This document shows, piece by piece, positions 1 through 64,000 of a DNA stretch of 64,000 nt. The stretch lies in the NCBI RefSeq assembly GCF_002866065.1, contig NZ_LNJZ01000005.1, forward strand, positions 62,001-126,000, given 5' to 3'. Each line of letters begins with the position of its first letter. Positions within the stretch are counted from its first letter, which is position 1. The notes beneath the pieces are model-generated. The model was not told the DNA's origin. It did no database searches and saw only the letters and a list, made by a program, of their open reading frames with translations. The translations under genes and the position numbers were made by a program. The DNA comes from Thiopseudomonas denitrificans (GTDB lineage Bacteria; Pseudomonadota; Gammaproteobacteria; Pseudomonadales; Pseudomonadaceae).

Positions 1-19
1 CACCGCCGCCGCAGGCCGC

Positions 20-183
20 TAGTGGCCTGAACGGCTAGTTCGTTAACTCAAGTTCGGATGGCTGGGGATTCGGGGCAAGGCGCTGTGACGAGTCATAGCG
101 GGGCTATGGCGAGGAGCAGCAACGCAGCATCGGAGCCTCAGGCGCCGAAATTGACTAATGGAATTAGCCCGTACAGGCCATTA
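20..183. mobile_element. MITE-like element, copy A
   Basis: A 164-bp element bounded by TA at both ends. The first about 20 bases inside each TA are imperfect inverted repeats of each other (both carry TGGCCTG followed by a CGG and CTA/CTAAT core). The centre holds a hairpin-forming ATAGC-GGG-GCTAT palindrome. It matches the reverse complement of 30392-30554 at roughly nine of ten bases by eye. There is no room for a transposase, so it would be non-autonomous; TA flanks suggest a Tc1/IS630-type enzyme (inference). Its right TA lies inside the stop codon of ycaO. Confidence 0.75.
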
Positions 184-1932
184 GGTCTTCGCCCGCTGTA
201 ACTTGCCGTAGGCTGCCAGCAGGCGCTGCATGGCCGGCAAGTTGCCGAAGCCCTCGCTGTCGATGGCCTCCAGCCCATAAAAGCGCTGCTCGCCAAGTAC
301 CACCGCCAGGGCGTCGTCCAGTACTGGTTCGCCGTACTGCCAGGCCAGTGCTTCGGCGTAATGCTCCAGTGCCTCGAAACCGTGCAGCTGGCCCAGCTGC
401 AACAGGCTGAGCAGACACAGGTAATGGCGCAAACGCTCGCGGCCGAGGCCGTTCTGGTTGTAATTGAGCAGCCATTGTACCCACTCCAGCGCGGTGGCAT
501 GGTCGCCGCCGGCCAGCGCCAGCATCGCTTTCAGCTCGGCCATGCGCAGGCTGGCCCAGCCGCTGCCCGGCTCGAACAGCAGGCCGAGAAACTCGCCGAT
601 CAGCAGGTCATCGGCCAGGCTTTCCTCGTTGAGGGTATCCAGCAGGCCAAGGAAGTCTTCCGGTTCCGCTGCAACATCAGGCAGGCCGCACAGCAGTTCG
701 CGCCAGCCTAGGCCAGTGTTGTTGTTGGCGTGGCCCAGATCGTCCAGCGGATAGATTTCCGACAGGCCGGGTACCAGGATGCGGCAGGCGCTGACGCCCA
801 GGTGGTCGTAATCGGCAATGTAGACCTCATGACCAAGGCCGTGCAGCAGCTCCAGCAGGTGCTGGCGGGTATTCGGGTTGTCGCTGATGAAGTCCCAGCG
901 ACAGAACTCGAAATCGGCCGGCGTGCGCAGCATGTCCCAGCCCAGGTAGCCGCTGGAGTCGGTGAAGTGGGTCTCCAGGTTGGTCGGGTCGGCCACCAGC
1001 CCGTTGTCGAAGGTGGGCTCGGCAAAAACGTCCAGCTGGTTCAGGCTGCGGCCCTGCAGCAGCTCGGTGACGGTACGTTCCAGTGCTACGGCAAAGTTCG
1101 GATGCGCCCCGAAGGAGGCAAAGCTGGTGCCGTTGTCACGGTTGAACAGCACCACGCAGACCACCGGAAACTGCCCGCCCAGCGAGGCGTCCAGTGTCAG
1201 TACCGGATAGCCGGCAGCGTCCAGCCGGTCCAGCGCTTCACGCACTCCGGGGTGCTCGTTCAGTACGTTGTCGGGAATCGGCGGCAGGCTGATGGCCTCG
1301 GTCAGGATGCGCTGCTTGACGTGCCGTTCGCAAATTTCCGCCAGTGCCTGGCTGTGTGCCTCGGCACTGTTGTTGCCGGCAGACATGCCGTTGGAGACAT
1401 ACAGGTTGCCGATGATGTTGACCGGAATGTAACTGGTCTGCCCGTCACGCTGGCGCACAAAGGGCAGGGCGCAGATGCCGCGTTCTTCGTTGCCGGACTG
1501 CAAGTCCAGCAGCTGGCTGGCGTGCAGTTCACCCTCTTGCTGGTAGAGCTCCAGCAGGTGCTCGTCCAGCAGGCCGGCGGGCAGATTGTCGTCTTCGGTC
1601 AGGGCAAACCAGCGCTCGTCCGGGTAGTGCACGAACGAGCCGCTGGCGGTATCACGGCCCAGATAAAAGTCGGCAAAGAAATAATTGCACGATAGGCGCT
1701 CGAAAAATTCGCCCAGAGCCGAGGCCAGTGCGGCCTCACGGGTTGCACCCTTGCCATTGGTGAAGCATTGCGGGCAATCGCGGTCGCGGATGTGTACCGA
1801 CCAGACATGGGGCACCGGGTTGAGCCACGAGGCTTCCTCGATATTGAAGCCCAGCGTGGCCAGCTGCTGCTGGAAGCGGGTGATGGTCTGTTCGAGGGCG
1901 ACATCTTTGCCGGGGATGTAGGTCAGGGTCAT
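181..1932 (-). CDS. ycaO: YcaO, ribosomal protein S12 methylthiotransferase accessory factor
   Basis: 583 residues, close to E. coli YcaO (586). The N-terminus (TLTYIPGKDVALEQTI) and the region GATREAALASALGEFFERLS are characteristic. The YcaO ATP-binding fold occupies roughly residues 60-400, followed by a helical TPR-like C-terminal part ending in QRAKT. YcaO assists RimO in beta-methylthiolation of the S12 aspartate; YcaO relatives activate amide backbones with ATP. No peptide substrate gene or cyclodehydratase partner is adjacent, so this is the housekeeping type and not a RiPP synthetase. It is monocistronic here and divergent from the LysE exporter. Its TAA stop straddles the boundary of the MITE-like element. 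Confidence 0.92.
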   Translation of the reverse strand: MTLTYIPGKDVALEQTITRFQQQLATLGFNIEEASWLNPVPHVWSVHIRDRDCPQCFTNGKGATREAALASALGEFFERLSCNYFFADFYLGRDTASGSFVHYPDERWFALTEDDNLPAGLLDEHLLELYQQEGELHASQLLDLQSGNEERGICALPFVRQRDGQTSYIPVNIIGNLYVSNGMSAGNNSAEAHSQALAEICERHVKQRILTEAISLPPIPDNVLNEHPGVREALDRLDAAGYPVLTLDASLGGQFPVVCVVLFNRDNGTSFASFGAHPNFAVALERTVTELLQGRSLNQLDVFAEPTFDNGLVADPTNLETHFTDSSGYLGWDMLRTPADFEFCRWDFISDNPNTRQHLLELLHGLGHEVYIADYDHLGVSACRILVPGLSEIYPLDDLGHANNNTGLGWRELLCGLPDVAAEPEDFLGLLDTLNEESLADDLLIGEFLGLLFEPGSGWASLRMAELKAMLALAGGDHATALEWVQWLLNYNQNGLGRERLRHYLCLLSLLQLGQLHGFEALEHYAEALAWQYGEPVLDDALAVVLGEQRFYGLEAIDSEGFGNLPAMQRLLAAYGKLQRAKT

Positions 1933-2021
1933 GAGCAGGCTTGCGATTGGCTGGAAAGGCGTGGATTATACGGCACCTGTTCTTGCAAGCCATAATTTCA
2001 GATCAAAGGCAGAAAGCGGTA

Positions 2022-2639
2022 ATGGATGTCATCAGTCTGGCCCTAGCCACCTATATTCTTGTCATGGCCATCACGCCGGGACCAAATAACGTATTGCTGG
2101 CGGCATCAGGGGTCAACTACGGGCTGCGCCGCACGTTGCCGATGATGCTGGGCATTGCCCTGGGCGGCGGCTTTCATTGTTTTGTCAGCATGCTGATGTT
2201 TGGGCACCTGTTTGAGCTGATGGCGGTGATTCGCCTGCCGATTGCGGTAGCCGGCTGCCTGTACCTGCTGTGGTTGGCCTGGCATATCTACCGGGCCAGC
2301 GCACCGGAAACCGGTGAGCAAAGCCGGCCGCTGACTTTCATGCAGATGGTGCTGTTTCAGTGGGTCAATCCCAAGGCCTGGGTGATGATGCTGAACATGG
2401 CCGCGCTGTTCATGCCGGCTGCCGGGCCGGTGATGCCTGCCGCCGCACTGATCGGCATCACCGATACGCTGGTCAGCCTGCCCTGTGTGCTGCTGTGGGC
2501 CTGGCTGGGTGACCGGCTGCGGCTGGCGCTGCAGAGTCCGCGGCATCTGCAGCTGTTCAATACCCTGATGGGGGTCAGCCTGGCAATTACGGCAGCCTGG
2601 CTGTTGCTGGATGAGCTCAGGCTGCTGTTGGCGGTGTAG
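2022..2639 (+). CDS. LysE/RhtB family amino acid exporter
   Basis: 205 residues starting at MDVISLALATYILVMAITP; an upstream in-frame start at 1941 would add a polar stretch overlapping the ycaO leader and is unlikely. The ITPGPNN motif after the first membrane helix is the LysE/RhtB family signature, and about six hydrophobic helices follow. Members export amino acids or homoserine lactone-like compounds from the cytoplasm; the substrate cannot be told from sequence. It shares a short divergent promoter region with ycaO and ends 20 bp from the convergent regulator gene. No Lrp- or LysR-type regulator sits next to it. Confidence 0.85.
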   Translation: MDVISLALATYILVMAITPGPNNVLLAASGVNYGLRRTLPMMLGIALGGGFHCFVSMLMFGHLFELMAVIRLPIAVAGCLYLLWLAWHIYRASAPETGEQSRPLTFMQMVLFQWVNPKAWVMMLNMAALFMPAAGPVMPAAALIGITDTLVSLPCVLLWAWLGDRLRLALQSPRHLQLFNTLMGVSLAITAAWLLLDELRLLLAV

Positions 2640-2658
2640 ATGTATCGTCAGCGTTTGC

Positions 2659-3042
2659 TCAGGGCTTGGCCAGGGCGTGAATGATTTCGCCCACCATCTT
2701 GCGCTTGTCGGGTGGTAATGCGAGAAATACCTCGATGGCCTGACGTTCCTGTGGCGTCATCTTGGCATCCCAGCGTTTGCGCTGTTGCTGCACCGAGCCG
2801 CTGAGCTTTTCACCAAAGCGCAGCCAGTGCGGGTCCACATTCAACCATTCGGCCAGTACCTGTAAACGGTCCTGGGTGGGGATGGCATTGCCCAGCAGCC
2901 AGCGGCGCACGGCTTGAACCGTCAAGGGTTTTCCCCAGTAACGCTGGTTAAATTCGCGCTCCAATACTACCGGGCGTGCCTCGTAGCCGGCTGTAAGCAT
3001 GGATTCCTGGAGACGCTCGCTGAAAAGTTTGGCTTCATTCAT
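2659..3042 (-). CDS. small XRE-like transcriptional regulator
   Basis: 127 residues when started at MNEAKLFSERLQ (3042). A longer frame to 3174 runs into the REP-like inverted repeat and encodes low-complexity hydrophobic sequence, so I rejected it. Residues about 5-70 look like a helix-turn-helix of the Cro/CI class (SERLQESMLTAGYEARP, then LTVQAVRRWLLGNAIP, then RLQVLAEWLNVDPHWLRFG). The C-terminal part (MTPQERQAIEVFLALP) is helical. No clear Shine-Dalgarno sequence is visible. Similar small regulators are common in Pseudomonas and Burkholderiales; targets are unknown. Convergent with the LysE gene, same direction as pagL. Confidence 0.7.
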   Translation of the reverse strand: MNEAKLFSERLQESMLTAGYEARPVVLEREFNQRYWGKPLTVQAVRRWLLGNAIPTQDRLQVLAEWLNVDPHWLRFGEKLSGSVQQQRKRWDAKMTPQERQAIEVFLALPPDKRKMVGEIIHALAKP

Positions 3043-3119
3043 GTAACAGAAAGTTAAATGAAGCATTGAACATGCAGATAATCCTGTTGCTGTTAAGGAA
3101 GAACTGATCAAACCCGGTG

Positions 3120-3200
3120 TTGCGAGCAGCGAAGCAACGTGGCAGCTCATAATCACCTGGTTATGCATGAACAAATACAGCTTCGCTCCGCTCGCAATGA
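3120..3200. repeat. REP-like inverted repeat pair
   Basis: TTGCGAGCAGCGAAGC at 3120-3135 and its near reverse complement GCTTCGCTCCGCTCGCAA from 3180 face each other across about 45 bp. This GCGAGC-GCGAAGC type of palindrome is a widespread interspersed bacterial repeat. It lies between pagL and the regulator gene and could form a long hairpin in transcripts from either side. Confidence 0.6.
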
Positions 3201-3212
3201 TGCTTCTGTGCT

Positions 3213-3731
3213 TTATAGCGGGTGTCGGTAAAACAGGCTGTAGTTGTCCACGCCGTCGTTGGGGTTTTTCAGGCCGGCGTTGGAGTAATGAATGGCACGG
3301 ATGCCGAGCTTGCCATTGTTGGGCAACTGGATGCCGGCACCGATACGGTCTTCAAAGTTGAGCGAAGAGCCCAGTTTGCGACCGTTGACGCGGGTTTTGC
3401 TGAATACGGCCACGCCAATGCCGCCCTCGATAAAGGGCTTGAGGACAGGCCGGTTGAAGGTGTAGGTAAATACAGGTGCCAGTGACAGGCTGTGAGCTGC
3501 GGCCGAGTGGCGTCCGGACGACCAGTAGGTGTAGCCGGTATCCCAGTAGCCGCTTAGCTGGCCCGTATCGCTGGCAAACCATTGGTGCTGCCAGTCGCTG
3601 GTGAGGCCGGCGCGCAGTACCGGATCGCCATGGCCGGTGCCGCCGGCGGCAACCGAGAACTCCAGGGCCTGTGTCTGGCTGGTGACTGCCAGCAGTAAAA
3701 CAGAGGTCAATGACAGTATTCTTGTTTTCAT
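3213..3731 (-). CDS. pagL: PagL-like lipid A 3-O-deacylase
   Basis: 172 residues with an N-terminal signal peptide (MKTRILSLTSVLLLAVTSQTQA) and a beta-barrel C-terminus ending in the typical YSLFYRHPL. PagL removes the 3-O-linked acyl chain from lipid A in the outer membrane, lowering endotoxicity. The active-site block AIHYSNAGLKNPNDG is conserved, with His148 and Ser150. The third triad residue, Glu in the P. aeruginosa enzyme as I recall it (14 residues after the His), is Asp162 here (NDGVD). Asp could still act as the acid, but activity may differ. It stands alone and is divergent from rlhA. Confidence 0.85.
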   Translation of the reverse strand: MKTRILSLTSVLLLAVTSQTQALEFSVAAGGTGHGDPVLRAGLTSDWQHQWFASDTGQLSGYWDTGYTYWSSGRHSAAAHSLSLAPVFTYTFNRPVLKPFIEGGIGVAVFSKTRVNGRKLGSSLNFEDRIGAGIQLPNNGKLGIRAIHYSNAGLKNPNDGVDNYSLFYRHPL

Positions 3732-3881
3732 GATGGTGCATCCTCCGCACTGAAGCCGGGCTGTTGTGTTAAGCTATGTTTCGTTATTGATGGTGGAATG
3801 ACAGATTGCCATCAATGGGCGGGATACGCAAAATCCATGGCCCGCTTTCCTGATTCTGATCCATTTTTGAAGTCTGCCGCC

Positions 3882-5858
3882 ATGTCCCTGCCTGCCCACC
3901 ATCTGGAGCTGCTCAGCCCCGCCCGTGATATTTCTATTGCCAAACAAGCCGTTTTGCATGGTGCCGATGCCGTCTACATTGGCGGTCCGGGTTTTGGCGC
4001 ACGGCACAATGCCGCCAATTCGGTGCAGGATATCGCCCAACTGGCTGAATTTGCCCACCAGTTTCATGCACGGGTGTTTGTCACCCTGAATACCATCCTG
4101 CACGACAACGAGCTGGAGCCGGCCCGCCGGCAGATTCATGAATTGTACGATGCCGGGGTGGATGCGCTGATCGTGCAGGATATGGGCGTGCTGGAGCTGG
4201 ATATTCCGCCGATCGAGTTGCATGCCAGTACCCAGTGCGATATCCGCACGCTGGACAAGGCGCGGTTTCTATCGCAAGCGGGCTTTTCCCAGCTGGTGCT
4301 GGCGCGTGAGCTAAATTTGCAGCAAATCCGCGAAATTAGCGGCCAGGTCGATGCTGCTATCGAGTTTTTCATTCATGGTGCGCTGTGCGTGGCCTATTCG
4401 GGGCAGTGCAATATTTCCCATGCCCAGACCGGTCGCAGTGCCAACCGGGGTGACTGCTCGCAGGCCTGTCGTTTGCCCTACACGCTCAAGGACAATCAGG
4501 GGCGGGTAGTGGCCTACGACAAGCATTTGCTGTCGATGAAGGACAACGATCAGAGCGCCAATCTGGCGGCGCTGGTGGATGCCGGGGTGCGTTCTTTCAA
4601 GATTGAAGGCCGTTACAAGGACATGGGCTATGTGAAAAACATCACCGCTCATTACCGGCAGTTGCTGGATGCCATTCTGGAGCAACAGCCTGAGCTGGCG
4701 CGCGCGTCCAGTGGCCGCACCGAGCATTTCTTTGCACCCAACCCCGAGCAGACCTTCCATCGTGGTAGCACCGACTATTTTGTCACCGAGCGCAAAATCG
4801 ACATTGGCGCTTTCGATTCGCCCAAGTTTATCGGCCTGCCGGTGGGGGAAATCCTCAGCGTGGGCAAAAACGATCTGATGGTGCAAACCACCACGCCACT
4901 GAATAACGGTGATGGCCTGAACGTGCTGTACAAACGCGAAATCAGCGGTTTTCGCGTCAATACCGCACAATTGCTTGCCGAATACGAGCAGGACGGCCAG
5001 CCGCATTATCAATACCGTCTGCTGCCCAACGAGTTGCCAGATGAAATCCGCCAGTTGCGCGCCGGCCATGCGCTAAACCGCAATCTGGATCACAACTGGC
5101 AACAGGCGTTGCAAAAGACTTCTGCCGAACGCCGCGTCGGGCTGCGCTGGCAGCTCATGCTGGACGAGCACAGCTTGAGCGCCACCGCAACCAGCGAAGA
5201 AGGCGTCAGCGTGACCGCCAAACTGGAGGGGCCCTTTGCCACCGCCAGCAAGCCGCAGCCGCTGGACGAGCAGTTGCGTGATGCATTTACCCAGCTCGGC
5301 ACCACCATTTATCACGCCACACAGATAGATACCCAAGTACAAAACGGACTGTTTGTGCCGGCATCCGCGCTGAAAAAGCTTCGCCGTGAAGCGATTGCCC
5401 TGCTGGATGCCGCCCGCGAGCAGGCACGCCCCAAGGGCAGCCGCAAGGCGGTTAGCAATCCGCCGCCGGTGTATCCCGACACTCAGTTGTCGTTTCTGGC
5501 CAATGTGTACAATGAAAAAGCCCGCGCCTTTTATCACAAATACGGCGTGCAACTGATTGATGCTGCCTTTGAAGCGCACCAGGAGCAGGGCGAAGTGCCG
5601 GTGATGATTACCAAGCACTGCCTGCGTTTCTCGTTCAATCTGTGCCCCAAACAGGCCAAGGGCTTCACTGGCGTGCGCAATAACGCCAGTGACATGCAGC
5701 TGGTGCATGACAATGAAGTGCTGACGCTGAAATTCGACTGCCGCCCCTGCGAAATGCATGTGATTGGCAAGATCAAGCCGCATATCTTTAATGGCCCGTT
5801 GCCCGGCAGCCAGGCCGAGCCGGTGAAGATGGTCGGCTTTGCCCAGGGCATGCATTAA
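3882..5858 (+). CDS. rlhA: RlhA-type U32 family protein, 23S rRNA C2501 hydroxylation
   Basis: 658 residues from MSLPAHHLELLSPARD; the frame is open back to 3798, but family alignment supports this start. The U32 core (LLSPARDISIAKQAVLHGAD, FIHGALCVAYSGQCNISH, the CSQACR cysteines) and the C-terminal block LRFSFNLCPKQ with FDCRPCEMHVIGKI match E. coli RlhA/YdcP (653 residues). RlhA is needed for 5-hydroxycytidine at position 2501 of 23S rRNA, using prephenate-dependent chemistry and probably an Fe-S cluster held by the conserved cysteines. Older annotation calls it a collagenase-like protease. It is divergent from pagL and is followed within 10 bp by the REP array. Confidence 0.9.
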   Translation: MSLPAHHLELLSPARDISIAKQAVLHGADAVYIGGPGFGARHNAANSVQDIAQLAEFAHQFHARVFVTLNTILHDNELEPARRQIHELYDAGVDALIVQDMGVLELDIPPIELHASTQCDIRTLDKARFLSQAGFSQLVLARELNLQQIREISGQVDAAIEFFIHGALCVAYSGQCNISHAQTGRSANRGDCSQACRLPYTLKDNQGRVVAYDKHLLSMKDNDQSANLAALVDAGVRSFKIEGRYKDMGYVKNITAHYRQLLDAILEQQPELARASSGRTEHFFAPNPEQTFHRGSTDYFVTERKIDIGAFDSPKFIGLPVGEILSVGKNDLMVQTTTPLNNGDGLNVLYKREISGFRVNTAQLLAEYEQDGQPHYQYRLLPNELPDEIRQLRAGHALNRNLDHNWQQALQKTSAERRVGLRWQLMLDEHSLSATATSEEGVSVTAKLEGPFATASKPQPLDEQLRDAFTQLGTTIYHATQIDTQVQNGLFVPASALKKLRREAIALLDAAREQARPKGSRKAVSNPPPVYPDTQLSFLANVYNEKARAFYHKYGVQLIDAAFEAHQEQGEVPVMITKHCLRFSFNLCPKQAKGFTGVRNNASDMQLVHDNEVLTLKFDCRPCEMHVIGKIKPHIFNGPLPGSQAEPVKMVGFAQGMH

Positions 5859-5866
5859 CAGGGGGC

Positions 5867-6475
5867 GCTGTGGGTGCGAATTTATTCGCACAAGAGCTTT
5901 TGTTGCCCGACGTTGCCGGGTTTTGTCCGGATAAATCCGGACCTACAGCTGGCCGGCGAAACACATTTGTAGGTGCGAATTCATTCGCACGCGTGATCTG
6001 TCCGGATAAATCCGGCCCTACAGCTGGCCGGCGAACCACATTTGTAGGTGCGCATTCATTCGCACACGTGATCTGTCCGGATAAATCCGGCCCTACAGCT
6101 GGCCGGCGAACCACATTTGTAGGTGCGCATTCATTCGCACACGTGATCTGTCCGGATAAATCCGGCCCTACAGCTGGCCGGCGAACCACATTTGTAGGTG
6201 CGCATTCATTCGCACACGTGATCTGTCCGGATAAATCCGGCCCTACAGCTGGCCGGCGAACCACATTTGTAGGTGCGCATTCATTCGCACACGTGATCTG
6301 TCCGGATAAATCCGGCCCTACAGCTGGCCGGCGAACCACATTTGTAGGTGCGAATTCATTCGCACACGTGATCTGTCCGGATAAATCCGGACCTACAATT
6401 GGCCGGCGAAACACATCTGTAGGTGTGAATTCATTCGCACAAGAGCTTTATCCGAATAAATCCAGACCTGTGATT
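5867..6475. repeat. tandem REP-doublet array, 75-bp period, about eight units
   Basis: Two palindromic modules alternate: GTAGGTGCGAATTCATTCGC (stem GTGCGAA/TTCGCAC) and TCCGGATAAATCCGGACCTA (stem TCCGGAT/ATCCGGA). Both start with the same GTAGGT head but in opposite orientation, the layout of a REP doublet. The TCCGGATAAATCC motif recurs at 5926, 6001, 6076, 6151, 6226, 6301, 6376 and (TCCGAATAAATCC) 6451, exactly 75 bp apart. The central copies are almost identical and the outer ones diverged, as expected for tandem expansion. Because 75 is 25 codons, about 205-codon open frames arise on both strands; I regard them as artefacts. Confidence 0.9.
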
Positions 6476-6521
6476 GACAGTTTTTAGTGTGCAGTCAAAA
6501 CCGAGACAAACAGGATAAACA

Positions 6522-7196
6522 ATGATTGCAAGCATGGTGCTCAATGACCTGACCCTGTGGCTGGGCTGGCTGCTGTATGGGCCGGTGATCCTGCTGGCGC
6601 TGTGCAAGGCCCCCTGGGTCGAGCTATTCAGCGATACCCGGCGCCAGCACTTGCTGTTTGGTACCGTTTTCTGCCTGTGCATGCTGTGGTTGCTGCGTCG
6701 CGACTTTCCCAGTGGCGTGGCGATACATTTCATCGGTATGACTGCAATTACCCTGCTGTTGCACTGGCCGCTGGCCATTTTGGCCGGGTTGTTTGCCCAA
6801 CTGGTGATCGTTTTTTTCGGCAAGCCGGAGCTGGTCGCAGTGGGCATCAATGGTTTGTTGCTGGTGCTGTTGCCGGTGCTGATCGCCGAGCTGGCGGCAG
6901 CCTGGGTTGAGCGCTTCAAACCGGACAACCTGTTCGTCTACATCTTTTGCTCCTGCTTTTTTCCGGCCGCACTGACGGCGGTGTTATGCGCCAGCTGCGG
7001 CTTTGCATTGCTCTGGCTCAACGGCCTGTACGAATTTCCGCCCTGGCTCGACGACTTCTTCGGCATGGTGTTGCTGGTGGCCTTTCCCGAAGCCTTCATC
7101 AACGGCACCCTGATAACCGCGCTGGTAGTATTCAAGCCGGAATGGCTGGAAACCTTCAACCGCACCCGTTACCTGCAAGCACCCTGGAAGGAATAA
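6522..7196 (+). CDS. CbiM-like energy-coupling factor permease family protein
   Basis: 224 residues, almost entirely hydrophobic, with six or seven membrane helices. Blocks such as IHFIGMTAITLL, INGLLLVLLP and FPEAFINGTLITAL resemble the CbiM/NikM-like membrane family commonly annotated as energy-coupling factor transporter permease in Pseudomonas. Classic CbiM imports cobalt or nickel with CbiQ and CbiO partners; none are adjacent, so the substrate is open. It begins about 45 bp after the REP array and ends about 130 bp before the SMC-like operon. Confidence 0.7.
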   Translation: MIASMVLNDLTLWLGWLLYGPVILLALCKAPWVELFSDTRRQHLLFGTVFCLCMLWLLRRDFPSGVAIHFIGMTAITLLLHWPLAILAGLFAQLVIVFFGKPELVAVGINGLLLVLLPVLIAELAAAWVERFKPDNLFVYIFCSCFFPAALTAVLCASCGFALLWLNGLYEFPPWLDDFFGMVLLVAFPEAFINGTLITALVVFKPEWLETFNRTRYLQAPWKE

Positions 7197-7328
7197 ATCT
7201 GCAGGGTGGCAGAGCGTAGCCACAAACCCCACCGCCGCGCAAATACCGCCGCGCGCGATCAATCCCCCGCTTAACCAGACAAATTTCCTGTAAACTTGCC
7301 CGTTTCGATCGCAGTTCAGGATGACACC

Positions 7329-10300
7329 ATGGCGCACTTGTTACGCATCATCATGATCAACGGCCACCTCGATGGCGTGGTGGAACTGGATGTGCAGGGG
7401 CACAGCAATATTTGCGGTAGCAATGCCTCGGGCAAGACCACTCTGCAGCGGCTGGTTCCGGTGTTTTACGGCGAGCGGCCCAATGCCGTGGTGCCGCGCA
7501 CAAGGCAGAAATTCGACCGTTATTACCTGCCGCACGCCAACTCCTATCTGGTATACGAATACCGCCGCGAGTCCGGCGCGCAGTGCATGGCGGTACTGAT
7601 GCGCCGGACCGATGAGGGCGTCGATTACCGTTTGGTGGCCGCTCCTTACGACAGCAGCCTGTTTTTGCAGCAGCAGGACAACGGCGAGCTGCATGCCCGC
7701 AGCTATGCGGATTTTGTCCGCCACCTGCGGGTGGAAAATATCGGCTTTTCCAACAAGATCGAAAGCATCAGTGATTACCGTGCCATCATCCAGAACGATG
7801 TCGGTGGCCTGAAACTGGATCGGCTGGCAGTCAACCGTCTGCGCCAGGACGCCTTGCGCTATAGCCTGTGCGACAACCCGCACCGTCTGCGCCATATCGA
7901 AAAACTGGTCAGTGCCGTGCATGCCAAGGAAGGCAAGATGGATACTTTGAAAACCATGCTGGCGGCCATCTTTGAGGAGGAGGGCGTCGACCTGCCCAGC
8001 ACCCGCATCAAGAGCGCCCAGGTGCGCGAATGGGTGCAACAGGTGCGCCAGTCACGCCGGCTGCAGGGCTTGCGCCAGCAGTTCGGCAAGCTGGACGGCC
8101 AGGTGTTGCAGCTGGAAGATTGCGAGCAGCTGATTGCCCGCTTGCAGCCGCTGTTGCAGCAGGATGCCGGCGACCTCAAGCGCCAGCATGCCGACCTTGA
8201 ACAGCAGATCAGCCAGTGGCAGGGTGAACTGCAACAGCAGGCAGACAGCTATGATGCGCAGCGGCTGGAGCAGGACAACACACTCAGCCAGGTCAAAAGC
8301 GAGCAGCAGCAGACCCAGCTGACGCTGGACAACATCGAGCAGCGTTTTCACGACTACGAGCTGCGCGACATGCAGGCGCTCGAGCAGGCGGTGGCCCAGC
8401 TGGGTATCTGGCGTGCCGAGCGTGACGGGCTGGATGAGGAGCTGTTGCTGTTGCGCGAGGCCGAGGGCAGTTCGCGCCAGCGTTTCGAGTCGCGCCGCCA
8501 CCAGTTGCAGGACGAGCTGCTGGAGTTTCGCAACCAGGTTGACCAGCAGCTGGAGCAGGTACGCCAGCAGGAAAACCGCGTGCGTGATGAGCAGGCACGC
8601 AAGCGCCGTGAGCTGGAAGAGGATTACCAGCGCGAGGTCAATGTCGAGCGCGAGCGCTTCAACGAACAGCGCCTGCAACTGATTGGCCAGCAAAAAGAAG
8701 TCAAGGTTCGGCTGGAAGGCAGCCTGCTGGAAAGCCTGGAGCTGGAACGACTGGAAGAACAGCAGGCACGGGTGGACAGCGCCCAGGACCAACTCAACCA
8801 GAAAACCGCCGAGCTGGATTGTCTGAGTCAGGAGCATGAACGGGCACGCCGCGAGCAGGATGGCCACCTGCAGCAGGTCGGCAATCAGCGCCAGAGCCTG
8901 CAGCGGGCCCAGCAGGAACATGAGGAGCTGCAGCGTCAGAGTGAGCCGAAAGCCGGCAGTTTGCGCGCTTTTTTGCAGGAGCAGCAACCGGGCTGGCAAC
9001 AGCGCATCGGCAAGGTGATCCGCGCCGAGTTACTGGAGCGCACTGACCTCAACCCGCAACTGATGCCGCAGGCCGAGGCCAGCCTGTATCAGCTCAAGCT
9101 GGACCTGAGCCGGCTGGAGCTGCCGCCCCATGCCCGTGATGACGAGCAGCTGGCGCTGGCACTTAAACAGGCCATGGCCCGGGTGCGTGAAGAGCAGGCC
9201 CTGCTGGAAGCATTGGAAAAACAGCAAAAGCTGTTCAATCAGGCCAGCGACGAAGCGGCGCGCCATGTCAGTCTGGCCCGTCAGCAGGTACAGCGCCTGC
9301 GCGGCGATCTGGATATGGCCAGGGGCAGCCTGGAGCAATACCGCCAGGAGCTGGAACAGCTCAAGCGCCGCCGCCGCGAAGACCTGCAGCAACAACTACA
9401 GGAGCTGGAGCAGCGACTGCACCAGCAGCAGGAGCGCCAGAAGTCACTGCTGCGCGAACGCGAATCCGCCTTTAATACCCGCAAACTGGAAGAACTGGCC
9501 GACTCGGACGAACAGCTGGGCCGTTTGAAGGAAACCTACCGCCAGCATGAGCAAAACCTGCAGGCGCGCCAGCGCAGCTGTGCAGAACAGATCCGCCAGC
9601 TGGAACAGGCGCTCAAGCAGGAACTGCTGGAGCAGGGCATCGACCCGGAGCGGGTCAGCCAGCTGGAAGCCAAACTCAGGGAGCTGCGCCAGCGCATCCG
9701 CACTACCGAAGAGCGCAGCGACGAGCTGAAGGATTACCAGGAATTTATCCGTGTGGACTGGCAACAGCGCAAGCCGCAGCTGGTAGCCAGCGAGTACGAA
9801 CTGCACCAGCGGCGGGTGACGCTGGAAGAAGCCCTGCGTGCGTTGAGTGAGGCGTTCAACGAGCAGCGCAAGCACCAGCAACAGCGCATCAAGGACGGTC
9901 GCCAGCAGGCCCAGACCCTGCAACAGCAACTGGACAGTGTGCAGAAGTTGCTGCGCCAGCTGGAGCAGTTACCGCAGCTGCCGGCCGTGCCCGAAGGCGA
10001 GCCGCTGCAAAGCGCCGACTGCCGCGAACGCATTGCCCGCATGCAGCAGGCGCTGGCCGAACGCAGCGAACGGGCCGGTGCGGTGAGCAGTGCCTTGCAG
10101 CAGTTCGAGCGCGAGCTGATCCGCGACAGCGCCGCCGATTTCATGGATACCTGGCAGCAGCAACTGCACCAGCTGGGTGAACAGCCGCCAGCCCGTGCGC
10201 TGCTACAGGGCTTTGCCGGCATGCTGCGCCTGCTGGAAGACCAGCAGCAAAACCTGATCCAGCAGGGCCGCAACTATGGCGGCGACCTGTATAACTTCTT

Positions 10301-10997
10301 CACCGTATTCCGCGATCTCAACCGCCATATCAGCGAGCAAAGCCGTCGCCTGAGTGCTGAAGTCACCGAGGAGTTTGCACTGGAAGGCATCGGCAAGTCC
10401 GAGGTGCGTATCCAGTCCACCATTGACGAGCTGGGTTTCTGGCAGCCGCTGAAAGCCTTTTCAGCGTTGCACCAGCAGTGGGAGCAACACCCGGGCGAGC
10501 TGCCGCCGGAAAGCTACCTGAAGCAGCTGGGCGATGTGGCCGAGCTGCTGCGCAGTGACCAGCAGTTCAGTTTTGAAAGCCTGATCCGGCTGGAACTGCA
10601 CCTCAATGAGGGCGGCTCCGACCTGGTTATCCGCAATGACCGTCAGCTGCTGGAATCATCCAGCCATGGCATGGCCTACCTGATTCTGTGCAAATACCTG
10701 CTGGCCTTTACCCGCCTGCTGCGTGGCGAAGCCAGGGTGACCATCCACTGGCCGATTGACGAGATCGGCACGCTGGCCTACCACAACGTGGAAAAACTGT
10801 TTGCCGCCTGTGCCAACAACAATATCTATATTGTCGGTGCCTTCCCCAACCCCGAATCGGACGTACTGACGCTGTTCCGTCAGCGTTACCTGATTGAGCG
10901 CAAACCGGGCCAGCCGACCCGGCTCAAGCGCATCGAGCCGCAACTGAGCCGCCTGAGCCAGCTGCTGCAGCAACAACGCCAGGAGGTAACCCCATGA
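7329..10997 (+). CDS. SMC/MksB-like ATPase with long coiled coil (DUF3584-like)
   Basis: 1222 residues. ATG 7329 follows CAGGATGACACC; an in-frame TTG at 7296 is less likely. Walker A is GSNASGKT (residues 30-37) and is followed by a YLP motif (66-68). Those two motifs are what I recall as defining DUF3584, a family of similar length. Residues about 240-980 are almost pure Gln/Glu/Arg/Leu coiled coil. The C-terminal head has a signature-like SSHGMAYLI near 1110 and Walker B IHWPIDEIG with Asp1144-Glu1145. This is the head-coil-head plan of SMC, MukB and MksB proteins, which use ATP to organise or extrude DNA. Its stop overlaps the next gene by 4 bp (ATGA). Confidence 0.82.
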   Translation: MAHLLRIIMINGHLDGVVELDVQGHSNICGSNASGKTTLQRLVPVFYGERPNAVVPRTRQKFDRYYLPHANSYLVYEYRRESGAQCMAVLMRRTDEGVDYRLVAAPYDSSLFLQQQDNGELHARSYADFVRHLRVENIGFSNKIESISDYRAIIQNDVGGLKLDRLAVNRLRQDALRYSLCDNPHRLRHIEKLVSAVHAKEGKMDTLKTMLAAIFEEEGVDLPSTRIKSAQVREWVQQVRQSRRLQGLRQQFGKLDGQVLQLEDCEQLIARLQPLLQQDAGDLKRQHADLEQQISQWQGELQQQADSYDAQRLEQDNTLSQVKSEQQQTQLTLDNIEQRFHDYELRDMQALEQAVAQLGIWRAERDGLDEELLLLREAEGSSRQRFESRRHQLQDELLEFRNQVDQQLEQVRQQENRVRDEQARKRRELEEDYQREVNVERERFNEQRLQLIGQQKEVKVRLEGSLLESLELERLEEQQARVDSAQDQLNQKTAELDCLSQEHERARREQDGHLQQVGNQRQSLQRAQQEHEELQRQSEPKAGSLRAFLQEQQPGWQQRIGKVIRAELLERTDLNPQLMPQAEASLYQLKLDLSRLELPPHARDDEQLALALKQAMARVREEQALLEALEKQQKLFNQASDEAARHVSLARQQVQRLRGDLDMARGSLEQYRQELEQLKRRRREDLQQQLQELEQRLHQQQERQKSLLRERESAFNTRKLEELADSDEQLGRLKETYRQHEQNLQARQRSCAEQIRQLEQALKQELLEQGIDPERVSQLEAKLRELRQRIRTTEERSDELKDYQEFIRVDWQQRKPQLVASEYELHQRRVTLEEALRALSEAFNEQRKHQQQRIKDGRQQAQTLQQQLDSVQKLLRQLEQLPQLPAVPEGEPLQSADCRERIARMQQALAERSERAGAVSSALQQFERELIRDSAADFMDTWQQQLHQLGEQPPARALLQGFAGMLRLLEDQQQNLIQQGRNYGGDLYNFFTVFRDLNRHISEQSRRLSAEVTEEFALEGIGKSEVRIQSTIDELGFWQPLKAFSALHQQWEQHPGELPPESYLKQLGDVAELLRSDQQFSFESLIRLELHLNEGGSDLVIRNDRQLLESSSHGMAYLILCKYLLAFTRLLRGEARVTIHWPIDEIGTLAYHNVEKLFAACANNNIYIVGAFPNPESDVLTLFRQRYLIERKPGQPTRLKRIEPQLSRLSQLLQQQRQEVTP

Positions 10998-11623
10998 TCC
11001 AGTACGGCCCCTTGCTTGAAGACCTGCTGGGCGGCGGTTTTGTCTGCCAGGTGCGCGATAGCCACAACCACGAGCGTCTGCAAAATGAAGCGCTGCGCGA
11101 GCAGCTTGACCAGTACCTGCGTCCGCTCAACCGCCGGCTGGCCAGCAGTGCCGACGGTGCAGTCTGGTATCTGGCCTGGCTGGAGCTGAACCAGGAACTG
11201 CGCGACAGCCTCAGCCAGCAGTTGCGCGACACCCTGGACAGCCTGATGCCGATGCTGACCCTGATGCAGCTGGTGCAGGACACCACCGGCAGCGACCGCG
11301 TGCTCAGTGCCCATGACGTGCTCAACCGGCACGACCTGGCCGCGCGCATTGAAAACAACCCCAGCCTGCGCCAGCAACTGCAACAGCTGTGTACCACCCG
11401 TCTGTTCCAGTCGCAGAGCGAGGACACCGGCGGCCAGCTCAAGCTGGTGTTCGAGCGCCTGCGTCAGCAGGGCTACCTGCTGCAGCCGCACAAGGACCGC
11501 CAGCATTTTGTCGTTACCGGCAAGATTGATTACCTGCTGGAACTGGTACGCTTTATCCAGGAAGAAGAACGCATCCAGCTCGACGACGAGCCCGCCGCGC
11601 AGCAGGAGGCGCTGCTGTCATGA
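10994..11623 (+). CDS. MksE-like (KITE-type) subunit of the SMC complex
   Basis: 209 residues, no signal peptide or membrane helix. The N-terminus (MIQYGPLLEDLLGGGFVCQV) and C-terminal winged-helix-like part (FERLRQQGYLLQPHKDRQHF, then ITGKIDYL-type strand and LLELVRFIQEEE) resemble MksE/JetB small subunits, which bridge the ATPase head and the kleisin. The match is by layout and weak motif similarity, not by a clear signature. It overlaps both neighbours by 4 bp (ATGA at each end), implying coupled translation and fixed stoichiometry. Confidence 0.62.
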   Translation: MIQYGPLLEDLLGGGFVCQVRDSHNHERLQNEALREQLDQYLRPLNRRLASSADGAVWYLAWLELNQELRDSLSQQLRDTLDSLMPMLTLMQLVQDTTGSDRVLSAHDVLNRHDLAARIENNPSLRQQLQQLCTTRLFQSQSEDTGGQLKLVFERLRQQGYLLQPHKDRQHFVVTGKIDYLLELVRFIQEEERIQLDDEPAAQQEALLS

Positions 11624-12849
11624 GCAGCCTGGATTATCAGGGCGAAAGTTTCCGCCAGGGGGTTGAGCGGCTCAAGCTGCTGGGCAAGCACGCCGAACTG
11701 GTGATGCGCAGTTATTACGGCGAGCCGATTGATGAGCTGGGCCAGGACAAGTCCATCGAGCGTTTGCTCGGCGCGCGGATTTTTTCCCATGTGGATGAAC
11801 ATAGCGGCCCCAAACTGGGCGAACCGGCCCGCCAGCTGATTGCCCAGCTGATTGCCGACGAACGCCGGCGCAAGGTGAATCCGGAAATTGGCGACTTTCT
11901 GGAGGAAATTCGCCGGTTGGCCAACGAAGTCAATCAGGCCCAGCAGCAGGGCAACCACAGCCATGCCGACTATCTGTTTGGCGGCCTCAGCCAGGACGTG
12001 GACGACCTCAACAGCCGCATCATCAATGGGCTGGAAAGCCTGTGGAACCGGCTCAACAGCGACTTTGCCTTTGTCAGCAGCCTGCCGGAAAAAATGGCCG
12101 AAAACGAAAAGGCCGGCAAGGAAGTGGAGCGCTGGCTGGAAGGCCTGAAGATGATCGACTTTGCCGAGCTGATCAACCTGTGCGGTAGCAATGCGCGACT
12201 GCGCAATTTGCTGGTGCGCGAGCTGCAGGCGCAGGTCAGCGAGCACTTTAACCGTCTGCGCGAAGTGCAGCAGCGGCTGATCGAACTGCTGGCCCGCTTC
12301 CGCCAGCAACATGCCCGTAACCGCCTGGTGCGTGGCATGCTGGCGCATTTGCAGCGCCACCCCAATTTCAAGCCGGGCGACTATGCCCAGCGCACCGAGG
12401 TGCCGCCACTGTTCAATCAGGCCCGCTCCTTGCAGGCCGCCGCCGGCCTGTCGCTGGACCGCCTGCAGGACGGCGATGTGCTGCGCGAGCTGTTGCAGGC
12501 ATTGCCGCCGGCACCCCGCCCGCGTGCCATGCCCGCGGAGGCGGTGGGGGCGGTCAGCCATGCTGAGCATGAGGTAGTGCTGGCACGGCGACGGGCATTG
12601 CAGCAGGATGTGGAAGGTTTCTTCCTGCAGGTCTGGCAGCAACAGCAGGCGCGCAGCGCGCTGGACTGGCTGCAGGGCTCAAAGCTGGAGTGGGATGCCG
12701 AGATCTGGCTGTACCAGGTGATTGCTGCTTATCAGGGGCTGGCGGCTGCCGATAAACAGCTGTTTCGGCTGAATTACAGCGAAGGGCCGGCCAGCGCGGT
12801 GAATGACTTGCGCATAGTGCGTGACCTGGAATTGCAGGTGCAGCTGTAG
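11620..12849 (+). CDS. MksF-like (kleisin-type) subunit of the SMC complex
   Basis: 409 residues, soluble and mostly helical. Its position beside an SMC-like ATPase and an MksE-like protein, its length, and the central coiled-coil region (FLEEIRRLANEVNQAQQQGN, then LLVRELQAQVSEHFNRLREV) suggest the kleisin role filled by MksF or JetA. The order here is ATPase, small subunit, kleisin, whereas P. aeruginosa mksFEB and Wadjet jetABCD put the kleisin first. No Toprim nuclease (JetD/MksG) follows; the next genes are HIT and slyX. The TAG stop is formed by the GTAG head of a REP repeat. Confidence 0.6.
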   Translation: MSSLDYQGESFRQGVERLKLLGKHAELVMRSYYGEPIDELGQDKSIERLLGARIFSHVDEHSGPKLGEPARQLIAQLIADERRRKVNPEIGDFLEEIRRLANEVNQAQQQGNHSHADYLFGGLSQDVDDLNSRIINGLESLWNRLNSDFAFVSSLPEKMAENEKAGKEVERWLEGLKMIDFAELINLCGSNARLRNLLVRELQAQVSEHFNRLREVQQRLIELLARFRQQHARNRLVRGMLAHLQRHPNFKPGDYAQRTEVPPLFNQARSLQAAAGLSLDRLQDGDVLRELLQALPPAPRPRAMPAEAVGAVSHAEHEVVLARRRALQQDVEGFFLQVWQQQQARSALDWLQGSKLEWDAEIWLYQVIAAYQGLAAADKQLFRLNYSEGPASAVNDLRIVRDLELQVQL

Positions 12850-12968
12850 GTGCGAATTCATTCGCACAGGCATCGATGTGGCCCGGCGCTGCCGGGCTTT
12901 GTCCGGATAAATCCGGACCTACAGTTGGCTGGCGCAACCCGGTAGGTGCGAATTCATTCGCACAAGGA
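12846..12968. repeat. REP repeats after the SMC-like operon
   Basis: Two GTAGGTGCGAATTCATTCGC modules (12846 and 12942) flank a TCCGGATAAATCCGGACCTA module at 12902-12921, with CCCGGCGCTGCCGGG between. These are the modules of the 5.9-6.5 kb array. The first supplies the stop codon TAG (12847-12849) of the upstream gene. The stems could end or stabilise the SMC-operon mRNA. Confidence 0.85.
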
Positions 12969-13091
12969 CGCTTGGGCTGCGGGGTTGCCTGCAGATCATG
13001 CTGCAGGGACAGCGCAGCCTGCGCCATCAGCGTTATCAAGGGCAACTGGAGTCTGTCACGCTGCCCCAATCAACTACAAGGTGAGGTGAGG

Positions 13092-13520
13092 ATGTTTATA
13101 CTGGACGAACGCCTGCAGCAGGACACCTGCTGGCTGGCCGATTTACCGCTATGCCGGGTGTTGTTGATGAACGACGCCCGCTATCCCTGGTTGATTCTGG
13201 TGCCGCGGGTTGCAGCTGTCAGTGAGGTCTTTGAACTGGATGACGGTCAGCAGCAACAGTTGTGGGACGAGAGCCGCCAGCTCGCACAGGCGATGGCCGG
13301 CGCGTTTGCCGCCGACAAGATGAACATTGCCACCCTGGGTAATGTGGTGCGCCAGCTGCACATGCATCTGGTAGTACGTCGGGAAGGGGATGAGAGCTGG
13401 CCGGCGCCGGTGTGGGGCCGTGGCACGCCGGTGCCCTACAGCGAAGAAGAGCAGGACGGCATGCGCCGGCAGATGCTGCAGGTGCTTGAGGCCAGCGGCC
13501 TTGAGGTACAGGAGGTATGA
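13092..13520 (+). CDS. HIT family nucleotide-binding protein
   Basis: 142 residues from MFILDERLQQD, preceded by GGTGAGG. The HIT motif is QLHMHLVVR: the middle (nucleophilic) His of the HxHxH triad is present and the third position is Val, which I recall as normal for this proteobacterial subfamily (LHVHVI/LHMHLV followed by Arg). The trailing WPAPVWGRG is also typical. HIT proteins hydrolyse nucleotide phosphoramidates or dinucleoside polyphosphates; the physiological substrate is unknown. It overlaps slyX by 4 bp (ATGA), forming a two-gene operon. Confidence 0.88.
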   Translation: MFILDERLQQDTCWLADLPLCRVLLMNDARYPWLILVPRVAAVSEVFELDDGQQQQLWDESRQLAQAMAGAFAADKMNIATLGNVVRQLHMHLVVRREGDESWPAPVWGRGTPVPYSEEEQDGMRRQMLQVLEASGLEVQEV

Positions 13521-13723
13521 GCACTGTGGACGAGCGCATGGCCGAACTGGAGATACGACAGGCATTTCAGGATGACGCCCTGCAGATGCTCAGTGATGTG
13601 GTGGCCGACCAGCAGAAGCAGATTGACCGTCTCAATCTTGAATTGCAGCGCCTGCGTGAACGGCAGGAAGAGCATGCGCAGCAGTACCAGGACGTGCCGA
13701 ACGAGCCGCCGCCGCATTATTGA
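13517..13723 (+). CDS. slyX: SlyX family small coiled-coil protein
   Basis: 68 residues. The heptad pattern in RMAELEIRQAFQDDALQMLS and in LNLELQRLRERQEE, and the proline-rich end NEPPPHY, are the SlyX signature. SlyX is a cytoplasmic protein of unknown function often found near slyD or HIT genes. It is translationally coupled to the HIT gene and followed within 8 bp by a strong terminator. Confidence 0.9.
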   Translation: MSTVDERMAELEIRQAFQDDALQMLSDVVADQQKQIDRLNLELQRLRERQEEHAQQYQDVPNEPPPHY

Positions 13724-13730
13724 AGGATAA

Positions 13731-13757
13731 AAAACGGCTGCCAATGACAGCCGTTTT
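13731..13757. terminator. bidirectional terminator between slyX and gap
   Basis: Perfect 10-bp inverted repeat AAAACGGCTG / CAGCCGTTTT with a 7-base loop. The A-run on one side and the T-run on the other allow rho-independent termination of both convergent genes. Confidence 0.85.
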
Positions 13758-13800
13758 AGATGGGAGTGCCCACGGGTTGGCAGTGCAGGCCGCCCGCGGA

Positions 13801-14796
13801 TCAGCCGCGCCAGGCCAGCAGGGTGTCCAGCATGCGGTTGGAATAGGCCCATTCGTTGTCGTACCAGGCCAGCACCTTGACCAGATTGTCGTGGACGCGG
13901 GTCTGGGTCAGGTCGGCGACGCAAGAGACCGGGTAGCCGTTGAAGTCGCAGGAGACCAGCGGCTCCTGATTGCACTCCATGACACCTTCCGGAAACTGTT
14001 GGGCTCCGGCAGACAGGATTTCGTTGATTTCATTGATGCTGGTGCTGCGGCCGGCGGTAAAGCTCAGGTCGACCAGCGACACGTTCATGGTGGGGACGCG
14101 CACGGCGAGACCGTCCAGACGACCGGCCAGCTCGGGGATGACCAGACCGATGGCCTTGGCCGCACCGGTGCTGGTGGGAATCATGGAGTGGGCGGCCGCC
14201 CGGGCGCGGTACAGGTCGTTGTGGTTCTTGTCCAGTAGGTTCTGGTCGTTGGTATAGGCATGGATGGTGGTCATCAGGCCATGCTCGATGCCCACGCTTT
14301 CGTGCAGTACCTTGGCCAGCGGTGCCAGGCAGTTGGTGGTGCAGGATGCGTTGGAGACAATATGCTGGTTGCCCAGCAGCTGATGGTTCACGCCATACAC
14401 CACGGTCAGGTCGGCATCGGCCAGCGGGTGGGCCATCAGGACGTTATGGGCACCGGCTGTCAGGTGCTTTTCGGCGTCCACGCGTTTCTTGACCCGGCCT
14501 GTGCATTCCAGCACGACATCAACGCCGAGCTGTTGCCAGGGCAGGTTGACCAGTTCGGGTTCGCGCAGCAGGCGGATGCTTTGCGAGCCGACCTGCAGGG
14601 TATCACCGCTGGCATGGCAGTTGATGCCAAAGCGGCCAAAGGTTGAGTCGAAGCGGGTCAGGTGGGCCAGCATGGCCGCATCACCCAGGTCGTTGATGGC
14701 GACAATCTGGATCTTGTTGTGCAGACCGCGTTCAAACAGGGTGCGCAGAACATTGCGGCCAATGCGGCCATAGCCATTGATGGCGATTCTCAGCAT
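13801..14796 (-). CDS. gap: glyceraldehyde-3-phosphate dehydrogenase, type I
   Basis: 331 residues starting MLRIAINGYGRIGRN. The Rossmann motif NGYGRIGR, catalytic Cys152 in SNASCTTNC, His179 in TTIHAYTND and the C-terminal WYDNEW are all present. It oxidises glyceraldehyde 3-phosphate to 1,3-bisphosphoglycerate with NAD(P) and phosphate. The STGAAKAIGLVIPEL and RVPTMNVSLVDL blocks favour Gap over the related erythrose-4-phosphate dehydrogenase. The usual SAPAKG-like segment reads AHPLADAD, a mild divergence. Single gene, convergent with slyX; a longer frame to 14895 is not supported. Confidence 0.9.
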   Translation of the reverse strand: MLRIAINGYGRIGRNVLRTLFERGLHNKIQIVAINDLGDAAMLAHLTRFDSTFGRFGINCHASGDTLQVGSQSIRLLREPELVNLPWQQLGVDVVLECTGRVKKRVDAEKHLTAGAHNVLMAHPLADADLTVVYGVNHQLLGNQHIVSNASCTTNCLAPLAKVLHESVGIEHGLMTTIHAYTNDQNLLDKNHNDLYRARAAAHSMIPTSTGAAKAIGLVIPELAGRLDGLAVRVPTMNVSLVDLSFTAGRSTSINEINEILSAGAQQFPEGVMECNQEPLVSCDFNGYPVSCVADLTQTRVHDNLVKVLAWYDNEWAYSNRMLDTLLAWRG

Positions 14797-14831
14797 GGTG
14801 AAGCTCCTTGTAGGTTTTGACAAACACCCTG

Positions 14832-15467
14832 TCAGGGGGAAGAGATCTGTTGTGCACCATGGTAGGCACAACCGGTAAATGTTTCGCCTTGCCACTGCAG
14901 GCGGGCGGACAACGCATGCCAGGCACCGCTCATGCTGTCGATACAGGGTTGCGGGCTGATCCAGAGCTGCAAGACATGGTGATCGGCCTGGCTGCTGATG
15001 TACTGCAGGCCGTCGCCGAGCTGCTCGTGGATATAGGGTAAGGCAATAGCCGGCTGGCCGGGTTGCTGCAGGACAAGTCCGTGGCTGTTCAGACGCACGC
15101 TCCAGAACGGCTCGTTGCCGGCGGCGCGGATCAGCAGGTGCCCGAATTCGTCATCAGCACAACCGTGGCCCTCGTGTTGTATGCGGTGAACCCGGGTGAC
15201 TTGTCCGGCAGGGCGTACTTCGAGATCGGCAAAGCAGCTCTGCCCCTGTTCCGCATCACAACTGGCGGCGGCCTGCAGCCAGGGTTCGGCAAGCTCCAGT
15301 GGTAACAGGCTGCCACCATCACAGGTGGTCAGTTGCCATTGGCCGTCGATGTAACCCAGCTCCCCCTGCAGGCGCTTGCCCGGAGCATTGTCTGGTGTGC
15401 CGGGCAACAATTGACAGCCACCCAGCAGAAGGCCACAACACAGTAGCGTATAAAAGCGCGTTTTCAT
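14832..15467 (-). CDS. COG3650-like lipoprotein
   Basis: 211 residues from MKTRFYTLLCCGLLLGGCQL; the lipobox LLGGC predicts lipidation at Cys17. The rest is a secreted domain with several cysteines and the conserved-looking block RAAGNEPFWSVRL, found in COG3650/META-associated lipoproteins (GNEPFW). Predicted location is the periplasmic face of the inner or outer membrane; no residue after the Cys clearly dictates inner-membrane retention. Function unknown. It lies 35 bp upstream of gap on the same strand, and is divergent from sbcB across 273 bp in which I see no gene. Confidence 0.75.
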   Translation of the reverse strand: MKTRFYTLLCCGLLLGGCQLLPGTPDNAPGKRLQGELGYIDGQWQLTTCDGGSLLPLELAEPWLQAAASCDAEQGQSCFADLEVRPAGQVTRVHRIQHEGHGCADDEFGHLLIRAAGNEPFWSVRLNSHGLVLQQPGQPAIALPYIHEQLGDGLQYISSQADHHVLQLWISPQPCIDSMSGAWHALSARLQWQGETFTGCAYHGAQQISSP

Positions 15468-15740
15468 TAAGCGAGTCTCCCAGACAACCATGTATCAGCA
15501 ATGGCTAAATGACTGTCAGTTTATCGCAGTTTTATTCATTCATATATGGGGAGTGATATTCATGTGTGAAGATATGGCATGGGCTTCGCGTGATCTCCGG
15601 ACTGATATATGTAACGGACAGGAAGCGGTTTGCCGGCTGTGTGAGCAGCAGGGCGCGAGGGACTGCTGGTGGTGCTGATGTGAAGGCCGGTGTTTTCAGG
15701 CTAACATGGCTGGTCCCGCTATCGAAAGAAGGAAAAGACC

Positions 15741-17165
15741 ATGAGCGCCAGCATTTTCTGGTATGACTTTGAAACCACCGGGATCAATCCGGCTGCCGAC
15801 CGGGCAATGCAGGTGGCGGGTATTCGTACGGACGCGGAACTGAACGAGATCGGCGAGCCGCTGAACATCTACTGCCGGCTGAGTGACGATATCCTGCCGC
15901 ACCCGCGTGCCTGCCTGGTGACCGGTATCGGCCCGCAGGTTGTGCAGGAGCAGGGCCTGACCGAGGCCGAATTTGTCGGCCGTCTCAACCATGAAATGTT
16001 GCAGCCGCAAACCTGCACGGCAGGCTATAACAGCCTGCGTTTTGATGACGAATTTACACGTTACGGCCTGTACCGCAACTTTCATGATCCTTATGCCCGC
16101 GAGTGGCAGGGCGGCAACAGTCGCTGGGACATTCTGGATGCCCTGCGCTGTGCCTGGGCACTGGCGCCGGAGGGAATCAACTGGCCACAAAACGATGAAG
16201 GCCGTACCAGCTTCCGGCTTGAGCTGCTGACTGGCGCCAATGGTATCGAACATGGCCAGGCCCATGATGCACTGGCCGATGTGCGGGCCACCATTGCCAT
16301 GGCTCGGCTGTTGCGCCGGGCGCAACCCCAGTTGTACGCGCACCTGTACCGGATGCGTGACAAGAACCTGGTGCACAATGCCTTGCGCATCGGTCGTCCG
16401 GTGGTGCATGTCTCCGGCAAACAGGGGTGGCAGCGGCGCTACCTGTCGATCGTCATGCCTCTACTGATTGATCCGGCCAACAAGAACGCCTATGTCGTGT
16501 GCGACTTGCTGGCCGATATCAGCCCGCTGCTGGAGTTGCCGGCGGCAGAGATCAGGCAGCGCCTGTACACCCGGCATGATGAGTTGCCGGCCGGGGCAAG
16601 CCCGGTTCCGGTGAAAAAGATTCATGCCAACAAATGCCCGGCACTGACCGGCATGGACAGCCTTTGCGCAGAGAAGCAGCCCTGGCTGCAGATCGATGAT
16701 GCTCTCTGGCGCCATAATGGCCGCCTGTTGCTGGATAACCTGTCTGCCGTGCAGGAAAAGCTGCGGGAAGTATTCCGGCCCGAAGCATTTGCGTCGCGAC
16801 AGGACCCGGAACAGCAGCTATATGGCGGGTTTCTGGGCGAGCGGGACCGGGAGCTGTGTCGGCAGGTTGTGCAAAGTGATGCGCAGGCGCTGGCTGGCGC
16901 TGTCTGGCCATTTGATGATCAACGCTTGCCGGAGCTGCTGTTCAGGTATCGTGCGCGCAATTATCCGCACACCCTGACAGCGGCGGAACAACAGCAATGG
17001 TATGTGTTTTGCCAGCAACGGTTGCATGATGCGCAAGCCGGAGCGCCGCTTACGCTGGATGGTTTTACCCGTGCTTGTACGGAGTTGTTACCGGAGGAGC
17101 GGGAAAATGAAGTGATCCGTCAATGGCAGCAATATGTAGCCGGGCTGGAGCAGCGCTACCGCTAA
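15741..17165 (+). CDS. sbcB: exodeoxyribonuclease I
   Basis: 474 residues, close to the E. coli length (475). DEDDh nuclease residues are visible: FWYDFETTG (Asp, Glu), RWDILDALR (Asp) and GQAHDALADVRATI (His and Asp). The N-terminal 200 residues form the exonuclease domain, followed by the SH3-like and helical C-terminal domains that make the enzyme processive. It degrades single-stranded DNA 3' to 5' and acts in mismatch repair and recombination. SD AAGGAAAAG precedes ATG. Neighbouring mvaT and purU repeat the P. aeruginosa order. Confidence 0.95.
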   Translation: MSASIFWYDFETTGINPAADRAMQVAGIRTDAELNEIGEPLNIYCRLSDDILPHPRACLVTGIGPQVVQEQGLTEAEFVGRLNHEMLQPQTCTAGYNSLRFDDEFTRYGLYRNFHDPYAREWQGGNSRWDILDALRCAWALAPEGINWPQNDEGRTSFRLELLTGANGIEHGQAHDALADVRATIAMARLLRRAQPQLYAHLYRMRDKNLVHNALRIGRPVVHVSGKQGWQRRYLSIVMPLLIDPANKNAYVVCDLLADISPLLELPAAEIRQRLYTRHDELPAGASPVPVKKIHANKCPALTGMDSLCAEKQPWLQIDDALWRHNGRLLLDNLSAVQEKLREVFRPEAFASRQDPEQQLYGGFLGERDRELCRQVVQSDAQALAGAVWPFDDQRLPELLFRYRARNYPHTLTAAEQQQWYVFCQQRLHDAQAGAPLTLDGFTRACTELLPEERENEVIRQWQQYVAGLEQRYR

Positions 17166-17348
17166 AAAATTAAAAGCAGGTCGAGCACAGAGTCAGGCAT
17201 GCACGCCCTTTAAAGGAGCTTCAAATAACTGCGCGGATATGGAGGGCCGGCTGTGCTTGTGCAGTACTGGGCAGAAAGGGGTGGTCGCCCGGGCATTATA
17301 GGCTGAACAGGTAGTGGTACATCTGGTGTTTATGGCCGGCCATGAATT

Positions 17349-17386
17349 AAAAAGCCGGGATATCCGTCTGGATATCCCGGCTTTTT
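17349..17386. terminator. strong terminator of mvaT, bidirectional
   Basis: A perfect 17-bp stem (AAAAAGCCGGGATATCC and its reverse complement) with the 4-base loop GTCT. It lies 15 bp beyond the mvaT stop and 180 bp after sbcB; the A and T tracts allow termination in both directions. Confidence 0.9.
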
Positions 17387-17401
17387 ATTGGCGCGGGCCG
17401 A

Positions 17402-17767
17402 TTACAGGGTAACGGACCAGCTTTCAACAGTGTCATTGCCCCACTTTTGCTTCCACTCTTTCAGTTCTTTGTGGTTGCCGCCTTTGGTTTCAATCACGGC
17501 ACCGGTGTGCGGGTTGGTGTAGCGTTTGGTGCGGCGCTCGCGACGACCGGCAGCCGCGCGTGGCGCCGGGGCTGCGGCTTGCTGCGGGTCAAGGATGGCA
17601 TTGATGTCGCGCAGGGACTTGTTGTAGTCGGACATCAGGGTGCGCAGCTTGGTTTCGAACTCCATTTCTTTTTTCAGCTCTGGATCGTTTGACAGGGCTT
17701 CCAGCTGCTGTTGCAGTTCCTGAATGGCCTTTTTGGTGCTGTGAAAACGATTGATTTTGGTAGGCAT
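17402..17767 (-). CDS. mvaT: MvaT, H-NS-like xenogeneic silencer
   Basis: 121 residues from MPTKINRFHSTKK (start after CAGGAAGTTCAAC). Residues 1-60 form the coiled-coil oligomerisation region; an Ala/Pro/Arg linker follows; the C-terminal DNA-binding part contains KRYTNPHTGAVIETKGGN and LKEWKQKWG, the MvaT-type AT-pocket binding motif. MvaT coats AT-rich and horizontally acquired DNA and represses it, often with MvaU. Its own upstream region is unusually AT-rich, compatible with autoregulation. Confidence 0.93.
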   Translation of the reverse strand: MPTKINRFHSTKKAIQELQQQLEALSNDPELKKEMEFETKLRTLMSDYNKSLRDINAILDPQQAAAPAPRAAAGRRERRTKRYTNPHTGAVIETKGGNHKELKEWKQKWGNDTVESWSVTL

Positions 17768-18303
17768 GTTGAACTTCCTGATAATGTACAAGTGTATGGG
17801 TTAAGCATGGCGTGAATGCCAGTGCTGACCGGGCCCGGAGAGCATTCGGATAATCAGGCCGGACATGACACCCATGTTTGATGGGCAGTTGTGTCCGTCT
17901 GGCCGGCAGATTGAAACTGCTGGTCCGGGGTTTGATCAAGTTGAAACAGGATGTCCGACGGTATGCAGCGATCAACCTGTATCAAGGTTTCCGGTATTTC
18001 GCCGCCATTCTAGTTTATGTCTCTTGATCATGTAAACAGTTGATGCATTGTCATTGTAAAAATATTTATTAGAGCATGGGGATTTATTTGGTTGTTTGTA
18101 ACTAATGATTGCGGTTTTTAATCTGCAGTTAATCCGCTTGCCGGTTGTTTGTCGGCTAATTGGCCAGATTTGAAAAAAACTGGTTGGCAGGGGCGGCCGG
18201 GCAGGGGCGCGGGACCGGAGTTGCGCGAGTGTCGCAAGCTGGCCAATGACTTGCCGTCTGACAGGCGGTAGAATATTGCCTTTTACGGTTTGCGGAGTAA
18301 CAG
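17768..18303. other. 536-bp AT-rich intergenic region, mvaT/purU
   Basis: No gene seen. The stretch 18000-18135 is far richer in A+T than the rest of the window, with runs such as TGTAAAAATATTTATTAGAG. It holds the divergent promoters of mvaT and purU and is a plausible binding site for MvaT itself (inference). Confidence 0.6.
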
Positions 18304-19155
18304 ATGCGGACTTTTCGTTTAACGATTGCCTGTCCGGACCGGGTGGGCATCGTTGCCAAGGTGAGCAACTTCCTGGTCACCTACAACGGCTGGATTCATC
18401 AGGCCAGCCAGCACTCGGATGAGCACAGCGGCTGGTTCTTCATGCGTCACGAGATTCGTGCCGACTCGTTGCCGTTTGACCTTGAGGGCTTCCGTCAGGC
18501 GTTTGCCCCGATCGCCAGGGAATTCTCCATGATCTGGCAAGTCAGTGACTCTGCGGTCAAAAAGCGGGTGGTGCTGATGGCCAGTCGGGAATCCCATTGC
18601 CTGGCCGACCTGTTGCACCGCTGGCACCGCAAGGAGCTTGATTGCGACATTCCCTGCGTGATCGCCAACCATGATGATTTGCGCAGCATGGTCGAGTGGC
18701 ATGGCATCCCGTTTTTCCATGTGCCGGTCGATCCGAAAAACAAGCAGCCGGCCTTCGAGGAAGTCAGCCGGCTGATTGACGAGCATGAGGCCGACTGCGT
18801 GGTGCTGGCCCGTTACATGCAGATCCTGCCTCCCGACCTGTGTGAAAAATACGCGGGGCGGGTGATCAATATCCATCACAGCTTTTTGCCGTCTTTCGTC
18901 GGCGCCAAGCCTTATCACCAGGCAGCGCTGCGCGGAGTCAAGCTGATCGGTGCCACCTGTCACTATGTGACCCAGGACCTGGATGCCGGCCCCATCATCG
19001 AACAGGACGTGATGCGGGTCAGTCACCGCAACACCACTGAAGACATGGTGCGGCTGGGCAAGGATGTGGAAAAAATGGCGCTGGCGCGGGGACTGCGCTA
19101 TCACCTGGAAGACCGGGTGATCATTCATGACAACAAGACCGTCATTTTTGACTGA
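18304..19155 (+). CDS. purU: formyltetrahydrofolate deformylase
   Basis: 283 residues. An N-terminal ACT regulatory domain (FRLTIACPDRVGIVAKVSNF, residues 3-80) precedes a formyltransferase-fold hydrolase domain. Catalytic residues are visible in VINIHHSFLPSF (Asn, His) and DLDAGPIIEQD (Asp). PurU hydrolyses 10-formyl-THF to THF and formate, balancing one-carbon pools and feeding formate to PurT, which is also in this window. Start ATG follows GCGGAGTAAC. Same place as in P. aeruginosa beside mvaT. Confidence 0.95.
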   Translation: MRTFRLTIACPDRVGIVAKVSNFLVTYNGWIHQASQHSDEHSGWFFMRHEIRADSLPFDLEGFRQAFAPIAREFSMIWQVSDSAVKKRVVLMASRESHCLADLLHRWHRKELDCDIPCVIANHDDLRSMVEWHGIPFFHVPVDPKNKQPAFEEVSRLIDEHEADCVVLARYMQILPPDLCEKYAGRVINIHHSFLPSFVGAKPYHQAALRGVKLIGATCHYVTQDLDAGPIIEQDVMRVSHRNTTEDMVRLGKDVEKMALARGLRYHLEDRVIIHDNKTVIFD

Positions 19156-19239
19156 TTGAGCGGGTTTGCTCCGGAAACGGGGCAAACCGGTATCCACGGC
19201 AGTTTTACGGTCAACCACTTTTGGCTACAAGGCGTTTTC

Positions 19240-20361
19240 ATGCAAGATTTTCACTGGGTAACCGGTAACCGGCAGCTGCAGGAGCTGTGCCTGCAGTGGC
19301 AGGCGGAGCCGTTTGTCGTGCTGGACACGGAGTTTGTCCGGGTTGATACCTACTATCCGCAGACGGGGCTGATCCAGCTGGCAACCTTGACGGGCAATTA
19401 TTTGCTTGACCCGCTACAGATTGATGACTGGAGCGACTTCGCGTGCTTGCTGGAAAACCCGCAAGTGGCCAAGGTGGTACACGCCTGCGGCGAAGACCTG
19501 GAAGTCTTCCAGCGTCTCACGGGTGCCTTGCCGCAACCGTTGTACGATACCCAGCTGGCTGCCGGCTATGCCAATCTGGGATTTTCCTGGGGCTATGCGC
19601 GTCTGGTGCAGCATTTTCTGGCGGTCGAATTGCCCAAGGGGGCAACTCGCTCCGACTGGCTGCAGCGTCCGCTCAGCGCCGAACAACAACTGTATGCGGT
19701 GCAGGATGTCAGCTATCTGGCCCGGCTGTATCCCTTGCTTGATGCCTTGCTGACGGCGCAGAAGCGGGCCTGGTTGCTGGAAGACGGCGCAGCGCTGGTG
19801 GCGGCACAGCAGCATGCCGTGGCCCCGGAAGAGCTGTGGAAAAACGTCAAGCTCGCCTGGACCCTGACTGCGCAGCAGGCTGCCGCGCTGCGGCTGCTGT
19901 GTGCCTGGCGTGAGAAGCAGGCACAGGCTCGCGATATCCCGCGCAACTGGGTGCTGAAAGAGCAGGCCCTGCTGGCGCTGGCGCAAAAAATGCCTGCCGA
20001 CAATAGCGGGCTGGCCGCAGTCGAGGGCCTGTCACCGGGGTTGTTGCGTCATCATTCCAGGGCTTTGCTGGCGATGCTTGAGGAGGCGCGCGGGCTGAGC
20101 GACAGTGCCCTGCCGCAGGTGCTGCCGGAGCCCTTGCCACTGGAGGCGGGAGCGACGCTCAAGCGTTTGAAAAAAGTGGGTGAGAGGTTTGCCGCCGAAC
20201 AGCAGATGGCACCCGAGCTGGCCCTGAAGAAAAGAATCCTGGTGGATGCATTGGCTACCGGCTGGCCGGCCGGCCCCTACCACCTGCCCGATGCGTTGCA
20301 GGGCTGGCGCCTTGAGCATCTGGGGCCGTTGTTGCAGCAGGCACTGGATGGAGAAGTGTAA
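19240..20361 (+). CDS. rnd: ribonuclease D
   Basis: 373 residues starting [14 protein letters not shown]; an upstream TTG frame from 19156 is not supported. DEDD-type exonuclease motifs are LDTEFVR (Asp, Glu), [10 protein letters not shown] (Asp) and [12 protein letters not shown] (Asp plus Tyr). HRDC-like helical domains make up residues about 215-373. RNase D trims the 3' ends of tRNA precursors and small RNAs. The stop codon overlaps the ycgL start by one base, so the two are co-translated. Confidence 0.94.
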
Positions 20362-20654
20362 TGAAGAAGATCTGTTCGATTTATCAGAGCCCGCGCAAGC
20401 CGGGCATGTACCTGTATGTGCTCAAGGCTGATGCGCTGGCGCGGGTGCCGGCAGAGTTGTTGAAGCTGTTTGGTACGCCCCGCCACAGCTTTGACCTGGT
20501 ACTGAGCCCCGAGCGCAAGCTGGCCAGCGAGGATATCCACAAGGTGTTGGACAACCTTGAAAATCAAGGGTTTCACTTGCAGATGCCGCCACAGGAAGAC
20601 GACTATGTCGAGCACTGGCCGGAAGAGTTGCTGACCCGGAATGATCCGGCTTGA
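20361..20654 (+). CDS. ycgL: YcgL domain protein
   Basis: 97 residues with the YcgL core: [16 protein letters not shown] near the start, then [20 protein letters not shown] and FHLQMPP. A small cytoplasmic protein of unknown function with an alpha/beta fold, usually placed next to rnd as here. It starts within the rnd stop codon (TAATG). Confidence 0.92.
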
Positions 20655-20868
20655 CGCTGGTGAATGTGAAGCTGTTGGCAGAATTTGCGGAGTTTGTTGA
20701 AAATAACACTGGCACTCTGCAAAAAATCAGGTAAAGTACTCGCCACTGTTGCTGCATGCGTCACCGTGGATCATTCGATGTTTAAACATTGCGACTCCTG
20801 TTACTCCTTGCACTCAGTATACGCGGACAAGTGGTCCGCATTTATTTACTCAAGATAAGGAGACAGCA
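20655..20868 (+). promoter_or_regulatory. cold-shock gene promoter and leader
   Basis: About 210 bp without a gene. A hairpin GCGGAC-AAGTG-GTCCGC (20823-20839) is followed by ATTTATTTA and lies just before the SD AAGGAGAC. Long structured leaders that respond to temperature are typical of cspA-type genes; the exact promoter is not certain. Confidence 0.5.
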
Positions 20869-21078
20869 ATGTCTAACCGTCAAAACGGCACCGTCAAGTG
20901 GTTCAACGATGAAAAAGGCTTTGGCTTCATTACTCCAGAGTCCGGCGAAGACCTGTTTGTGCACTTCCGTGCCATCCAGGCTGAAGGCTTCAAGAGCCTG
21001 AAAGAAGGCCAGAAGGTCTCTTTCGTTGCCACTCGTGGCCAGAAAGGCATGCAAGCTGAAGAAGTTCAACTGATCTGA
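20869..21078 (+). CDS. CspA-family cold-shock protein
   Basis: 69 residues, a single cold-shock domain. RNP1 (KGFGFITPE) and RNP2 (DLFVHFRAI) are present, with the starting [15 protein letters not shown] block. It binds single-stranded RNA/DNA and melts RNA structures at low temperature. SD AAGGAGAC lies 5 bases upstream of ATG. Which paralogue (CapB/CspD type) cannot be decided from the sequence alone. Confidence 0.93.
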
Positions 21079-21093
21079 ACTTGAAAGCATTGC

Positions 21094-21120
21094 AAAAAAC
21101 CCGCTCCGGCGGGTTTTTTT
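21094..21120 (+). terminator. terminator of the cold-shock gene
   Basis: AAAAAACCCGC-TCC-GGCGGGTTTTTTT-type hairpin 15 bp after the stop codon, with a run of seven T. Confidence 0.9.
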
Positions 21121-21217
21121 ATGGCCGGCATTCGTACCCGGTACTGTAGTGCTTTCAGCACTGGAGCGGCTCGGGTAAGATGTGCCGATCTTAATTGGGC
21201 ATCAGTCGAGGTGATTC

Positions 21218-21784
21218 ATGAGTATCAAGGCGGACCGCTGGATCAGGCGTATGGCAACCGAGCACGGCATGATCGAGCCCTTTGTCGAGCGGCAGGTGCG
21301 TACTGACGGCGACGAGCGGCTGATTTCATATGGCGTATCCAGTTACGGTTATGATGTACGCTGTGCCGACGAATTTAAGGTGTTTACCAACCTGCACTCG
21401 GTGACCGTTGATCCGAAGAACTTCGACGAGAAAAGCTTCGTCGACGTCAAGGGTGAGTACTGCATCATTCCGCCCAACTCCTTCGCGCTGGCTCGTACTG
21501 TTGAGTACTTCCGTATTCCGCGCAATGTGCTGACGGTCTGCCTGGGCAAGAGCACCTATGCCCGTTGCGGCATCATCGTCAATGTCACCCCGCTGGAACC
21601 CGAGTGGGAAGGGCATGTGACCCTCGAATTTTCCAACACCACCACGCTGCCGGCCAAGATTTATGCCAACGAGGGCGTGGCGCAGATGCTGTTCTTCGAG
21701 TCGGACGAAGACTGCGAGGTGTCCTACAAGGACCGTGGCGGAAAATACCAGGGCCAGCAGGGTGTGACCTTGCCACGTACTTGA
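21218..21784 (+). CDS. dcd: dCTP deaminase
   Basis: 188 residues (family about 188-193). The conserved [12 protein letters not shown] and [14 protein letters not shown] blocks, KSTYARCG, and [11 protein letters not shown] with the catalytic Glu are present. The enzyme deaminates dCTP to dUTP, the main route to dTMP in gammaproteobacteria. SD GAGG lies before ATG. Followed by a terminator; stands alone between the cold-shock gene and the convergent OmpA-like gene. Confidence 0.96.
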
Positions 21785-21819
21785 GCCCGGGCTTGTCCGG
21801 TCAATGTGTGAATGAACGA

Positions 21820-21850
21820 AAAGGCTGCCGGGGGCAGCCTTTTTGTTTTT
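21820..21850. terminator. terminator of dcd
   Basis: AAGGCTGCC-GGG-GGCAGCCTT stem followed by TTTGTTTTT, 35 bp after dcd; it may also serve the convergent OmpA-like gene. Confidence 0.85.
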
Positions 21851-21870
21851 GTTGTGTGCGGCCGGGGCCG

Positions 21871-22551
21871 TTACTGGTAGGCGCCCGGCATCGGCCGCAG
21901 GTTGATCTCGACACGGCGGTTTTGCTGGCGGCCATAGCTGTCGGCGTTGCTGGCAACCGGCTGGTCCGGGCCCATGCCGCGTACGCTCATGCGCGAATAG
22001 TCCACGCCCTGTCCTTGCAGATAGCTGGCCACGCTCTGCGCACGACGCCGGGACAGGTCCATGTTGTACTGGTAGGCGCCGGTGCTGTCGGTATGGCCGA
22101 CGATATCAATGGTGTTCTGGTTGTATTCACGGAATGACTGGGCCAGGTTGTTGAGGGCACCGTAAAAGCTGCCGGAAATGGTGGCCGAGTCGGTAGCAAA
22201 GGTCACGTTGCCAGGCATGACCAGCGTCAAATTGTCGCCATCGCGTTGCACTTCGACACCGGTGCCCTGCATCGCGCGGCGCAGCTCGGCTTCCTGGCGG
22301 TCAACGTAATAACCATAGCCGGCACCGGCAGCGCCGGCGACGGCAGCACCGATCAGTGCGCCCTTGGTGCGGTCTTTTTTACTGGATACCGCAGCGCCGG
22401 TAATGGCGCCGGCAGCCGCACCGATACCACCGTAGACTGCGGTACGGTTGACGTTGCGCTCGTTTTCATAAGGGTTGTTGCTGGCGCAGCCGGCCAGAAG
22501 GGCGGCGCTAGCGAGGGCGATCAGGCTGTGTTTGCAGTTCAGTAAGGTCAT
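21871..22551 (-). CDS. OmpA-family lipoprotein (YiaD-like)
   Basis: 226 residues. Signal peptide with lipobox LLAGC (Cys22), then a glycine-zipper segment (GGIGAAAGAITGAAV and ALIGAAVAGAAGAGYGY, residues 41-80), then an OmpA C-terminal peptidoglycan-binding domain with NTIDIVGHTDSTG, NMDLSRRRAQSVASYL and RRVEINL. It probably anchors the outer membrane to peptidoglycan. Divergent from the Dyp peroxidase gene across 180 bp. Confidence 0.9.
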   Translation of the reverse strand: MTLLNCKHSLIALASAALLAGCASNNPYENERNVNRTAVYGGIGAAAGAITGAAVSSKKDRTKGALIGAAVAGAAGAGYGYYVDRQEAELRRAMQGTGVEVQRDGDNLTLVMPGNVTFATDSATISGSFYGALNNLAQSFREYNQNTIDIVGHTDSTGAYQYNMDLSRRRAQSVASYLQGQGVDYSRMSVRGMGPDQPVASNADSYGRQQNRRVEINLRPMPGAYQ

Positions 22552-22732
22552 GGGTATTTTCCTTTACGGGTAATGAAAATGGGTCACGGGTATACAAGAT
22601 ACCTGTTGTTACCGGTTTGGGCAGCCGGGGGCGGGTAAATATCGGGTAAATCTGTAGCAGGGGGCAAGGCTGCAATCATTTCCGGCTTGCTTTATAGTGC
22701 TGCGTGAAGTTTTCAGCAAGCGAGATTCCGAC

Positions 22733-23596
22733 ATGAAGTGTCAACAGGGTATTTTGATTGAACCGGTGCCTGCAGTGGCACGGCATGTATTTTATACGTT
22801 GGCCGATGTGGCCGACCTGCCAAGGGCGCTGGCTGCCCTGGCGGAACTGGCTGACGGTGAGGCGGTCGTGGCCGGGCTGGGCATTGGCGTGATGCAGGCA
22901 CTGGGCAAATCGCCGGCGTCACTGCGGATGTTTCCGGCGTTGAGCCACCAGGGCATCAATATCCCGTCCACCCAGCAGGCGCTGTGGCTGTGGCTGCGTG
23001 GCGATGATCGCGGCGAATTGCTGTTCCGTACCATGGAGCTGGACAAGGCGCTGGCGCCGGCGTTCAAGCCGGTGCAGGTCACTGATGCATTCCGTTACCT
23101 GTCCGGCCATGACTTGTCCGGCTATGAGGACGGTACCGAAAACCCGGTTGATGACGAAGCGGTGGCGGTGGTTACTGCCACGGGCGCAGAGGGCGGCAGC
23201 TATGCGGCCATCCAGCACTGGGAGCATGACCTGGGTTATTTCAAGTCGCTGCCGCAGCAGGACCAGGACCATATCATTGGGCGCCGGTTGAGTGACAACG
23301 AGGAAATCGAAGACGCTCCCGAGTTTGCCCATGTCAAGCGTACCGCCATGGAAGATTTTGAGCCGGAAGCCTTTGTCGTGCGTCGTTCCATGCCCTACAT
23401 CGATGGTGATGTGGCCGGGTTGGTATTTCTGGCGTTTGGTGAGTCGCTGGATCAGTTCGAAGTGCAGCTGCGCCGCATGATCGGCCTGGACGACGAGATT
23501 GTCGATGGCCTGTTCCGTTTCAGCCGGCCGGTTACCGGTGGCTATTACTGGTGCCCGCCGGTGGTGAATGGCAAGCTGAAAATTCATTTCCAGTGA
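22733..23596 (+). CDS. Dyp-type haem peroxidase
   Basis: 287 residues from MKCQQGILIEPVPA. The GxxDG motif (GYEDGTENP) with the catalytic Asp and the later FEVQLRRMIG and TGGYYWCPP blocks define the dye-decolourising peroxidase family (YfeX-like subclass by length). These cytoplasmic enzymes use haem and peroxide to oxidise porphyrinogens and phenolics. No encapsulin gene or Tat signal is present, so it is probably cytoplasmic and not encapsulated. Followed by about 570 bp of repeats without a gene. Confidence 0.9.
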   Translation: MKCQQGILIEPVPAVARHVFYTLADVADLPRALAALAELADGEAVVAGLGIGVMQALGKSPASLRMFPALSHQGINIPSTQQALWLWLRGDDRGELLFRTMELDKALAPAFKPVQVTDAFRYLSGHDLSGYEDGTENPVDDEAVAVVTATGAEGGSYAAIQHWEHDLGYFKSLPQQDQDHIIGRRLSDNEEIEDAPEFAHVKRTAMEDFEPEAFVVRRSMPYIDGDVAGLVFLAFGESLDQFEVQLRRMIGLDDEIVDGLFRFSRPVTGGYYWCPPVVNGKLKIHFQ

Positions 23597-23797
23597 TAGT
23601 TGTTTTTACCTTGGGTGAGGCAGCTTGCCAGAGCACTCCGCAAAGCGGACGCTGCCAGTGTCGAAGCAAGCTTCGCCCCTGTTGCTGATGCTTTGCTACG
23701 GCCTCTACCAATCTGCAGATTCACCCATGCGTTTGTGGGGGAGTGGGCCGGCTACGCCGGCCTGCTGTCGCGTGGTGTGATCATGAATTTTGTGGGA

Positions 23798-23981
23798 GGG
23801 AGCTTGCCCCCGAGAGGCAGAAAGTATGCGCTTTCTCGGGGGCAAGTCCCTTCGCACAGATCTTTTTACACGAACTCTCTGTAGGTGCGAATTTATTCGC
23901 ACAACGGGTGCCAACGAGACTCTGTGCTTCCAGCCGCAAGGCTGAGCTTGCTGGGCAATGTTCGAATAAGTTCGCACCTAC
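23798..23981. repeat. REP-like repeats of two types
   Basis: First a facing pair GGGAGCTTGCCCCCGAGA (23800) and TCTCGGGGGCAAGTCCC (23834), resembling Pseudomonas REP doublets. Then a GTAGGTGCGAATTTATTCGC module (23881) and an inverted TTCGAATAAGTTCGCACCTA module (23961). The 568-bp gap 23597-24164 contains these, the hairpin at 24046, and no believable gene. Confidence 0.75.
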
Positions 23982-24045
23982 GGGTTGTGTTCGCACAAAA
24001 AGCCCGGCGCAGTCGGGCCAATTCCCTCCAACCTAGCAAAGAGTC

Positions 24046-24145
24046 ATGCCGTCCGGGTAAGGCCGGAGTTCGGCATCAGCCTGTCCTTCTGCTTTTAACA
24101 GAAGGGCGGCCGTCAGCCGAACGTAGTGCCTTGCCCGAACGGCAT
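24046..24145. other. 100-bp nested hairpin downstream of gatB
   Basis: Outer arms ATGCCGTCCGGGTAAGGC and GCCTTGCCCGAACGGCAT pair at 16 of 18 positions. Inside are GTTCGGC/GCCGAAC (24068, 24116) and CCTTCTG/CAGAAGG (24085, 24099). It starts 20 bp beyond the gatB stop. No U-run follows, so it is not a classical terminator; it could be a mobile palindrome or mRNA 3'-end structure. Confidence 0.6.
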
Positions 24146-24164
24146 CACACCGCAGTGCAAAAAA

Positions 24165-25610
24165 CTAACCTTCCAGCTTCTTGAGCAGCAGCTCGTTAAC
24201 CTGTTGCGGGTTGGCCTTGCCTCTGGAGGCTTTCATCGCCTGACCGACAAAGAAGCCGAACATCTTCTTGCGGCGGTTATCATCGGCGTTGCGGTATTCC
24301 TCAACCTCGGTAGCGTTGGCCGCCAGCATCTCGTCGAGAATGGCCTCGATGGCACCGCTGTCGGTGACCTGCTTCAGGCCGCGTTTTTCGATGATTGCAT
24401 CGGCACTGCCCTCGCCATTGGCGATGGCCTCAAATACCGCCTTGGCGATGTTGCCGCTGATGGTGTTGTCCTTGATGCGTACCAGCAGCTCGCCCAGCTG
24501 TTGCGCGCTGACCGGGGACTGCCCGATTTCCAGGTTGTCCTTGTTGAGCAGGCTGGACAGCTCACCCATGGCCCAGTTGGCTGCGAGCTTGGCATCACCG
24601 CAGATTTTCTCCACCTGCTCGAAGTAGTCGGCCATGGCGCGGCTGGCGGTCAGCACGCTGGCGTCATAGGCGGACAGGCTGAACTGGCTCTGAAAGCGTT
24701 CGCGTTTCTGTGCCGGCAGTTCCGGCAGCGTTGTGCGCAGCTGTTCCAGATAGCCGGGTTCGATCACCACCGGCAGCAGGTTGGGGCAGGGGAAGTAACG
24801 GTAGTCGGTGGCCTCTTCCTTGCTGCGCATGGCGCGTGTCTCGTCCTTGGCCGGATCGTACAGGCGGGTCTGCTGCACCACCTTGCCACCGTCCTCGATC
24901 AGTTCGATCTGGCGGCGGATCTCGGTGTTGATGGCACGCTCGATGAAGCGGAACGAGTTGACGTTCTTGATCTCGGTACGGGTACCGAACTCTTTCTGTC
25001 CGACCGGGCGCACCGACACGTTACAGTCGCAGCGGAACGAGCCTTCGGCCATGTTGCCGTCGCACACGCCCAGATACTGCACCAGGCTGTGGATGGCGCG
25101 GGCGTAGGCTACAGCCTCCTTGGCGTTGCTGATTTCCGGCTCGGAGACGATTTCCAGCAAGGTGGTGCCGGCCCGGTTGAGGTCGATACCGCTCATGCCG
25201 CTGAAGTCTTCGTGCAGGCTCTTGCCGGCGTCCTCTTCCAGGTGGGCGCGGGTGATGCCGATGCGCTTGGTGCTGCCGTCTTCCAGGGTGATGTCCATGT
25301 GGCCCTTGCCGACGATGGGCAGGTCCAGCTGGCTGGTCTGGTAGCCGCTGGGCAGGTCGGGATAGAAGTAGTTCTTGCGGTCGAAGCGGCTGATTTCGCC
25401 GATTTCGGCATCTACCGCCAGGCCGAACAGGCAGGCCATGCGTACGGCTTCTTCATTGAGTACCGGCAGGGTGCCGGGCATCGCCAGATCACCGGCGCTG
25501 GCCTGGCTGTTGGGAGCCGCACCGAATTCGGTGCTGCTGCCGGAGAAGATCTTGGTTTTGGTGGCCAGTTGGGCGTGGATTTCGAGTCCGATTACAGTTT
25601 CCCATTGCAT
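24165..25610 (-). CDS. gatB: GatB, aspartyl/glutamyl-tRNA amidotransferase subunit B
   Basis: 481 residues. GatB phosphorylates the Asp/Glu on mischarged tRNA and then amidates it with ammonia. Metal and catalytic residues appear intact: [10 protein letters not shown] (Glu, His), [10 protein letters not shown] (Glu), [11 protein letters not shown] (Glu). [16 protein letters not shown] and [16 protein letters not shown] are recognisable, and the C-terminal YqeY-like tRNA-binding tail ends in [10 protein letters not shown]. It is the last gene of gatC-gatA-gatB, 12 bp after gatA. The intact kinase contrasts with the degenerate GatA. Confidence 0.95.
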
Positions 25611-25622
25611 GTCGGGATCTCC

Positions 25623-27071
25623 TTAGTATCCGCTGGGGCGGCCGGTATGCCAGTCGGTCGCGAGTTGGTACTGGTGGGCGGCATTGAGCAGACGGGCTTC
25701 CTGGAACCAGGGGGCCAGCAGCTGACTGCCGACGGGCAGGCCATCAACCAGGCCACAGGGCATGGACAGGGCCGGCAGGCCGGCCAGGTTGGCCAGGGCG
25801 GTATAGCGCTGGCTGTCACGTTCGGCGGCAACATCGGCCGCTTCGCTGAGCAGGCGTGGCAGGGCGGCGGTGACCGGGGCCAGGATCAGGTCGACCGTAT
25901 CAAAGGCGGCGACAAAAGCCTGCTTGATCAGGCGACGGACTTTTTGTGCCTGCACGTAGTAGCGCTCGTACTGGCCGACCGACAGGTAATATGCGCCGAG
26001 CATGACTTGCAGCTGTACCGACGGGCCAAAGCCTTCGCTGCGGCTACGCTGGTAGAGATCGTCCAGGCTGGCGGGGTTGTCGCAGCGGTGGCCAAAGCGG
26101 ACACCATCGAAGCGCGACATGTTGGTGGAGGCTTCGCCACTGCCGATAATGGTGGCACAGGCCACGGCCTGGTCTGCATGGGCCAGTTCGATATCGATCA
26201 GGGTTGCGCCCAGCTGTTGCAGCTGTTCGGCGCTGGCCAGCACCTGTGCGGCAATGCGGCCGTCCAGTGCTTCGTCGAACAGGTTGCGGGCAATGCCGAT
26301 GCGCAGGCCGTTGAGCGGTTGGCCCAGAGTGGTGCTGTAGTCGCTCACCGGCTCGCTGGCGCTGGTTGAGTCGCGCGGGTCGAAACCGGCACCGGCCTGT
26401 AGCAACAGGGCGGCATCTTCTGCGCTGCGGGTGATGAAACCGGCCTGGTCGAAACTGGAAGCATTGGCGGTCATGCCTAGCCGGGAGATGCGGCCATAGG
26501 TCGGTTTCAGTCCGGTCAGGCCATGGTGGGCTGCCGGCAGGCGGATGTCGCCAAAGCTGTCGCAGCCGCTGGCGGCAGAAGCCAGGCCTGCGGCAACTGC
26601 AACCGCGCTGCCGCAGGCCGCGCCGCCACTGATGCGCTGCGCATCCCGCGGATTGAGGGTGGCACCGTAGAAGCTGGAGGTACCACTGGCGGCCATGCCG
26701 AATTCGTCCATGTTGGTTTTGCCCAGGCTGACGGCGCCAGCTGCGGCCAGTTGCTCAAGCAGGTGCGCGCTGTAGGGAGCGACAAAATTGTCGAGCATTT
26801 TCGAACCGCAACTGGTACGCACGCCCTTGCTGCAGAAGGTGTCCTGGTGGGCCAGCGGCAGGCCGGCCAGGGCGCTGGCGCTGCCATTGGCGCGGGCGCT
26901 GTCTGCCGCATCGGCTTGTGCCAGTGTCTGTTCGGCAGTCAGCGTGATGAAACTGTTGAGCTGCGGGTCCAGCTGTTCGATGCGCTGGATATAGTGGGTG
27001 GCCAGCTCGCGGGCGCTGTAGTCGCCCTTGGCCAGTGCCCGTGCCTGTTGGGCCAGTGTTTGCTGATGCAT
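25623..27071 (-). CDS. gatA: GatA homologue with all three amidase catalytic residues replaced
   Basis: 482 residues from MHQQTLAQQARAL, full GatA length, no frameshift or stop. The amidase-signature fold is clear (RTSCGSKMLDNF, LGKTNMDEF, LTGLKPTYGR, SRFDGVRFGHR). GatA normally hydrolyses glutamine with a Lys-Ser-Ser triad (Lys79, Ser154, Ser178 in Staphylococcus aureus, as I recall). The aligned positions here, with identical spacing, are Gln76 (LAHQDTF for LAHKDxF), Ala151 (GGAACGS for GGSSGGS) and Asp175 (GCDSFGDIR for GTDTGGSIR). By sequence it cannot be a normal glutaminase. It lies between gatC (11 bp) and gatB (12 bp) as usual, so it is the native locus and not a stray paralogue. It may be a structural subunit of an ammonia-using complex. 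Confidence 0.9.
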   Translation of the reverse strand: MHQQTLAQQARALAKGDYSARELATHYIQRIEQLDPQLNSFITLTAEQTLAQADAADSARANGSASALAGLPLAHQDTFCSKGVRTSCGSKMLDNFVAPYSAHLLEQLAAAGAVSLGKTNMDEFGMAASGTSSFYGATLNPRDAQRISGGAACGSAVAVAAGLASAASGCDSFGDIRLPAAHHGLTGLKPTYGRISRLGMTANASSFDQAGFITRSAEDAALLLQAGAGFDPRDSTSASEPVSDYSTTLGQPLNGLRIGIARNLFDEALDGRIAAQVLASAEQLQQLGATLIDIELAHADQAVACATIIGSGEASTNMSRFDGVRFGHRCDNPASLDDLYQRSRSEGFGPSVQLQVMLGAYYLSVGQYERYYVQAQKVRRLIKQAFVAAFDTVDLILAPVTAALPRLLSEAADVAAERDSQRYTALANLAGLPALSMPCGLVDGLPVGSQLLAPWFQEARLLNAAHQYQLATDWHTGRPSGY

Positions 27072-27082
27072 GGTGGAAATCC

Positions 27083-27370
27083 TTAGTCGAGCACTTTGGG
27101 AACGAGGTAGAGACCGTTTTCGGTGGCGGGAGCCAGGCTCTGGTACAGTTCGCGCTGGTTGGGCTCGCTGACTACGTCGGCACGCAGGCGCTGGGTCATG
27201 TCCAATGGGCTGACCAGGGGCTCGATTCCGTTGGTGGCTACGCCACTGATGCATTCTGTCAGGGCGGTCAGCTGGTCCAGATTGCTGGCCAGCCTGTCGG
27301 GGCCGTCATTGTCTAGCCGGATCTGGGTCAGTCGCGCGAGGGTTTGCACGTCGGTAGATGTAAACGCCAT
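27083..27370 (-). CDS. gatC: GatC, aspartyl/glutamyl-tRNA amidotransferase subunit C
   Basis: 95 residues. The segment NGIEPLVSPLDMTQRLRADV and the end ENGLYLVPKVLD are diagnostic. GatC wraps around GatA and GatB and stabilises the complex. It is the first gene of the operon and faces mreB. Confidence 0.93.
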   Translation of the reverse strand: MAFTSTDVQTLARLTQIRLDNDGPDRLASNLDQLTALTECISGVATNGIEPLVSPLDMTQRLRADVVSEPNQRELYQSLAPATENGLYLVPKVLD

Positions 27371-28716
<1,346 letters not shown>

Positions 28717-28946
28717 TTCATGCGGGAGCCGGCAGTTTGCCGGCCTGTTCGGCATCGGTGCCGGCATGCTGTGTGTGCGAACCGGTGAGCCGTGGCTGGA
28801 CATGTTGGCAGGCTCGGGCCGTCGGGACGGTTGTTGTGTCCGGTACAGCTGCAAGCTTCCGTCATGATGCCGGACACCGCTGCAGCCTGCTCCGGGGTCG
28901 TTCCCGGGCGCTGCAGACACAGTATTTTCACCCCAAGGTGTAACCC

Positions 28947-29912
28947 ATCAAACCGATATTTTCCAAAGGCACATCGTTAACCGTCCGCGTCATTTTTTTC
29001 GCCCTGTTGTCGGTGCTGCTGATGACGGTTGATGCACAGAGCCAGTGGCTGAAGCCGCTGCGCAGCAGTGCGGGCCTCGTCTTGACGCCGCTGTACTGGG
29101 TGGGTGACCTGCCCGGTCGCAGCCTGGACCGCCTGTCGCAGATGATAGCCAGCCGCACCGATATCCTGGCAGAAAATGAAAAGCTGCGTGCCGATATCCT
29201 GCTCATGCAGCGGCGCCTGCAAAAACTGGCGGCCCTGACTGAGCAGAACGTCCGCCTGCGCGAGTTGCTTAACTCGTCAGCGCTGCTGGAAGAGCAGGTG
29301 GTTGTGGCCGAGCTGCTCGGAGTGGACCCGAACCCGCAAACACACAAGTTGCTGATCAACAAGGGCAGTACTCGTGGCGTCTATCAGGGGCAGCCGGTGC
29401 TCGATGCGCGTGGTGTGATGGGGCAGGTAGTCGAAGTGATGCCCTACAGTGCACGTGTGTTGCTGATGACCGACAGTACCCATAGCCTGCCGGTGCAGGT
29501 GACACGTAACGGCTTGCGTGCGATTGCCAGCGGTACCGGACATCCGGGCATTTTCGAGTTGCGCCATGTGGCCGATAATGCCGACATCAAGGAAGGTGAT
29601 CTGCTGGTGACTTCCGGCATGGCACAGCGATTTCCAGCCGGCTACCCGGTCGGCGTGGTGACGAATGTGCAGCGTGGTACCGGACAGCCTTTTGCAGTGG
29701 TGCAGGCGACTCCAGCGGCGGCGCTGGACCGCAGCCGTCATTTTTTGCTGGTTTTTGCCGAAGGCCGGGAACCGGAGTTTGAGCATGACCTCGAGATGGA
29801 CATGACCTTGCCGGAAGATATGGGTGAGGAGGCGCCGGATCCGGAACTGGTTCCACATGAATCACTGCCGCAGGCTCCGGAACAGACCAGACCGGCGGGA
29901 GAGAATACGTGA
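28947..29912 (+). CDS. mreC: MreC, apparently initiated at an ATC codon
   Basis: 321 residues if translation begins at ATC 28947, giving (M)KPIFSKGTSLTVR, nearly the E. coli MreC start (MKPIFSRGPSLQIR, from memory). AAGGTG (28935-28940) is a good SD 6 bases before it. An in-frame TAA at 28941-28943 excludes any upstream start, and the next usual candidates are TTG 29007 or ATG 29022, which would cut away the cytoplasmic tail and much of the membrane anchor (FFALLSVLLMTVD). The rest is standard: coiled coil (residues about 65-115), then the beta-domain pair with LLINKGSTRGVYQGQPV and LLVTSGMAQRFPAGYPVG. MreC scaffolds the elongasome in the periplasm. Overlaps mreD by 4 bp. Confidence 0.9.
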   Translation: MKPIFSKGTSLTVRVIFFALLSVLLMTVDAQSQWLKPLRSSAGLVLTPLYWVGDLPGRSLDRLSQMIASRTDILAENEKLRADILLMQRRLQKLAALTEQNVRLRELLNSSALLEEQVVVAELLGVDPNPQTHKLLINKGSTRGVYQGQPVLDARGVMGQVVEVMPYSARVLLMTDSTHSLPVQVTRNGLRAIASGTGHPGIFELRHVADNADIKEGDLLVTSGMAQRFPAGYPVGVVTNVQRGTGQPFAVVQATPAAALDRSRHFLLVFAEGREPEFEHDLEMDMTLPEDMGEEAPDPELVPHESLPQAPEQTRPAGENT

Positions 29913-30394
29913 GGCATTTTTCCATCGTCAGCGCTCTGTTGTTCCTGACCAGCCTGCTGCTTGCCCTTATCCTGGAGGTGGCACCCATGCCGGAAGCCAT
30001 GCGGGACTGGCGTCCGCTGTGGCTGGCATTGGTGGTTGCCTACTGGGCGCTGGAGTCGCCAGGCGGCTTCAGGCTGCTGCTGGCGTGGCTGGCGGGCCTG
30101 ATGCAGGACATTCTGTACGGTAGCCTGCTGGGCTTGCATGCCCTGTTCCTGGTTGTGGTTGCCTTTGCCATTCACCGGCTGCAACAGCGACTGCGTATTT
30201 TTCCTGTCTGGCAGCAGGCGCTTATTCTGACCCTGGTGTTCATGGCAGGCCAGCTGATGGCTTTCTGGCTGGATGTGCTGACCGGTTCGCCCAAGCAGTT
30301 TGCGCAATACATGGTGCCTGCCCTGATCAGTGGCCTGTTCTGGCCCTGGTTCTATCTGGCCATGCATGGCGTGCACCGGTTATTGCGTCGCTAG
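29909..30394 (+). CDS. mreD: rod shape-determining protein MreD
   Basis: 161 residues with four to five membrane helices. GTG start overlaps the mreC stop (GTGA). The GLMQDILYGSLLGLHALFLV segment is typical. MreD is the inner-membrane partner of MreC. Its last codons (CGT CGC TAG) run into the MITE-like element: the TAG stop is the element boundary, so the native C-terminus may have been altered slightly. Confidence 0.93.
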   Translation: MRHFSIVSALLFLTSLLLALILEVAPMPEAMRDWRPLWLALVVAYWALESPGGFRLLLAWLAGLMQDILYGSLLGLHALFLVVVAFAIHRLQQRLRIFPVWQQALILTLVFMAGQLMAFWLDVLTGSPKQFAQYMVPALISGLFWPWFYLAMHGVHRLLRR

Positions 30395-30554
30395 TGGTCT
30401 GTGCGACTAATTCCATTAGCCAATTTCGGCGTCTGAGGCTCTCATGCTGCGTTGCTGCTCCTCGCCATAGCCCCGCTATGGCTTGTCACAGCGCCTTGCC
30501 TCGAAACCGCAGTCATCCGAACTTGAGTTCACGAACTAGCCGTTCAGGCCGCTA
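30392..30554. mobile_element. MITE-like element, copy B
   Basis: 163 bp bounded by TA, inverted relative to copy A at 20-183 and about 90% alike by eye. Terminal inverted repeats GTGGTCTGTGCGACTAATT and GCGGCCTGAACGGCTAGTT (reverse complement of the right end), and a central GCCATAGC-CCC-GCTATGGC palindrome (30466-30484 region). No coding capacity. Its left TA is inside the stop codon of mreD. Confidence 0.75.
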
Positions 30555-30995
30555 GCATAAAAATATGCGGGCCTGGTCCGAACTCAGCGTTCACCCCCCC
30601 TATAAAAAACGGCATGGATCGGGCCGGCATTCCGGTTGCCGCAAGCTGTTTCCTTCGGGGGTGGATGTCAAATAGGGCGCTTTGCGTTGCCCGCCTGAAT
30701 ATTTTCCGTTTTGTCAGTGCGTGAAGCTTTTCACGTGTTTGTTGTAACGGCTGTTTGCAACAAACGGAGGGATTGCCGGGCATTTTTCACGCGGTAGTTT
30801 CGTCACAGAGTTTTTTGTGGAGGCCTCGGGTACGGATATGCTTGGGCAAAAAAGTGTACTGTTATACACTTGGGGGCGAAGTGCCATCAATCGGCGCTGG
30901 CGGGATTGCGTAATACAGTGGCGCAACTATTGCAGGTTGAGTGTTAGGGTTTTGTGCGCTTATATATAACTGATTGATAATAGACAGGTTTTGTT
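30555..30995. other. 441-bp gene-free region upstream of the PEGA gene
   Basis: No convincing gene. AT content rises toward 30960-30990 (TTATATATAACTGATTGATA). It contains the palindrome at 30852 and a GTTTGTTG/CAACAAAC inverted pair (30737-30763). Probably the promoter region of the downstream gene. Confidence 0.5.
30852..30871. promoter_or_regulatory. operator-like palindrome
   Basis: Perfect 7-bp arms AAGTGTA and TACACTT with a 6-base spacer (CTGTTA), followed by TGGGGGC. The form suits a dimeric repressor site; position is about 125 bp before the PEGA gene. Confidence 0.4.
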
Positions 30996-32153
30996 ATGTT
31001 TGTACGGGCATGGGGCCGGTGTGGAGCAGCAGGGAACCTTCGTAGTGGAATGCATCGGTCAAAAATGACGATGGTGTTGCTGGGGCTGTTTGGATGCATG
31101 TTGCTGTTCGGTCTGGCAGGCGGAAGTTCTGCTGCGGATTCAGCAGCCGGGCAGGCTGTCCCGGTCCCGGGCAGCCAGCAGACTGCTTCTGCTGATGGCG
31201 GGCATGGTGTTGCCGGCGGGCAGATTACCGAGAAGGATGTCGCGGCGCTGGTCGCGGAAGTCGAAGGCATGGAGCGGGACAAGCAAGAGCTGGATAACCG
31301 GCTGAGTGTCGAGACCAGCCGTTACGAGTCAGCCCGGCTGCAGATGGAAGAGAGCAAGAAGAATATTCGTGCCGAGCTGGATGAAGTGCTGCAGAACAGT
31401 TCTTCGCGCTCCCGTCTGGATGCCATGTTCGGGCGATATGATGAACTGCTCCGTGAGGAGGGCCAGCTGTCCGATGCTTTGTTGGTAACGCAGCAAGAGC
31501 TGGCTGAGCGGCAGTTGAAACTGGCGCAAAAACGTCGTGATCTTGAGCGCCTGCAGACACGATACGCTTCGCAGCAGCGTGAAGAAGCGTTGCGCAGGGT
31601 GCAAAAGGTCGCGCAGCAACTGGAGCGCAATTTGCACTTTCGCGAGACGATCAGCTTCAAGTGTCCGGCCAGCAAAAGCCTGGGCAGCTGTCTGAGCGAA
31701 TATCCGCTGGAAGCACGCATCCAGACCTGGATTGAAGAGCATTATCAGCAGGTCCTGAGCAAGGAGCTGGAGGACGTTGTTGGCCCCGTCAGTTTGAGTT
31801 CCGACTGGTATACCACCAGGGTTACACGTGACTTTACTGAAGCCAGCATGAGTCTGCAGGGTACTGTAACTGCCGATGTCGATGTGCGGGCGCATGTGCG
31901 GCCACGCAAGATGATGGCTTGTGCATTGCTGGCCGCTTCGGCAGAGCTGTGCGAAGCGCAATCGATTTCGCTGATCGTGCGCAGCAATAAGTACGGTGAC
32001 CAGGTGCTGGTCAACAAGAAGCCTTATGGTTCCACGCCCTTGTCATTGATGCTTGATCCGGGTGTGTACAACATTGAGGTACGCTATCAGGGCCTGACGC
32101 AAAAACGCACATTGACACTGGACGAGAACCGCCATATCAATTTTGTGTTTTAA
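30996..32153 (+). CDS. unknown exported coiled-coil protein with PEGA domain
   Basis: 385 residues from ATG 30996 (GACAGG upstream); starts at 31050 or 31065 are also possible. A hydrophobic signal segment (MVLLGLFGCMLLFGLAGG, about 26-43) is followed by a low-complexity Ala/Ser/Gly stretch, a coiled coil (about 77-215), a middle domain with Cys223, Cys232, Cys309 and Cys319 that could form disulphides, and a C-terminal PEGA-like domain (LVNKKPYGSTPLSLMLDPGV, about 338-385). PEGA domains are extracytoplasmic and often bind surface structures. I do not recognise the whole protein. It lies between mreD and rng, where P. aeruginosa has maf, and has its own terminator. Confidence 0.75.
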   Translation: MFVRAWGRCGAAGNLRSGMHRSKMTMVLLGLFGCMLLFGLAGGSSAADSAAGQAVPVPGSQQTASADGGHGVAGGQITEKDVAALVAEVEGMERDKQELDNRLSVETSRYESARLQMEESKKNIRAELDEVLQNSSSRSRLDAMFGRYDELLREEGQLSDALLVTQQELAERQLKLAQKRRDLERLQTRYASQQREEALRRVQKVAQQLERNLHFRETISFKCPASKSLGSCLSEYPLEARIQTWIEEHYQQVLSKELEDVVGPVSLSSDWYTTRVTRDFTEASMSLQGTVTADVDVRAHVRPRKMMACALLAASAELCEAQSISLIVRSNKYGDQVLVNKKPYGSTPLSLMLDPGVYNIEVRYQGLTQKRTLTLDENRHINFVF

Positions 32154-32187
32154 CCTTTGGTAGCTGTAAAATCTGCAGTAATCATGG

Positions 32188-32223
32188 AAAATGCCGCACC
32201 CGGCCGGAGTGCGGCATTTTTTT
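32188..32223 (+). terminator. terminator of the PEGA gene
   Basis: AAATGCCGCAC / GTGCGGCATTT stem with loop CCGGCCGGA followed by TTTTT, 35 bp after the stop. Confidence 0.9.
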
Positions 32224-32289
32224 GCGGAAACAGTACGGGATGGCGTACTGTAGTGCAGGTGGCGCCCGGCCTGATCAAAGGAAAATGGC

Positions 32290-33747
32290 ATGAGTGAAGA
32301 AATCCTGATGAATATCACCCCCATGGAAACCCGTGTGGCTGTGGTGGAAAACGGTGTTCTGCAGGAGGTTCATATCGAGCGCACCCAGAGCAGGGGGCTG
32401 GTCGGCAATATCTACAAGGGACGTGTGGTGCGGGTGTTGCCCGGCATGCAGGCGGCTTTTGTCGATATCGGCCTGGAGCGGGCCGCCTTCATTCACATGG
32501 GCGAACTGCAGATCCCCGAGGGCCGCCAGATCGACAGCATCAGCGGCCTGCTGCATGACGGCCAGGCGCTGGTGGTGCAGGTGACCAAGGACCCGATCGG
32601 CAGCAAGGGCGCCCGCCTGACCACCTATTTTTCCATGCCTTCACGCTATCTGGTACACATGCCGTCCAGTGACCATATCGGTGTTTCGCTGAAAATCGAG
32701 GACGAGACCGAGCGCGAACGTCTCAAGCTGCTGGTCGCAGACTGTCTCAAGGCGGAAACTCTGCCCGAGTTTGGCGGTTTCATCATTCGCACGGCAGCGG
32801 AGGGAGTCAACGAGGCCGACATGCGTGCCGATATCCGCTACCTGTATCGCTTGTGGCAGCAGGTGCAGGAACAGATCAATGATTGCAGCGGCAACTGCCT
32901 GATTTACGAGGAGTTGCCGTTGGCTCTGCGCACCCTGCGTGACCTGGTGGGCGAGCAGACGGAAAAAATCCGCATCGACTCGCGCGAGACCCTGGGCAAG
33001 GCGCTGCAGTTTGTCACCGAGCTGGTACCCGGGGTGGGTGAGCTGATTGAGCATTATCCCGGCGAACGGCCGCTGTTCGACCTGCACGGTATTGAGGATG
33101 AGATCCAGCGGGCGCTAGAGCGCAAGGTACCGCTCAAGTCCGGTGGTTACCTGATCATTGATCCGACCGAAGCCATGACCACTATCGACGTCAACACCGG
33201 CGCTTTTGTCGGTCACCGCAATCTGGAAGAAACCATTTTCAAGACCAACCTCGAAGCGGCGATGGCAATTGCCCGTCAACTGCGACTGCGCAATGTGGGT
33301 GGCATCATCATCATCGACTTCATCGACATGGAAGATGAAGAGCATCGCCGGCAGGTCTTGCGCACGCTGGAGCGACAACTCGAGCGCGATCATGCCAAAA
33401 CCCACATTACCGGCCTGACCGAGCTGGGGCTGGTGCAGATGACGCGCAAGCGTACCCGGGAAAGCCTGAGCCAGCTGCTGTGCGAACCTTGCAGCACCTG
33501 CCAGGGACGCGGTGAATTGCGCACGGCGGAGACGGTCTGCTATGAGGTGTTTCGTGAAATACTGCGCGAGGCGCGGGCCTACCAGGCCGAGGGTTACCTG
33601 GTACTGGCCAGCCAGAGCGTGGTTGACCGGTTGCTTGACGAGGAAGCCGGTAACCTGGCGGATCTGGAAACCTTCATCGGGCGGCCGATCAAGCTGCAGG
33701 TGGAAAGCCTGTACTCCCAGGAGCAGTACGACATCGTCCTGCTGTAG
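32290..33747 (+). CDS. rng: ribonuclease G
   Basis: 485 residues (E. coli RNase G 489). S1 domain at residues 35-125 (NIYKGRVVRVLPGMQAAFVD), catalytic Asp300 (TTIDVNTGAFVG) and Asp343 (IIIIDFIDMEDEE), and a zinc-link CEPCSTC (398-404). It cleaves single-stranded AU-rich RNA, matures the 5' end of 16S rRNA and turns over mRNA. SD AAGGAAAATGGC precedes ATG. It is followed by yhdP after 9 bp, as in Pseudomonas. Confidence 0.96.
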   Translation: MSEEILMNITPMETRVAVVENGVLQEVHIERTQSRGLVGNIYKGRVVRVLPGMQAAFVDIGLERAAFIHMGELQIPEGRQIDSISGLLHDGQALVVQVTKDPIGSKGARLTTYFSMPSRYLVHMPSSDHIGVSLKIEDETERERLKLLVADCLKAETLPEFGGFIIRTAAEGVNEADMRADIRYLYRLWQQVQEQINDCSGNCLIYEELPLALRTLRDLVGEQTEKIRIDSRETLGKALQFVTELVPGVGELIEHYPGERPLFDLHGIEDEIQRALERKVPLKSGGYLIIDPTEAMTTIDVNTGAFVGHRNLEETIFKTNLEAAMAIARQLRLRNVGGIIIIDFIDMEDEEHRRQVLRTLERQLERDHAKTHITGLTELGLVQMTRKRTRESLSQLLCEPCSTCQGRGELRTAETVCYEVFREILREARAYQAEGYLVLASQSVVDRLLDEEAGNLADLETFIGRPIKLQVESLYSQEQYDIVLL

Positions 33748-33756
33748 GGGCCGCTC

Positions 33757-36700
33757 ATGATACGGCAGCTTAACCGGTTGTTTTGGCGCAGTGGCCTGTG
33801 GGTTTGCCTGCTGCTGTTGCTGATGCTCACCCTGTATGTGAGTGCCGGCCGCATTCTGACACCAATGCTCAACGCCTACCGGATCGAGGTGCAGGACTGG
33901 CTGGGCGGGCAGCTTGGCCAGCCGTTGCATCTGGGCCGGTTGCATGCCGGCTGGCACGGAGTGTCCCCACGCTTCTATGCGGAAGACGTGCGCCTGGGAG
34001 ATGGCGAGCAACCACTACACATTGAGCGCCTGCATTTTCGGCCGGACATGCTGTCCAGCCTGTGGCATGGTGACTGGACACTGGCCGCCATCAGCCTGCA
34101 GGGACTGGATATCGAGCTGCAGCAGCAGGCTGATTCCTGGCTGCTCAACGGCATGGTACTGCAGGGTGCTGCAGACGGGGCCTCCACCGACTGGACACAG
34201 CTACTTGGGCGGGCAGGCCGCATCGGGCATTTGAGTCTGGTGGATGCCCGTGTGCGCATCCGTTTGCCGGATACGCCACCTTTCGAGTTGCAGCAGGCAG
34301 GCATTACCCTGGAGCAACAGGGCAGCAGCCGGCACTTGCAGGCCAGCGTGGTGTTGCCGGACGGGCAGCAGCTGCAGGTGGCGGCGCATGCGCGGGGGGA
34401 CGTGGCCGACTGGCAGCAGGGTAGCCTTGATGCCTATCTCAGTGTCCCCGGCAGCAACTGGCTGCAATGGCTGCCACCGGCCTGGCAGCAGCTGTTGCCG
34501 GCCGGCATGGAACTGGATAGTGCCGCGCTGTCCTTGCAGGCATGGCTGGGTATTGAACAGGGGCAGCTGAGATCCCTGGTGCTGGACTCGGACGGCGGAC
34601 AGGTACGCGGCCGCTGGCAGGAGCGGGAACTGGATCTGGAACTCGGCCGGGTACGTGCCAGCATGACGGCCGATGCCGGCGGACGCCTGCTATGGTTGCC
34701 TGACCTGAATGTACGCTGGTCGCCGCAAGTGCCCATGCAGAGTTTGGCGCTGCAGGCACGCCAGCAAGGAACCGGCCCCCTGCTGGAGACCTCCACCGAG
34801 ATTACCATCGGGCATCTGCAGCTGGAGCCGCTGATGACGGCAGTGCTGCAGTATGTACCCATGCCCGGGCTGGCGCACGACATCCTTGCTCAACTGGATT
34901 TTCGCGGCCGGCTGACCAACACACGCCTGCGCTGGACGCCCGGTGTGCACTGGCAGCAACAGCTGGAGTATGACACCAACTTGCAAGGGCTGGATTACAG
35001 CCCGTGGAAACATGTGCCAGGCGCGACCGGCATCAGTGGGCGGTTGTTCGGCAGCTTGGCCGGTGGCGAACTGCATCTGGATAGCAGCGGTTTCAGCCTG
35101 TACTTGCGCGAACTGTTTGCCGACCCTTGGCAATACCATCAGGCGCGGGCCCGTCTGACCTGGTCTCTGGCCCAGAACTTCGACTTCAGGCTGACCAGTC
35201 CGTACCTGCAGGTACAGGGTGACGAGGGCAGCCTGGCCGGTGATTTTGACATCTGGTTACCGGCTGCTGACGAAGAAGAAAGCTACATGGACCTGCGGGT
35301 CGGCATGCGGGACGGCAATGCCGCTTACAAGGCCCGTTATCTGCCGCTGGTATTGCGTGACGAGCAGCCACAATTGTGGGGCTGGTTGCATGATGCAATT
35401 CTGGGCGCGGATGTGCATCAGGGGTATTTCCAGTATCAGGGATCACTGGAGGCAGGTGCCCCACCGGGTGCCCGCTCGATCAGCCTGTATTTTGATGTCA
35501 GCAAGGCCGAACTGGCCTACCAGCCGGGCTGGCCGGTACTGGAAGACGGGCGGGCGCAGGTCTACGTGCATGACCAGGGTGTCGAGATCGAGATCGAACG
35601 GGCGCGAATCCTGCAGACGGAAATCAGCAACGCCCATGCCGAGGTGGCCTACCACGCTGCCGGCGCTTCCACTCTGGGCATCCAGGCCCGGCTTGATGGC
35701 TCGATGGCCGATGCCCTGCAGGTCGTTCAGCAAACACCGCTGGCGCAGCAGCTGCCGGTGATGGCCGGCTGGCAGGGACAGGGCGGGCTGGCCGGCGATT
35801 TGCAGCTGGAGATTCCTTTTGCCGACAGTCAGACGATGCAGGTCCTGCTTGATATGCAGCTGGACAACAACAGTCTGTACATGCCGGATCTTGACGTGCG
35901 ACTGGAGCAGTTGCAGGGCGAACTGGTCATCGACAGCCTGAAAGGCATGACCAGCAATGGCGTGCTGGGCCGCTTTCTCGGACAGCCCTTTACGGCCAGC
36001 ATGCGTCCGCAACCGGCGAGCCGGGAATGGTCAAGCCAGATCCGGGCGCGTGGCAGCATGCCGGTCAAGCGTTTGCAGGACTGGCTGGGCCATGCGCAGC
36101 CTCTGCCTTTTGCCGGGGCCTTCGAGTATCAGCTTGACCTGTCGCTGGCCGGGCAGGGCAGTCAGCTGGCCATCAACACCGACCTGCAGGGTGTGGCCAT
36201 CGACCTGCCGGCACCATTGGCCAAGACCGCGACGGAAAAAGTACCAACCAGCTGGCACATGACCCTGGACGGCTCCGAGCTGCATTACCGGTTGGTGCAC
36301 GGTTCGCGTGTGAACGGCCTGTTTGCAGTGGCACAGACCGGTGAGCGGGCCGTGCGTGGCCAGTTGATGCTGGGCGGGAGCCCGGCACGGTTACCGGCCG
36401 GCAACGGACTGTGGATTGCCGGACAACTGACACAGCTGCCTTTGCCTGACTGGCTGGCTGCTGTCGAACGTTACAACCCGGCACCGGGTGGTGGCGAAGA
36501 TGCCGGTCTGCAGGAGATACGGCTGGATATCGCCCGTCTGGAAGGCTTCGGTATCCCGCTCGAGCAGGCGCAGTTGAATGTCCGGCCGGATACTGCCGGC
36601 TGGCTGGCTACGCTTGCCAGCAAGCAGGCCAGAGGAGCGGTGCGGATACCGGCTTCGGGAGCCCTGCTCGTTGATCTTGACTGGCTGCAACTGCCGCAGG

Positions 36701-37572
36701 ATGCGGGCGAGAACCTGTTGCAGGAGGCAGGCGGGCTGACTCCTGCTGATGTGCCGGCAATACAGGCCAGCATTCGCCAGCTGGCACTGGGTGACGAGGT
36801 GCTGGGCACACTGGCGTTTGCCAGCGTGCCTGATGATGCCGGCGGCGTGCGTTTCGATGATCTGACGGCGAACCTCAAGGGTTTGCAACTTGAGGGCAGC
36901 CTGCACTGGTACGGCCAGCCCGGGCAGCGCAGCAGTTTCAGGGGCCAGCTGACAGGCGGACAGCTGGAGCAGGTTTTACAGGACTGGGGCTATGTACCTT
37001 CCATGAGCAGCGAGAGTTTCACCATCGGGCTGGAGCTTGAGTGGCCGGGAGCGCCACAGGACTTTGCCGTGGCGGGTCTCAGCGGTGTTTCGCAACTCAA
37101 GTTCCGCAAGGGCCAGCTGAAGGCTGCCGATGGCAGCGCCCAGGTACTGCGTGTCTTTGGGTTGCTCAACTTTGATGCCATCGGCCGGCGGCTGCGGCTT
37201 GATTTCACCGACCTGTGGGGCAAGGGGCTGTCCTATGACCGTATTGATGGCGTGATCGATATCGAGCGGGGAGTGTTCAGCACCCGTGAAGCGCTGACAC
37301 TGGAAGGGATCTCCAGCAACCTGACCATCAATGGCAGCCTGGATGTTCCCGCCGGCAGCATCAGGGCCGACATGCAGGTAGCCATGCCGATCAGTCGCAA
37401 CCTGCCACTGGCCGCAGTGGCGGTCGGGGCGCCAGCAGTGGGCGGGGCGCTGTTCGTGATCGACCGGCTGGTGGGCGACCGTTTCGCCCGCATGGCGGCA
37501 GTGCGCTATACCATCAGCGGGGACTGGCAGGACCCGCAAATCACCCTGTCCAAGGGGAGCAACGACAAGTGA
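33757..37572 (+). CDS. yhdP: YhdP, AsmA-like envelope lipid-transport protein
   Basis: 1271 residues. One N-terminal membrane helix (LWVCLLLLLMLTLYVSAGR, about 14-32) and a long periplasmic beta-rich body with the C-terminal AsmA/DUF3971-type segment (VLRVFGLLNFDAIGRRLRLD, YDRIDGVIDIERGVF, MQVAMPISRNLPLAAVAVG). In E. coli YhdP, TamB and YdbH move phospholipid to the outer membrane. The gene follows rng and overlaps tadA by 4 bp (GTGA); P. aeruginosa has tldD next, so this join is a rearrangement. Confidence 0.93.
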   Translation: MIRQLNRLFWRSGLWVCLLLLLMLTLYVSAGRILTPMLNAYRIEVQDWLGGQLGQPLHLGRLHAGWHGVSPRFYAEDVRLGDGEQPLHIERLHFRPDMLSSLWHGDWTLAAISLQGLDIELQQQADSWLLNGMVLQGAADGASTDWTQLLGRAGRIGHLSLVDARVRIRLPDTPPFELQQAGITLEQQGSSRHLQASVVLPDGQQLQVAAHARGDVADWQQGSLDAYLSVPGSNWLQWLPPAWQQLLPAGMELDSAALSLQAWLGIEQGQLRSLVLDSDGGQVRGRWQERELDLELGRVRASMTADAGGRLLWLPDLNVRWSPQVPMQSLALQARQQGTGPLLETSTEITIGHLQLEPLMTAVLQYVPMPGLAHDILAQLDFRGRLTNTRLRWTPGVHWQQQLEYDTNLQGLDYSPWKHVPGATGISGRLFGSLAGGELHLDSSGFSLYLRELFADPWQYHQARARLTWSLAQNFDFRLTSPYLQVQGDEGSLAGDFDIWLPAADEEESYMDLRVGMRDGNAAYKARYLPLVLRDEQPQLWGWLHDAILGADVHQGYFQYQGSLEAGAPPGARSISLYFDVSKAELAYQPGWPVLEDGRAQVYVHDQGVEIEIERARILQTEISNAHAEVAYHAAGASTLGIQARLDGSMADALQVVQQTPLAQQLPVMAGWQGQGGLAGDLQLEIPFADSQTMQVLLDMQLDNNSLYMPDLDVRLEQLQGELVIDSLKGMTSNGVLGRFLGQPFTASMRPQPASREWSSQIRARGSMPVKRLQDWLGHAQPLPFAGAFEYQLDLSLAGQGSQLAINTDLQGVAIDLPAPLAKTATEKVPTSWHMTLDGSELHYRLVHGSRVNGLFAVAQTGERAVRGQLMLGGSPARLPAGNGLWIAGQLTQLPLPDWLAAVERYNPAPGGGEDAGLQEIRLDIARLEGFGIPLEQAQLNVRPDTAGWLATLASKQARGAVRIPASGALLVDLDWLQLPQDAGENLLQEAGGLTPADVPAIQASIRQLALGDEVLGTLAFASVPDDAGGVRFDDLTANLKGLQLEGSLHWYGQPGQRSSFRGQLTGGQLEQVLQDWGYVPSMSSESFTIGLELEWPGAPQDFAVAGLSGVSQLKFRKGQLKAADGSAQVLRVFGLLNFDAIGRRLRLDFTDLWGKGLSYDRIDGVIDIERGVFSTREALTLEGISSNLTINGSLDVPAGSIRADMQVAMPISRNLPLAAVAVGAPAVGGALFVIDRLVGDRFARMAAVRYTISGDWQDPQITLSKGSNDK

Positions 37573-38066
37573 AGCCGGGTTACAGTGTCGGGTGCCATGC
37601 ACCGGCCATTATCGATCGCAGTCTGGACCGGGGGTTCATGCAGGAAGCGCTGGAGCAGGCCGCACAAGGCGCGGCGCTGGGCGAGGTGCCGGTCGGGGCA
37701 GTGCTGGTGCGCGATGGTGTGGTGCTGGGGCGGGGCTTCAATCAGCCGATAGGCCTGCATGATCCCAGTGCCCATGCGGAAATGCAGGCGGTGCGGGCGG
37801 CGGCGCGGGCGGTGAAAAACTACCGGCTGCCCGGTAGCACCCTGTACGTCACGCTGGAGCCATGCAGCATGTGCTCGGGTTTGCTGATCCATGCCCGCAT
37901 TGCCCGGGTGGTGTATGCCGCCAGCGAGCCCCGCGCGGGAGTTGCCGCCAGCCAGGGGCGTTTCTTCGAGCAGGGTTTTCTCAACCATCGGGTACTGGTG
38001 GAGGGCGGTTTGCTGGCGGACGAGTCGGCGGCGATGTTGCGGGCATTTTTCCGGGACAGACGGTAA
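37569..38066 (+). CDS. tadA: tRNA adenosine(34) deaminase TadA
   Basis: 165 residues from GTG 37569, overlapping the yhdP stop. The zinc deaminase motifs are SAHAEMQAV (His, Glu) and TLEPCSMCSGLL (two Cys). It converts A34 to inosine in tRNA-Arg(ACG). The N-terminal IIDRSLDRGFMQEALEQA aligns with Pseudomonas TadA, so the shorter start at ATG 37638 is unlikely. Confidence 0.94.
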   Translation: MKPGYSVGCHAPAIIDRSLDRGFMQEALEQAAQGAALGEVPVGAVLVRDGVVLGRGFNQPIGLHDPSAHAEMQAVRAAARAVKNYRLPGSTLYVTLEPCSMCSGLLIHARIARVVYAASEPRAGVAASQGRFFEQGFLNHRVLVEGGLLADESAAMLRAFFRDRR

Positions 38067-38144
38067 TGCTCACGGCGCAGCATCCAGCATTCAGCGCCGG
38101 CTCCAGAGCGATCGCCGGCTCTTTACATCCGGGAGTCAGGCCGC

Positions 38145-39593
38145 TTATTGGCCCTTGATGGCCGGAGTGTGCAGGCCGCCGAGGATGGTATCTTCGCTGG
38201 CAGGACGGGTTGACCAGGACAGGATGTCGTAATAACGGCGGATGTTGTTGACGAAGTGGACCGGCTCGCCACCGCGGGCAAAGCCGTAGCGGGTCTGGCT
38301 GTACCACTGCTTTTGCGCCAGACGCGGCAGGATCGAGCGTACGTCGACCCAGCTGTCCGGGTCCAGCCCGGCCTGGCTGGTCAGCCGGCGTGCATCTTCC
38401 AGGTGACCCAGACCGATATTGTAGGCAGCCAGGGCAAACCAGTAGCGCTCGGGATACTGGATGCTGTCAGGCAGGCGCTCCAGCATCTGAGCCAGGTATT
38501 TGGCCCCGCCGTGGATGCTTTGTTCCGGGTCGAGCCGGTCCTTTACCCCCAGCTCTTCAGCGGTGCGCTGGGTCAGCATCATCAGTCCGCGTACTCCGGT
38601 CTTGGAGCGTGCTTGCGGGTCCCAGTGTGACTCCTGGTAGCCGACGGCGGCAAGAAACTGCCAGTCCAGGCCGAATTTTTCGGCATTTTTGCGGAACAGG
38701 GCTTCGTATTTTGGCATGCGTTGTTGCAAGTGCTTGGCAAAAGCGTTGGCACCGACGTAACCCATGACATCCAGATGGCCGTAATAGCGTTCGACCAGCC
38801 GGTCGATCAGGCCCTGATCACGGCTTTGCTGTAAAAAATCATTGATGGCGTCAAGCAGGCTGGTATCGGCATGGTTGCCGGGCTGGCGAATGGCCCATTG
38901 CAGGCCGATGGCCGGCTCCAGGCTGAATGCCAGCTGGATGTGCGGGAAATAGACCTGGTGCATGGCCAGTTCGTTGGAGTTGACCAGCGTGATGTCGATT
39001 TGTCCTTCATCAACCATGCGCAGCAGGTCAACGCTTTCGACCGTATCCGAGACGGCAAATTCGAGATCCGGGTGTTCTTTTTTCAGCTCTTCCAGCAAGA
39101 CTGCATGGACACTGTCCTTGAGAACCAGGATGCGCTTGCCGGCTAGCTCTGCTGCCTGCTGTGGGCGTTTGGCACTGGTGTGATAGATGACCTGCGGTGT
39201 CACCTGCAAATAGCTATCGCTGAACAGCAATGCCGGAGTACGTGCCGGATGACTGGTCAGGCCGGCGGCCACCAGCAAAGGGCGCTTGTCAGCCAGGGTA
39301 CGCCGGAACAGCTGTTCGATGGTGTCGGCTGTTTCAATGTGTAGTGTCACGCCCAGCTGGCGGGCAAAAGCCTCGGCCAGGTCATATTCGAAGCCCGAGG
39401 CGTCGCTGCGGTCCTGGAAGTAGGTTGATGGCGTATTTCGGGTCAGCACCACCAGTTCGCCGCTGGCGCGGACCTGCTCCAGGCCGTCAGGCGCAACGGA
39501 TTTGCTGGTGTGTTCGTCCTGGCAGGCTGACAGGGCAAGCAGTAATGGAAATAGCCATGACAGGAAACGATGAGTGAAGTGTGGGGCTGGCAT
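38145..39593 (-). CDS. mltF: membrane-bound lytic murein transglycosylase F
   Basis: 482 residues from MPAPHFTHRFLSWLFPLLLA; signal sequence ends near ALSAC, a possible lipobox. The N-terminal substrate-binding-protein domain (about 45-270; ELVVLTRNTPSTYFQD) is regulatory. The SLT domain follows with catalytic Glu in VGYQESHWDP (about residue 320), GVRGLMMLTQRTA and YNIGLGHLEDAR. It cleaves peptidoglycan to 1,6-anhydro-muropeptides. Divergent from purL, as in P. aeruginosa; the longer frame to 39743 is rejected. Confidence 0.94.
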   Translation of the reverse strand: MPAPHFTHRFLSWLFPLLLALSACQDEHTSKSVAPDGLEQVRASGELVVLTRNTPSTYFQDRSDASGFEYDLAEAFARQLGVTLHIETADTIEQLFRRTLADKRPLLVAAGLTSHPARTPALLFSDSYLQVTPQVIYHTSAKRPQQAAELAGKRILVLKDSVHAVLLEELKKEHPDLEFAVSDTVESVDLLRMVDEGQIDITLVNSNELAMHQVYFPHIQLAFSLEPAIGLQWAIRQPGNHADTSLLDAINDFLQQSRDQGLIDRLVERYYGHLDVMGYVGANAFAKHLQQRMPKYEALFRKNAEKFGLDWQFLAAVGYQESHWDPQARSKTGVRGLMMLTQRTAEELGVKDRLDPEQSIHGGAKYLAQMLERLPDSIQYPERYWFALAAYNIGLGHLEDARRLTSQAGLDPDSWVDVRSILPRLAQKQWYSQTRYGFARGGEPVHFVNNIRRYYDILSWSTRPASEDTILGGLHTPAIKGQ

Positions 39594-39795
39594 GGCGGCA
39601 GTATACAAACTTGGCTGGCAGTGGCCAATACACAGCTTGTTCCGGAATAATCGGCGTCCGCCCCGGTTGCCAGGCCGCAGGGCTGGAGCCGTATCGGGAG
39701 CGGCCGACAGGCAAGGGCAGAATTGATTGGTCATTTGTCGCATGGACGATTAAAATACTGCCTCCTGTTTGCTCTGATCAGAGGCTGTTTCAACG

Positions 39796-42700
39796 ATGCT
39801 CATTTTGCGTGGTGCACCCGCCCTAACCGAATTTCGTCATCAATCCCTGCTGCAGAAAATCCAGGCCATAGTGCCGGAAGCCGGGCAGGTATATGCCGAG
39901 TTTGTGCATTTCCTGGACCTGAGTGCCGGTCTGGATGCAGCAGAAGAACAGCGCTTGCAGCAGCTGCTGGATTATGGCCCGGATGCGGTGGCGCAGCAGC
40001 CGGAAGGTCGCCTGCTGCTGGTGGTACCGCGCATCGGCACCCTGTCGCCCTGGTCCAGCAAGGCTACAGACCTGTTGCGCCATGCCGGCCTGCACAAGCT
40101 CAACCGCATTGAGCAGGGCGTTGCCTATTACCTGGATGCACAACTGGACGCCGCGCAGTTCAAGGCGGTACGCGCCCTGTTGCACGACCGTATGAGCCAG
40201 ACCGTGCTTGATGACATGCAGGCTGCCGCTGCCCTGTTTGCCGGAGAAGCGCCACGCCCGCTGACTGTGGTGGATGTTTTGGGTGGCGGCCTGGCCGCGC
40301 TGCAAAAGGCCGACGCCGAGCTGGGGCTGGCGCTGGCCGAAGACGAGATGGATTATCTGGTAGAGAACTTCCGCAAGCTGGGCCGCAATCCGCATGATGT
40401 CGAACTGATGATGTTCGCCCAGGCCAACTCAGAACACTGCCGCCACAAGATCTTCAACGCCAGCTGGGACATTGATGGCGAAGCACAGCAGAAATCGCTG
40501 TTCGCCATGATCAAGAATACCTACCAGAACAACAGCGCCGGTGTATTGTCCGCCTACAAGGACAACTCCTCGGTGATCGAGGGCTTCACCACCGGCCGTT
40601 TTTTCCCCGACGCACAGGATGGCCAGTACCGTGCCCACCAGGAACCGGTGCACATCCTGATGAAGGTGGAAACCCATAACCATCCGTCCGGCATTGCACC
40701 CTATCCCGGTGCCGGTACCGGCTCTGGTGGCGAGATCCGTGACGAGGGTGCCACCGGCATCGGTTCGCGGCCCAAGGCCGGCCTGACCGGTTTCACCGTG
40801 TCCAGCCTGAACATCCCCGGCTATGAGCTGCCCTGGGAACTGCAATACGGCAAGCCCGGCCGCATGGTCGATGCGCTGGAGGTGCTGATCGAGGGCTCGA
40901 AAGGCGGTGCGGCCTTCAACAACGAATTTGGCCGCCCGGTGCTCAATGGCTACGTGCGCAGCTTCGAGCAGGAAGTGCAGACCGTCAACGGCGCCGAGGT
41001 ACGCGGCTATCACAAGCCGATCGTGCTGGCTGGCGGCCTGGGCAACATCCGTGACGGGCATGTGCAGAAAGGTGAAATCAGGCCCGGCAGCCAGCTGATT
41101 GTGCTGGGTGGCCCGGCCATGTTGATCGGTCTGGGTGGTGGTGCGGCCTCGTCGGCCGACACCCTGGCCGAAGATGACCTGGACTTCGCTTCCGTGCAAC
41201 GCGGCAACCCCGAGCTGGGTCGTCGCTGCCAGGAAGTGATCGACCGCTGCTGGCAGCTGGGTGACGACAACCCGATCCGCTTCATCCATGACGTTGGCGC
41301 CGGCGGTTTGTCCAACGCCTTTCCCGAGCTGGTCAACGATGCCGGCCGCGGCGGGCGCTTCGAGTTGCGCGACATGCCCAGCGCCCAGCCGGGCCTGAGT
41401 CCGCTGGAGCTGTGGTGCAACGAATCTCAGGAGCGCTACGTGCTGGCGGTGGACAGCGAAGACCTGCAGCGCTTTGCCGATATCTGTGCCCGCGAGCGTT
41501 GCCCCTTTGCCGTGGTTGGTGAAGCCACCGCGGAACAGCAGCTGGTACTGGGCGATCGCCACTTCGGCAACCAGCCGGTGGACATGCCGCTGGATGTGCT
41601 GCTGGGCAAGCCGCCCCGCATGCACCGCAATGTGAGCCGCGAAGACAGCTGTCCGCAGCTGTTTGCCGCCGACCAGCTGAGCCTGATCCAGAGTGTCGAG
41701 CGCGTGCTGCGTCATCCGAGCGTGGCCAGCAAGAACTTTGTCATCACCGGGTCTGACCGCACGGTGACCGGTCTGGTGGTGCGCGACCAGCTGGTTGGCC
41801 CCTGGCAGGTGCCGGTGGCTGACTGCGCGGTAACCGCCCAGAGCTTCGACAGTTTCCATGGCGAAGCCATGGCCATGGGCGAGCGTACGCCGGTGGCCAT
41901 CCTCAATGCCCCGGCCTCAGGTCGTCTGGCAGTGGGCGAGACCATCACCAACCTGGCTGCGGCCCGCATTGAGAAACTGAGCGACATCCGCCTGTCTGCC
42001 AACTGGATGGCCGCTGCCGGCCACCCGGGCGAAGACGTACGCTTGTACGACACCGTCAAGGCGGTGGGCATGGAGTTGTGCCCGCAACTGGACATCTGCA
42101 TTCCGGTCGGCAAGGACTCCATGTCGATGAAAACCCGCTGGCAGGATGGCGGCGAAGAGAAAGCCGTGACTTCGCCCGTGTCCCTGATCATCAGCGGCTT
42201 TGCGCCGGTACCTGATGTACGCGGGACCCTGACTCCCCAATTGCAGCTGGACCGGGGCGATACCAGCCTGTTGCTGGTCGATCTGGGTCGTGGCCAGAAT
42301 CGCCTCGGTGGCTCCATCCTGGCGCAGGTGTATTCCGAGCTGGGTGATGTCACCCCTGATCTGGACCGGGCTTCCGACCTCAAGGCGTTCTTCGACAGCA
42401 TCCAGCAGCTGAACCAGCAGGGCAAGTTGCTGGCCTACCACGACCGTTCCGACGGCGGCCTGCTGGTCACTGTCGCAGAAATGGCCTTTGCCGGTCACTG
42501 TGGCTTGCAGCTTGAACTGGATGCATTGCAGATCGCCGGCAGCCAGATCATGGCAGCGCTGTTCAACGAGGAACTGGGCGCGGTCATTCAGGTGCGCAAC
42601 TCCGATATCACGGCAGTACAGGCGCTGTTCGGGGAGCAGGGGCTGGCCGGTTGCGTTCACGTCATTGGCGTGCCGCAAGCCGGCAACGAGATCCGGATCA

Positions 42701-43689
42701 GCCTGGCCGGCCAGCTGATGTACAGCGAGCAGCGCAGCCGCCTGCATCAGGTGTGGAGCGAAACCAGCTATCAGATCGAACGCCTGCGTGACAACAGCGC
42801 TTGCGTACAGCAGGAGTTTGACGGGTTGCTCGACGAGCAGAACCCGGGGCTGGGTGCCCGGCTGACTTTTGATATCAATCAGGATCTGGTTGCGCCCTAC
42901 CTGAATCTGGCGAGCCGCCCGCAGGTGGCGATCCTGCGTGAGCAGGGCAGCAACGGCCAGAGCGAACTGGCTGCCGCTTTTGACCGTGCCGGCTTTGCCG
43001 CCATTGACGTGCACACCAGCGACCTGGCCGCCGGCCGGGTCAGTCTGGCTGACATGAAGGGCCTGGCTGTCAGTGCCGGCTTCTCCTTTGGTGATACCTT
43101 CGGTGCCGGTGCCGGCTGGGCCAACAGCATTTTGCTGGATGCGCAGCTGCGCGAGCAGTTTGCCGGCTTCTTCGCCCGCAGCGACAGTTTCACCCTGGGT
43201 GTCGGTAACGGCTGCCAGATGCTGGCCCGCCTGCAGGAACTGATCCCCGGTGCCGAGCACTGGCCGCTGTTTGCAGACAACACGTCCGGACGTTTCGAGG
43301 GCCGTCTGGCCATGGTCGAGGTACAGGAGTCACCGTCGATCCTGCTGGCCGGCATGGCCGGTTCACGCCTGCCGGTCGCCGTGGCCTGTGCCAGTGGCCG
43401 TGCGCAGTTTGCCAGTGAAGATGCGCGTACCGCTGCCAATGCCTCCGGATTGGTGGCGCTGCGCTTCACCGACAACCATGGCCAGGTCACCGAGGCCTAT
43501 CCGGCCAACCCCTGCGGTACGCCGGACGGCATTACCGGCCTGACCAGTCGTGATGGCCGTGTCACTCTGCTGATGACCAACCCCGAGCGCCTGTTCCGCA
43601 CCGTGCAGCACAGCTGGCATCCGCAGGACTGGCAGGAAGACGCTGCCTGGTTGCGCCTGTTCGGTAATGCCCGGGCCTGGGTCAACTAG
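39796..43689 (+). CDS. purL: phosphoribosylformylglycinamidine synthase with disabled glutaminase domain
   Basis: 1297 residues, full large-type PurL. The synthetase part is normal-looking: [69 protein letters not shown]. PurL converts FGAR to FGAM with ATP and ammonia drawn from glutamine by its C-terminal class I amidotransferase. That domain's triad (Salmonella Cys1135, His1260, Glu1262, from memory) falls at a constant +2 offset on Gly1137 ([10 protein letters not shown] for GVCNGCQ), Asn1262 (MTNPER for MPHPER) and Glu1264. The conserved SHGEGR is ACASGR (1197-1202). The domain is kept in length but cannot use glutamine in the known way. Single gene with a downstream hairpin. Confidence 0.95.
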
Positions 43690-43760
43690 CAATAGCTGTT
43701 TGACTGGTCCCGAAACCAGTCAACGCATCACCCGGGCGGCCTCGCCGTCCGGGCCAGCAA

Positions 43761-43782
43761 CGCCGCCCTATGGGCGGCGTTT
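43761..43782 (+). terminator. weak terminator of purL
   Basis: CGCCGCCC-TAT-GGGCGGCG hairpin followed only by TTT, 70 bp after purL. Confidence 0.55.
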
Positions 43783-43784
43783 GC

Positions 43785-44135
43785 GTAGGTGCGAATTTAT
43801 TCGCACAGGTGCTTTTGTCTGGCGATGTCGAGTCTGTCTGGATAAACCCGGACCTGCATGCGGTGCTTGGCTGGCATACAGAAGGTACTGTTCGGCAAGC
43901 AGCATGTGTAGGTGCGAATTTATTCGCACAGGTGCTTTTGTCTGGCGCTGTCGAGTCTGTCTGGATAAACCCGGACCTGCATGCGGTGCTTGGCTGGCAT
44001 ACAGAAGGAACTGTTCGGCAAGCAGCATGTGTAGGTGCGAATTTATTCGCACAGGTGCTTTTGTCTGGTGATGTCGAGCCTGTCCGGATAAATCCGGACC
44101 TGCATGCGGTGCGTGGCTGGCATGCAGGAGGCGCC
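43785..44135. repeat. REP-module tandem array, 123-bp period, three units
   Basis: GTAGGTGCGAATTTATTCGC modules start at 43785, 43908 and 44031. Each is followed by a TCTGGATAAACCCGGACCTG or TCCGGATAAATCCGGACCTG module and the shared spacer ATGCGGTGCTTGGCTGGCAT. The first two units are almost identical. Same module family as at 5.9 kb but a different spacer, so expanded independently. Confidence 0.88.
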
Positions 44136-44177
44136 GTCCGGAGCGATTGCAGGCCCGCAAACGGGACAAACTTTCGG

Positions 44178-44675
44178 TTACGGCCGGATCTCTATCATGG
44201 TGTTGTCTTTCACCAGCTCCCAGATCTCACGCATGTCGTCATTGGTCAGGGCAATACAGCCGTCGGTCCAGTTCAGGGTATGGAAAAACCACTCCGGATA
44301 CTCCTCGTCGGTGGGTGTGCCGTGCAGCATGATCATGCCGCCAACCGGCTTGTTCAGCTGGGAGGGACGCTTCAGGTCGCTGGCATTGGGGGAGGAGATA
44401 TGCATGGCCAGGTGATATTTCTTGCTGTGCTGGCGCCAGTTGATCCAGTAGGTTCCTTCCGGGGTGCGCTGGTCGCCCTCATACTGCTTGGGACCGTCCT
44501 GCTTGCCCAGCGAGACCCGGTAGGACTTGATGATCCTGTCCTGGCGCAGCAAATGCAGTTTCTGTTCCGACTTCACCACCAGCACCTTGTCGACCAGTGG
44601 CGGCTCGGCACCGATGCTGGCAAAGACCGGGCCGGCACATAATAAAAAAGCAAGAAAGGCTAACAGTGGTTTCAT
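44178..44675 (-). CDS. YkuD-fold L,D-transpeptidase-like protein
   Basis: 165 residues with a signal peptide (MKPLLAFLAFLLCAGPVFA). The YkuD domain has VLVVKSEQKLHLLRQDRII at the start, MIMLHGTP (His) and NWTDGCIALTNDDM with the catalytic Cys. TDGC instead of SHGC is the form seen in the YafK/ErfK-like branch. It may link or release peptidoglycan peptides through meso-diaminopimelate in the periplasm. Divergent from nudL. Confidence 0.87.
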   Translation of the reverse strand: MKPLLAFLAFLLCAGPVFASIGAEPPLVDKVLVVKSEQKLHLLRQDRIIKSYRVSLGKQDGPKQYEGDQRTPEGTYWINWRQHSKKYHLAMHISSPNASDLKRPSQLNKPVGGMIMLHGTPTDEEYPEWFFHTLNWTDGCIALTNDDMREIWELVKDNTMIEIRP

Positions 44676-44890
44676 GGTTGCTGGCAGAACTCGTGGCAGT
44701 GCCGGTTCGCTGCGGATGCCCGATGCATCGGCAAAGAAGCGGATTTTAGGAAGGCGGCGGTTTTGTTGCAAGCGGAAGCCGGCGTTTGCCTGCCGGAACA
44801 ATCTGCATGACGTAATATATGCCTTTGCAGTATTGGGTGCAGCCGCCGGGCGTGGCATCATGCAGTGAATCGGGTGGTCGGGATGGTTCC

Positions 44891-45493
44891 ATGGTAGAAG
44901 AAGTTGTAAAGCGGCTGGAAGCCTATATGCCAAAGAAGCTGCAGCCGGCACTGCCGTTGCCGCAGGCCGCCGTTCTCATGCCGCTGACCCGTTCCGAGCA
45001 TCCCGAGCTGATCCTGACCCTGCGGGCCCGCGACCTATCCACCCATGGTGGTGAAGTGGCGTTTCCCGGTGGCCGGCGTGATCCCGAAGACCGCAGCCTG
45101 CTGCAGACTGCCTTGCGTGAAAGCCAGGAGGAGGTCGGGCTGGACCCGCATTGCGTACAGGTCATTGGCAGCCTGAGCCAGCTGGTATCACGCCATGGCA
45201 TCGAGGTGACGCCCTATGTCGGAATTGTGCCGCAAGGACTGAATTACAGTGCCAATGCCGGCGAGATTGACTCCATTTTCGCGGTACCGCTCGATTTCTT
45301 TGCCGAGGATATGCGCGAAACCACTCACCGGATCGATTATCTGGGCAAGAGCTGGTACGTTCCCAGTTACCGTTTCCGTGACTACAAGATATGGGGGCTG
45401 ACCGCCGTCATGGTGGTCGAACTGGTCAACCTGTTGTACGACCGCAAGCTGCGGCTTGATGTGCCGCCGCCCCTGACAAAAAAAGAACTATAG
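44891..45493 (+). CDS. nudL: NudL-like CoA pyrophosphatase (NUDIX)
   Basis: 200 residues from [16 protein letters not shown]. The CoA-specific pre-box [16 protein letters not shown] and Nudix box core [10 protein letters not shown] are present. The enzyme cleaves CoA or acyl-CoA to 3',5'-ADP and phosphopantetheine. It begins a run of four closely spaced genes ending with purT. Confidence 0.85.
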
Positions 45494-45506
45494 CGAGGAA
45501 CAACGA

Positions 45507-46031
45507 ATGAAATACCGTCTTGGAGATGTACGGGTGCAAGCCCATGAAAGCAGCTGGGTTGCGCCGGATGCCGCGGTGATCGGCAAGGTGCGCCTGGACG
45601 AGGGGGCCTCGGTCTGGTTTGGTGCGATCCTGCGTGGCGACAACGAGTTGATTCATGTCGGCGAGGGCAGCAATGTGCAGGACGGTTGCGCCCTGCATAC
45701 CGACATGGGCTTTCCACTGACGCTCGGCAAGGGAGTGACCGTGGGGCACAACGCCATGTTGCACGGTTGCACCGTGGGTGATTACAGTCTGGTTGGCCTG
45801 AATGCGGTGGTCATGAATGGTGCAAAAGTGGGCAAGCACTGCCTGATTGCCGCCAATGCGCTGATTCCCGAAGGCAAGGAGATTCCCGATGGCAGCCTGG
45901 TGGTGGGTGCGCCGGGCAAGGTGCTGCGCGAGCTGACCGGTGCGGAGAAGGAAAAAATCCGCGCCAACGCGGCCCACTATGTGAAAAACGCCCAGCGTTA
46001 CAAGCAGGAGCTGGCGGTCGATGAAGACTGA
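45507..46031 (+). CDS. gamma-carbonic anhydrase family protein (YrdA-like)
   Basis: 174 residues forming a left-handed beta helix of hexapeptide repeats ([39 protein letters not shown]). The zinc-site histidines are in HTD, GHNAML and HGC. Catalytic activity of this subfamily is often unproven. SD GAGGAACAACGA precedes ATG; it overlaps the DUF1289 gene by 11 bp. Confidence 0.93.
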
Positions 46032-46224
46032 GCCGGGCCATATCGAGAAGCCCCTGCGCTCGCCTTGCGTCAGTATCTGTGTGCTGGATGAAGGCGACCT
46101 CTGTGTCGGCTGCCAGCGCACCGGCCGGGAGATCAGCAATTGGGGAAAAATGGACAATGAACAAAGACGTGCTGTTCTGGCCAAGACCGAACAGCGCGCA
46201 CGAGAACAAGGGCTTATCCGTTGA
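46021..46224 (+). CDS. DUF1289 small cysteine-rich protein
   Basis: 67 residues. The [20 protein letters not shown] block with four cysteines in the DUF1289 spacing suggests a metal or Fe-S site. Function unknown. It overlaps yrdA upstream by 11 bp and purT by 4 bp. Confidence 0.9.
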
Positions 46225-47420
46225 GTACAGATCAGGATCAGGTGGTAATAGGTACACCGGGGTCGGCGACCGCCACCCGGGTTCTATTGTGTGGCAGTGG
46301 CGAACTGGGCAAGGAAGTGGCGATAGAGCTGCAACGCTTCGGTGTCGAGGTGATTGCGGTGGACCGCTACGCCGGTGCGCCGGCGATGCAGGTAGCCCAT
46401 CGCAGCCATGTCATCAGCATGCTGGATGGCGATGCGCTGCGCCGGATCATCGAGCAGGAGCGGCCGCATTACATCGTGCCGGAAATCGAGGCCATTGCCA
46501 CCGATACGCTGGTTGCGCTGGAGCAGGAAGGCTACACCGTCATCCCGACGGCACGTGCCGCCCGGCTGACCATGAACCGTGAGGGCATACGGCGGCTGGC
46601 TGCAGAAGAGCTGGGCCTGCCGACTTCACCTTACCGCTTCGCCGATGATTACCAGGCGTTTGTGCAGGCAGTCGAACAGATCGGTTTTCCCTGTGTGGTC
46701 AAGCCGATCATGAGCTCTTCGGGGCATGGCCAGAGCACCCTGCGTGGCCGGGATGATGTGCAGGCTGCTTGGGACCATGCCCAGCAGGGCGGGCGGGCCG
46801 GTGCCGGCCGGGTGATTGTCGAGGGCTTTGTCGACTTCGAATATGAAATCACCCAGCTGACCGTGCGCCATGCCGGCGGTACCACGTTTTGCGAGCCGAT
46901 CGGCCACCGCCAGGAGCGTGGTGACTATGTCGAGTCATGGCAGCCGCAGCCGATGAGTCCGGCCGCACTGCAAAAGTCGCGGGATATCGCGCTGAAGGTG
47001 ACCGAGGCGCTGGGCGGACGCGGAATTTTCGGTGTCGAGCTGTTCATCAAGGGGGAGCAGGTCTGGTTCAGCGAGGTGTCACCACGCCCGCATGATACCG
47101 GGCTGGTCACGCTGATCTCCCAGGATCTGTCCGAATTTGCCCTGCATGCGCGGGCCATTCTGGGGCTGCCGATTCCCGTCATCCGTCAGCAGGGGCCGAG
47201 CGCCTCTGCCGTCTTGCTGGTTGAGGGCGAGTCGAAGCAGCCATCGTTTGGCGGCTTGCAGCAGGCATTGGCACAAGCGGACACGGCACTACGGTTGTTT
47301 GGCAAGCCGGAAGTGGTTGGCGAGCGGCGCATGGGCGTGGCGCTGGCCCGCGGGGACGACCTGCAACAGGCACGAGACAAGGCCAATGCAGTGATTGATG
47401 CAATCAAGGTTGAGCTGTAG
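46221..47420 (+). CDS. purT: formate-dependent phosphoribosylglycinamide formyltransferase
   Basis: 399 residues from TTG 46221 in a TTGA overlap. ATP-grasp enzyme: [42 protein letters not shown] and [17 protein letters not shown] are diagnostic. It makes FGAR from GAR, ATP and formate, two steps from PurL's substrate use, and can draw formate from PurU, also present here. The TAG stop is formed by the GTAG head of the following REP array. Confidence 0.95.
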
Positions 47421-47862
47421 GTCCGGATTTATCCGGACAATGCCCGGCAATGCCGGGCTACAAAGGCTCTTGTGCGAATGAATTCGCACCTACGGTGGTC
47501 CGCCAATTATCGTGTGGAATTGGCTGGCGCTGATTTTTGTAGGTCCGGATTTATCCGGGCAATGCCCGGCAATGCCGGGCTACAAAGGCTCTTCTGCGAA
47601 TGAATTCGCACCTACAGTGGTCCGCCAATTATCGTGTGGAATTGGCTGGCGCTGATTTTTGTAGGTCCGGATTTATCCGGGCAATGCCCGGCAATGCCGG
47701 GCTACAAAGGCTCTTCTGCGAATGAATTCGCACCTACAGTGGTCCGCCAATTATCGTGTGGAATTGGCTGGCGCTGATTTTTGTAGGTCCGGATTTATCC
47801 GGGCAATGCCCGGCAATGCCGGGCTGCAAAGGCTCTTGTGCGAATGAATTCGCACCTACACA
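47417..47862. repeat. REP-module tandem array, 122-bp period, four units
   Basis: GTAGGTCCGGATTTATCCGG modules begin at 47417, 47539, 47661 and 47783. Each is followed by TGCCCGGCAATGCCGGGC, an inverted GTGCGAATGAATTCGCACCT-type module and the spacer GGTCCGCCAATTATCGTGTG. Units 2-4 are nearly identical, showing recent amplification. Modules are the same two stems as in the 5.9-kb array, in reverse order. Confidence 0.9.
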
Positions 47863-47890
47863 AACGCCGCTCATTGAGCGGCGTTGTTGT
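47863..47890. terminator. hairpin with terminator character
   Basis: Perfect 10-bp stem AACGCCGCTC-ATT-GAGCGGCGTT followed by GTTGT; it closes the REP array after purT. Confidence 0.6.
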
Positions 47891-47913
47891 ATGCAAAACA
47901 GCTTGTATCCATT

Positions 47914-47988
47914 GTAGGTCCGAATTTGTTCGGACAAGCCCGGCTGTGCCGGGCCACAAGGATTTGTGCGAACAAGTTTGCATCTACA
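47914..47988. repeat. isolated REP doublet
   Basis: A GTAGGTCCGAATTTGTTCGG module and an inverted GTGCGAACAAGTTTGCATCT module around GCCCGGCTGTGCCGGGC. A diverged copy, 7 bp from the stop of the CorC-like gene. Confidence 0.8.
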
Positions 47989-47995
47989 GCAGGAA

Positions 47996-49252
47996 TCACT
48001 CCAGCAATGTCAGGCGTGCCTTGCTGATGCGGTTGTCGCGTACTTCCAGGGTCTCGACCAGATAGGGACCGATCTTGACGCAGACCGCCCCTTCGGGAAT
48101 GCTTTCCAGAATCTCGGTGATCAGGCCGTTGAGGGTCTTGGGGCCGTCGCAGGGCAGTTCCCAGCCGAGTATCTTGTTAATGTCGCGGATATAGGCGGTG
48201 CCGTCAATTTCGTAGCTGTTTTCAGCCTGCTGGGTAATTTCGGCTTCCTGGTCCTGTTCCTTGTCGCTCAGTTCACCGACGATTTCTTCCAGGATGTCTT
48301 CCAGCGTTACCAGTCCCTCGATATCACCGTATTCGTCAACCACGATGCCCATGCGTTTCTTGTGTTTCTGGAAGTTGAGCAGCTGCACCGACAGGGGGGT
48401 GTCTTCGGGAATGAAGTATGGCTCGACACAGGCGGCTTCCAGCACGGCGTGGGTCAGCTTGTTCAGGGTCAGCAGGCGGGCGATCTGGCGCATATGCACC
48501 ACGCCGATGATCTGGTTGATGTTGTCGCGGTATACCGGCAGGCGTGTGTGGCTGGTCGTGCGCAACTGCCAGACGATGTGGTCCAGGTTGTCGTTGAGGT
48601 CGATGCCGATGATCTCGTTGCGTGGAATCATGACGTCGTTTACGGTCACGTTTTCCAGGTCGAGAATGCCGAGCAGCATGTCCTGGCGCTGTTCCGGCAG
48701 GTCGTCACCGGCTTCACGCACGACACTGCGCAGCTCTTCCGTTGACAGGGCGTCGGAGATGCGTTCTTTCGGGTTGATGCCCAGCATGCGGATCAGGATA
48801 TTGCTGATTGCGCTGGTCAGCCAGACCACCGGATAGAGCACAAGCATCAGCAGCGACAGCAGGCGGCTGGCAGGAAAGGCGATGGTTTCAGGGCGCAGGG
48901 CGGCCAGGGTTTTCGGGGTGATTTCGCTAAAGATCAGCAGCACAATGGTCAGGCCGGTGGTGGCAATGGCGACGCCGGCGTCGCCCCACATGTCCACGGC
49001 CACCACGGTGGCAATGGATGCGGCCAGAATGTTGACTACGTTATTGCCGACCAGAATGGTGCCGAGCAGCCGGTCTGGCTGGTTCAGCAGGCGCCCGGCG
49101 CGCTGTGCGCCCTTGTGGCCTTCCCTTTGCAGGTGACGCAGGCGGTAGCGGTTAAGGCTGAGCAGGCCGGTTTCCGAGCTGGAAAAAAACGCCGAACACA
49201 GGATCAGAAAAAGCAGAAAACCCAGCAGATAGCCTAGCGGTAAGCTGTTCAC
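47996..49252 (-). CDS. CorB/CorC-like CNNM transporter-associated protein
   Basis: 418 residues from GTG 49252 (MNSLPLGYLLGFLLF); a TTG at 49270 overlapping the ypjD stop is an alternative. The N-terminal CNNM/DUF21 membrane domain (SAFFSSSETGLLSLNRYRLR, SEITPKTLAALRPE) is followed by two CBS domains (VMIPRNEIIGIDLNDN; GIVVDEYGDIEGLVTLEDIL) and a CorC/HlyC C-terminal domain. The family mediates Mg2+ (or Co2+) transport or its control. Same strand as ypjD, as in P. aeruginosa. Confidence 0.9.
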   Translation of the reverse strand: MNSLPLGYLLGFLLFLILCSAFFSSSETGLLSLNRYRLRHLQREGHKGAQRAGRLLNQPDRLLGTILVGNNVVNILAASIATVVAVDMWGDAGVAIATTGLTIVLLIFSEITPKTLAALRPETIAFPASRLLSLLMLVLYPVVWLTSAISNILIRMLGINPKERISDALSTEELRSVVREAGDDLPEQRQDMLLGILDLENVTVNDVMIPRNEIIGIDLNDNLDHIVWQLRTTSHTRLPVYRDNINQIIGVVHMRQIARLLTLNKLTHAVLEAACVEPYFIPEDTPLSVQLLNFQKHKKRMGIVVDEYGDIEGLVTLEDILEEIVGELSDKEQDQEAEITQQAENSYEIDGTAYIRDINKILGWELPCDGPKTLNGLITEILESIPEGAVCVKIGPYLVETLEVRDNRISKARLTLLE

Positions 49253-49266
49253 GGATGGTGGATGCC

Positions 49267-50067
49267 TCAACCTAGCAAGATGAATTCACGGACCAGTTTG
49301 CTGCCAAAATAGGCCAGCATCAACAGGAAAAAACCGGCCAGAGTCAAGCGGATGGCTTTGTGGCCACGCCAGCCCAGCTGGTGACGGCCCCAGAGCAGCA
49401 GGCCGAAGATCAGCCAGGCCAGGCAGGAAAAGAAGGTTTTGTGTACCAGGTGTTGGGCGAACAGGTCTTCCAGGAACAGCCAGCCGGTCACCAGGGACAG
49501 GGTCAGCAGTATCCAGCCCCCCCACAGCAGTGAAAACAGCAGGTTTTCCATGCTCTGCAGGGGAGGGAAACTGCGGATCCAGGCGGATACGGGGCGTTTG
49601 CGCAGTTGCTGCTCCTGAAACAGCAGGATGATCGATTGCAGCACGCCGATGCTGATGATGCCGTAGCCGAGGATCGACAGCAGGATATGGGCCAGCACGC
49701 CGGGTGCTTCATGGATGGGTTGTACCTGGCCTTCTGTGACCAGCAGGCTGCCGGCAATGGCCAGGGTCGCCAGCAACTGGAAGGGGGCCAGCATCAGGTT
49801 GGCGGTCAGGCAGCGCATGCAGACCAGAACCAGCAAGACAATGAACAGGGCGATCAGGCTGGCTGCATTGAAGAAACCCAGCAGTAGTCCCTGGTCATTG
49901 ATCAGCAGGGGGTACAGGCCAAGCCCGTGGCAGGCGGCAGCCAGCAGGCTCAAACCGGTCATGAGCGGCGTGGAGAGCGGACGCCGGGTAAAAAAGCGCT
50001 GTATCTGATAAAAGCTGTTGGCCAGGTAAAGAACCATGGCGACACTACTCAACAAAACCGGGGGCAT
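49267..50067 (-). CDS. ypjD: YpjD-like cytochrome c assembly family membrane protein
   Basis: 266 residues from ATG 50067 (CAGGTGAAC upstream); GTG 50073 is an alternative. Eight predicted membrane helices; the CcsA/HemX-type family is indicated by PIHEAPGVLAHILLSILGYG and HKTFFSCLAWLIFGLLLWGR, with conserved histidines. In P. aeruginosa it neighbours ffh and corC. The exact role is unproven. The 210-bp gap to the divergent yceD holds no gene. Confidence 0.88.
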   Translation of the reverse strand: MPPVLLSSVAMVLYLANSFYQIQRFFTRRPLSTPLMTGLSLLAAACHGLGLYPLLINDQGLLLGFFNAASLIALFIVLLVLVCMRCLTANLMLAPFQLLATLAIAGSLLVTEGQVQPIHEAPGVLAHILLSILGYGIISIGVLQSIILLFQEQQLRKRPVSAWIRSFPPLQSMENLLFSLLWGGWILLTLSLVTGWLFLEDLFAQHLVHKTFFSCLAWLIFGLLLWGRHQLGWRGHKAIRLTLAGFFLLMLAYFGSKLVREFILLG

Positions 50068-50279
50068 GTTCACCTGTCAATGCGTCCTTTAATAAAGGTA
50101 CAAGTCTGGCATAAAATGCGGTTGCAATAAAGCATGGTGCGACACCCTGGTGTGCTGCCCGTGTGTGGTACCGGTGGCAGGAGAAGTCCCAGCGGCGCAA
50201 AAGATGCAGCCAGCCTTGTGCCGGCATTGATGCAATACCCTTTGACAGTTGTCCGGCGCATCACTAAAATACCGCGCTT

Positions 50280-50798
50280 ATGTCAAACGGTCCAATTCCA
50301 AATCAGGTCGACCCGCGCAGATTTGCCGATCGGGCACTCACTTTTATCGGCGAGTGGCCGCTTTCGGCATTCGAGAGGCTGGGCGAGCTGGTCACTGCAA
50401 ATGACGGCGAAGTGAAGATTTCGCTGTCCTTTTTGCGTGATGAGCAAAAGCTGCCGCTGGTGCGGATGAACCTGGCTGCAGAGGTTGGCATGTTGTGTCA
50501 GCGCTGCCTGGATGAGGTGGTATTGCCGGTAGGCGGGGATTACCAATATGTGGTGGTTCGCCCGGGCAGTGATACCAGCCTGTTGCCGCAAGAGTATGAC
50601 ATTGTTGAACTGGACGACGAGCCGCTGGATGTGCGGGCGCTGGTGGAGGAGGAGCTGTTGCTTTGCCTGCCGATTGTGCCGAAGCACCCCGAAGGGGAGT
50701 GCAACCACCCGGATGGCTATGTTGAACCCGAATTGAGCGGTGAAGAGATTGCAAAGTCCAACCCGTTCAGTGTGCTGGCGCAGTTAAGGAAACCCTGA
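50280..50798 (+). CDS. yceD: YceD (DUF177), 23S rRNA accumulation protein
   Basis: 172 residues. The CQRCLDEV motif, EYDIVELDDEPLDVRALVEE and LCLPIVPKHPEGEC are the DUF177 signature. It supports 23S rRNA accumulation in E. coli. It heads the rpmF-plsX-fab operon. Confidence 0.93.
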   Translation: MSNGPIPNQVDPRRFADRALTFIGEWPLSAFERLGELVTANDGEVKISLSFLRDEQKLPLVRMNLAAEVGMLCQRCLDEVVLPVGGDYQYVVVRPGSDTSLLPQEYDIVELDDEPLDVRALVEEELLLCLPIVPKHPEGECNHPDGYVEPELSGEEIAKSNPFSVLAQLRKP

Positions 50799-50855
50799 AA
50801 ATCGCCAGACACGACAAGTGGCCGGCTGTTTGTCAGCGGGCGCTTTTCAGAGTTT
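50790..50855 (+). promoter_or_regulatory. long hairpin between yceD and rpmF
   Basis: Arms AAACCCTGAAAATCGCC (50790-50806) and GGCGCTTTTCAGAGTTT (50839-50855) pair at 15 of 17 positions, with an inner GACAA/TTGTC stem. The left arm spans the yceD stop codon; the right arm ends 40 bp before rpmF. It could process or attenuate the operon mRNA, or act as an L32 leader (inference). Confidence 0.5.
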
Positions 50856-50894
50856 CCTTCGCAGTGAAGAATTTGAAAATTCAGGAGTTGTAAA

Positions 50895-51077
50895 ATGGCT
50901 GTTCAAAAGAGCAAAAAGTCCCGTTCTGCACGTGACATGCGTCGCTCCCACGATGCGCTGACCGCCCGTGCTGTAACCACCGACAGCAAGAGCGGTGAAG
51001 TGCATCTGCGTCACCACGTATCCCCCGAAGGTATGTACCGTGGTCGCCAGGTCATTGCCCAGGGCGCTGACGAGTAA
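50895..51077 (+). CDS. rpmF: 50S ribosomal protein L32
   Basis: 60 residues beginning [20 protein letters not shown], an unmistakable L32 start; SD AGGAGTTGTAAA. The zinc-binding cysteines of some L32 forms are absent, as in other gammaproteobacteria. Sits between yceD and plsX as usual. Confidence 0.97.
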
Positions 51078-51080
51078 TCC

Positions 51081-52109
51081 TTGACTGCAACCAGGCTTGC
51101 AGTTGACGCGATGAGCGGGGACCATGGTCCCCGCATCATTGTGCCTGCCTGTTTTTCGGCCTTGCGCCGCAATCCCTTCCTGCAGATCATCCTTGTTGGT
51201 GATCCCGCGCAGCTGTCCTTGCTGCTGGCAAATACCCCCTCCGAACTTTCTTCCCGGTTAAGTATCCATCCCGCAAGCGAAGTGGTGTTGATGGATGATC
51301 CGCCTGCCCAGATGTTGCGTGGCAAACTGGATTCGTCAATGCGGGTCGCGCTGCAGTTGGTGCATGATCATCAGGCCGATGCCTGTGTTAGTGCCGGCAA
51401 TACCGGGGCGTTGATGGCGCTGGCGCGTCATGTGCTCAAGGTGATACCGGGCATTGATCGCCCGGCGATCATGACATCCCTGCCGGCCCGGTCCGGCCCG
51501 GTCCATCTGCTGGATCTGGGGGCCAATGTTGATGCCACGGCGGATCAGCTGGTGCAGTTTGCGCTGATGGGTTCGCTGGCGCTTGAGCTGGACGGTGTGG
51601 CGCAGCCCCGGGTCGCGTTATTGAATATCGGTATCGAATCCATCAAGGGTAGTCAGCAGGTACGTCTGGCAGCATCCTGTCTGGAGCAGGCCGGTACACT
51701 CAACTATACCGGCTATATAGAAGCAGACGCGGTGTTTCGCAATGAAGCCGATGTGGTTGTGTGTGACGGTTTTACCGGCAACGTGCTGCTCAAGACCACC
51801 GAGGGCGTTGCGCGCCTGATGGCCACGCAGCTGCGCGAAGAAGCCGGGCGCACCCTGTGGCGCAAGGTGCTGGCTGTCCTTAATCGCGGGCTGTGGCGCG
51901 AACTGGGGCGGCGCTGGTCGCCTGACCGTTATAACGGAGCAGCATTGCTGGGTATCAACGGGCTGGTCATCAAAAGCCATGGCGGGGCCGGTGAGCGCGC
52001 CTTTCTTGCGGCGCTGGAAACTGCGGCGCGGATGTCTCTGGAAGACCTGCCCGCCCGTCTGGCGCAACGGCTGGATGCACTGGATGGCACACACAAGGCG
52101 GCCCGTTGA
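51081..52109 (+). CDS. plsX: phosphate acyltransferase PlsX
   Basis: 342 residues from TTG 51081, 3 bp after the rpmF stop. LAVDAMSGDHGPRIIVPAC, CVSAGNTGALMALA and VVCDGFTGNVLLKTTEG are the PlsX motifs. It turns acyl-ACP into acyl-phosphate for phospholipid synthesis. No later Met keeps the N-terminal strand, so the TTG start is preferred. Confidence 0.94.
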   Translation: MTATRLAVDAMSGDHGPRIIVPACFSALRRNPFLQIILVGDPAQLSLLLANTPSELSSRLSIHPASEVVLMDDPPAQMLRGKLDSSMRVALQLVHDHQADACVSAGNTGALMALARHVLKVIPGIDRPAIMTSLPARSGPVHLLDLGANVDATADQLVQFALMGSLALELDGVAQPRVALLNIGIESIKGSQQVRLAASCLEQAGTLNYTGYIEADAVFRNEADVVVCDGFTGNVLLKTTEGVARLMATQLREEAGRTLWRKVLAVLNRGLWRELGRRWSPDRYNGAALLGINGLVIKSHGGAGERAFLAALETAARMSLEDLPARLAQRLDALDGTHKAAR

Positions 52110-52227
52110 TGCAAACCGCACGGCCGGTTGTGACTTGCATGCCCGGGCCATCATCCAATGGTCGGTTTGTTTATATCTGTATGGGCGTGGCAGACTGCGC
52201 CTGATTATTGACCAGGTGGAATTCTGA

Positions 52228-53166
52228 ATGACAGCAACACTTGCTTTTGTTTTTCCCGGGCAGGGCTCGCAAGCAGTTGGCATGCTGGGCGAACTGGCCG
52301 ATGCCGAACCGCTGATTGCCGAGACCTTTGCCGAAGCTTCGGCCGCGCTGGGCTACGATCTTTGGGCGCTGTGCCAGCAGGGTCCGGCAGAACAGCTCAA
52401 CCAGACCGACAAGACCCAGCCCGCGATCCTGACCGCATCGGTCGCCTTATGGCGTTTGTGGTGTGCCAAAACGGACGTGCGTCCTGCATTTGTTGCCGGC
52501 CATAGCTTGGGCGAATATTCCGCGCTGGTGGCTGCCGGTGCCATGGAACTGGCCAGTGCAGCCAGACTGGTTGCCCGTCGTGGCGAGCTGATGCAGCAGG
52601 CGGTTCCTGCCGGAACCGGTGCCATGGCGGCCATTCTGGGCCTGGAAGATGCCGACGTGCTGGCTGCCTGTGCCGAAGTGGCGCAAGGCGACGTGGTCAG
52701 TGCAGTCAACTTCAATGCGCCGGGCCAGGTGGTGATTGCCGGTAGCACGGCTGCGGTCGAGCGTGCCATCGAGGCGTGCAAGGCCCGTGGCGCCAAGCGT
52801 GCCATGCCGCTGCCGGTCAGCGTACCTTCGCACTGCGACCTGATGCGTCCGGCTGCGGAACAGTTTGCTGCCGATATCGAGGCGGTTGGCCTCAAGGCTC
52901 CGCAGATTCCGCTGGTGCAGAACGTGACGGCTACTGCGGTCGCAGACCTCGAAGCGCTGAAACAGAATTTGTTGGCCCAGTTGTACAGCCCTGTGCGCTG
53001 GGTCGAGTCCATGCAGTGGCTGGGCGAGCAGGGTGTTGCCGGGCTGGTTGAGTGTGGTCCCGGCAAGGTGCTGGGTGGCTTGAACAAGCGCTGCCTGAAA
53101 GGCGCGGCCAACTACAGCCTGGATACCCCCGACGGATTGTCTGCCTGCCTGGCGGCACTGGTTTGA
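52228..53166 (+). CDS. fabD: malonyl-CoA:ACP transacylase
   Basis: 312 residues. FVFPGQGSQAVGMLGEL, catalytic Ser93 in GHSLGEY, and His in VPSHCDLM (about 200) are present. It loads malonyl groups onto ACP. A 118-bp gap separates it from plsX; fabG follows after 14 bp. Confidence 0.96.
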   Translation: MTATLAFVFPGQGSQAVGMLGELADAEPLIAETFAEASAALGYDLWALCQQGPAEQLNQTDKTQPAILTASVALWRLWCAKTDVRPAFVAGHSLGEYSALVAAGAMELASAARLVARRGELMQQAVPAGTGAMAAILGLEDADVLAACAEVAQGDVVSAVNFNAPGQVVIAGSTAAVERAIEACKARGAKRAMPLPVSVPSHCDLMRPAAEQFAADIEAVGLKAPQIPLVQNVTATAVADLEALKQNLLAQLYSPVRWVESMQWLGEQGVAGLVECGPGKVLGGLNKRCLKGAANYSLDTPDGLSACLAALV

Positions 53167-53180
53167 AGATGGAGAACATG

Positions 53181-53921
53181 ATGAGTCTTGCAGGAAAAAT
53201 AGCCCTGGTTACAGGTGCCAGCCGCGGTATTGGCAAGGCGATTGCCTTGCAGCTGGGTGCCCAGGGAGCGATTGTTGTGGGTACTGCGACATCTGCTGGT
53301 GGCGCTGAAGCGATCGGAGCCTATCTGGCGGAAGCAGGTATCCAGGGTGCCGGGCTGGTGCTGGATGTGTGCAGCGACGAATCCGTTGCTGCGGCTTTTG
53401 AGCGTATCCAGGCCGATTTCGGCGCACCGCAGATTCTGGTCAATAACGCGGGCATCACCCGTGACAACCTGATGATGCGCATGAAGGATGACGAGTGGTA
53501 TGGCGTGATCGATACCAACCTCAACAGCCTGTACCGGGTCAGCAAGGCCGCCCTGCGTGGCATGACCAAAGCCCGCTGGGGCCGCATCATCAGCATCGGC
53601 TCGGTGGTGGGTGCCATGGGCAATCCCGGGCAGGCCAACTATGCAGCGGCCAAGGCCGGCGTGGAAGGCTTCTCCCGGGCGCTGGCACGTGAGCTGGGCT
53701 CGCGCGCGGTAACAGTCAACACTGTTGCTCCGGGCTTCATCGATACCGACATGACCCGTGAACTGCCGGACGCACAAAAAGAAGCATTGCTGACCCAGAT
53801 TCCCCTCGGGCGTCTGGGCGGGGCCGAAGAGATTGCCGCTGTAGTCGGCTTTCTGGCCTCGGAACAGGCCGGCTATGTGACAGGCACCACCATTCCGGTG
53901 AATGGCGGCATGTACATGTAG
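53181..53921 (+). CDS. fabG: 3-oxoacyl-ACP reductase
   Basis: 246 residues from MSLAGKIALVTGASRG (GGAG upstream; ATG 53178 or 53169 also possible). NADPH motif TGASRGIG and triad Ser141, Tyr154, Lys158 (SVVGAMGNPGQANYAAAK) show a short-chain reductase. It reduces beta-ketoacyl-ACP in each elongation round. Confidence 0.95.
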   Translation: MSLAGKIALVTGASRGIGKAIALQLGAQGAIVVGTATSAGGAEAIGAYLAEAGIQGAGLVLDVCSDESVAAAFERIQADFGAPQILVNNAGITRDNLMMRMKDDEWYGVIDTNLNSLYRVSKAALRGMTKARWGRIISIGSVVGAMGNPGQANYAAAKAGVEGFSRALARELGSRAVTVNTVAPGFIDTDMTRELPDAQKEALLTQIPLGRLGGAEEIAAVVGFLASEQAGYVTGTTIPVNGGMYM

Positions 53922-54008
53922 TATCAGCCATATGGCGACAGCATGGTTTGAAGGCTGTAATTGGCCGATAAAAAGAATTTTACATGGGACTAAATCCGCA
54001 ATCATGCG

Positions 54009-54014
54009 TATAAT
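54009..54014 (+). promoter_or_regulatory. -10 box of a probable acpP promoter
   Basis: TATAAT within CATGCGTATAATGCCCC, about 60 bp before acpP. No good -35 at 17 bp. A separate acpP promoter is expected because ACP is needed in large excess over the other enzymes. Confidence 0.5.
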
Positions 54015-54076
54015 GCCCCACTTTGTTTGAATGGCAGCGTGGGTTGCCTTGTTTATCCATCAGGAGCAAAAAAGAA

Positions 54077-54313
54077 ATGAGCACTATCGAAGAGCGCGTT
54101 AAGAAAATCGTAGCCGAGCAACTGGGCGTCAAGCTGGAAGAAGTTACCAACAGCGCTTCTTTCATCGAAGACCTGGGTGCCGACTCCCTGGACACCGTTG
54201 AGCTGGTCATGGCTCTGGAAGAAGAATTCGAGACCGAGATTCCGGACGAAAAAGCCGAGAAGATCACCACTGTACAAGAAGCCATCGACTACGTTAACGC
54301 GCACGCGCAATAA
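54077..54313 (+). CDS. acpP: acyl carrier protein
   Basis: 78 residues, highly acidic. Phosphopantetheine attaches at Ser37 in [19 protein letters not shown]. It carries acyl chains for the fab enzymes encoded on both sides. Followed by its own terminator, supporting separate high expression. Confidence 0.97.
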
Positions 54314-54334
54314 TGTAGCTGCGGTTCGATACAG

Positions 54335-54378
54335 CAAAAAACCGCACATCCATGCGTTGGGAGTGCGGTTTTTTTTTG
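54335..54378 (+). terminator. terminator after acpP
   Basis: AAAAAACCGCAC and GTGCGGTTTTTT pair around a 15-base loop, with eight T; 20 bp after acpP and 43 bp before fabF. Probably partial, balancing acpP and fabF levels. Confidence 0.88.
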
Positions 54379-54421
54379 ACGGAAATTCCGCTGGTATTTT
54401 GTAGACAAAGAGGGTTTTGCC

Positions 54422-55666
54422 ATGTCACGTAGACGTGTCGTAGTGACCGGGCTGGGCATGCTGACCCCGCTGGGACTTGATGTAGCATCCAGCTGGGCCG
54501 GTGTTCTCGCAGGGCGGAGCGGTATTGCTTCGATTGAACATATGGATGTGGAGGCTTTTACCACCCGCTTTGGCGGGTCGATAAAAGGCTTCGATGTTGA
54601 GCAGTACATGCCAGCCAAAGAGGCACGCAAGTTCGACCTGTTCATCCAGTACGGGCTGGCGGCCTGCTACCAGGCAATGCAGGATTCCGGGCTTGAAGTG
54701 ACCGATGACAACCGCGCGCGTATTGGTGTGGTCATGGGGTCAGGTATCGGCGGACTGACCAATATCGAGGAAACCTGCAAAACCCTGTTTGACAAGGGAC
54801 CACGCCGGATTTCTCCGTTTTTTGTACCCGGCTCGATCATCAACATGGTGTCCGGCGCACTGTCGATGCAGCTTGGTTTGCAGGGCCCCAACTACGCCAT
54901 TACCACCGCTTGCACCACCGGGACCCACTGCATCGGTTCCGCTGCCCGCACCATCATGTATGGCGATGCCGATGTGATGGTTGCCGGTGGCTCGGAAATG
55001 GCCACTTGTGGTCTGGGGCTGGGTGGTTTTGCCGCATCACGTGCGCTCTCCACTCGCAACGACGACCCACAAGCGGCTAGCCGCCCGTGGGATGCCGGCC
55101 GTGACGGTTTTGTTCTGTCCGATGGCGCCGGTGCGGTGATTCTCGAAGAGCTGGAGCATGCCCGTGCCCGTGGCGCCACTATCTACGCCGAAGTGGCCGG
55201 CTTTGGCATGAGCTCGGATGCCTATCACATCACGCTGCCACCCGAAGACGGTAACGGTGCGGCACGTTGCATGGCCAATGCAGTGGGCGATGCGGGCGTG
55301 GCACTTGGCACCATTGATTACGTCAACGCCCACGGCACCTCGACTCCGGCCGGCGATGTGGCGGAAGTGAAGGCGCTGAAGTCGGTGTTCGGCGAACACG
55401 CCTACCAGCTCAGTGTCAGCTCGACCAAGTCGATGACCGGACACCTGCTCGGGGCGGCCGGAGCGGTCGAGGCTATCTTCAGCGTGTTGGCGATCCGTGA
55501 CCAGGTGGCACCGCCAACCATCAACCTGGATGAGCCGGGCGAAGGCTGTGATCTGGATTTTGTACCGCATCAGGCCAAAGAGCGTGAAATCAATGCGGTA
55601 CTGTCCAACTCGTTCGGCTTTGGCGGTACCAATGGCTCGCTGGTGTTTACCCGGTTCAAGGGATGA
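54422..55666 (+). CDS. fabF: 3-oxoacyl-ACP synthase II
   Basis: 414 residues. Cys164 in TTACTTGTH, His in [12 protein letters not shown] and His in [12 protein letters not shown] form the Cys-His-His triad. It condenses malonyl-ACP with acyl-ACP and controls cis-vaccenate level with temperature. Overlaps pabC by 4 bp (ATGA). Confidence 0.96.
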
Positions 55667-56478
55667 CGCTTTGCCGGGTTGACGGTCAGCCTGCCGCCTC
55701 GCTGGGGCTGGCCGACCGCGGGCTCGCCTATGGTGACGGGCTGTTTGAAACCATGCGGGTCGAGCAGGGCCGGATTGCCCTGCTGGAACAGCACCTGCAG
55801 CGCTTGCAGGACGGCTGCCGGCGGTTGCTGATTCCGTTCGAGCGGCTGCAGGTGCAGGATGAAGTCACCGCGTTTGCCACTGAACTGCAACAGGGTGTCT
55901 GCAAACTGATACTCACCCGTGGTGACGGCCAGCGCGGCTATGGCCTGCCGCAACCGGCCATGCCGCGGCGCATCCTGCAGGGCAGCCCCTTGCCGCAATG
56001 GCCGCTGGCCCACGCGCAACAGGGGGTTCGCCTGTTTCCATGCCGGACCCGGCTGGCCATTCAGCCGCTGCTGGCCGGGCTGAAACATCTCAACCGCCTC
56101 GAACAGGTCATGGCGCGCGCCGAGTGGCAGGATGACAGCTATGCTGAAGGCATGATGCTGGATACCTCCGGACGCATTATCGAAGGCGTGTTCAGCAACA
56201 TCTTTTTTGTCCGTGATGGCGTCTTGCTGACACCGGAACTGTCCGGCAGCGGTGTTGCCGGCATCATGCGCGGACAGGTGTTGCAACTGGCAGGTCGGCT
56301 GGGTCTGGTCGTACAGGTGGGCGATCTGTATCCTGACGAACTGGACGGGATGAGCGAAGTTTTTACCTGTAACAGTCTGTATGGCATCTGGCCGGTACTG
56401 GGTTATGCCAGCCATTGCTGGACCGCGGGGCCGCTGACGCGCAGGCTGCAATCACTAATCAATAGGCAGGATTCATGA
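55663..56478 (+). CDS. pabC: aminodeoxychorismate lyase
   Basis: 271 residues of the fold-type IV PLP family. The Lys in [14 protein letters not shown] binds [22 protein letters not shown] and NSLYGIWPV are typical. It forms 4-aminobenzoate for folate from aminodeoxychorismate. Overlaps fabF and mltG by 4 bp each. Confidence 0.93.
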
Positions 56479-57527
56479 TCAAGGCACTGGTTCTGACGTG
56501 TGCAAGCTTCTTTCTGGCCGCTGTACTGGTTACGGGTGGCGCGTACTGGATGTACGAAAACATCGAGAAACAACCACTGCAGCTGGAACAGGACGAGGTG
56601 CTGCTGGTCAACCCGGGTGATACGCCACGGGCCCTGTTGCAAGAGCTGGAGCGACGTGAGTTTATTCAGGGCGCGGTGTGGCTGCGCTCGAAATGGCGGC
56701 TGCAGAAGGAGGTTCCGGCTGTCCAGGTTGGCGAATATGCCCTGACCCCTGGCATGACGCTCTCCGATTTGCTGGAAAAATGGCGCACCGGTGACATGAT
56801 CCAGCACCGCATCACCCTGGTCGAAGGCTGGAACTTTGCCCGGCTGCGCCAGGCCCTGGCGCAGAATGATGTTCTGGAGCAGCAGGTGTCTGACTGGAGC
56901 AGCGAGCGCATCATGCAGGAACTGGGCTACGAAGGCGTGCACCCCGAGGGGCGTTTCTATCCCGATACCTACCAGTTCACCCGTGGCCAGAGCGATCTGG
57001 ATATTTTGCGCCAGGCCGGCAAGCGCCTGCATCAGGTGCTGGAGCAGGAGTGGGCACAACGCTCGGACAACCTGCCTTACGACACCCCGGAACAGGCCCT
57101 GGTGATGGCTTCCATCATCGAGAAGGAAACCGGTGTCGCCAGTGAACGGCCCGCGATTGCTGGGGTATTTGTCCGGCGCCTGAACAAAAGAATGCTGCTG
57201 CAGACTGACCCTACCGTCATTTATGGCATGGGCGACGCCTATCAGGGGCGGATTACCCGGGCCGACCTGCAGCGGCCAACACCTTACAATACCTACGTCA
57301 TTGCCGGCTTGCCGCCCACCCCGATCGCCATGGTCGGGCGTGCCGCCATCCATGCCGCACTGCACCCGGAAGACGGTGATGCACTGTATTTCGTTGCCAA
57401 AGGCGACGGTTCACACCAGTTTTCCCGCACCTTGCAGGAACACAACCGGGCCGTGCGCGACTATCAGCTCAAGCGCCGTGCCGATTACCGTTCCAGCCCG
57501 GCGCCGGCAAGCCGGCAGGATGACTGA
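56475..57527 (+). CDS. mltG: endolytic murein transglycosylase MltG
   Basis: 350 residues: N-terminal membrane helix (LTCASFFLAAVLVTGGAYWM), a LysM-like segment, then the YceG domain with catalytic Glu in VMASIIEKETGV, plus YPDTYQFTRG and QTDPTVIYGMGD. It cuts nascent glycan strands in the inner membrane's periplasmic face. Next gene tmk starts directly after its stop. Confidence 0.95.
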   Translation: MIKALVLTCASFFLAAVLVTGGAYWMYENIEKQPLQLEQDEVLLVNPGDTPRALLQELERREFIQGAVWLRSKWRLQKEVPAVQVGEYALTPGMTLSDLLEKWRTGDMIQHRITLVEGWNFARLRQALAQNDVLEQQVSDWSSERIMQELGYEGVHPEGRFYPDTYQFTRGQSDLDILRQAGKRLHQVLEQEWAQRSDNLPYDTPEQALVMASIIEKETGVASERPAIAGVFVRRLNKRMLLQTDPTVIYGMGDAYQGRITRADLQRPTPYNTYVIAGLPPTPIAMVGRAAIHAALHPEDGDALYFVAKGDGSHQFSRTLQEHNRAVRDYQLKRRADYRSSPAPASRQDD

Positions 57528-59145
<1,618 letters not shown>

Positions 59146-59285
59146 GAACCAGGCACGCTTGTGGCGCTGGCCGGTTTGCCCCTGCCGGAACTTGTTCACA
59201 TGGCAAGCGCACATGAGCAGTCCGCGTTTGCAAACTAGAAACTGGGTTGTCCTTGCATATCAGGGCCAGCCAAAGGAGCCATTTC

Positions 59286-59642
59286 ATGGGACTAACCCCG
59301 GGACTGGGTGCGCGACACGGCATCATGTCGCTGACCATCAAGGACAAGGCGGTGCTGTACGCCGCCTATATGCCGTTTGTGAAGGGTGGCGGGCTGTTCA
59401 TTCCGACCAACAAGGCCTTCCAGATCGGTGACGAGGTCTTCCTGTTGCTGAACCTGATGGAAGAGCCGGAAAAACTTCCGATCGCCGGCAAGGTGGTCTG
59501 GATCACTCCGCGTGGTGCGCATGGCAACCGGGCTTCCGGTATTGGTGTGCAGTTCAGCGAGAACGACATTGCGGTGCGCAACAAGATCGAGCAGTACCTG
59601 GCCGGTGCGCTGCAGACGGATCGCCCTACGCATACCCTTTGA
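59286..59642 (+). CDS. pilZ: type IV pilus assembly protein PilZ
   Basis: 118 residues from MGLTPGLGARHGIMSLTIKD, the same length as P. aeruginosa PilZ as I recall. The founding PilZ lacks the RxxxR c-di-GMP motif, and none is seen here. It acts with PilB and FimX in pilus extension. A 140-bp gap separates it from holB. The start at 59247 is rejected. Confidence 0.92.
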   Translation: MGLTPGLGARHGIMSLTIKDKAVLYAAYMPFVKGGGLFIPTNKAFQIGDEVFLLLNLMEEPEKLPIAGKVVWITPRGAHGNRASGIGVQFSENDIAVRNKIEQYLAGALQTDRPTHTL

Positions 59643-59797
59643 GTGCGCTGCTTGAGGCTTGCGTCACGCCCTGGCTTGTGTGAGCACATTGTGTGGGCTT
59701 TGTGAACATGTGCGATCCTTGCACTCCCGGGCCTGCGCATGTTCCACCGGCCAGACCCGCCAACGTGATTCAACACCTTCTGAAATAACGGATACCC

Positions 59798-60583
59798 ATG
59801 CTTGTAGATTCACACTGTCACCTTGATCGTCTTGACCTGACCAGCTTTCAGGGCAGCCTGGATGCGGTGCTGGATGCTGCGCGGGCGCGCGGGGTCGGCC
59901 ATTTTCTGTGCATCGGCATCAGCATCGAGAACGCTGCCACGGTGCGTGCGTTTACCGAGCGCTATGCCGATGTGGACTGTTCGGTCGGAGTGCACCCGCT
60001 GGATCTGGTACGCGGCGGCGAGCCGACCCTCGACTGGCTGCTCGATGAATTGCAGCACCCGGGAGTGGTGGCCATCGGCGAGACCGGGCTGGATTATTAC
60101 TACCAGACGGAAACGGCCGCGATGCAGCAGGATTCGTTCCGTCTGCATCTGGACGCGGCACGCACCACGGGCAAACCGGTGATCGTGCATACCCGTGATG
60201 CCAGGGCCGATACCGTTGCCCTGCTGCGCGAAGCGGATTTGCCGCAGGCCGGTGTCATGCACTGCTTCACCGAAGACTGGGACATGGCCAGGGCCTGTCT
60301 GGACCTGGGCTACTACATTTCCTTTTCCGGCATTGTCACCTTCCGCAATGCCGACATGCTGCGCGAGGTAGCCCGTAAGGTGCCGGCCGACCGTCTGCTG
60401 GTTGAAACCGATTCGCCGTATCTGGCGCCGGTGCCGCATCGTGGTAAAAAGAATTTTCCCGGACATGTTGCCGATGTGGCCGCCTTTCTGGCCCAGTGGC
60501 GCGGTGAGGACTACGAGCAGCTGGCCGCCCAAACCACCGACAACTTCAAGCGCCTGTTTCCCCTGGCACGGGTTGCGGGCTGA
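59798..60583 (+). CDS. tatD: TatD family metal-dependent deoxyribonuclease
   Basis: 261 residues. VDSHCHLDRLD, GETGLDYYY, VIVHTRDA, MHCFTEDWD and ETDSPYLAPVPHRGK give the metal-binding His/Glu/Asp set of TatD/YcfH. Hydrolase with 3'-5' exonuclease activity in characterised members. It ends 6 bp before ung; YcfH (linked to tmk-holB-pilZ) is the likely orthologue. Confidence 0.94.
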   Translation: MLVDSHCHLDRLDLTSFQGSLDAVLDAARARGVGHFLCIGISIENAATVRAFTERYADVDCSVGVHPLDLVRGGEPTLDWLLDELQHPGVVAIGETGLDYYYQTETAAMQQDSFRLHLDAARTTGKPVIVHTRDARADTVALLREADLPQAGVMHCFTEDWDMARACLDLGYYISFSGIVTFRNADMLREVARKVPADRLLVETDSPYLAPVPHRGKKNFPGHVADVAAFLAQWRGEDYEQLAAQTTDNFKRLFPLARVAG

Positions 60584-60589
60584 CAGGTC

Positions 60590-61279
60590 ATGAGCAATCG
60601 GAACGTGCAGCTCGACGACAGCTGGATGCAGGCGCTGGCCAGCGAATTCGAACAGCCTTACATGCAGCAGCTGTCGGCTTTCCTGCGGACAGAAAAAACT
60701 GCCGGCAAGCAGGTATATCCGGCCGGCGGGCTGATTTTCAATGCCCTCAACCTGACGCCGTTACCCGCTGTGCGTGTAGTGATTCTCGGGCAGGACCCTT
60801 ATCACGGTCCCGGCCAGGCTCACGGGCTGAGCTTTTCGGTGCCTGCGGGCGTGCCGGCGCCGCCATCGCTGCAGAACATTTTCAAGGAGCTGCAGCGCGA
60901 CCTGAACATTTCCGTTCCGGACCATGGCTGCCTTGAATCCTGGGCGCGCCAGGGTGTCCTGCTGCTCAATACCGCGCTGACGGTAGAGGCCGGACAGGCC
61001 GGCTCGCATGCCAAGTCGGGCTGGCACCGTTTTACCGACCGCATCATCGAGGTGATCAATGCCGAGTGTGAGTACGTGGTGTTCATGCTCTGGGGTGCCC
61101 ATGCCCGCAGCAAGACCGTCCTGCTCGACCCGAAGAAGCACCTGATTCTCACCTCGGCGCATCCGTCACCGTTGTCGGCTTACCGGGGCTTCCTTGGTTG
61201 CGGTCATTTCAGCCGCTGTAACCAGTTTTTGCAGCAAGTCGGCCGCGAGCCCATCAATTGGCAGCTGCCTGCCCTGTAA
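60590..61279 (+). CDS. ung: uracil-DNA glycosylase
   Basis: 229 residues. Catalytic Asp69 in [29 protein letters not shown], and the His-containing loop [13 protein letters not shown] are intact. It excises uracil from DNA. Six bp after tatD, so probably co-transcribed. The 109-bp gap to cysM contains a GTTTGGC/GCCAAAC hairpin. Confidence 0.97.
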
Positions 61280-61388
61280 GGTTTGGCTCCACACTAAGCT
61301 TATGCCAAACAGGTCGCGCCAGTTAATGGCGTGCTGACAGGCACACCGGTATCATGATCACATTTTTTCGATAGGGCGCAAAAGATTC

Positions 61389-62279
61389 ATGCAGTATCCG
61401 ACCCTTGCCGATTGTATCGGCAGCACCCCGCTTATCCGCCTGCAACGACTGGGCCGTGAAACCGGCAACACCCTGCTGGTCAAGCTGGAAGGCAACAACC
61501 CTGCCGGCTCGGTCAAGGACCGGCCAGCCTTTGCCATGATCGAGCAGGCCGAGCTTGCCGGCCATATCCGGCCGGGTGACACCCTGATCGAAGCCACCTC
61601 CGGCAACACCGGCATCGCACTGGCCATGGCCGCTGCCATCAAGGGCTACCGGATGATCCTGATCATGCCCGACAGCTCCACTGCCGAACGCAAGGCCGCC
61701 ATGACGGCTTACGGAGCCGAACTGCTGCTGACCGAAACAATGGAGTCGGCCCGAGACCTGGCACTGGCAATGGAAGCCAAAGGCCGGGGACGGGTATTGA
61801 ACCAGTTTGCCAACCCGGACAACCCCAATGCCCACTACTGCAGTACAGGTCCGGAAATCTGGCAGCAAACCGGGGGAGAAATCACCCACTTCATCAGCGC
61901 CATGGGCACTACGGGTACCATCATGGGGGTCTCCCGTTTCCTCAAGGAGCAGAATCCCGGCGTGCAGATTGTTGGCTTGCAGCCGGAAGAAGGTGCTGCC
62001 ATTCCCGGCATCCGCCGCTGGCCCGAGGCCTATCTGCCGGAAATCTTCGAGGCCAGCCGTGTCGACCGTGTTGTCGACATGGGCCAGCAGGAAGCCGAGG
62101 ACTGCATGCGCCGTCTGGCCCGTGAAGAGGGCATCTTCTGCGGGGTCTCGTCAGGCGGCGCAGTGGCCGCCATGCTGCGTGTGGCGCGGGAAGTGCAGAA
62201 CGCGACGCTGGTGGCGATCATTTGCGACCGTGGCGACCGCTACCTGTCCAGTGGCGTATTTGACGAGGCTTCTGCGTGA
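61389..62279 (+). CDS. cysM: cysteine synthase B
   Basis: 296 residues. PLP Lys43 in NPAGSVKDRPA, TSGNTGIALAMAAAIKG, and GTTGTIMGVSRFL (phosphate loop) are present; the last part GVSSGGAVAAML is the C-terminal loop. It makes cysteine from O-acetylserine, and CysM can use thiosulfate. Overlaps rlmD by 4 bp (GTGA). Confidence 0.95.
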   Translation: MQYPTLADCIGSTPLIRLQRLGRETGNTLLVKLEGNNPAGSVKDRPAFAMIEQAELAGHIRPGDTLIEATSGNTGIALAMAAAIKGYRMILIMPDSSTAERKAAMTAYGAELLLTETMESARDLALAMEAKGRGRVLNQFANPDNPNAHYCSTGPEIWQQTGGEITHFISAMGTTGTIMGVSRFLKEQNPGVQIVGLQPEEGAAIPGIRRWPEAYLPEIFEASRVDRVVDMGQQEAEDCMRRLAREEGIFCGVSSGGAVAAMLRVAREVQNATLVAIICDRGDRYLSSGVFDEASA

Positions 62280-63631
62280 GCCGCAAACCCCGTACCGGCC
62301 TGAGGTTTCAGCCCGCCGGTGGCCGGCAGGAGAGTGGGCCGGTGGTCGGCCAGAAACAGCTGCTGACGGTTGAACGTCTGGCCAGTGACGGACGCGGCAT
62401 TGCCTTTGTTGACGGGCGCAGCTGGTTTGTCAGTGGTGCGCTGCCGGGCGAGCAGGTGCGGGCGCGGGTGCTGGCCGCCCGCAGCAAGGTGGTGGACGCG
62501 ATTGCCGAGCGCATCGAACGGCCGGCCCCGGAGCGGGTGGAGCCTTTTTGTGCGCTGGCCGGAACTTGCGGCGGTTGCACATTGCAGCACATGCCGCTGG
62601 CCCGCCAGCGGGCGTTCAAACAGGACTATCTGGCCGACCAGCTGCAGCGGGCCGGAGTAGCGGTAGCCGGCTGGGAGCCGGGACTGACGGTAGATGATCG
62701 TGGCTACCGGCGTCGCACCCGGATATCGGTCAGGGTTGAAAAAGATGGTCGCGTGCAGCTGGGGTATCGTGCCCTGGCGTCACGCCAGATTGTTGCCGTC
62801 GAGCAGTGCCCGGTGCTGGTGCCCGAACTGCAGGCGGTCCTGCCGGAGCTGGCAGCCTTTGTCCGCACCCTGCAACACCCACAGGCCATCGGCCATCTGG
62901 AGCTGTTTTCGGGCACGGCCATCGCCTTGCTGGTACGCCTGACATCCGGCCTGCATGCTGCCGAGCAACAGGCCTGGCGTGAATTTGCCCGTCAGCAGCA
63001 GCTGCAGCTGTGGTGGCAGCCGGATGAGCAGCCTCTGCCTGACAGCCCCGACAACCAGCTGGCTTACCGGCTGCTTGACCAGGGGCTTGAAATCGACTGT
63101 CGGCCCGGCGACTTTGTCCAGGTCAATCCGGCCCTCAACCAGCTGATGGTCAACCGGGCGCTGGAGTGGCTGGATATGCAGCCGGGCGACCGGGTGCTGG
63201 ACCTGTTTTGCGGGCTGGGCAATTTCAGCCTGCCGTTGGCGCAGAAGGCCGCTCATGTGACGGCTGTGGAAGGTGTGCCGGCCATGGTGGAGCGGGCCCA
63301 GAGCACCGCACACAGGCAAGGATTCGACAATCTGCACTTTTTTGCCCGCGACCTGTCACAGCCCCTGACCGGAGCGGGTTGGGCAAAGTGGGAGTATGAC
63401 CTGATTGTCCTTGATCCGCCCCGCGACGGCGCGCTGGAAGTGGCAGGCAGCCTGGGTCGCTTTGGTGCGCGGCACGTATTGTATGTATCCTGCAATCCGG
63501 CCACACTTGCGCGTGACGCGGCGCTGCTGACAGAGCAGGGCTATCGTCTGGCACGTGCCTGTACACTCGACATGTTCAGCCATACCGGCCACGTTGAAGC
63601 TATGGCCCTGTTTGTCAAAACCGCACAGTAA
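62276..63631 (+). CDS. rlmD: 23S rRNA (uracil-1939-C5)-methyltransferase RlmD
   Basis: 451 residues from GTG 62276. TRAM domain (VERLASDGRGIAFVDGRSWF), Fe-S cysteines in CALAGTCGGC and VEQCPVLVPE, SAM motif VLDLFCGLGNFSLPLA, and nucleophile Cys in YVSCNPATLARD. It methylates U1939 of 23S rRNA. Same cysM-rlmD-relA order as Pseudomonas. Confidence 0.95.
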   Translation: MSRKPRTGLRFQPAGGRQESGPVVGQKQLLTVERLASDGRGIAFVDGRSWFVSGALPGEQVRARVLAARSKVVDAIAERIERPAPERVEPFCALAGTCGGCTLQHMPLARQRAFKQDYLADQLQRAGVAVAGWEPGLTVDDRGYRRRTRISVRVEKDGRVQLGYRALASRQIVAVEQCPVLVPELQAVLPELAAFVRTLQHPQAIGHLELFSGTAIALLVRLTSGLHAAEQQAWREFARQQQLQLWWQPDEQPLPDSPDNQLAYRLLDQGLEIDCRPGDFVQVNPALNQLMVNRALEWLDMQPGDRVLDLFCGLGNFSLPLAQKAAHVTAVEGVPAMVERAQSTAHRQGFDNLHFFARDLSQPLTGAGWAKWEYDLIVLDPPRDGALEVAGSLGRFGARHVLYVSCNPATLARDAALLTEQGYRLARACTLDMFSHTGHVEAMALFVKTAQ

Positions 63632-63640
63632 GGAAAACTC

Positions 63641-64000
63641 ATGGTCCAGGTGAGAACCCAGCACCCCCTCAATGCCGATGGCAGTATTGACCTGGAGCGC
63701 TGGGTTGCGCATTTGCAGGAGGTGGATGACAGCGTGAACGCCGGCCAGCTGCTGCACGCCTGTGAGTTTGCCCGTGAAGCCGAACTCAAGGCTCATGCCG
63801 CCCAGAACCTCTGGCCTGATGGCAGTTCGAGCCTGCAAATCGGCCTGGAAACGGCGCAGATCCTGGTTGACCTGAAGCTGGATGAAGAAACCCTGCAGGC
63901 AGCGATCCTGTATCGGACCGTGCGTGAAAACAAGGCCAGCCTGGCCGAAATCGAGCAGGAGTTTGGTGCAACGGTGGCCAAGCTGGTGGATGGCGTGTTG
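63641..64000 (+). CDS. relA: RelA (p)ppGpp synthetase, N-terminal part only
   Basis: 120 codons to the window end, no stop. The beginning (MVQVRTQHPLNADGSIDLER) and the HD-like helical region (AQNLWPDGSSSLQIGLETAQ; AAILYRTVRENKASLAEIEQ) match RelA, whose HD domain is inactive. RelA makes (p)ppGpp on starved ribosomes. SD AAGGAAAACTC; follows rlmD by 9 bp. Confidence 0.93.
   Translation, partial: MVQVRTQHPLNADGSIDLERWVAHLQEVDDSVNAGQLLHACEFAREAELKAHAAQNLWPDGSSSLQIGLETAQILVDLKLDEETLQAAILYRTVRENKASLAEIEQEFGATVAKLVDGVL

Follow-up and report, generated by a model that had tools for sequence, protein, structure and literature searches.

The locus raises the question of how a GatCAB amidotransferase could still serve translation when its amidase subunit has none of the residues of the glutaminase triad. 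The stretch of DNA that was analysed, here called the window, is 64,000 nucleotides long and comprises bases 62001-126000 of contig 2 in a genome of 2.84 Mb. It harbours gatC, gatA and gatB next to each other and all on the minus strand, in an order which we take to be that of Pseudomonas. The three genes and the changed triad codons are:

27083..27370, minus strand: gatC, present
25623..27071, minus strand: gatA, amidase subunit of GatCAB without the glutaminase triad; frame intact, 482 aa, no internal stop
24165..25610, minus strand: gatB, kinase/transamidase subunit, strongly conserved
26844..26846, minus strand: GatA codon 76, Gln replaces the catalytic Lys (S. aureus Lys79)
26619..26621, minus strand: GatA codon 151, Ala replaces the cis-Ser (S. 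aureus Ser154)
26547..26549, minus strand: GatA codon 175, Asp replaces the nucleophilic Ser (S. aureus Ser178)

The first-pass annotation had read Gln76, Ala151 and Asp175 at the triad sites of an uninterrupted gatA frame of 482 codons. Both readings were borne out, as the three residues align with Lys79, Ser154 and Ser178 of S. aureus GatA and the frame is intact over its whole length. The changes that it saw in the surrounding motifs (GGSSGGS to GGAACGS, GTDTGGSIR to GCDSFGDIR and NESSHYG to GTSSFYG) were right as well. Against the Pfam Amidase profile the protein scores 399.5 bits and covers 445/445 profile positions. When we searched for a second gatA none was found, and the genome has a single Amidase-family gene.

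Alignment with GatA from relatives showed that the triad change is common to the genus genomes G000 (that of the window), G002 and G003, while the other GatAs compared keep the triad, with one exception at one site. Outside the genus, 109 GatAs were compared (27 of the same family, 80 from genome_contigs and two from the PDB, those of P. aeruginosa and S. aureus); Lys and cis-Ser were present in 109/109 and Ser178 in 108/109. The family is taken to be Pseudomonadaceae from the gene order and from P. aeruginosa GatA, which shares up to 88% identity with the family members. The GatAs of G002 and G003 are 79% and 69% identical to that of the window, and both carry Gln, Ala and Asp at the triad. 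Gln is encoded by CAG, CAG and CAA in the three genus genes, Ala by GCG, GCC and GCA, and Asp by GAC, GAC and GAT. Because these independent genomes share the same residues through different synonymous codons, the triad loss is not due to chance, and an assembly or read error is ruled out. Among 30 family loci, a pattern for the changed GatA signature matched the three genus loci and no others. The GatA counts for the genus do not include a fourth genome, G001, whose contig ends within gatB. In the open-access literature we found no report of a natural GatA without the triad. A Gallionella MAG (JAUYJO010000165.1, L058) encodes an otherwise normal GatA with a lone Ser178 to Ala change (GGAIRQPA), either an error or a second case of loss.

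The glutamine pocket is changed too, at two positions which the first-pass annotation did not include:

26154..26156, minus strand: GatA codon 306, Ala replaces glutamine-pocket Tyr309 (S. aureus)
25809..25811, minus strand: GatA codon 421, Gln replaces Asp425 (S. aureus; equivalent to yeast Asp418, which recognises the glutamine amide)

In the structure of yeast GatFAB, Asp418 holds the amide and Arg334 the carboxylate of glutamine beside Ser154, cis-Ser130 and Lys52 (PMC4027206). Tyr309Ala and Asp425Gln were found in 3/3 genus GatAs. Arg358Gln occurs in the window genome only, and G002 and G003 keep Arg358. This GatA is thus predicted to have no glutaminase activity. Its fold appears to be retained: the AlphaFold2 model has a pLDDT of 87 and a pTM of 0.90, and the nearest structure is P. 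aeruginosa GatA (4wj3_A) with a TM score of 0.97. The dN/dS of gatA is ~0.18-0.26 within the genus versus 0.04-0.05 in pairs of relatives. By this measure GatA is still constrained, but more loosely than in relatives. Of the columns that are invariant in the family, 46-51 of 221 are changed in GatA of the genus and 11-13 of 250 in GatB.

GatB remains tightly conserved. That it retains the metal and kinase residues had been stated before and held up, with Glu10, His12 and Glu125 all present. Within the genus, GatB sequences share 92-98% identity, and the gatB dN/dS is ~0.06-0.08 versus 0.02-0.04 in relatives. Against this background two otherwise invariant residues are exchanged:

25347..25349, minus strand: GatB codon 88, Ser replaces the Lys that is invariant in all other GatBs examined
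25161..25163, minus strand: GatB codon 150, Thr replaces an otherwise invariant Pro

Lys88Ser is present in 4/4 genus genomes, with Lys in 103/103 others (79/79 and 24/24), and so is Pro150Thr, with Pro in 77/77 and 24/24 others. At position 126, the window genome and G001 still have Glu, like 102/102 others, whereas G002 and G003 have Gln. We take Lys88 and Glu126 to be residues of the ammonia tunnel, and Lys88 to be its gate. Nakamura (2006) and Zhao (2012 and 2016) are said to have placed this Lys and Glu in the tunnel. Between G002 and G003, the dS of gatB is 0.17 and that of gatA 0.94, which suggests that gatB may have been exchanged recently between the two. In G001, gatB (L136, G001:C200) falls into two frames, with the break between codons 219 and 247, by an assembly error or by real damage.

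The first-pass annotation had proposed to look in the genome for asnS, asnA, asnB and glnS, and these look-ups were carried out. No AsnRS above the cut-off was found in the window genome or in any family genome searched, and the window genome has no further AsnRS-like paralogue. The look-up for AsnA found none, and the PF00733 matches in the genus were short and low-scoring and do not represent AsnB. GlnRS is present. AspRS is of the Pseudomonas type and keeps the His of RRDHGG and the Gly of R-P-x-G, which presumably mark it as non-discriminating. Since AsnRS, AsnA and AsnB were not found and AspRS is of this type, GatCAB would still have to make Asn-tRNA(Asn).

GatA is not the only amidotransferase of this genus without its glutaminase residues. 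CarA scores 340-353 bits in the genus versus 460-472 in relatives, and carA has evolved more rapidly in the genus than it has in relatives. In G000, G002 and G003 the CarA motif GICLGHQ has become GVGLGHQ (Cys to Gly), and FQGHPEAS has become FQGVPHLS or FQGIPHVS, with loss of His and Glu; CarA of G001 is partial, so that the CarA residue count refers to three species. GuaA has Gly for Cys in 4/4 genus genomes, and its glutaminase domain is missing the C-terminal half and with it QFHPE; its synthetase domain is intact. The Gly at the lost Cys site (CarA 3/3, GuaA 4/4) is encoded variously by GGA, GGT and GGC. PurL, which is encoded in the window, is changed at the equivalent residues:

39796..43689, plus strand: purL, FGAM synthetase, full length; glutaminase domain without nucleophile
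43204..43206, plus strand: PurL codon 1137, Gly replaces the catalytic Cys1135 (E. coli)
43579..43581, plus strand: PurL codon 1262, Asn replaces the catalytic His1260 (E. coli)

NadE is of the long form. In its nitrilase domain FPEL reads FPSL and CED reads GDE, which removes Glu and Cys but leaves Lys in place. The his operon passes from hisB to hisA across a gap of ~185 bp, in the place where the relative G021 has hisH. A whole-genome GATase profile search detected neither HisH nor TrpG/PabA in the four genus genomes, while it found them in relatives. The evidence on PurL, NadE and the hisH gap comes from the window genome only, whereas the losses in GatA, CarA and GuaA were seen in 3-4 species. 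Part of the hisH gap (L223:7656-7839) is taken up by an intergenic repeat of ~75 bp that is dispersed over more than 20 further sites of the genome and frequently forms inverted pairs. A distinct repeat family lies at 23590-24170 of the window.

GatA, CarA, GuaA, PurL and NadE, which lost the nucleophile and kept the synthetase part, represent three unrelated folds (amidase, class I GATase and nitrilase). The coordinated losses in GatA and at least four other nitrogen-transfer enzymes suggest a switch toward free ammonia, by which the lineage may have moved much of its biosynthesis away from glutamine. PyrG is intact with a complete glutaminase. PurF keeps Cys, Arg73, Asn101, Gly102 and Asp127, and Thr76 is Val. 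As the PyrG glutaminase is complete and the Cys of PurF is kept, the switch would be incomplete. The event concerns the nitrogen economy of the whole cell and not one subunit, and the frame of the first-pass annotation was too narrow. Among the three outcomes which it had listed for the complex, free ammonia, another donor or a role outside amidation, the first is now favoured. What speaks against a new dedicated donor is that this one genome has also lost the glutaminase sites of CarA, GuaA, PurL and NadE.

GlnA is present, as are GdhA (65% identical to the E. coli protein) and GlnK (glnK at L222:12006-12341). AmtB was found neither beside glnK nor elsewhere in the 2.39 Mb (84% of the genome) searched; NH3 can diffuse without AmtB. 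GltB, GlmS, TrpE and GlsA were likewise not found in these 2.39 Mb. An acyl-CoA dehydrogenase gene (L213:12035-14044) contains an internal, near-perfect duplication of ~77 codons which keeps the frame.

Taken as a whole, we consider it probable that GatCAB still amidates Asp-tRNA(Asn) and uses dissolved ammonia to do so, as part of a lineage-wide switch from glutamine to ammonia. In the mechanism that we propose, the non-discriminating AspRS would charge tRNA-Asn with Asp, and the Asp side chain would be activated by GatB with ATP. Dissolved NH3 would enter, probably through the GatA pocket, now empty, and the tunnel between GatA and GatB, where Lys88 is gone, and attack the activated Asp to give Asn-tRNA(Asn). 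GatA would be kept as a scaffold for assembly of the complex and as a wall of the tunnel. Ammonia would always be sufficient in the cell, and would be fixed by glutamate dehydrogenase and glutamine synthetase. Yeast GatFAB accepts NH4Cl (PMC4027206), and amidotransferases can use ammonia in vitro (PMC3376133). It also seems likely that, across the genus, most amidotransferase reactions now run on free ammonia instead of glutamine, by way of independent site losses in at least three unrelated folds, losses of whole glutaminase subunits and a matching remodelling of the GatB tunnel.

A variant of this explanation holds that ammonia is constantly high, that the glutaminase sites rot without any advantage and that the enzymes run on ammonia at reduced efficiency. 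It differs on selection and not on the donor, and its probability overlaps with that of the preferred reading; we regard it as possible but rather unlikely. It would fit the faster evolution of gatA and carA and the genomes of the genus, which at 2.2-2.8 Mb are small for the family. However, the replacements look fixed (Gln76, Ala151 and Asp175 in 3/3, Gly in 3/3 CarA and 4/4 GuaA), although a strict test would need more than three species, and GatB is changed at an otherwise invariant Lys while being highly conserved.

Alternatively, a separate glutaminase or ammonia-releasing enzyme could dock on GatCAB or on the asparagine transamidosome and replace the supply from GatA. Amidotransferases commonly carry the glutaminase on a second subunit (PMC3376133), and a title cited in PMC8406222 reports glutaminase activity of a mycobacterial non-discriminating AspRS. 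A docked partner is nevertheless improbable. A search of 84% of the genome gave no GlsA homologue, the lone asparaginase-like match is short (a frame of 162 codons), and no new gene of such a kind lies beside gatCAB. Moreover, one partner would leave the losses in CarA, GuaA, PurL and NadE, with their different folds and interfaces, unexplained. GatA might also have gained a different active site and still hydrolyse glutamine or another amide, for instance with Asp175 or with Cys170, which is present in 3/3 genus GatAs and 0/109 others. Even with the fold retained this is very improbable, as Tyr309 and Asp425 of the pocket are gone, and Arg358 too in the window genome; no precedent is known to us, and the losses in CarA, GuaA, PurL and NadE would each require a rescue of their own. 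That GatCAB no longer amidates and has a new role, with Asn-tRNA made by another route, would fit the glutaminase loss taken alone but is hardly credible next to the absence of AsnRS, of an AsnRS-like paralogue, of AsnA and of AsnB in the searches above, an AspRS of the non-discriminating type, and a gatB under strong purifying selection with its metal and ATP residues kept.

Textbooks treat glutamine as the compulsory nitrogen carrier because free cellular ammonia is thought to be low. If the switch to free ammonia is real, the glutamine-carrier rule can be dropped in evolution, and translation as well as purine, pyrimidine, NAD and histidine synthesis would all rest on a standing pool of free ammonia. 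The organism would then be predicted to be tied to an ammonia-rich place, and its proteins would provide natural glutaminase-free enzymes for the study of ammonia tunnels. Ventosimonas, an ant-gut genus in the Pseudomonadaceae, sits on a long branch, and the microbiome of its host forms ammonia from urea (PMC5840417); a habitat of this kind would fit the prediction. In a survey of ~500-900 genomes per family, no GatABC, GuaA, CarAB or PurL without a glutaminase component was listed among 490-730 genomes each; the survey counted genes and not active-site residues (PMC3376133). Amidotransferases that lost their glutaminase are known singly, and what is new here is a coordinated set in one bacterial genus.

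The closest known system is GatCAB of P. aeruginosa, seen in the asparagine transamidosome (PDB 4wj3). Both share the gatC-gatA-gatB operon, a full-length GatA fold (the TM score given above), the kinase and metal residues of GatB, a non-discriminating type of AspRS and the lack of AsnRS. Unlike the P. aeruginosa complex, the one described here lacks the GatA triad together with Tyr309 and Asp425, as well as Lys88 in GatB, and no glutaminase activity is expected of it. E. coli NadE is a single-domain, ammonia-dependent enzyme that uses free ammonia in vivo. NadE is thus an amidotransferase family with members living on free ammonia; the E. coli form has no glutaminase domain, whereas the enzyme described here has two domains, with a nitrilase domain without Glu and Cys. 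The archaeal PurF' proteins, which have no N-terminal Cys and are proposed to use ammonia (PMC3261824), are likewise amidotransferase homologues without the glutaminase nucleophile. They represent a single enzyme of putative function, and PurF of the window genome keeps its Cys. In human CPS1 the glutaminase domain is retained with Ser in place of Cys, and free ammonia is taken from outside (PMC4655335). As in animal CPS1, the glutaminase domain was structurally kept after loss of the nucleophile, with the use of ammonia predicted here from the sequence. CPS1, however, is one eukaryotic enzyme of another fold, whereas several unrelated amidotransferases are affected here in one bacterial lineage.

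Follow-up and report, generated by a model that had tools for sequence, protein, structure and literature searches.

The window, i.e. the whole stretch of 64,000 nucleotides under analysis, corresponds to positions 62001-126000 of contig C2 of its genome (G000; 2,841,088 bp in 9 contigs, 100% complete), which falls into the Pseudomonadaceae and, within this family, into the GTDB genus Thiopseudomonas in the narrow sense, hereafter the genus; being of isolate quality, this genome may be that of T. denitrificans. The minus strand carries gatC (27086..27370; an ORF of 95 aa upstream of gatA, named by its size, position and sequence), gatA (25623..27071), encoding a full-length subunit A of the Asp/Glu-tRNA amidotransferase, and, downstream, gatB (24165..25610; 481 aa), the acceptor-side subunit, apparently complete from its sequence. 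On the plus strand, purL (39796..43689) encodes a full-length FGAM synthase with an intact synthetase part, as established by alignment and family score. The original prediction had singled out GatA and PurL as full-length enzymes with dead glutaminase sites, and both alignments and codons bear this out.

GatA matches its reference, GatA from P. aeruginosa (4wj3_A), over the full length with an E-value of about 1e-174; the start was set at 27071, where this alignment begins, a longer ORF start at 27254 overlapping gatC. The catalytic Lys at residue 76 is replaced by Gln (codon 26844-26846, minus strand; IAHKD reading LAHQD), the Ser pair of the GGSSGGS motif, which includes the cis-Ser, by Ala-Ala at residues 151-152 (26616..26621, minus strand; GGAACGS), and the Ser nucleophile at residue 175 by Asp (26547..26549, minus strand; DTGGSIR reading DSFGDIR). 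The best NCBIfam model, gatA TIGR00132, is matched below its cut-off (449.2 vs. 481.1 bits). Judging from sequence, the protein is a GatA by fold and family membership that lacks the triad of a glutamine-hydrolysing GatCAB. No second gatA was found in the window genome, where a profile search with PF01425 gave one match.

PurL scores 1934.6 bits over its full length against TIGR01735, with the synthetase part complete, and aligns over its full length to the solved PurL 1t3t; as the printed alignment ends ahead of the triad, the latter was read from codon positions and the relatives' motifs, namely GVCNGCQ and MPHPE. In the glutaminase domain (42916..43686, plus strand), the Cys nucleophile at residue 1137 has become Gly (43204..43206; GVGNGCQ) and the triad His at residue 1262 has become Asn (43579..43581; MTNPE), with the triad Glu kept (43585-43587).

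Regarding the sampling, the genus set comprises four genomes, i.e. the window genome and three relatives, with sizes of 2.2-2.8 Mb and protein identities of roughly 60-90% among them. Three of the four are drafts of 70-310 contigs, two or more of which are probably MAGs, and several genes are unreadable in G001 (87% complete, 310 contigs). A YhdP probe for finding relatives recovered none. When named genomes were scanned with the dead CarA domain described below, two close matches appeared, the MAG AS07pgkLD_43 at 88% and the MAG Thiopseudomonas sp. MB2.015 at 78%, the next entry standing at 46%; these two are probably the same genomes as G002 and G003. As controls, seven genomes from five other genera of the same family were searched with like queries, and absences were called by sequence search with E. 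coli protein queries.

In this set, the triad of GatA is replaced at all three positions in 3/3 genus species read and its catalytic residues are intact in the six relatives read outside the genus; likewise, both Cys to Gly and His to Asn occur in PurL of 3/3 genus species read, the triad being intact in all seven relatives outside the genus. These losses are therefore not a matter of chance. Between species, dN/dS amounts to 0.18-0.26 for GatA, to 0.09-0.12 for the dead domain of PurL, which is under purifying selection, and to 0.10-0.13 for its synthetase part.

Other amidotransferases of the genome

Class I glutaminase domains (PF00117) number four in the window genome vs. at least five in each of 54 relatives outside the genus. 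These four belong to PyrG, which is intact, CarA, which is dead, GuaA, which is truncated, and a stand-alone amidotransferase of the PRK05665 type (L003), which is intact. CarA carries Gly for Cys269, Val for His353 and His for Glu355 (E. coli numbering), HPE thus reading VPH; it is dead in 3/3 genus genomes read, the other two carrying Gly, Val/Ile and His at these positions, and its sites are intact in 6/6 control genomes read. The dN/dS is 0.14-0.19 for the dead domain of CarA and 0.20-0.24 for its N-terminal part. In GuaA, the glutaminase domain has undergone a deletion of about 90 residues, residues 109-196 of 7sbc having no counterpart, and the remaining stump shows Gly at the Cys position next to a complete synthetase half; the truncation is found in 4/4 genus species, and the site is intact in both controls read.

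NadE belongs elsewhere structurally, since its glutaminase is a nitrilase domain with a Glu-Lys-Cys triad, the third unrelated fold among the dead enzymes. Its Cys is replaced by Gly in 4/4 genus species, three of which have also lost the Glu; of the three controls read, two have an intact site, the exception being G021 of the sister genus g19. As in PurL, the synthetase-side parts of CarA, GuaA and NadE are intact in the alignments. All states readable in the other three genus genomes agree with those of the window genome.

That the pattern could stem from assembly, binning or sequencing has some prompting in the draft state and probable MAG origin of part of the set, as well as in one apparent contaminant contig (G003:C48). 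The same multi-base states nevertheless recur in four separate genomes with open reading frames, and such an artefact, whose probability was in any case put next to nil, is already refuted by the agreement across species. The dead domains are not decaying either, because their dN/dS of about 0.09-0.26 denotes purifying selection; on this ground pseudogene decay was rejected, and the domains probably persist because they serve structure, allostery or the assembly of complexes.

Cys to Gly is found at four separate sites, i.e. in PurL, CarA and GuaA for class I and in NadE for the nitrilase fold. Since several other substitutions would be just as easy as this one, which takes a single base change, its repetition suggests a preference for a residue without side chain; Gly at the nucleophile position would perhaps open the tunnel entry to ammonia.

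Some glutaminases remain in working order. The N-terminal Cys of PurF is intact in 4/4 genus genomes, the Cys-His-Glu of PyrG in the three genus genomes read, and the stand-alone class I amidotransferase, with its triad intact, is present in all four. As far as sequence can tell, intact glutaminase sites are limited to these three proteins, so that the switch discussed below would be incomplete.

Missing genes and reworked operons

Beyond inactivated sites, whole glutaminase genes are missing. HisH, TrpG/PabA and GlmS were found in none of the four genus genomes; with like queries, the controls gave GlmS, HisH, TrpG and PurL in 7/7 and GltB in all but one. A GlmS match in G003, consisting of a 30-residue tail, was discarded: it lies on the 6-kb contig G003:C48, whose other genes look foreign and which is likely a contaminant. 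In the window genome, E. coli protein queries gave no match for GltB, AsnB, AsnA or AmtB, and those for NtrB and AsnRS gave only cross-matches to other kinases and synthetases; the same set of queries does recover HisF, HisA, TrpE, PabB, GlnA, GlnRS and two glutamate dehydrogenases. AmtB and NtrB have no specific match across the genus, and they do occur in several relatives. GOGAT (PF00310) occurs in 386 of 399 genomes of the family, and the 13 genomes lacking it are all four of the genus, seven of g19 and two others. With an E. coli query, DapD gave no usable match, even in the controls. The missing asnB may be ancestral in the family, and the missing AsnRS is probably so, since the relatives checked are also without AsnRS. 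As AsnRS, AsnA and AsnB were not found, GatCAB is probably the sole route to Asn-tRNA.

Among the further genes that the original prediction had named as places to look for lost nucleophiles, carA and guaA are thus dead, hisH, trpG/pabA, gltB and glmS are missing and asnB was not found; purF and pyrG depart from that expectation, both keeping complete glutaminase sites wherever read. The genome does not hold the combination that would speak against the idea as a whole, i.e. an intact Cys in all other amidotransferases together with spare copies of gatA and purL. In addition to GatA and PurL, the dead or missing functions with glutamine as donor number at least seven.

The operons keep the trace of these events. 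In the his operon, hisB and hisA are separated by less than 200 bp, which leaves no space for hisH, and the trp operon reads trpE - ddh - trpD - trpC, trpG being gone; the loss of hisH and trpG is a clean excision. In 4/4 genus genomes, trpE is followed by ddh, which encodes a meso-diaminopimelate dehydrogenase (TIGR01921, 466 bits vs. a cut-off of 180.6), an enzyme that fixes free ammonia with NADPH. Glutamine synthetase, PII, GlnD and GlnE are retained; in the window genome, aspartase lies 3 kb from gdhA, and a NagB-type deaminase is present, which barely passes the cut-off of its family (TIGR00502, 237.4 vs. 236.9 bits). Besides, the LGRND motif of TrpE in relatives reads LGC[DA]D in the genus, and PabB of the genus is devoid of the RND motif; given the putative role of this motif, the change would look like co-evolution after loss of the glutaminase partner.

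Genome reduction in a nutrient-fed importer of nucleobases, amino acids and NAD precursors, with decaying pathways and dead domains as relics, would agree with the small genomes and rich habitats, yet it is hardly credible here: only glutaminase parts are affected, the other genes of the his and trp operons being intact, as are the synthetase parts, dN/dS of the dead domains is far below 1, and GatCAB must work if it is the sole source of Asn-tRNA. A shared, separate glutaminase feeding ammonia to the dead enzymes inside the cell, with glutamine still the donor, has in its favour the stand-alone class I amidotransferase with its intact triad in all four species. This reading is nonetheless very improbable, as most of the GuaA domain that could accommodate a partner is gone, the changes in TrpE and PabB suggest that no partner docks, and a diffusing supply would amount to the use of free ammonia anyway. 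The original prediction had also thought of a new shared ammonia-delivery protein, for which no candidate emerged; L003 scores above the cut-off of the existing curated family PRK05665, is consequently no invention of the lineage, and was rejected as a shared ammonia supplier.

A proposed switch to free ammonia

The present analysis establishes the losses of genes and residues, their occurrence throughout the genus and the purifying selection acting on what is left, and from them we infer a use of ammonia, a route through NagB and an ecological cause. It appears highly probable that glutamine-dependent amidation was dismantled genome-wide in the ancestor of the genus, that free ammonia would be used in its place and that an ammonia-rich niche was the likely cause. 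The lineage-wide switch to ammonia put forward in the original prediction gains support and breadth from the dead CarA, GuaA and NadE, from the further missing genes and from their sharing in the genus; its generality is curtailed by PurF and PyrG, which stay intact.

In the proposed mechanism, GatA, PurL, CarA and NadE retain complete glutaminase domains or subunits, which would serve as scaffolds devoid of catalytic residues, and the intact synthetase halves most likely take free NH3 from solution at or through the old ammonia entry. Glutamate would be formed via glutamate dehydrogenase, aspartate via aspartase and diaminopimelate via the NADPH/NH3-dependent diaminopimelate dehydrogenase, and glutamine synthetase would remain as the supplier of GlnRS, PurF and PyrG. 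Glucosamine-6-phosphate would possibly arise from a NagB-type deaminase working in reverse, the import of GlcNAc being an alternative bypass of GlmS. For ammonium, the NagB of Akkermansia shows a Km of 41 mM, and it was judged not to reverse in the cell (PMC5902328); Akkermansia muciniphila resembles the genus in having NagB and no GlmS, but needs environmental GlcNAc, its NagB not reversing in vivo. The supply of glucosamine-6-phosphate is thus the weakest link of the scheme, an aminating NagB being conceivable at the ammonia levels of digesters. These can amount to 4.2 g/L total ammonia (PMC7038595), roughly 0.25-0.3 M. Synthetases with a dead or missing glutaminase are able to work with free ammonia, as in the classic example of human CPS1. 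In vitro, HisF from E. coli uses free ammonia when ammonia is high and pH is above 8 (PMC3896937).

In a permanently ammonia-rich habitat such as manure or digesters, glutamine as nitrogen carrier would only cost ATP. The habitat evidence comes from two relatives: MB2.015 was obtained from pig faeces and is counted as a new Thiopseudomonas species (PMC8772591), and AS07pgkLD_43 would come from a biogas reactor, by the naming scheme of a biogas MAG survey (PMC7038595).

A different driver can be considered for the same, real losses, i.e. glutamine-analogue antibiotics of the DON, azaserine or acivicin type, or another antagonist in dense communities, ammonia being only permissive. Several of the lost glutaminase sites are covalent targets of glutamine analogues, and escape from such compounds would account for folds being kept while nucleophiles are lost. 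However, PurF and PyrG keep their nucleophiles though they are known targets as well, and the loss of GOGAT, Amt and Ntr together with the gain of diaminopimelate dehydrogenase points to ammonia supply and not to drug escape, which makes this explanation unlikely. Coming back to the switch to ammonia, it is likely that the genus is free-living and probably culturable, with all but two known amidations taken off glutamine, an obligate need for high ammonium, all four unrelated glutaminase classes inactivated or lost together and a transitional sister genus still alive.

In textbooks, bacterial nitrogen is carried largely through glutamine, free cellular ammonia being scarce, a rule to which the genus would run counter. 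Vertebrate CPS1 retains a glutaminase-like domain whose nucleophile is lost, and it works with free ammonia; the CPS1 structures 5dot and 6uel were matched by the CarA query. Like vertebrate CPS1, the genus keeps dead glutaminase-like domains, but CPS1 is one enzyme in an ammonia-detoxifying organ, whereas here nearly all the amidations of a free-living bacterium are concerned and Gly stands at the nucleophile position. From the dead sites, the intact synthetase parts and the dN/dS values, a CPS1-like mode of working may be inferred for the amidating enzymes.

In bacteria, the single-domain NadE of the E. coli type amidates NAD by free ammonia and has no glutaminase (PMC3376133); unlike it, NadE of the genus has two domains and retains the dead nitrilase domain. 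In Corynebacterium glutamicum, HisF remains active in vivo after deletion of hisH as long as ammonia is available (an unpublished observation cited in PMC3896937), but this concerns one enzyme in a laboratory strain, hisH being retained in the wild type. Single cases, i.e. CPS1, single-domain NadE and the laboratory hisH deletion, are thus known. A survey of 490-800 genomes per enzyme met none without a glutaminase partner for GuaA, PurL, TrpE, CarAB and GatCAB (PMC3376133). The genus breaks this pattern for all five, by three dead sites, one truncation and one loss, to which NadE, HisF and PabB are added. A literature search, with most subscription journals outside its reach, found no open-access paper on this state, and the concerted switch throughout a lineage would represent, as far as can be told, a new kind of nitrogen economy assembled from known parts.

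Such an economy would allow several questions to be put to the test, namely the in vivo need for ammonia channelling, the structural role of glutaminase domains free of catalysis, and the dispensability of GOGAT, Amt and Ntr under constant ammonia. It also predicts enzymes that are naturally ammonia-dependent and an organism that resists most inhibitors of the glutamine-analogue type and could serve in digesters as an indicator of high ammonia.

The sister genus and the order of loss

In a tree of GatA, CarA and PurL over 1601 sites (INTERMEDIATES), the genus comes together with a support of 100 and g19 stands as its sister (82). Like the genus, g19 has NagB and trpE followed by ddh in both members read, several of its genomes are without GOGAT, and one NadE shows Cys to Gly, this substitution being found in G021 but not in G036. 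No specific match to AmtB or NtrB was found in G021. Unlike the genus, both g19 members read possess GlmS, HisH, TrpG, GatA, PurL and CarA in intact form, and G021 has an intact GuaA as well; NagB thus occurs beside an intact GlmS, and hisH still lies between hisB and hisA. From these gene contents, g19 looks transitional.

Regarding the order of loss, the trp operon reads trpE - ddh - trpG - trpD in g19 and trpE - trpG - trpD in a more distant relative, from which it follows that ddh arrived first and that trpG left later. In other words, g19 offers living intermediates from which the sequence of losses could be reconstructed. It is probably the group of Thiopseudomonas alkaliphila and Denitrificimonas. 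T. denitrificans is the type species and was obtained from an anaerobic activated-sludge reactor; at the whole-genome level, it stands far from both T. alkaliphila and T. acetoxidans (PMC11302033), which fits the split between the genus of the window and g19.

Chorismate enzymes and the trp operon

Regarding the partners of the deleted glutaminases TrpG and PabA, the conserved RND motif is missing from both chorismate enzymes in all four species of the window's genus (TrpE and PabB; L029-L032 and L036-L039), where LGRND of TrpE is changed to LGC[DA]D and the motif of PabB is absent, while relatives retain it in TrpE. This loss is possibly the trace of the vanished TrpG/PabA partner. Besides, comparing the gene orders of the sister genus g19 (L271 and L272) with those of L072 and L274 distinguishes three arrangements, namely trpE-trpG-trpD, trpE-ddh-trpG-trpD in g19 and trpE-ddh-trpD in the window's genus, ddh encoding meso-DAP dehydrogenase. 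They form a stepwise series in that order, ddh having entered between trpE and trpG in g19 earlier than trpG was lost in the window's genus.

NadE and GOGAT in related genera

The NadE Cys is replaced by Gly in one g19 genome (L205, G021:C1:2525122-2526735) and retained in its congener G036; the replacement is a parallel or early step. As for GOGAT, five g19 genomes (G036, G067, G078, G086 and G094) encode a GltB whose reading frame is longer, at about 1580 aa, the G036 protein being 42% identical to that of E. coli, and GltB was not found in seven other g19 genomes; the enzyme of these five was possibly re-acquired or replaced. In the family genome survey, a GOGAT glutaminase match was not found either in G226 and G268, from genera g5 and g16, which are 79% and 99% complete, respectively.

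A probable contaminant, a second amidase, glnA flanks and palindromic repeats

Binning contamination is the apparent origin of a 6-kb contig (G003:C48, L191), on which a glmS gene tail lies together with propionate/methionine-type genes. Only one species has a second protein bearing the amidase signature (L020, G002:C34:106364-107614), in which the Lys-Ser-Ser motifs are intact; it is 32% identical to GatA and is an ordinary amidase rather than a GatA.

Many Pseudomonadales have ntrB/ntrC following glnA; in the window's genome (L074, G000:C6:116000-128000), they do not lie 3' of glnA, which is followed by an EamA-type transporter gene. Dispersed palindromic repeats of types GTGCGAATTYATTCGCAC and CCGGATTTATCCGGAC occur in the window at 5974-6350, 12851-12948, 43780-44120 and 47474-47840, part of them as tandem-like arrays downstream of purL, and resembling sequence flanks guaA and glnA.
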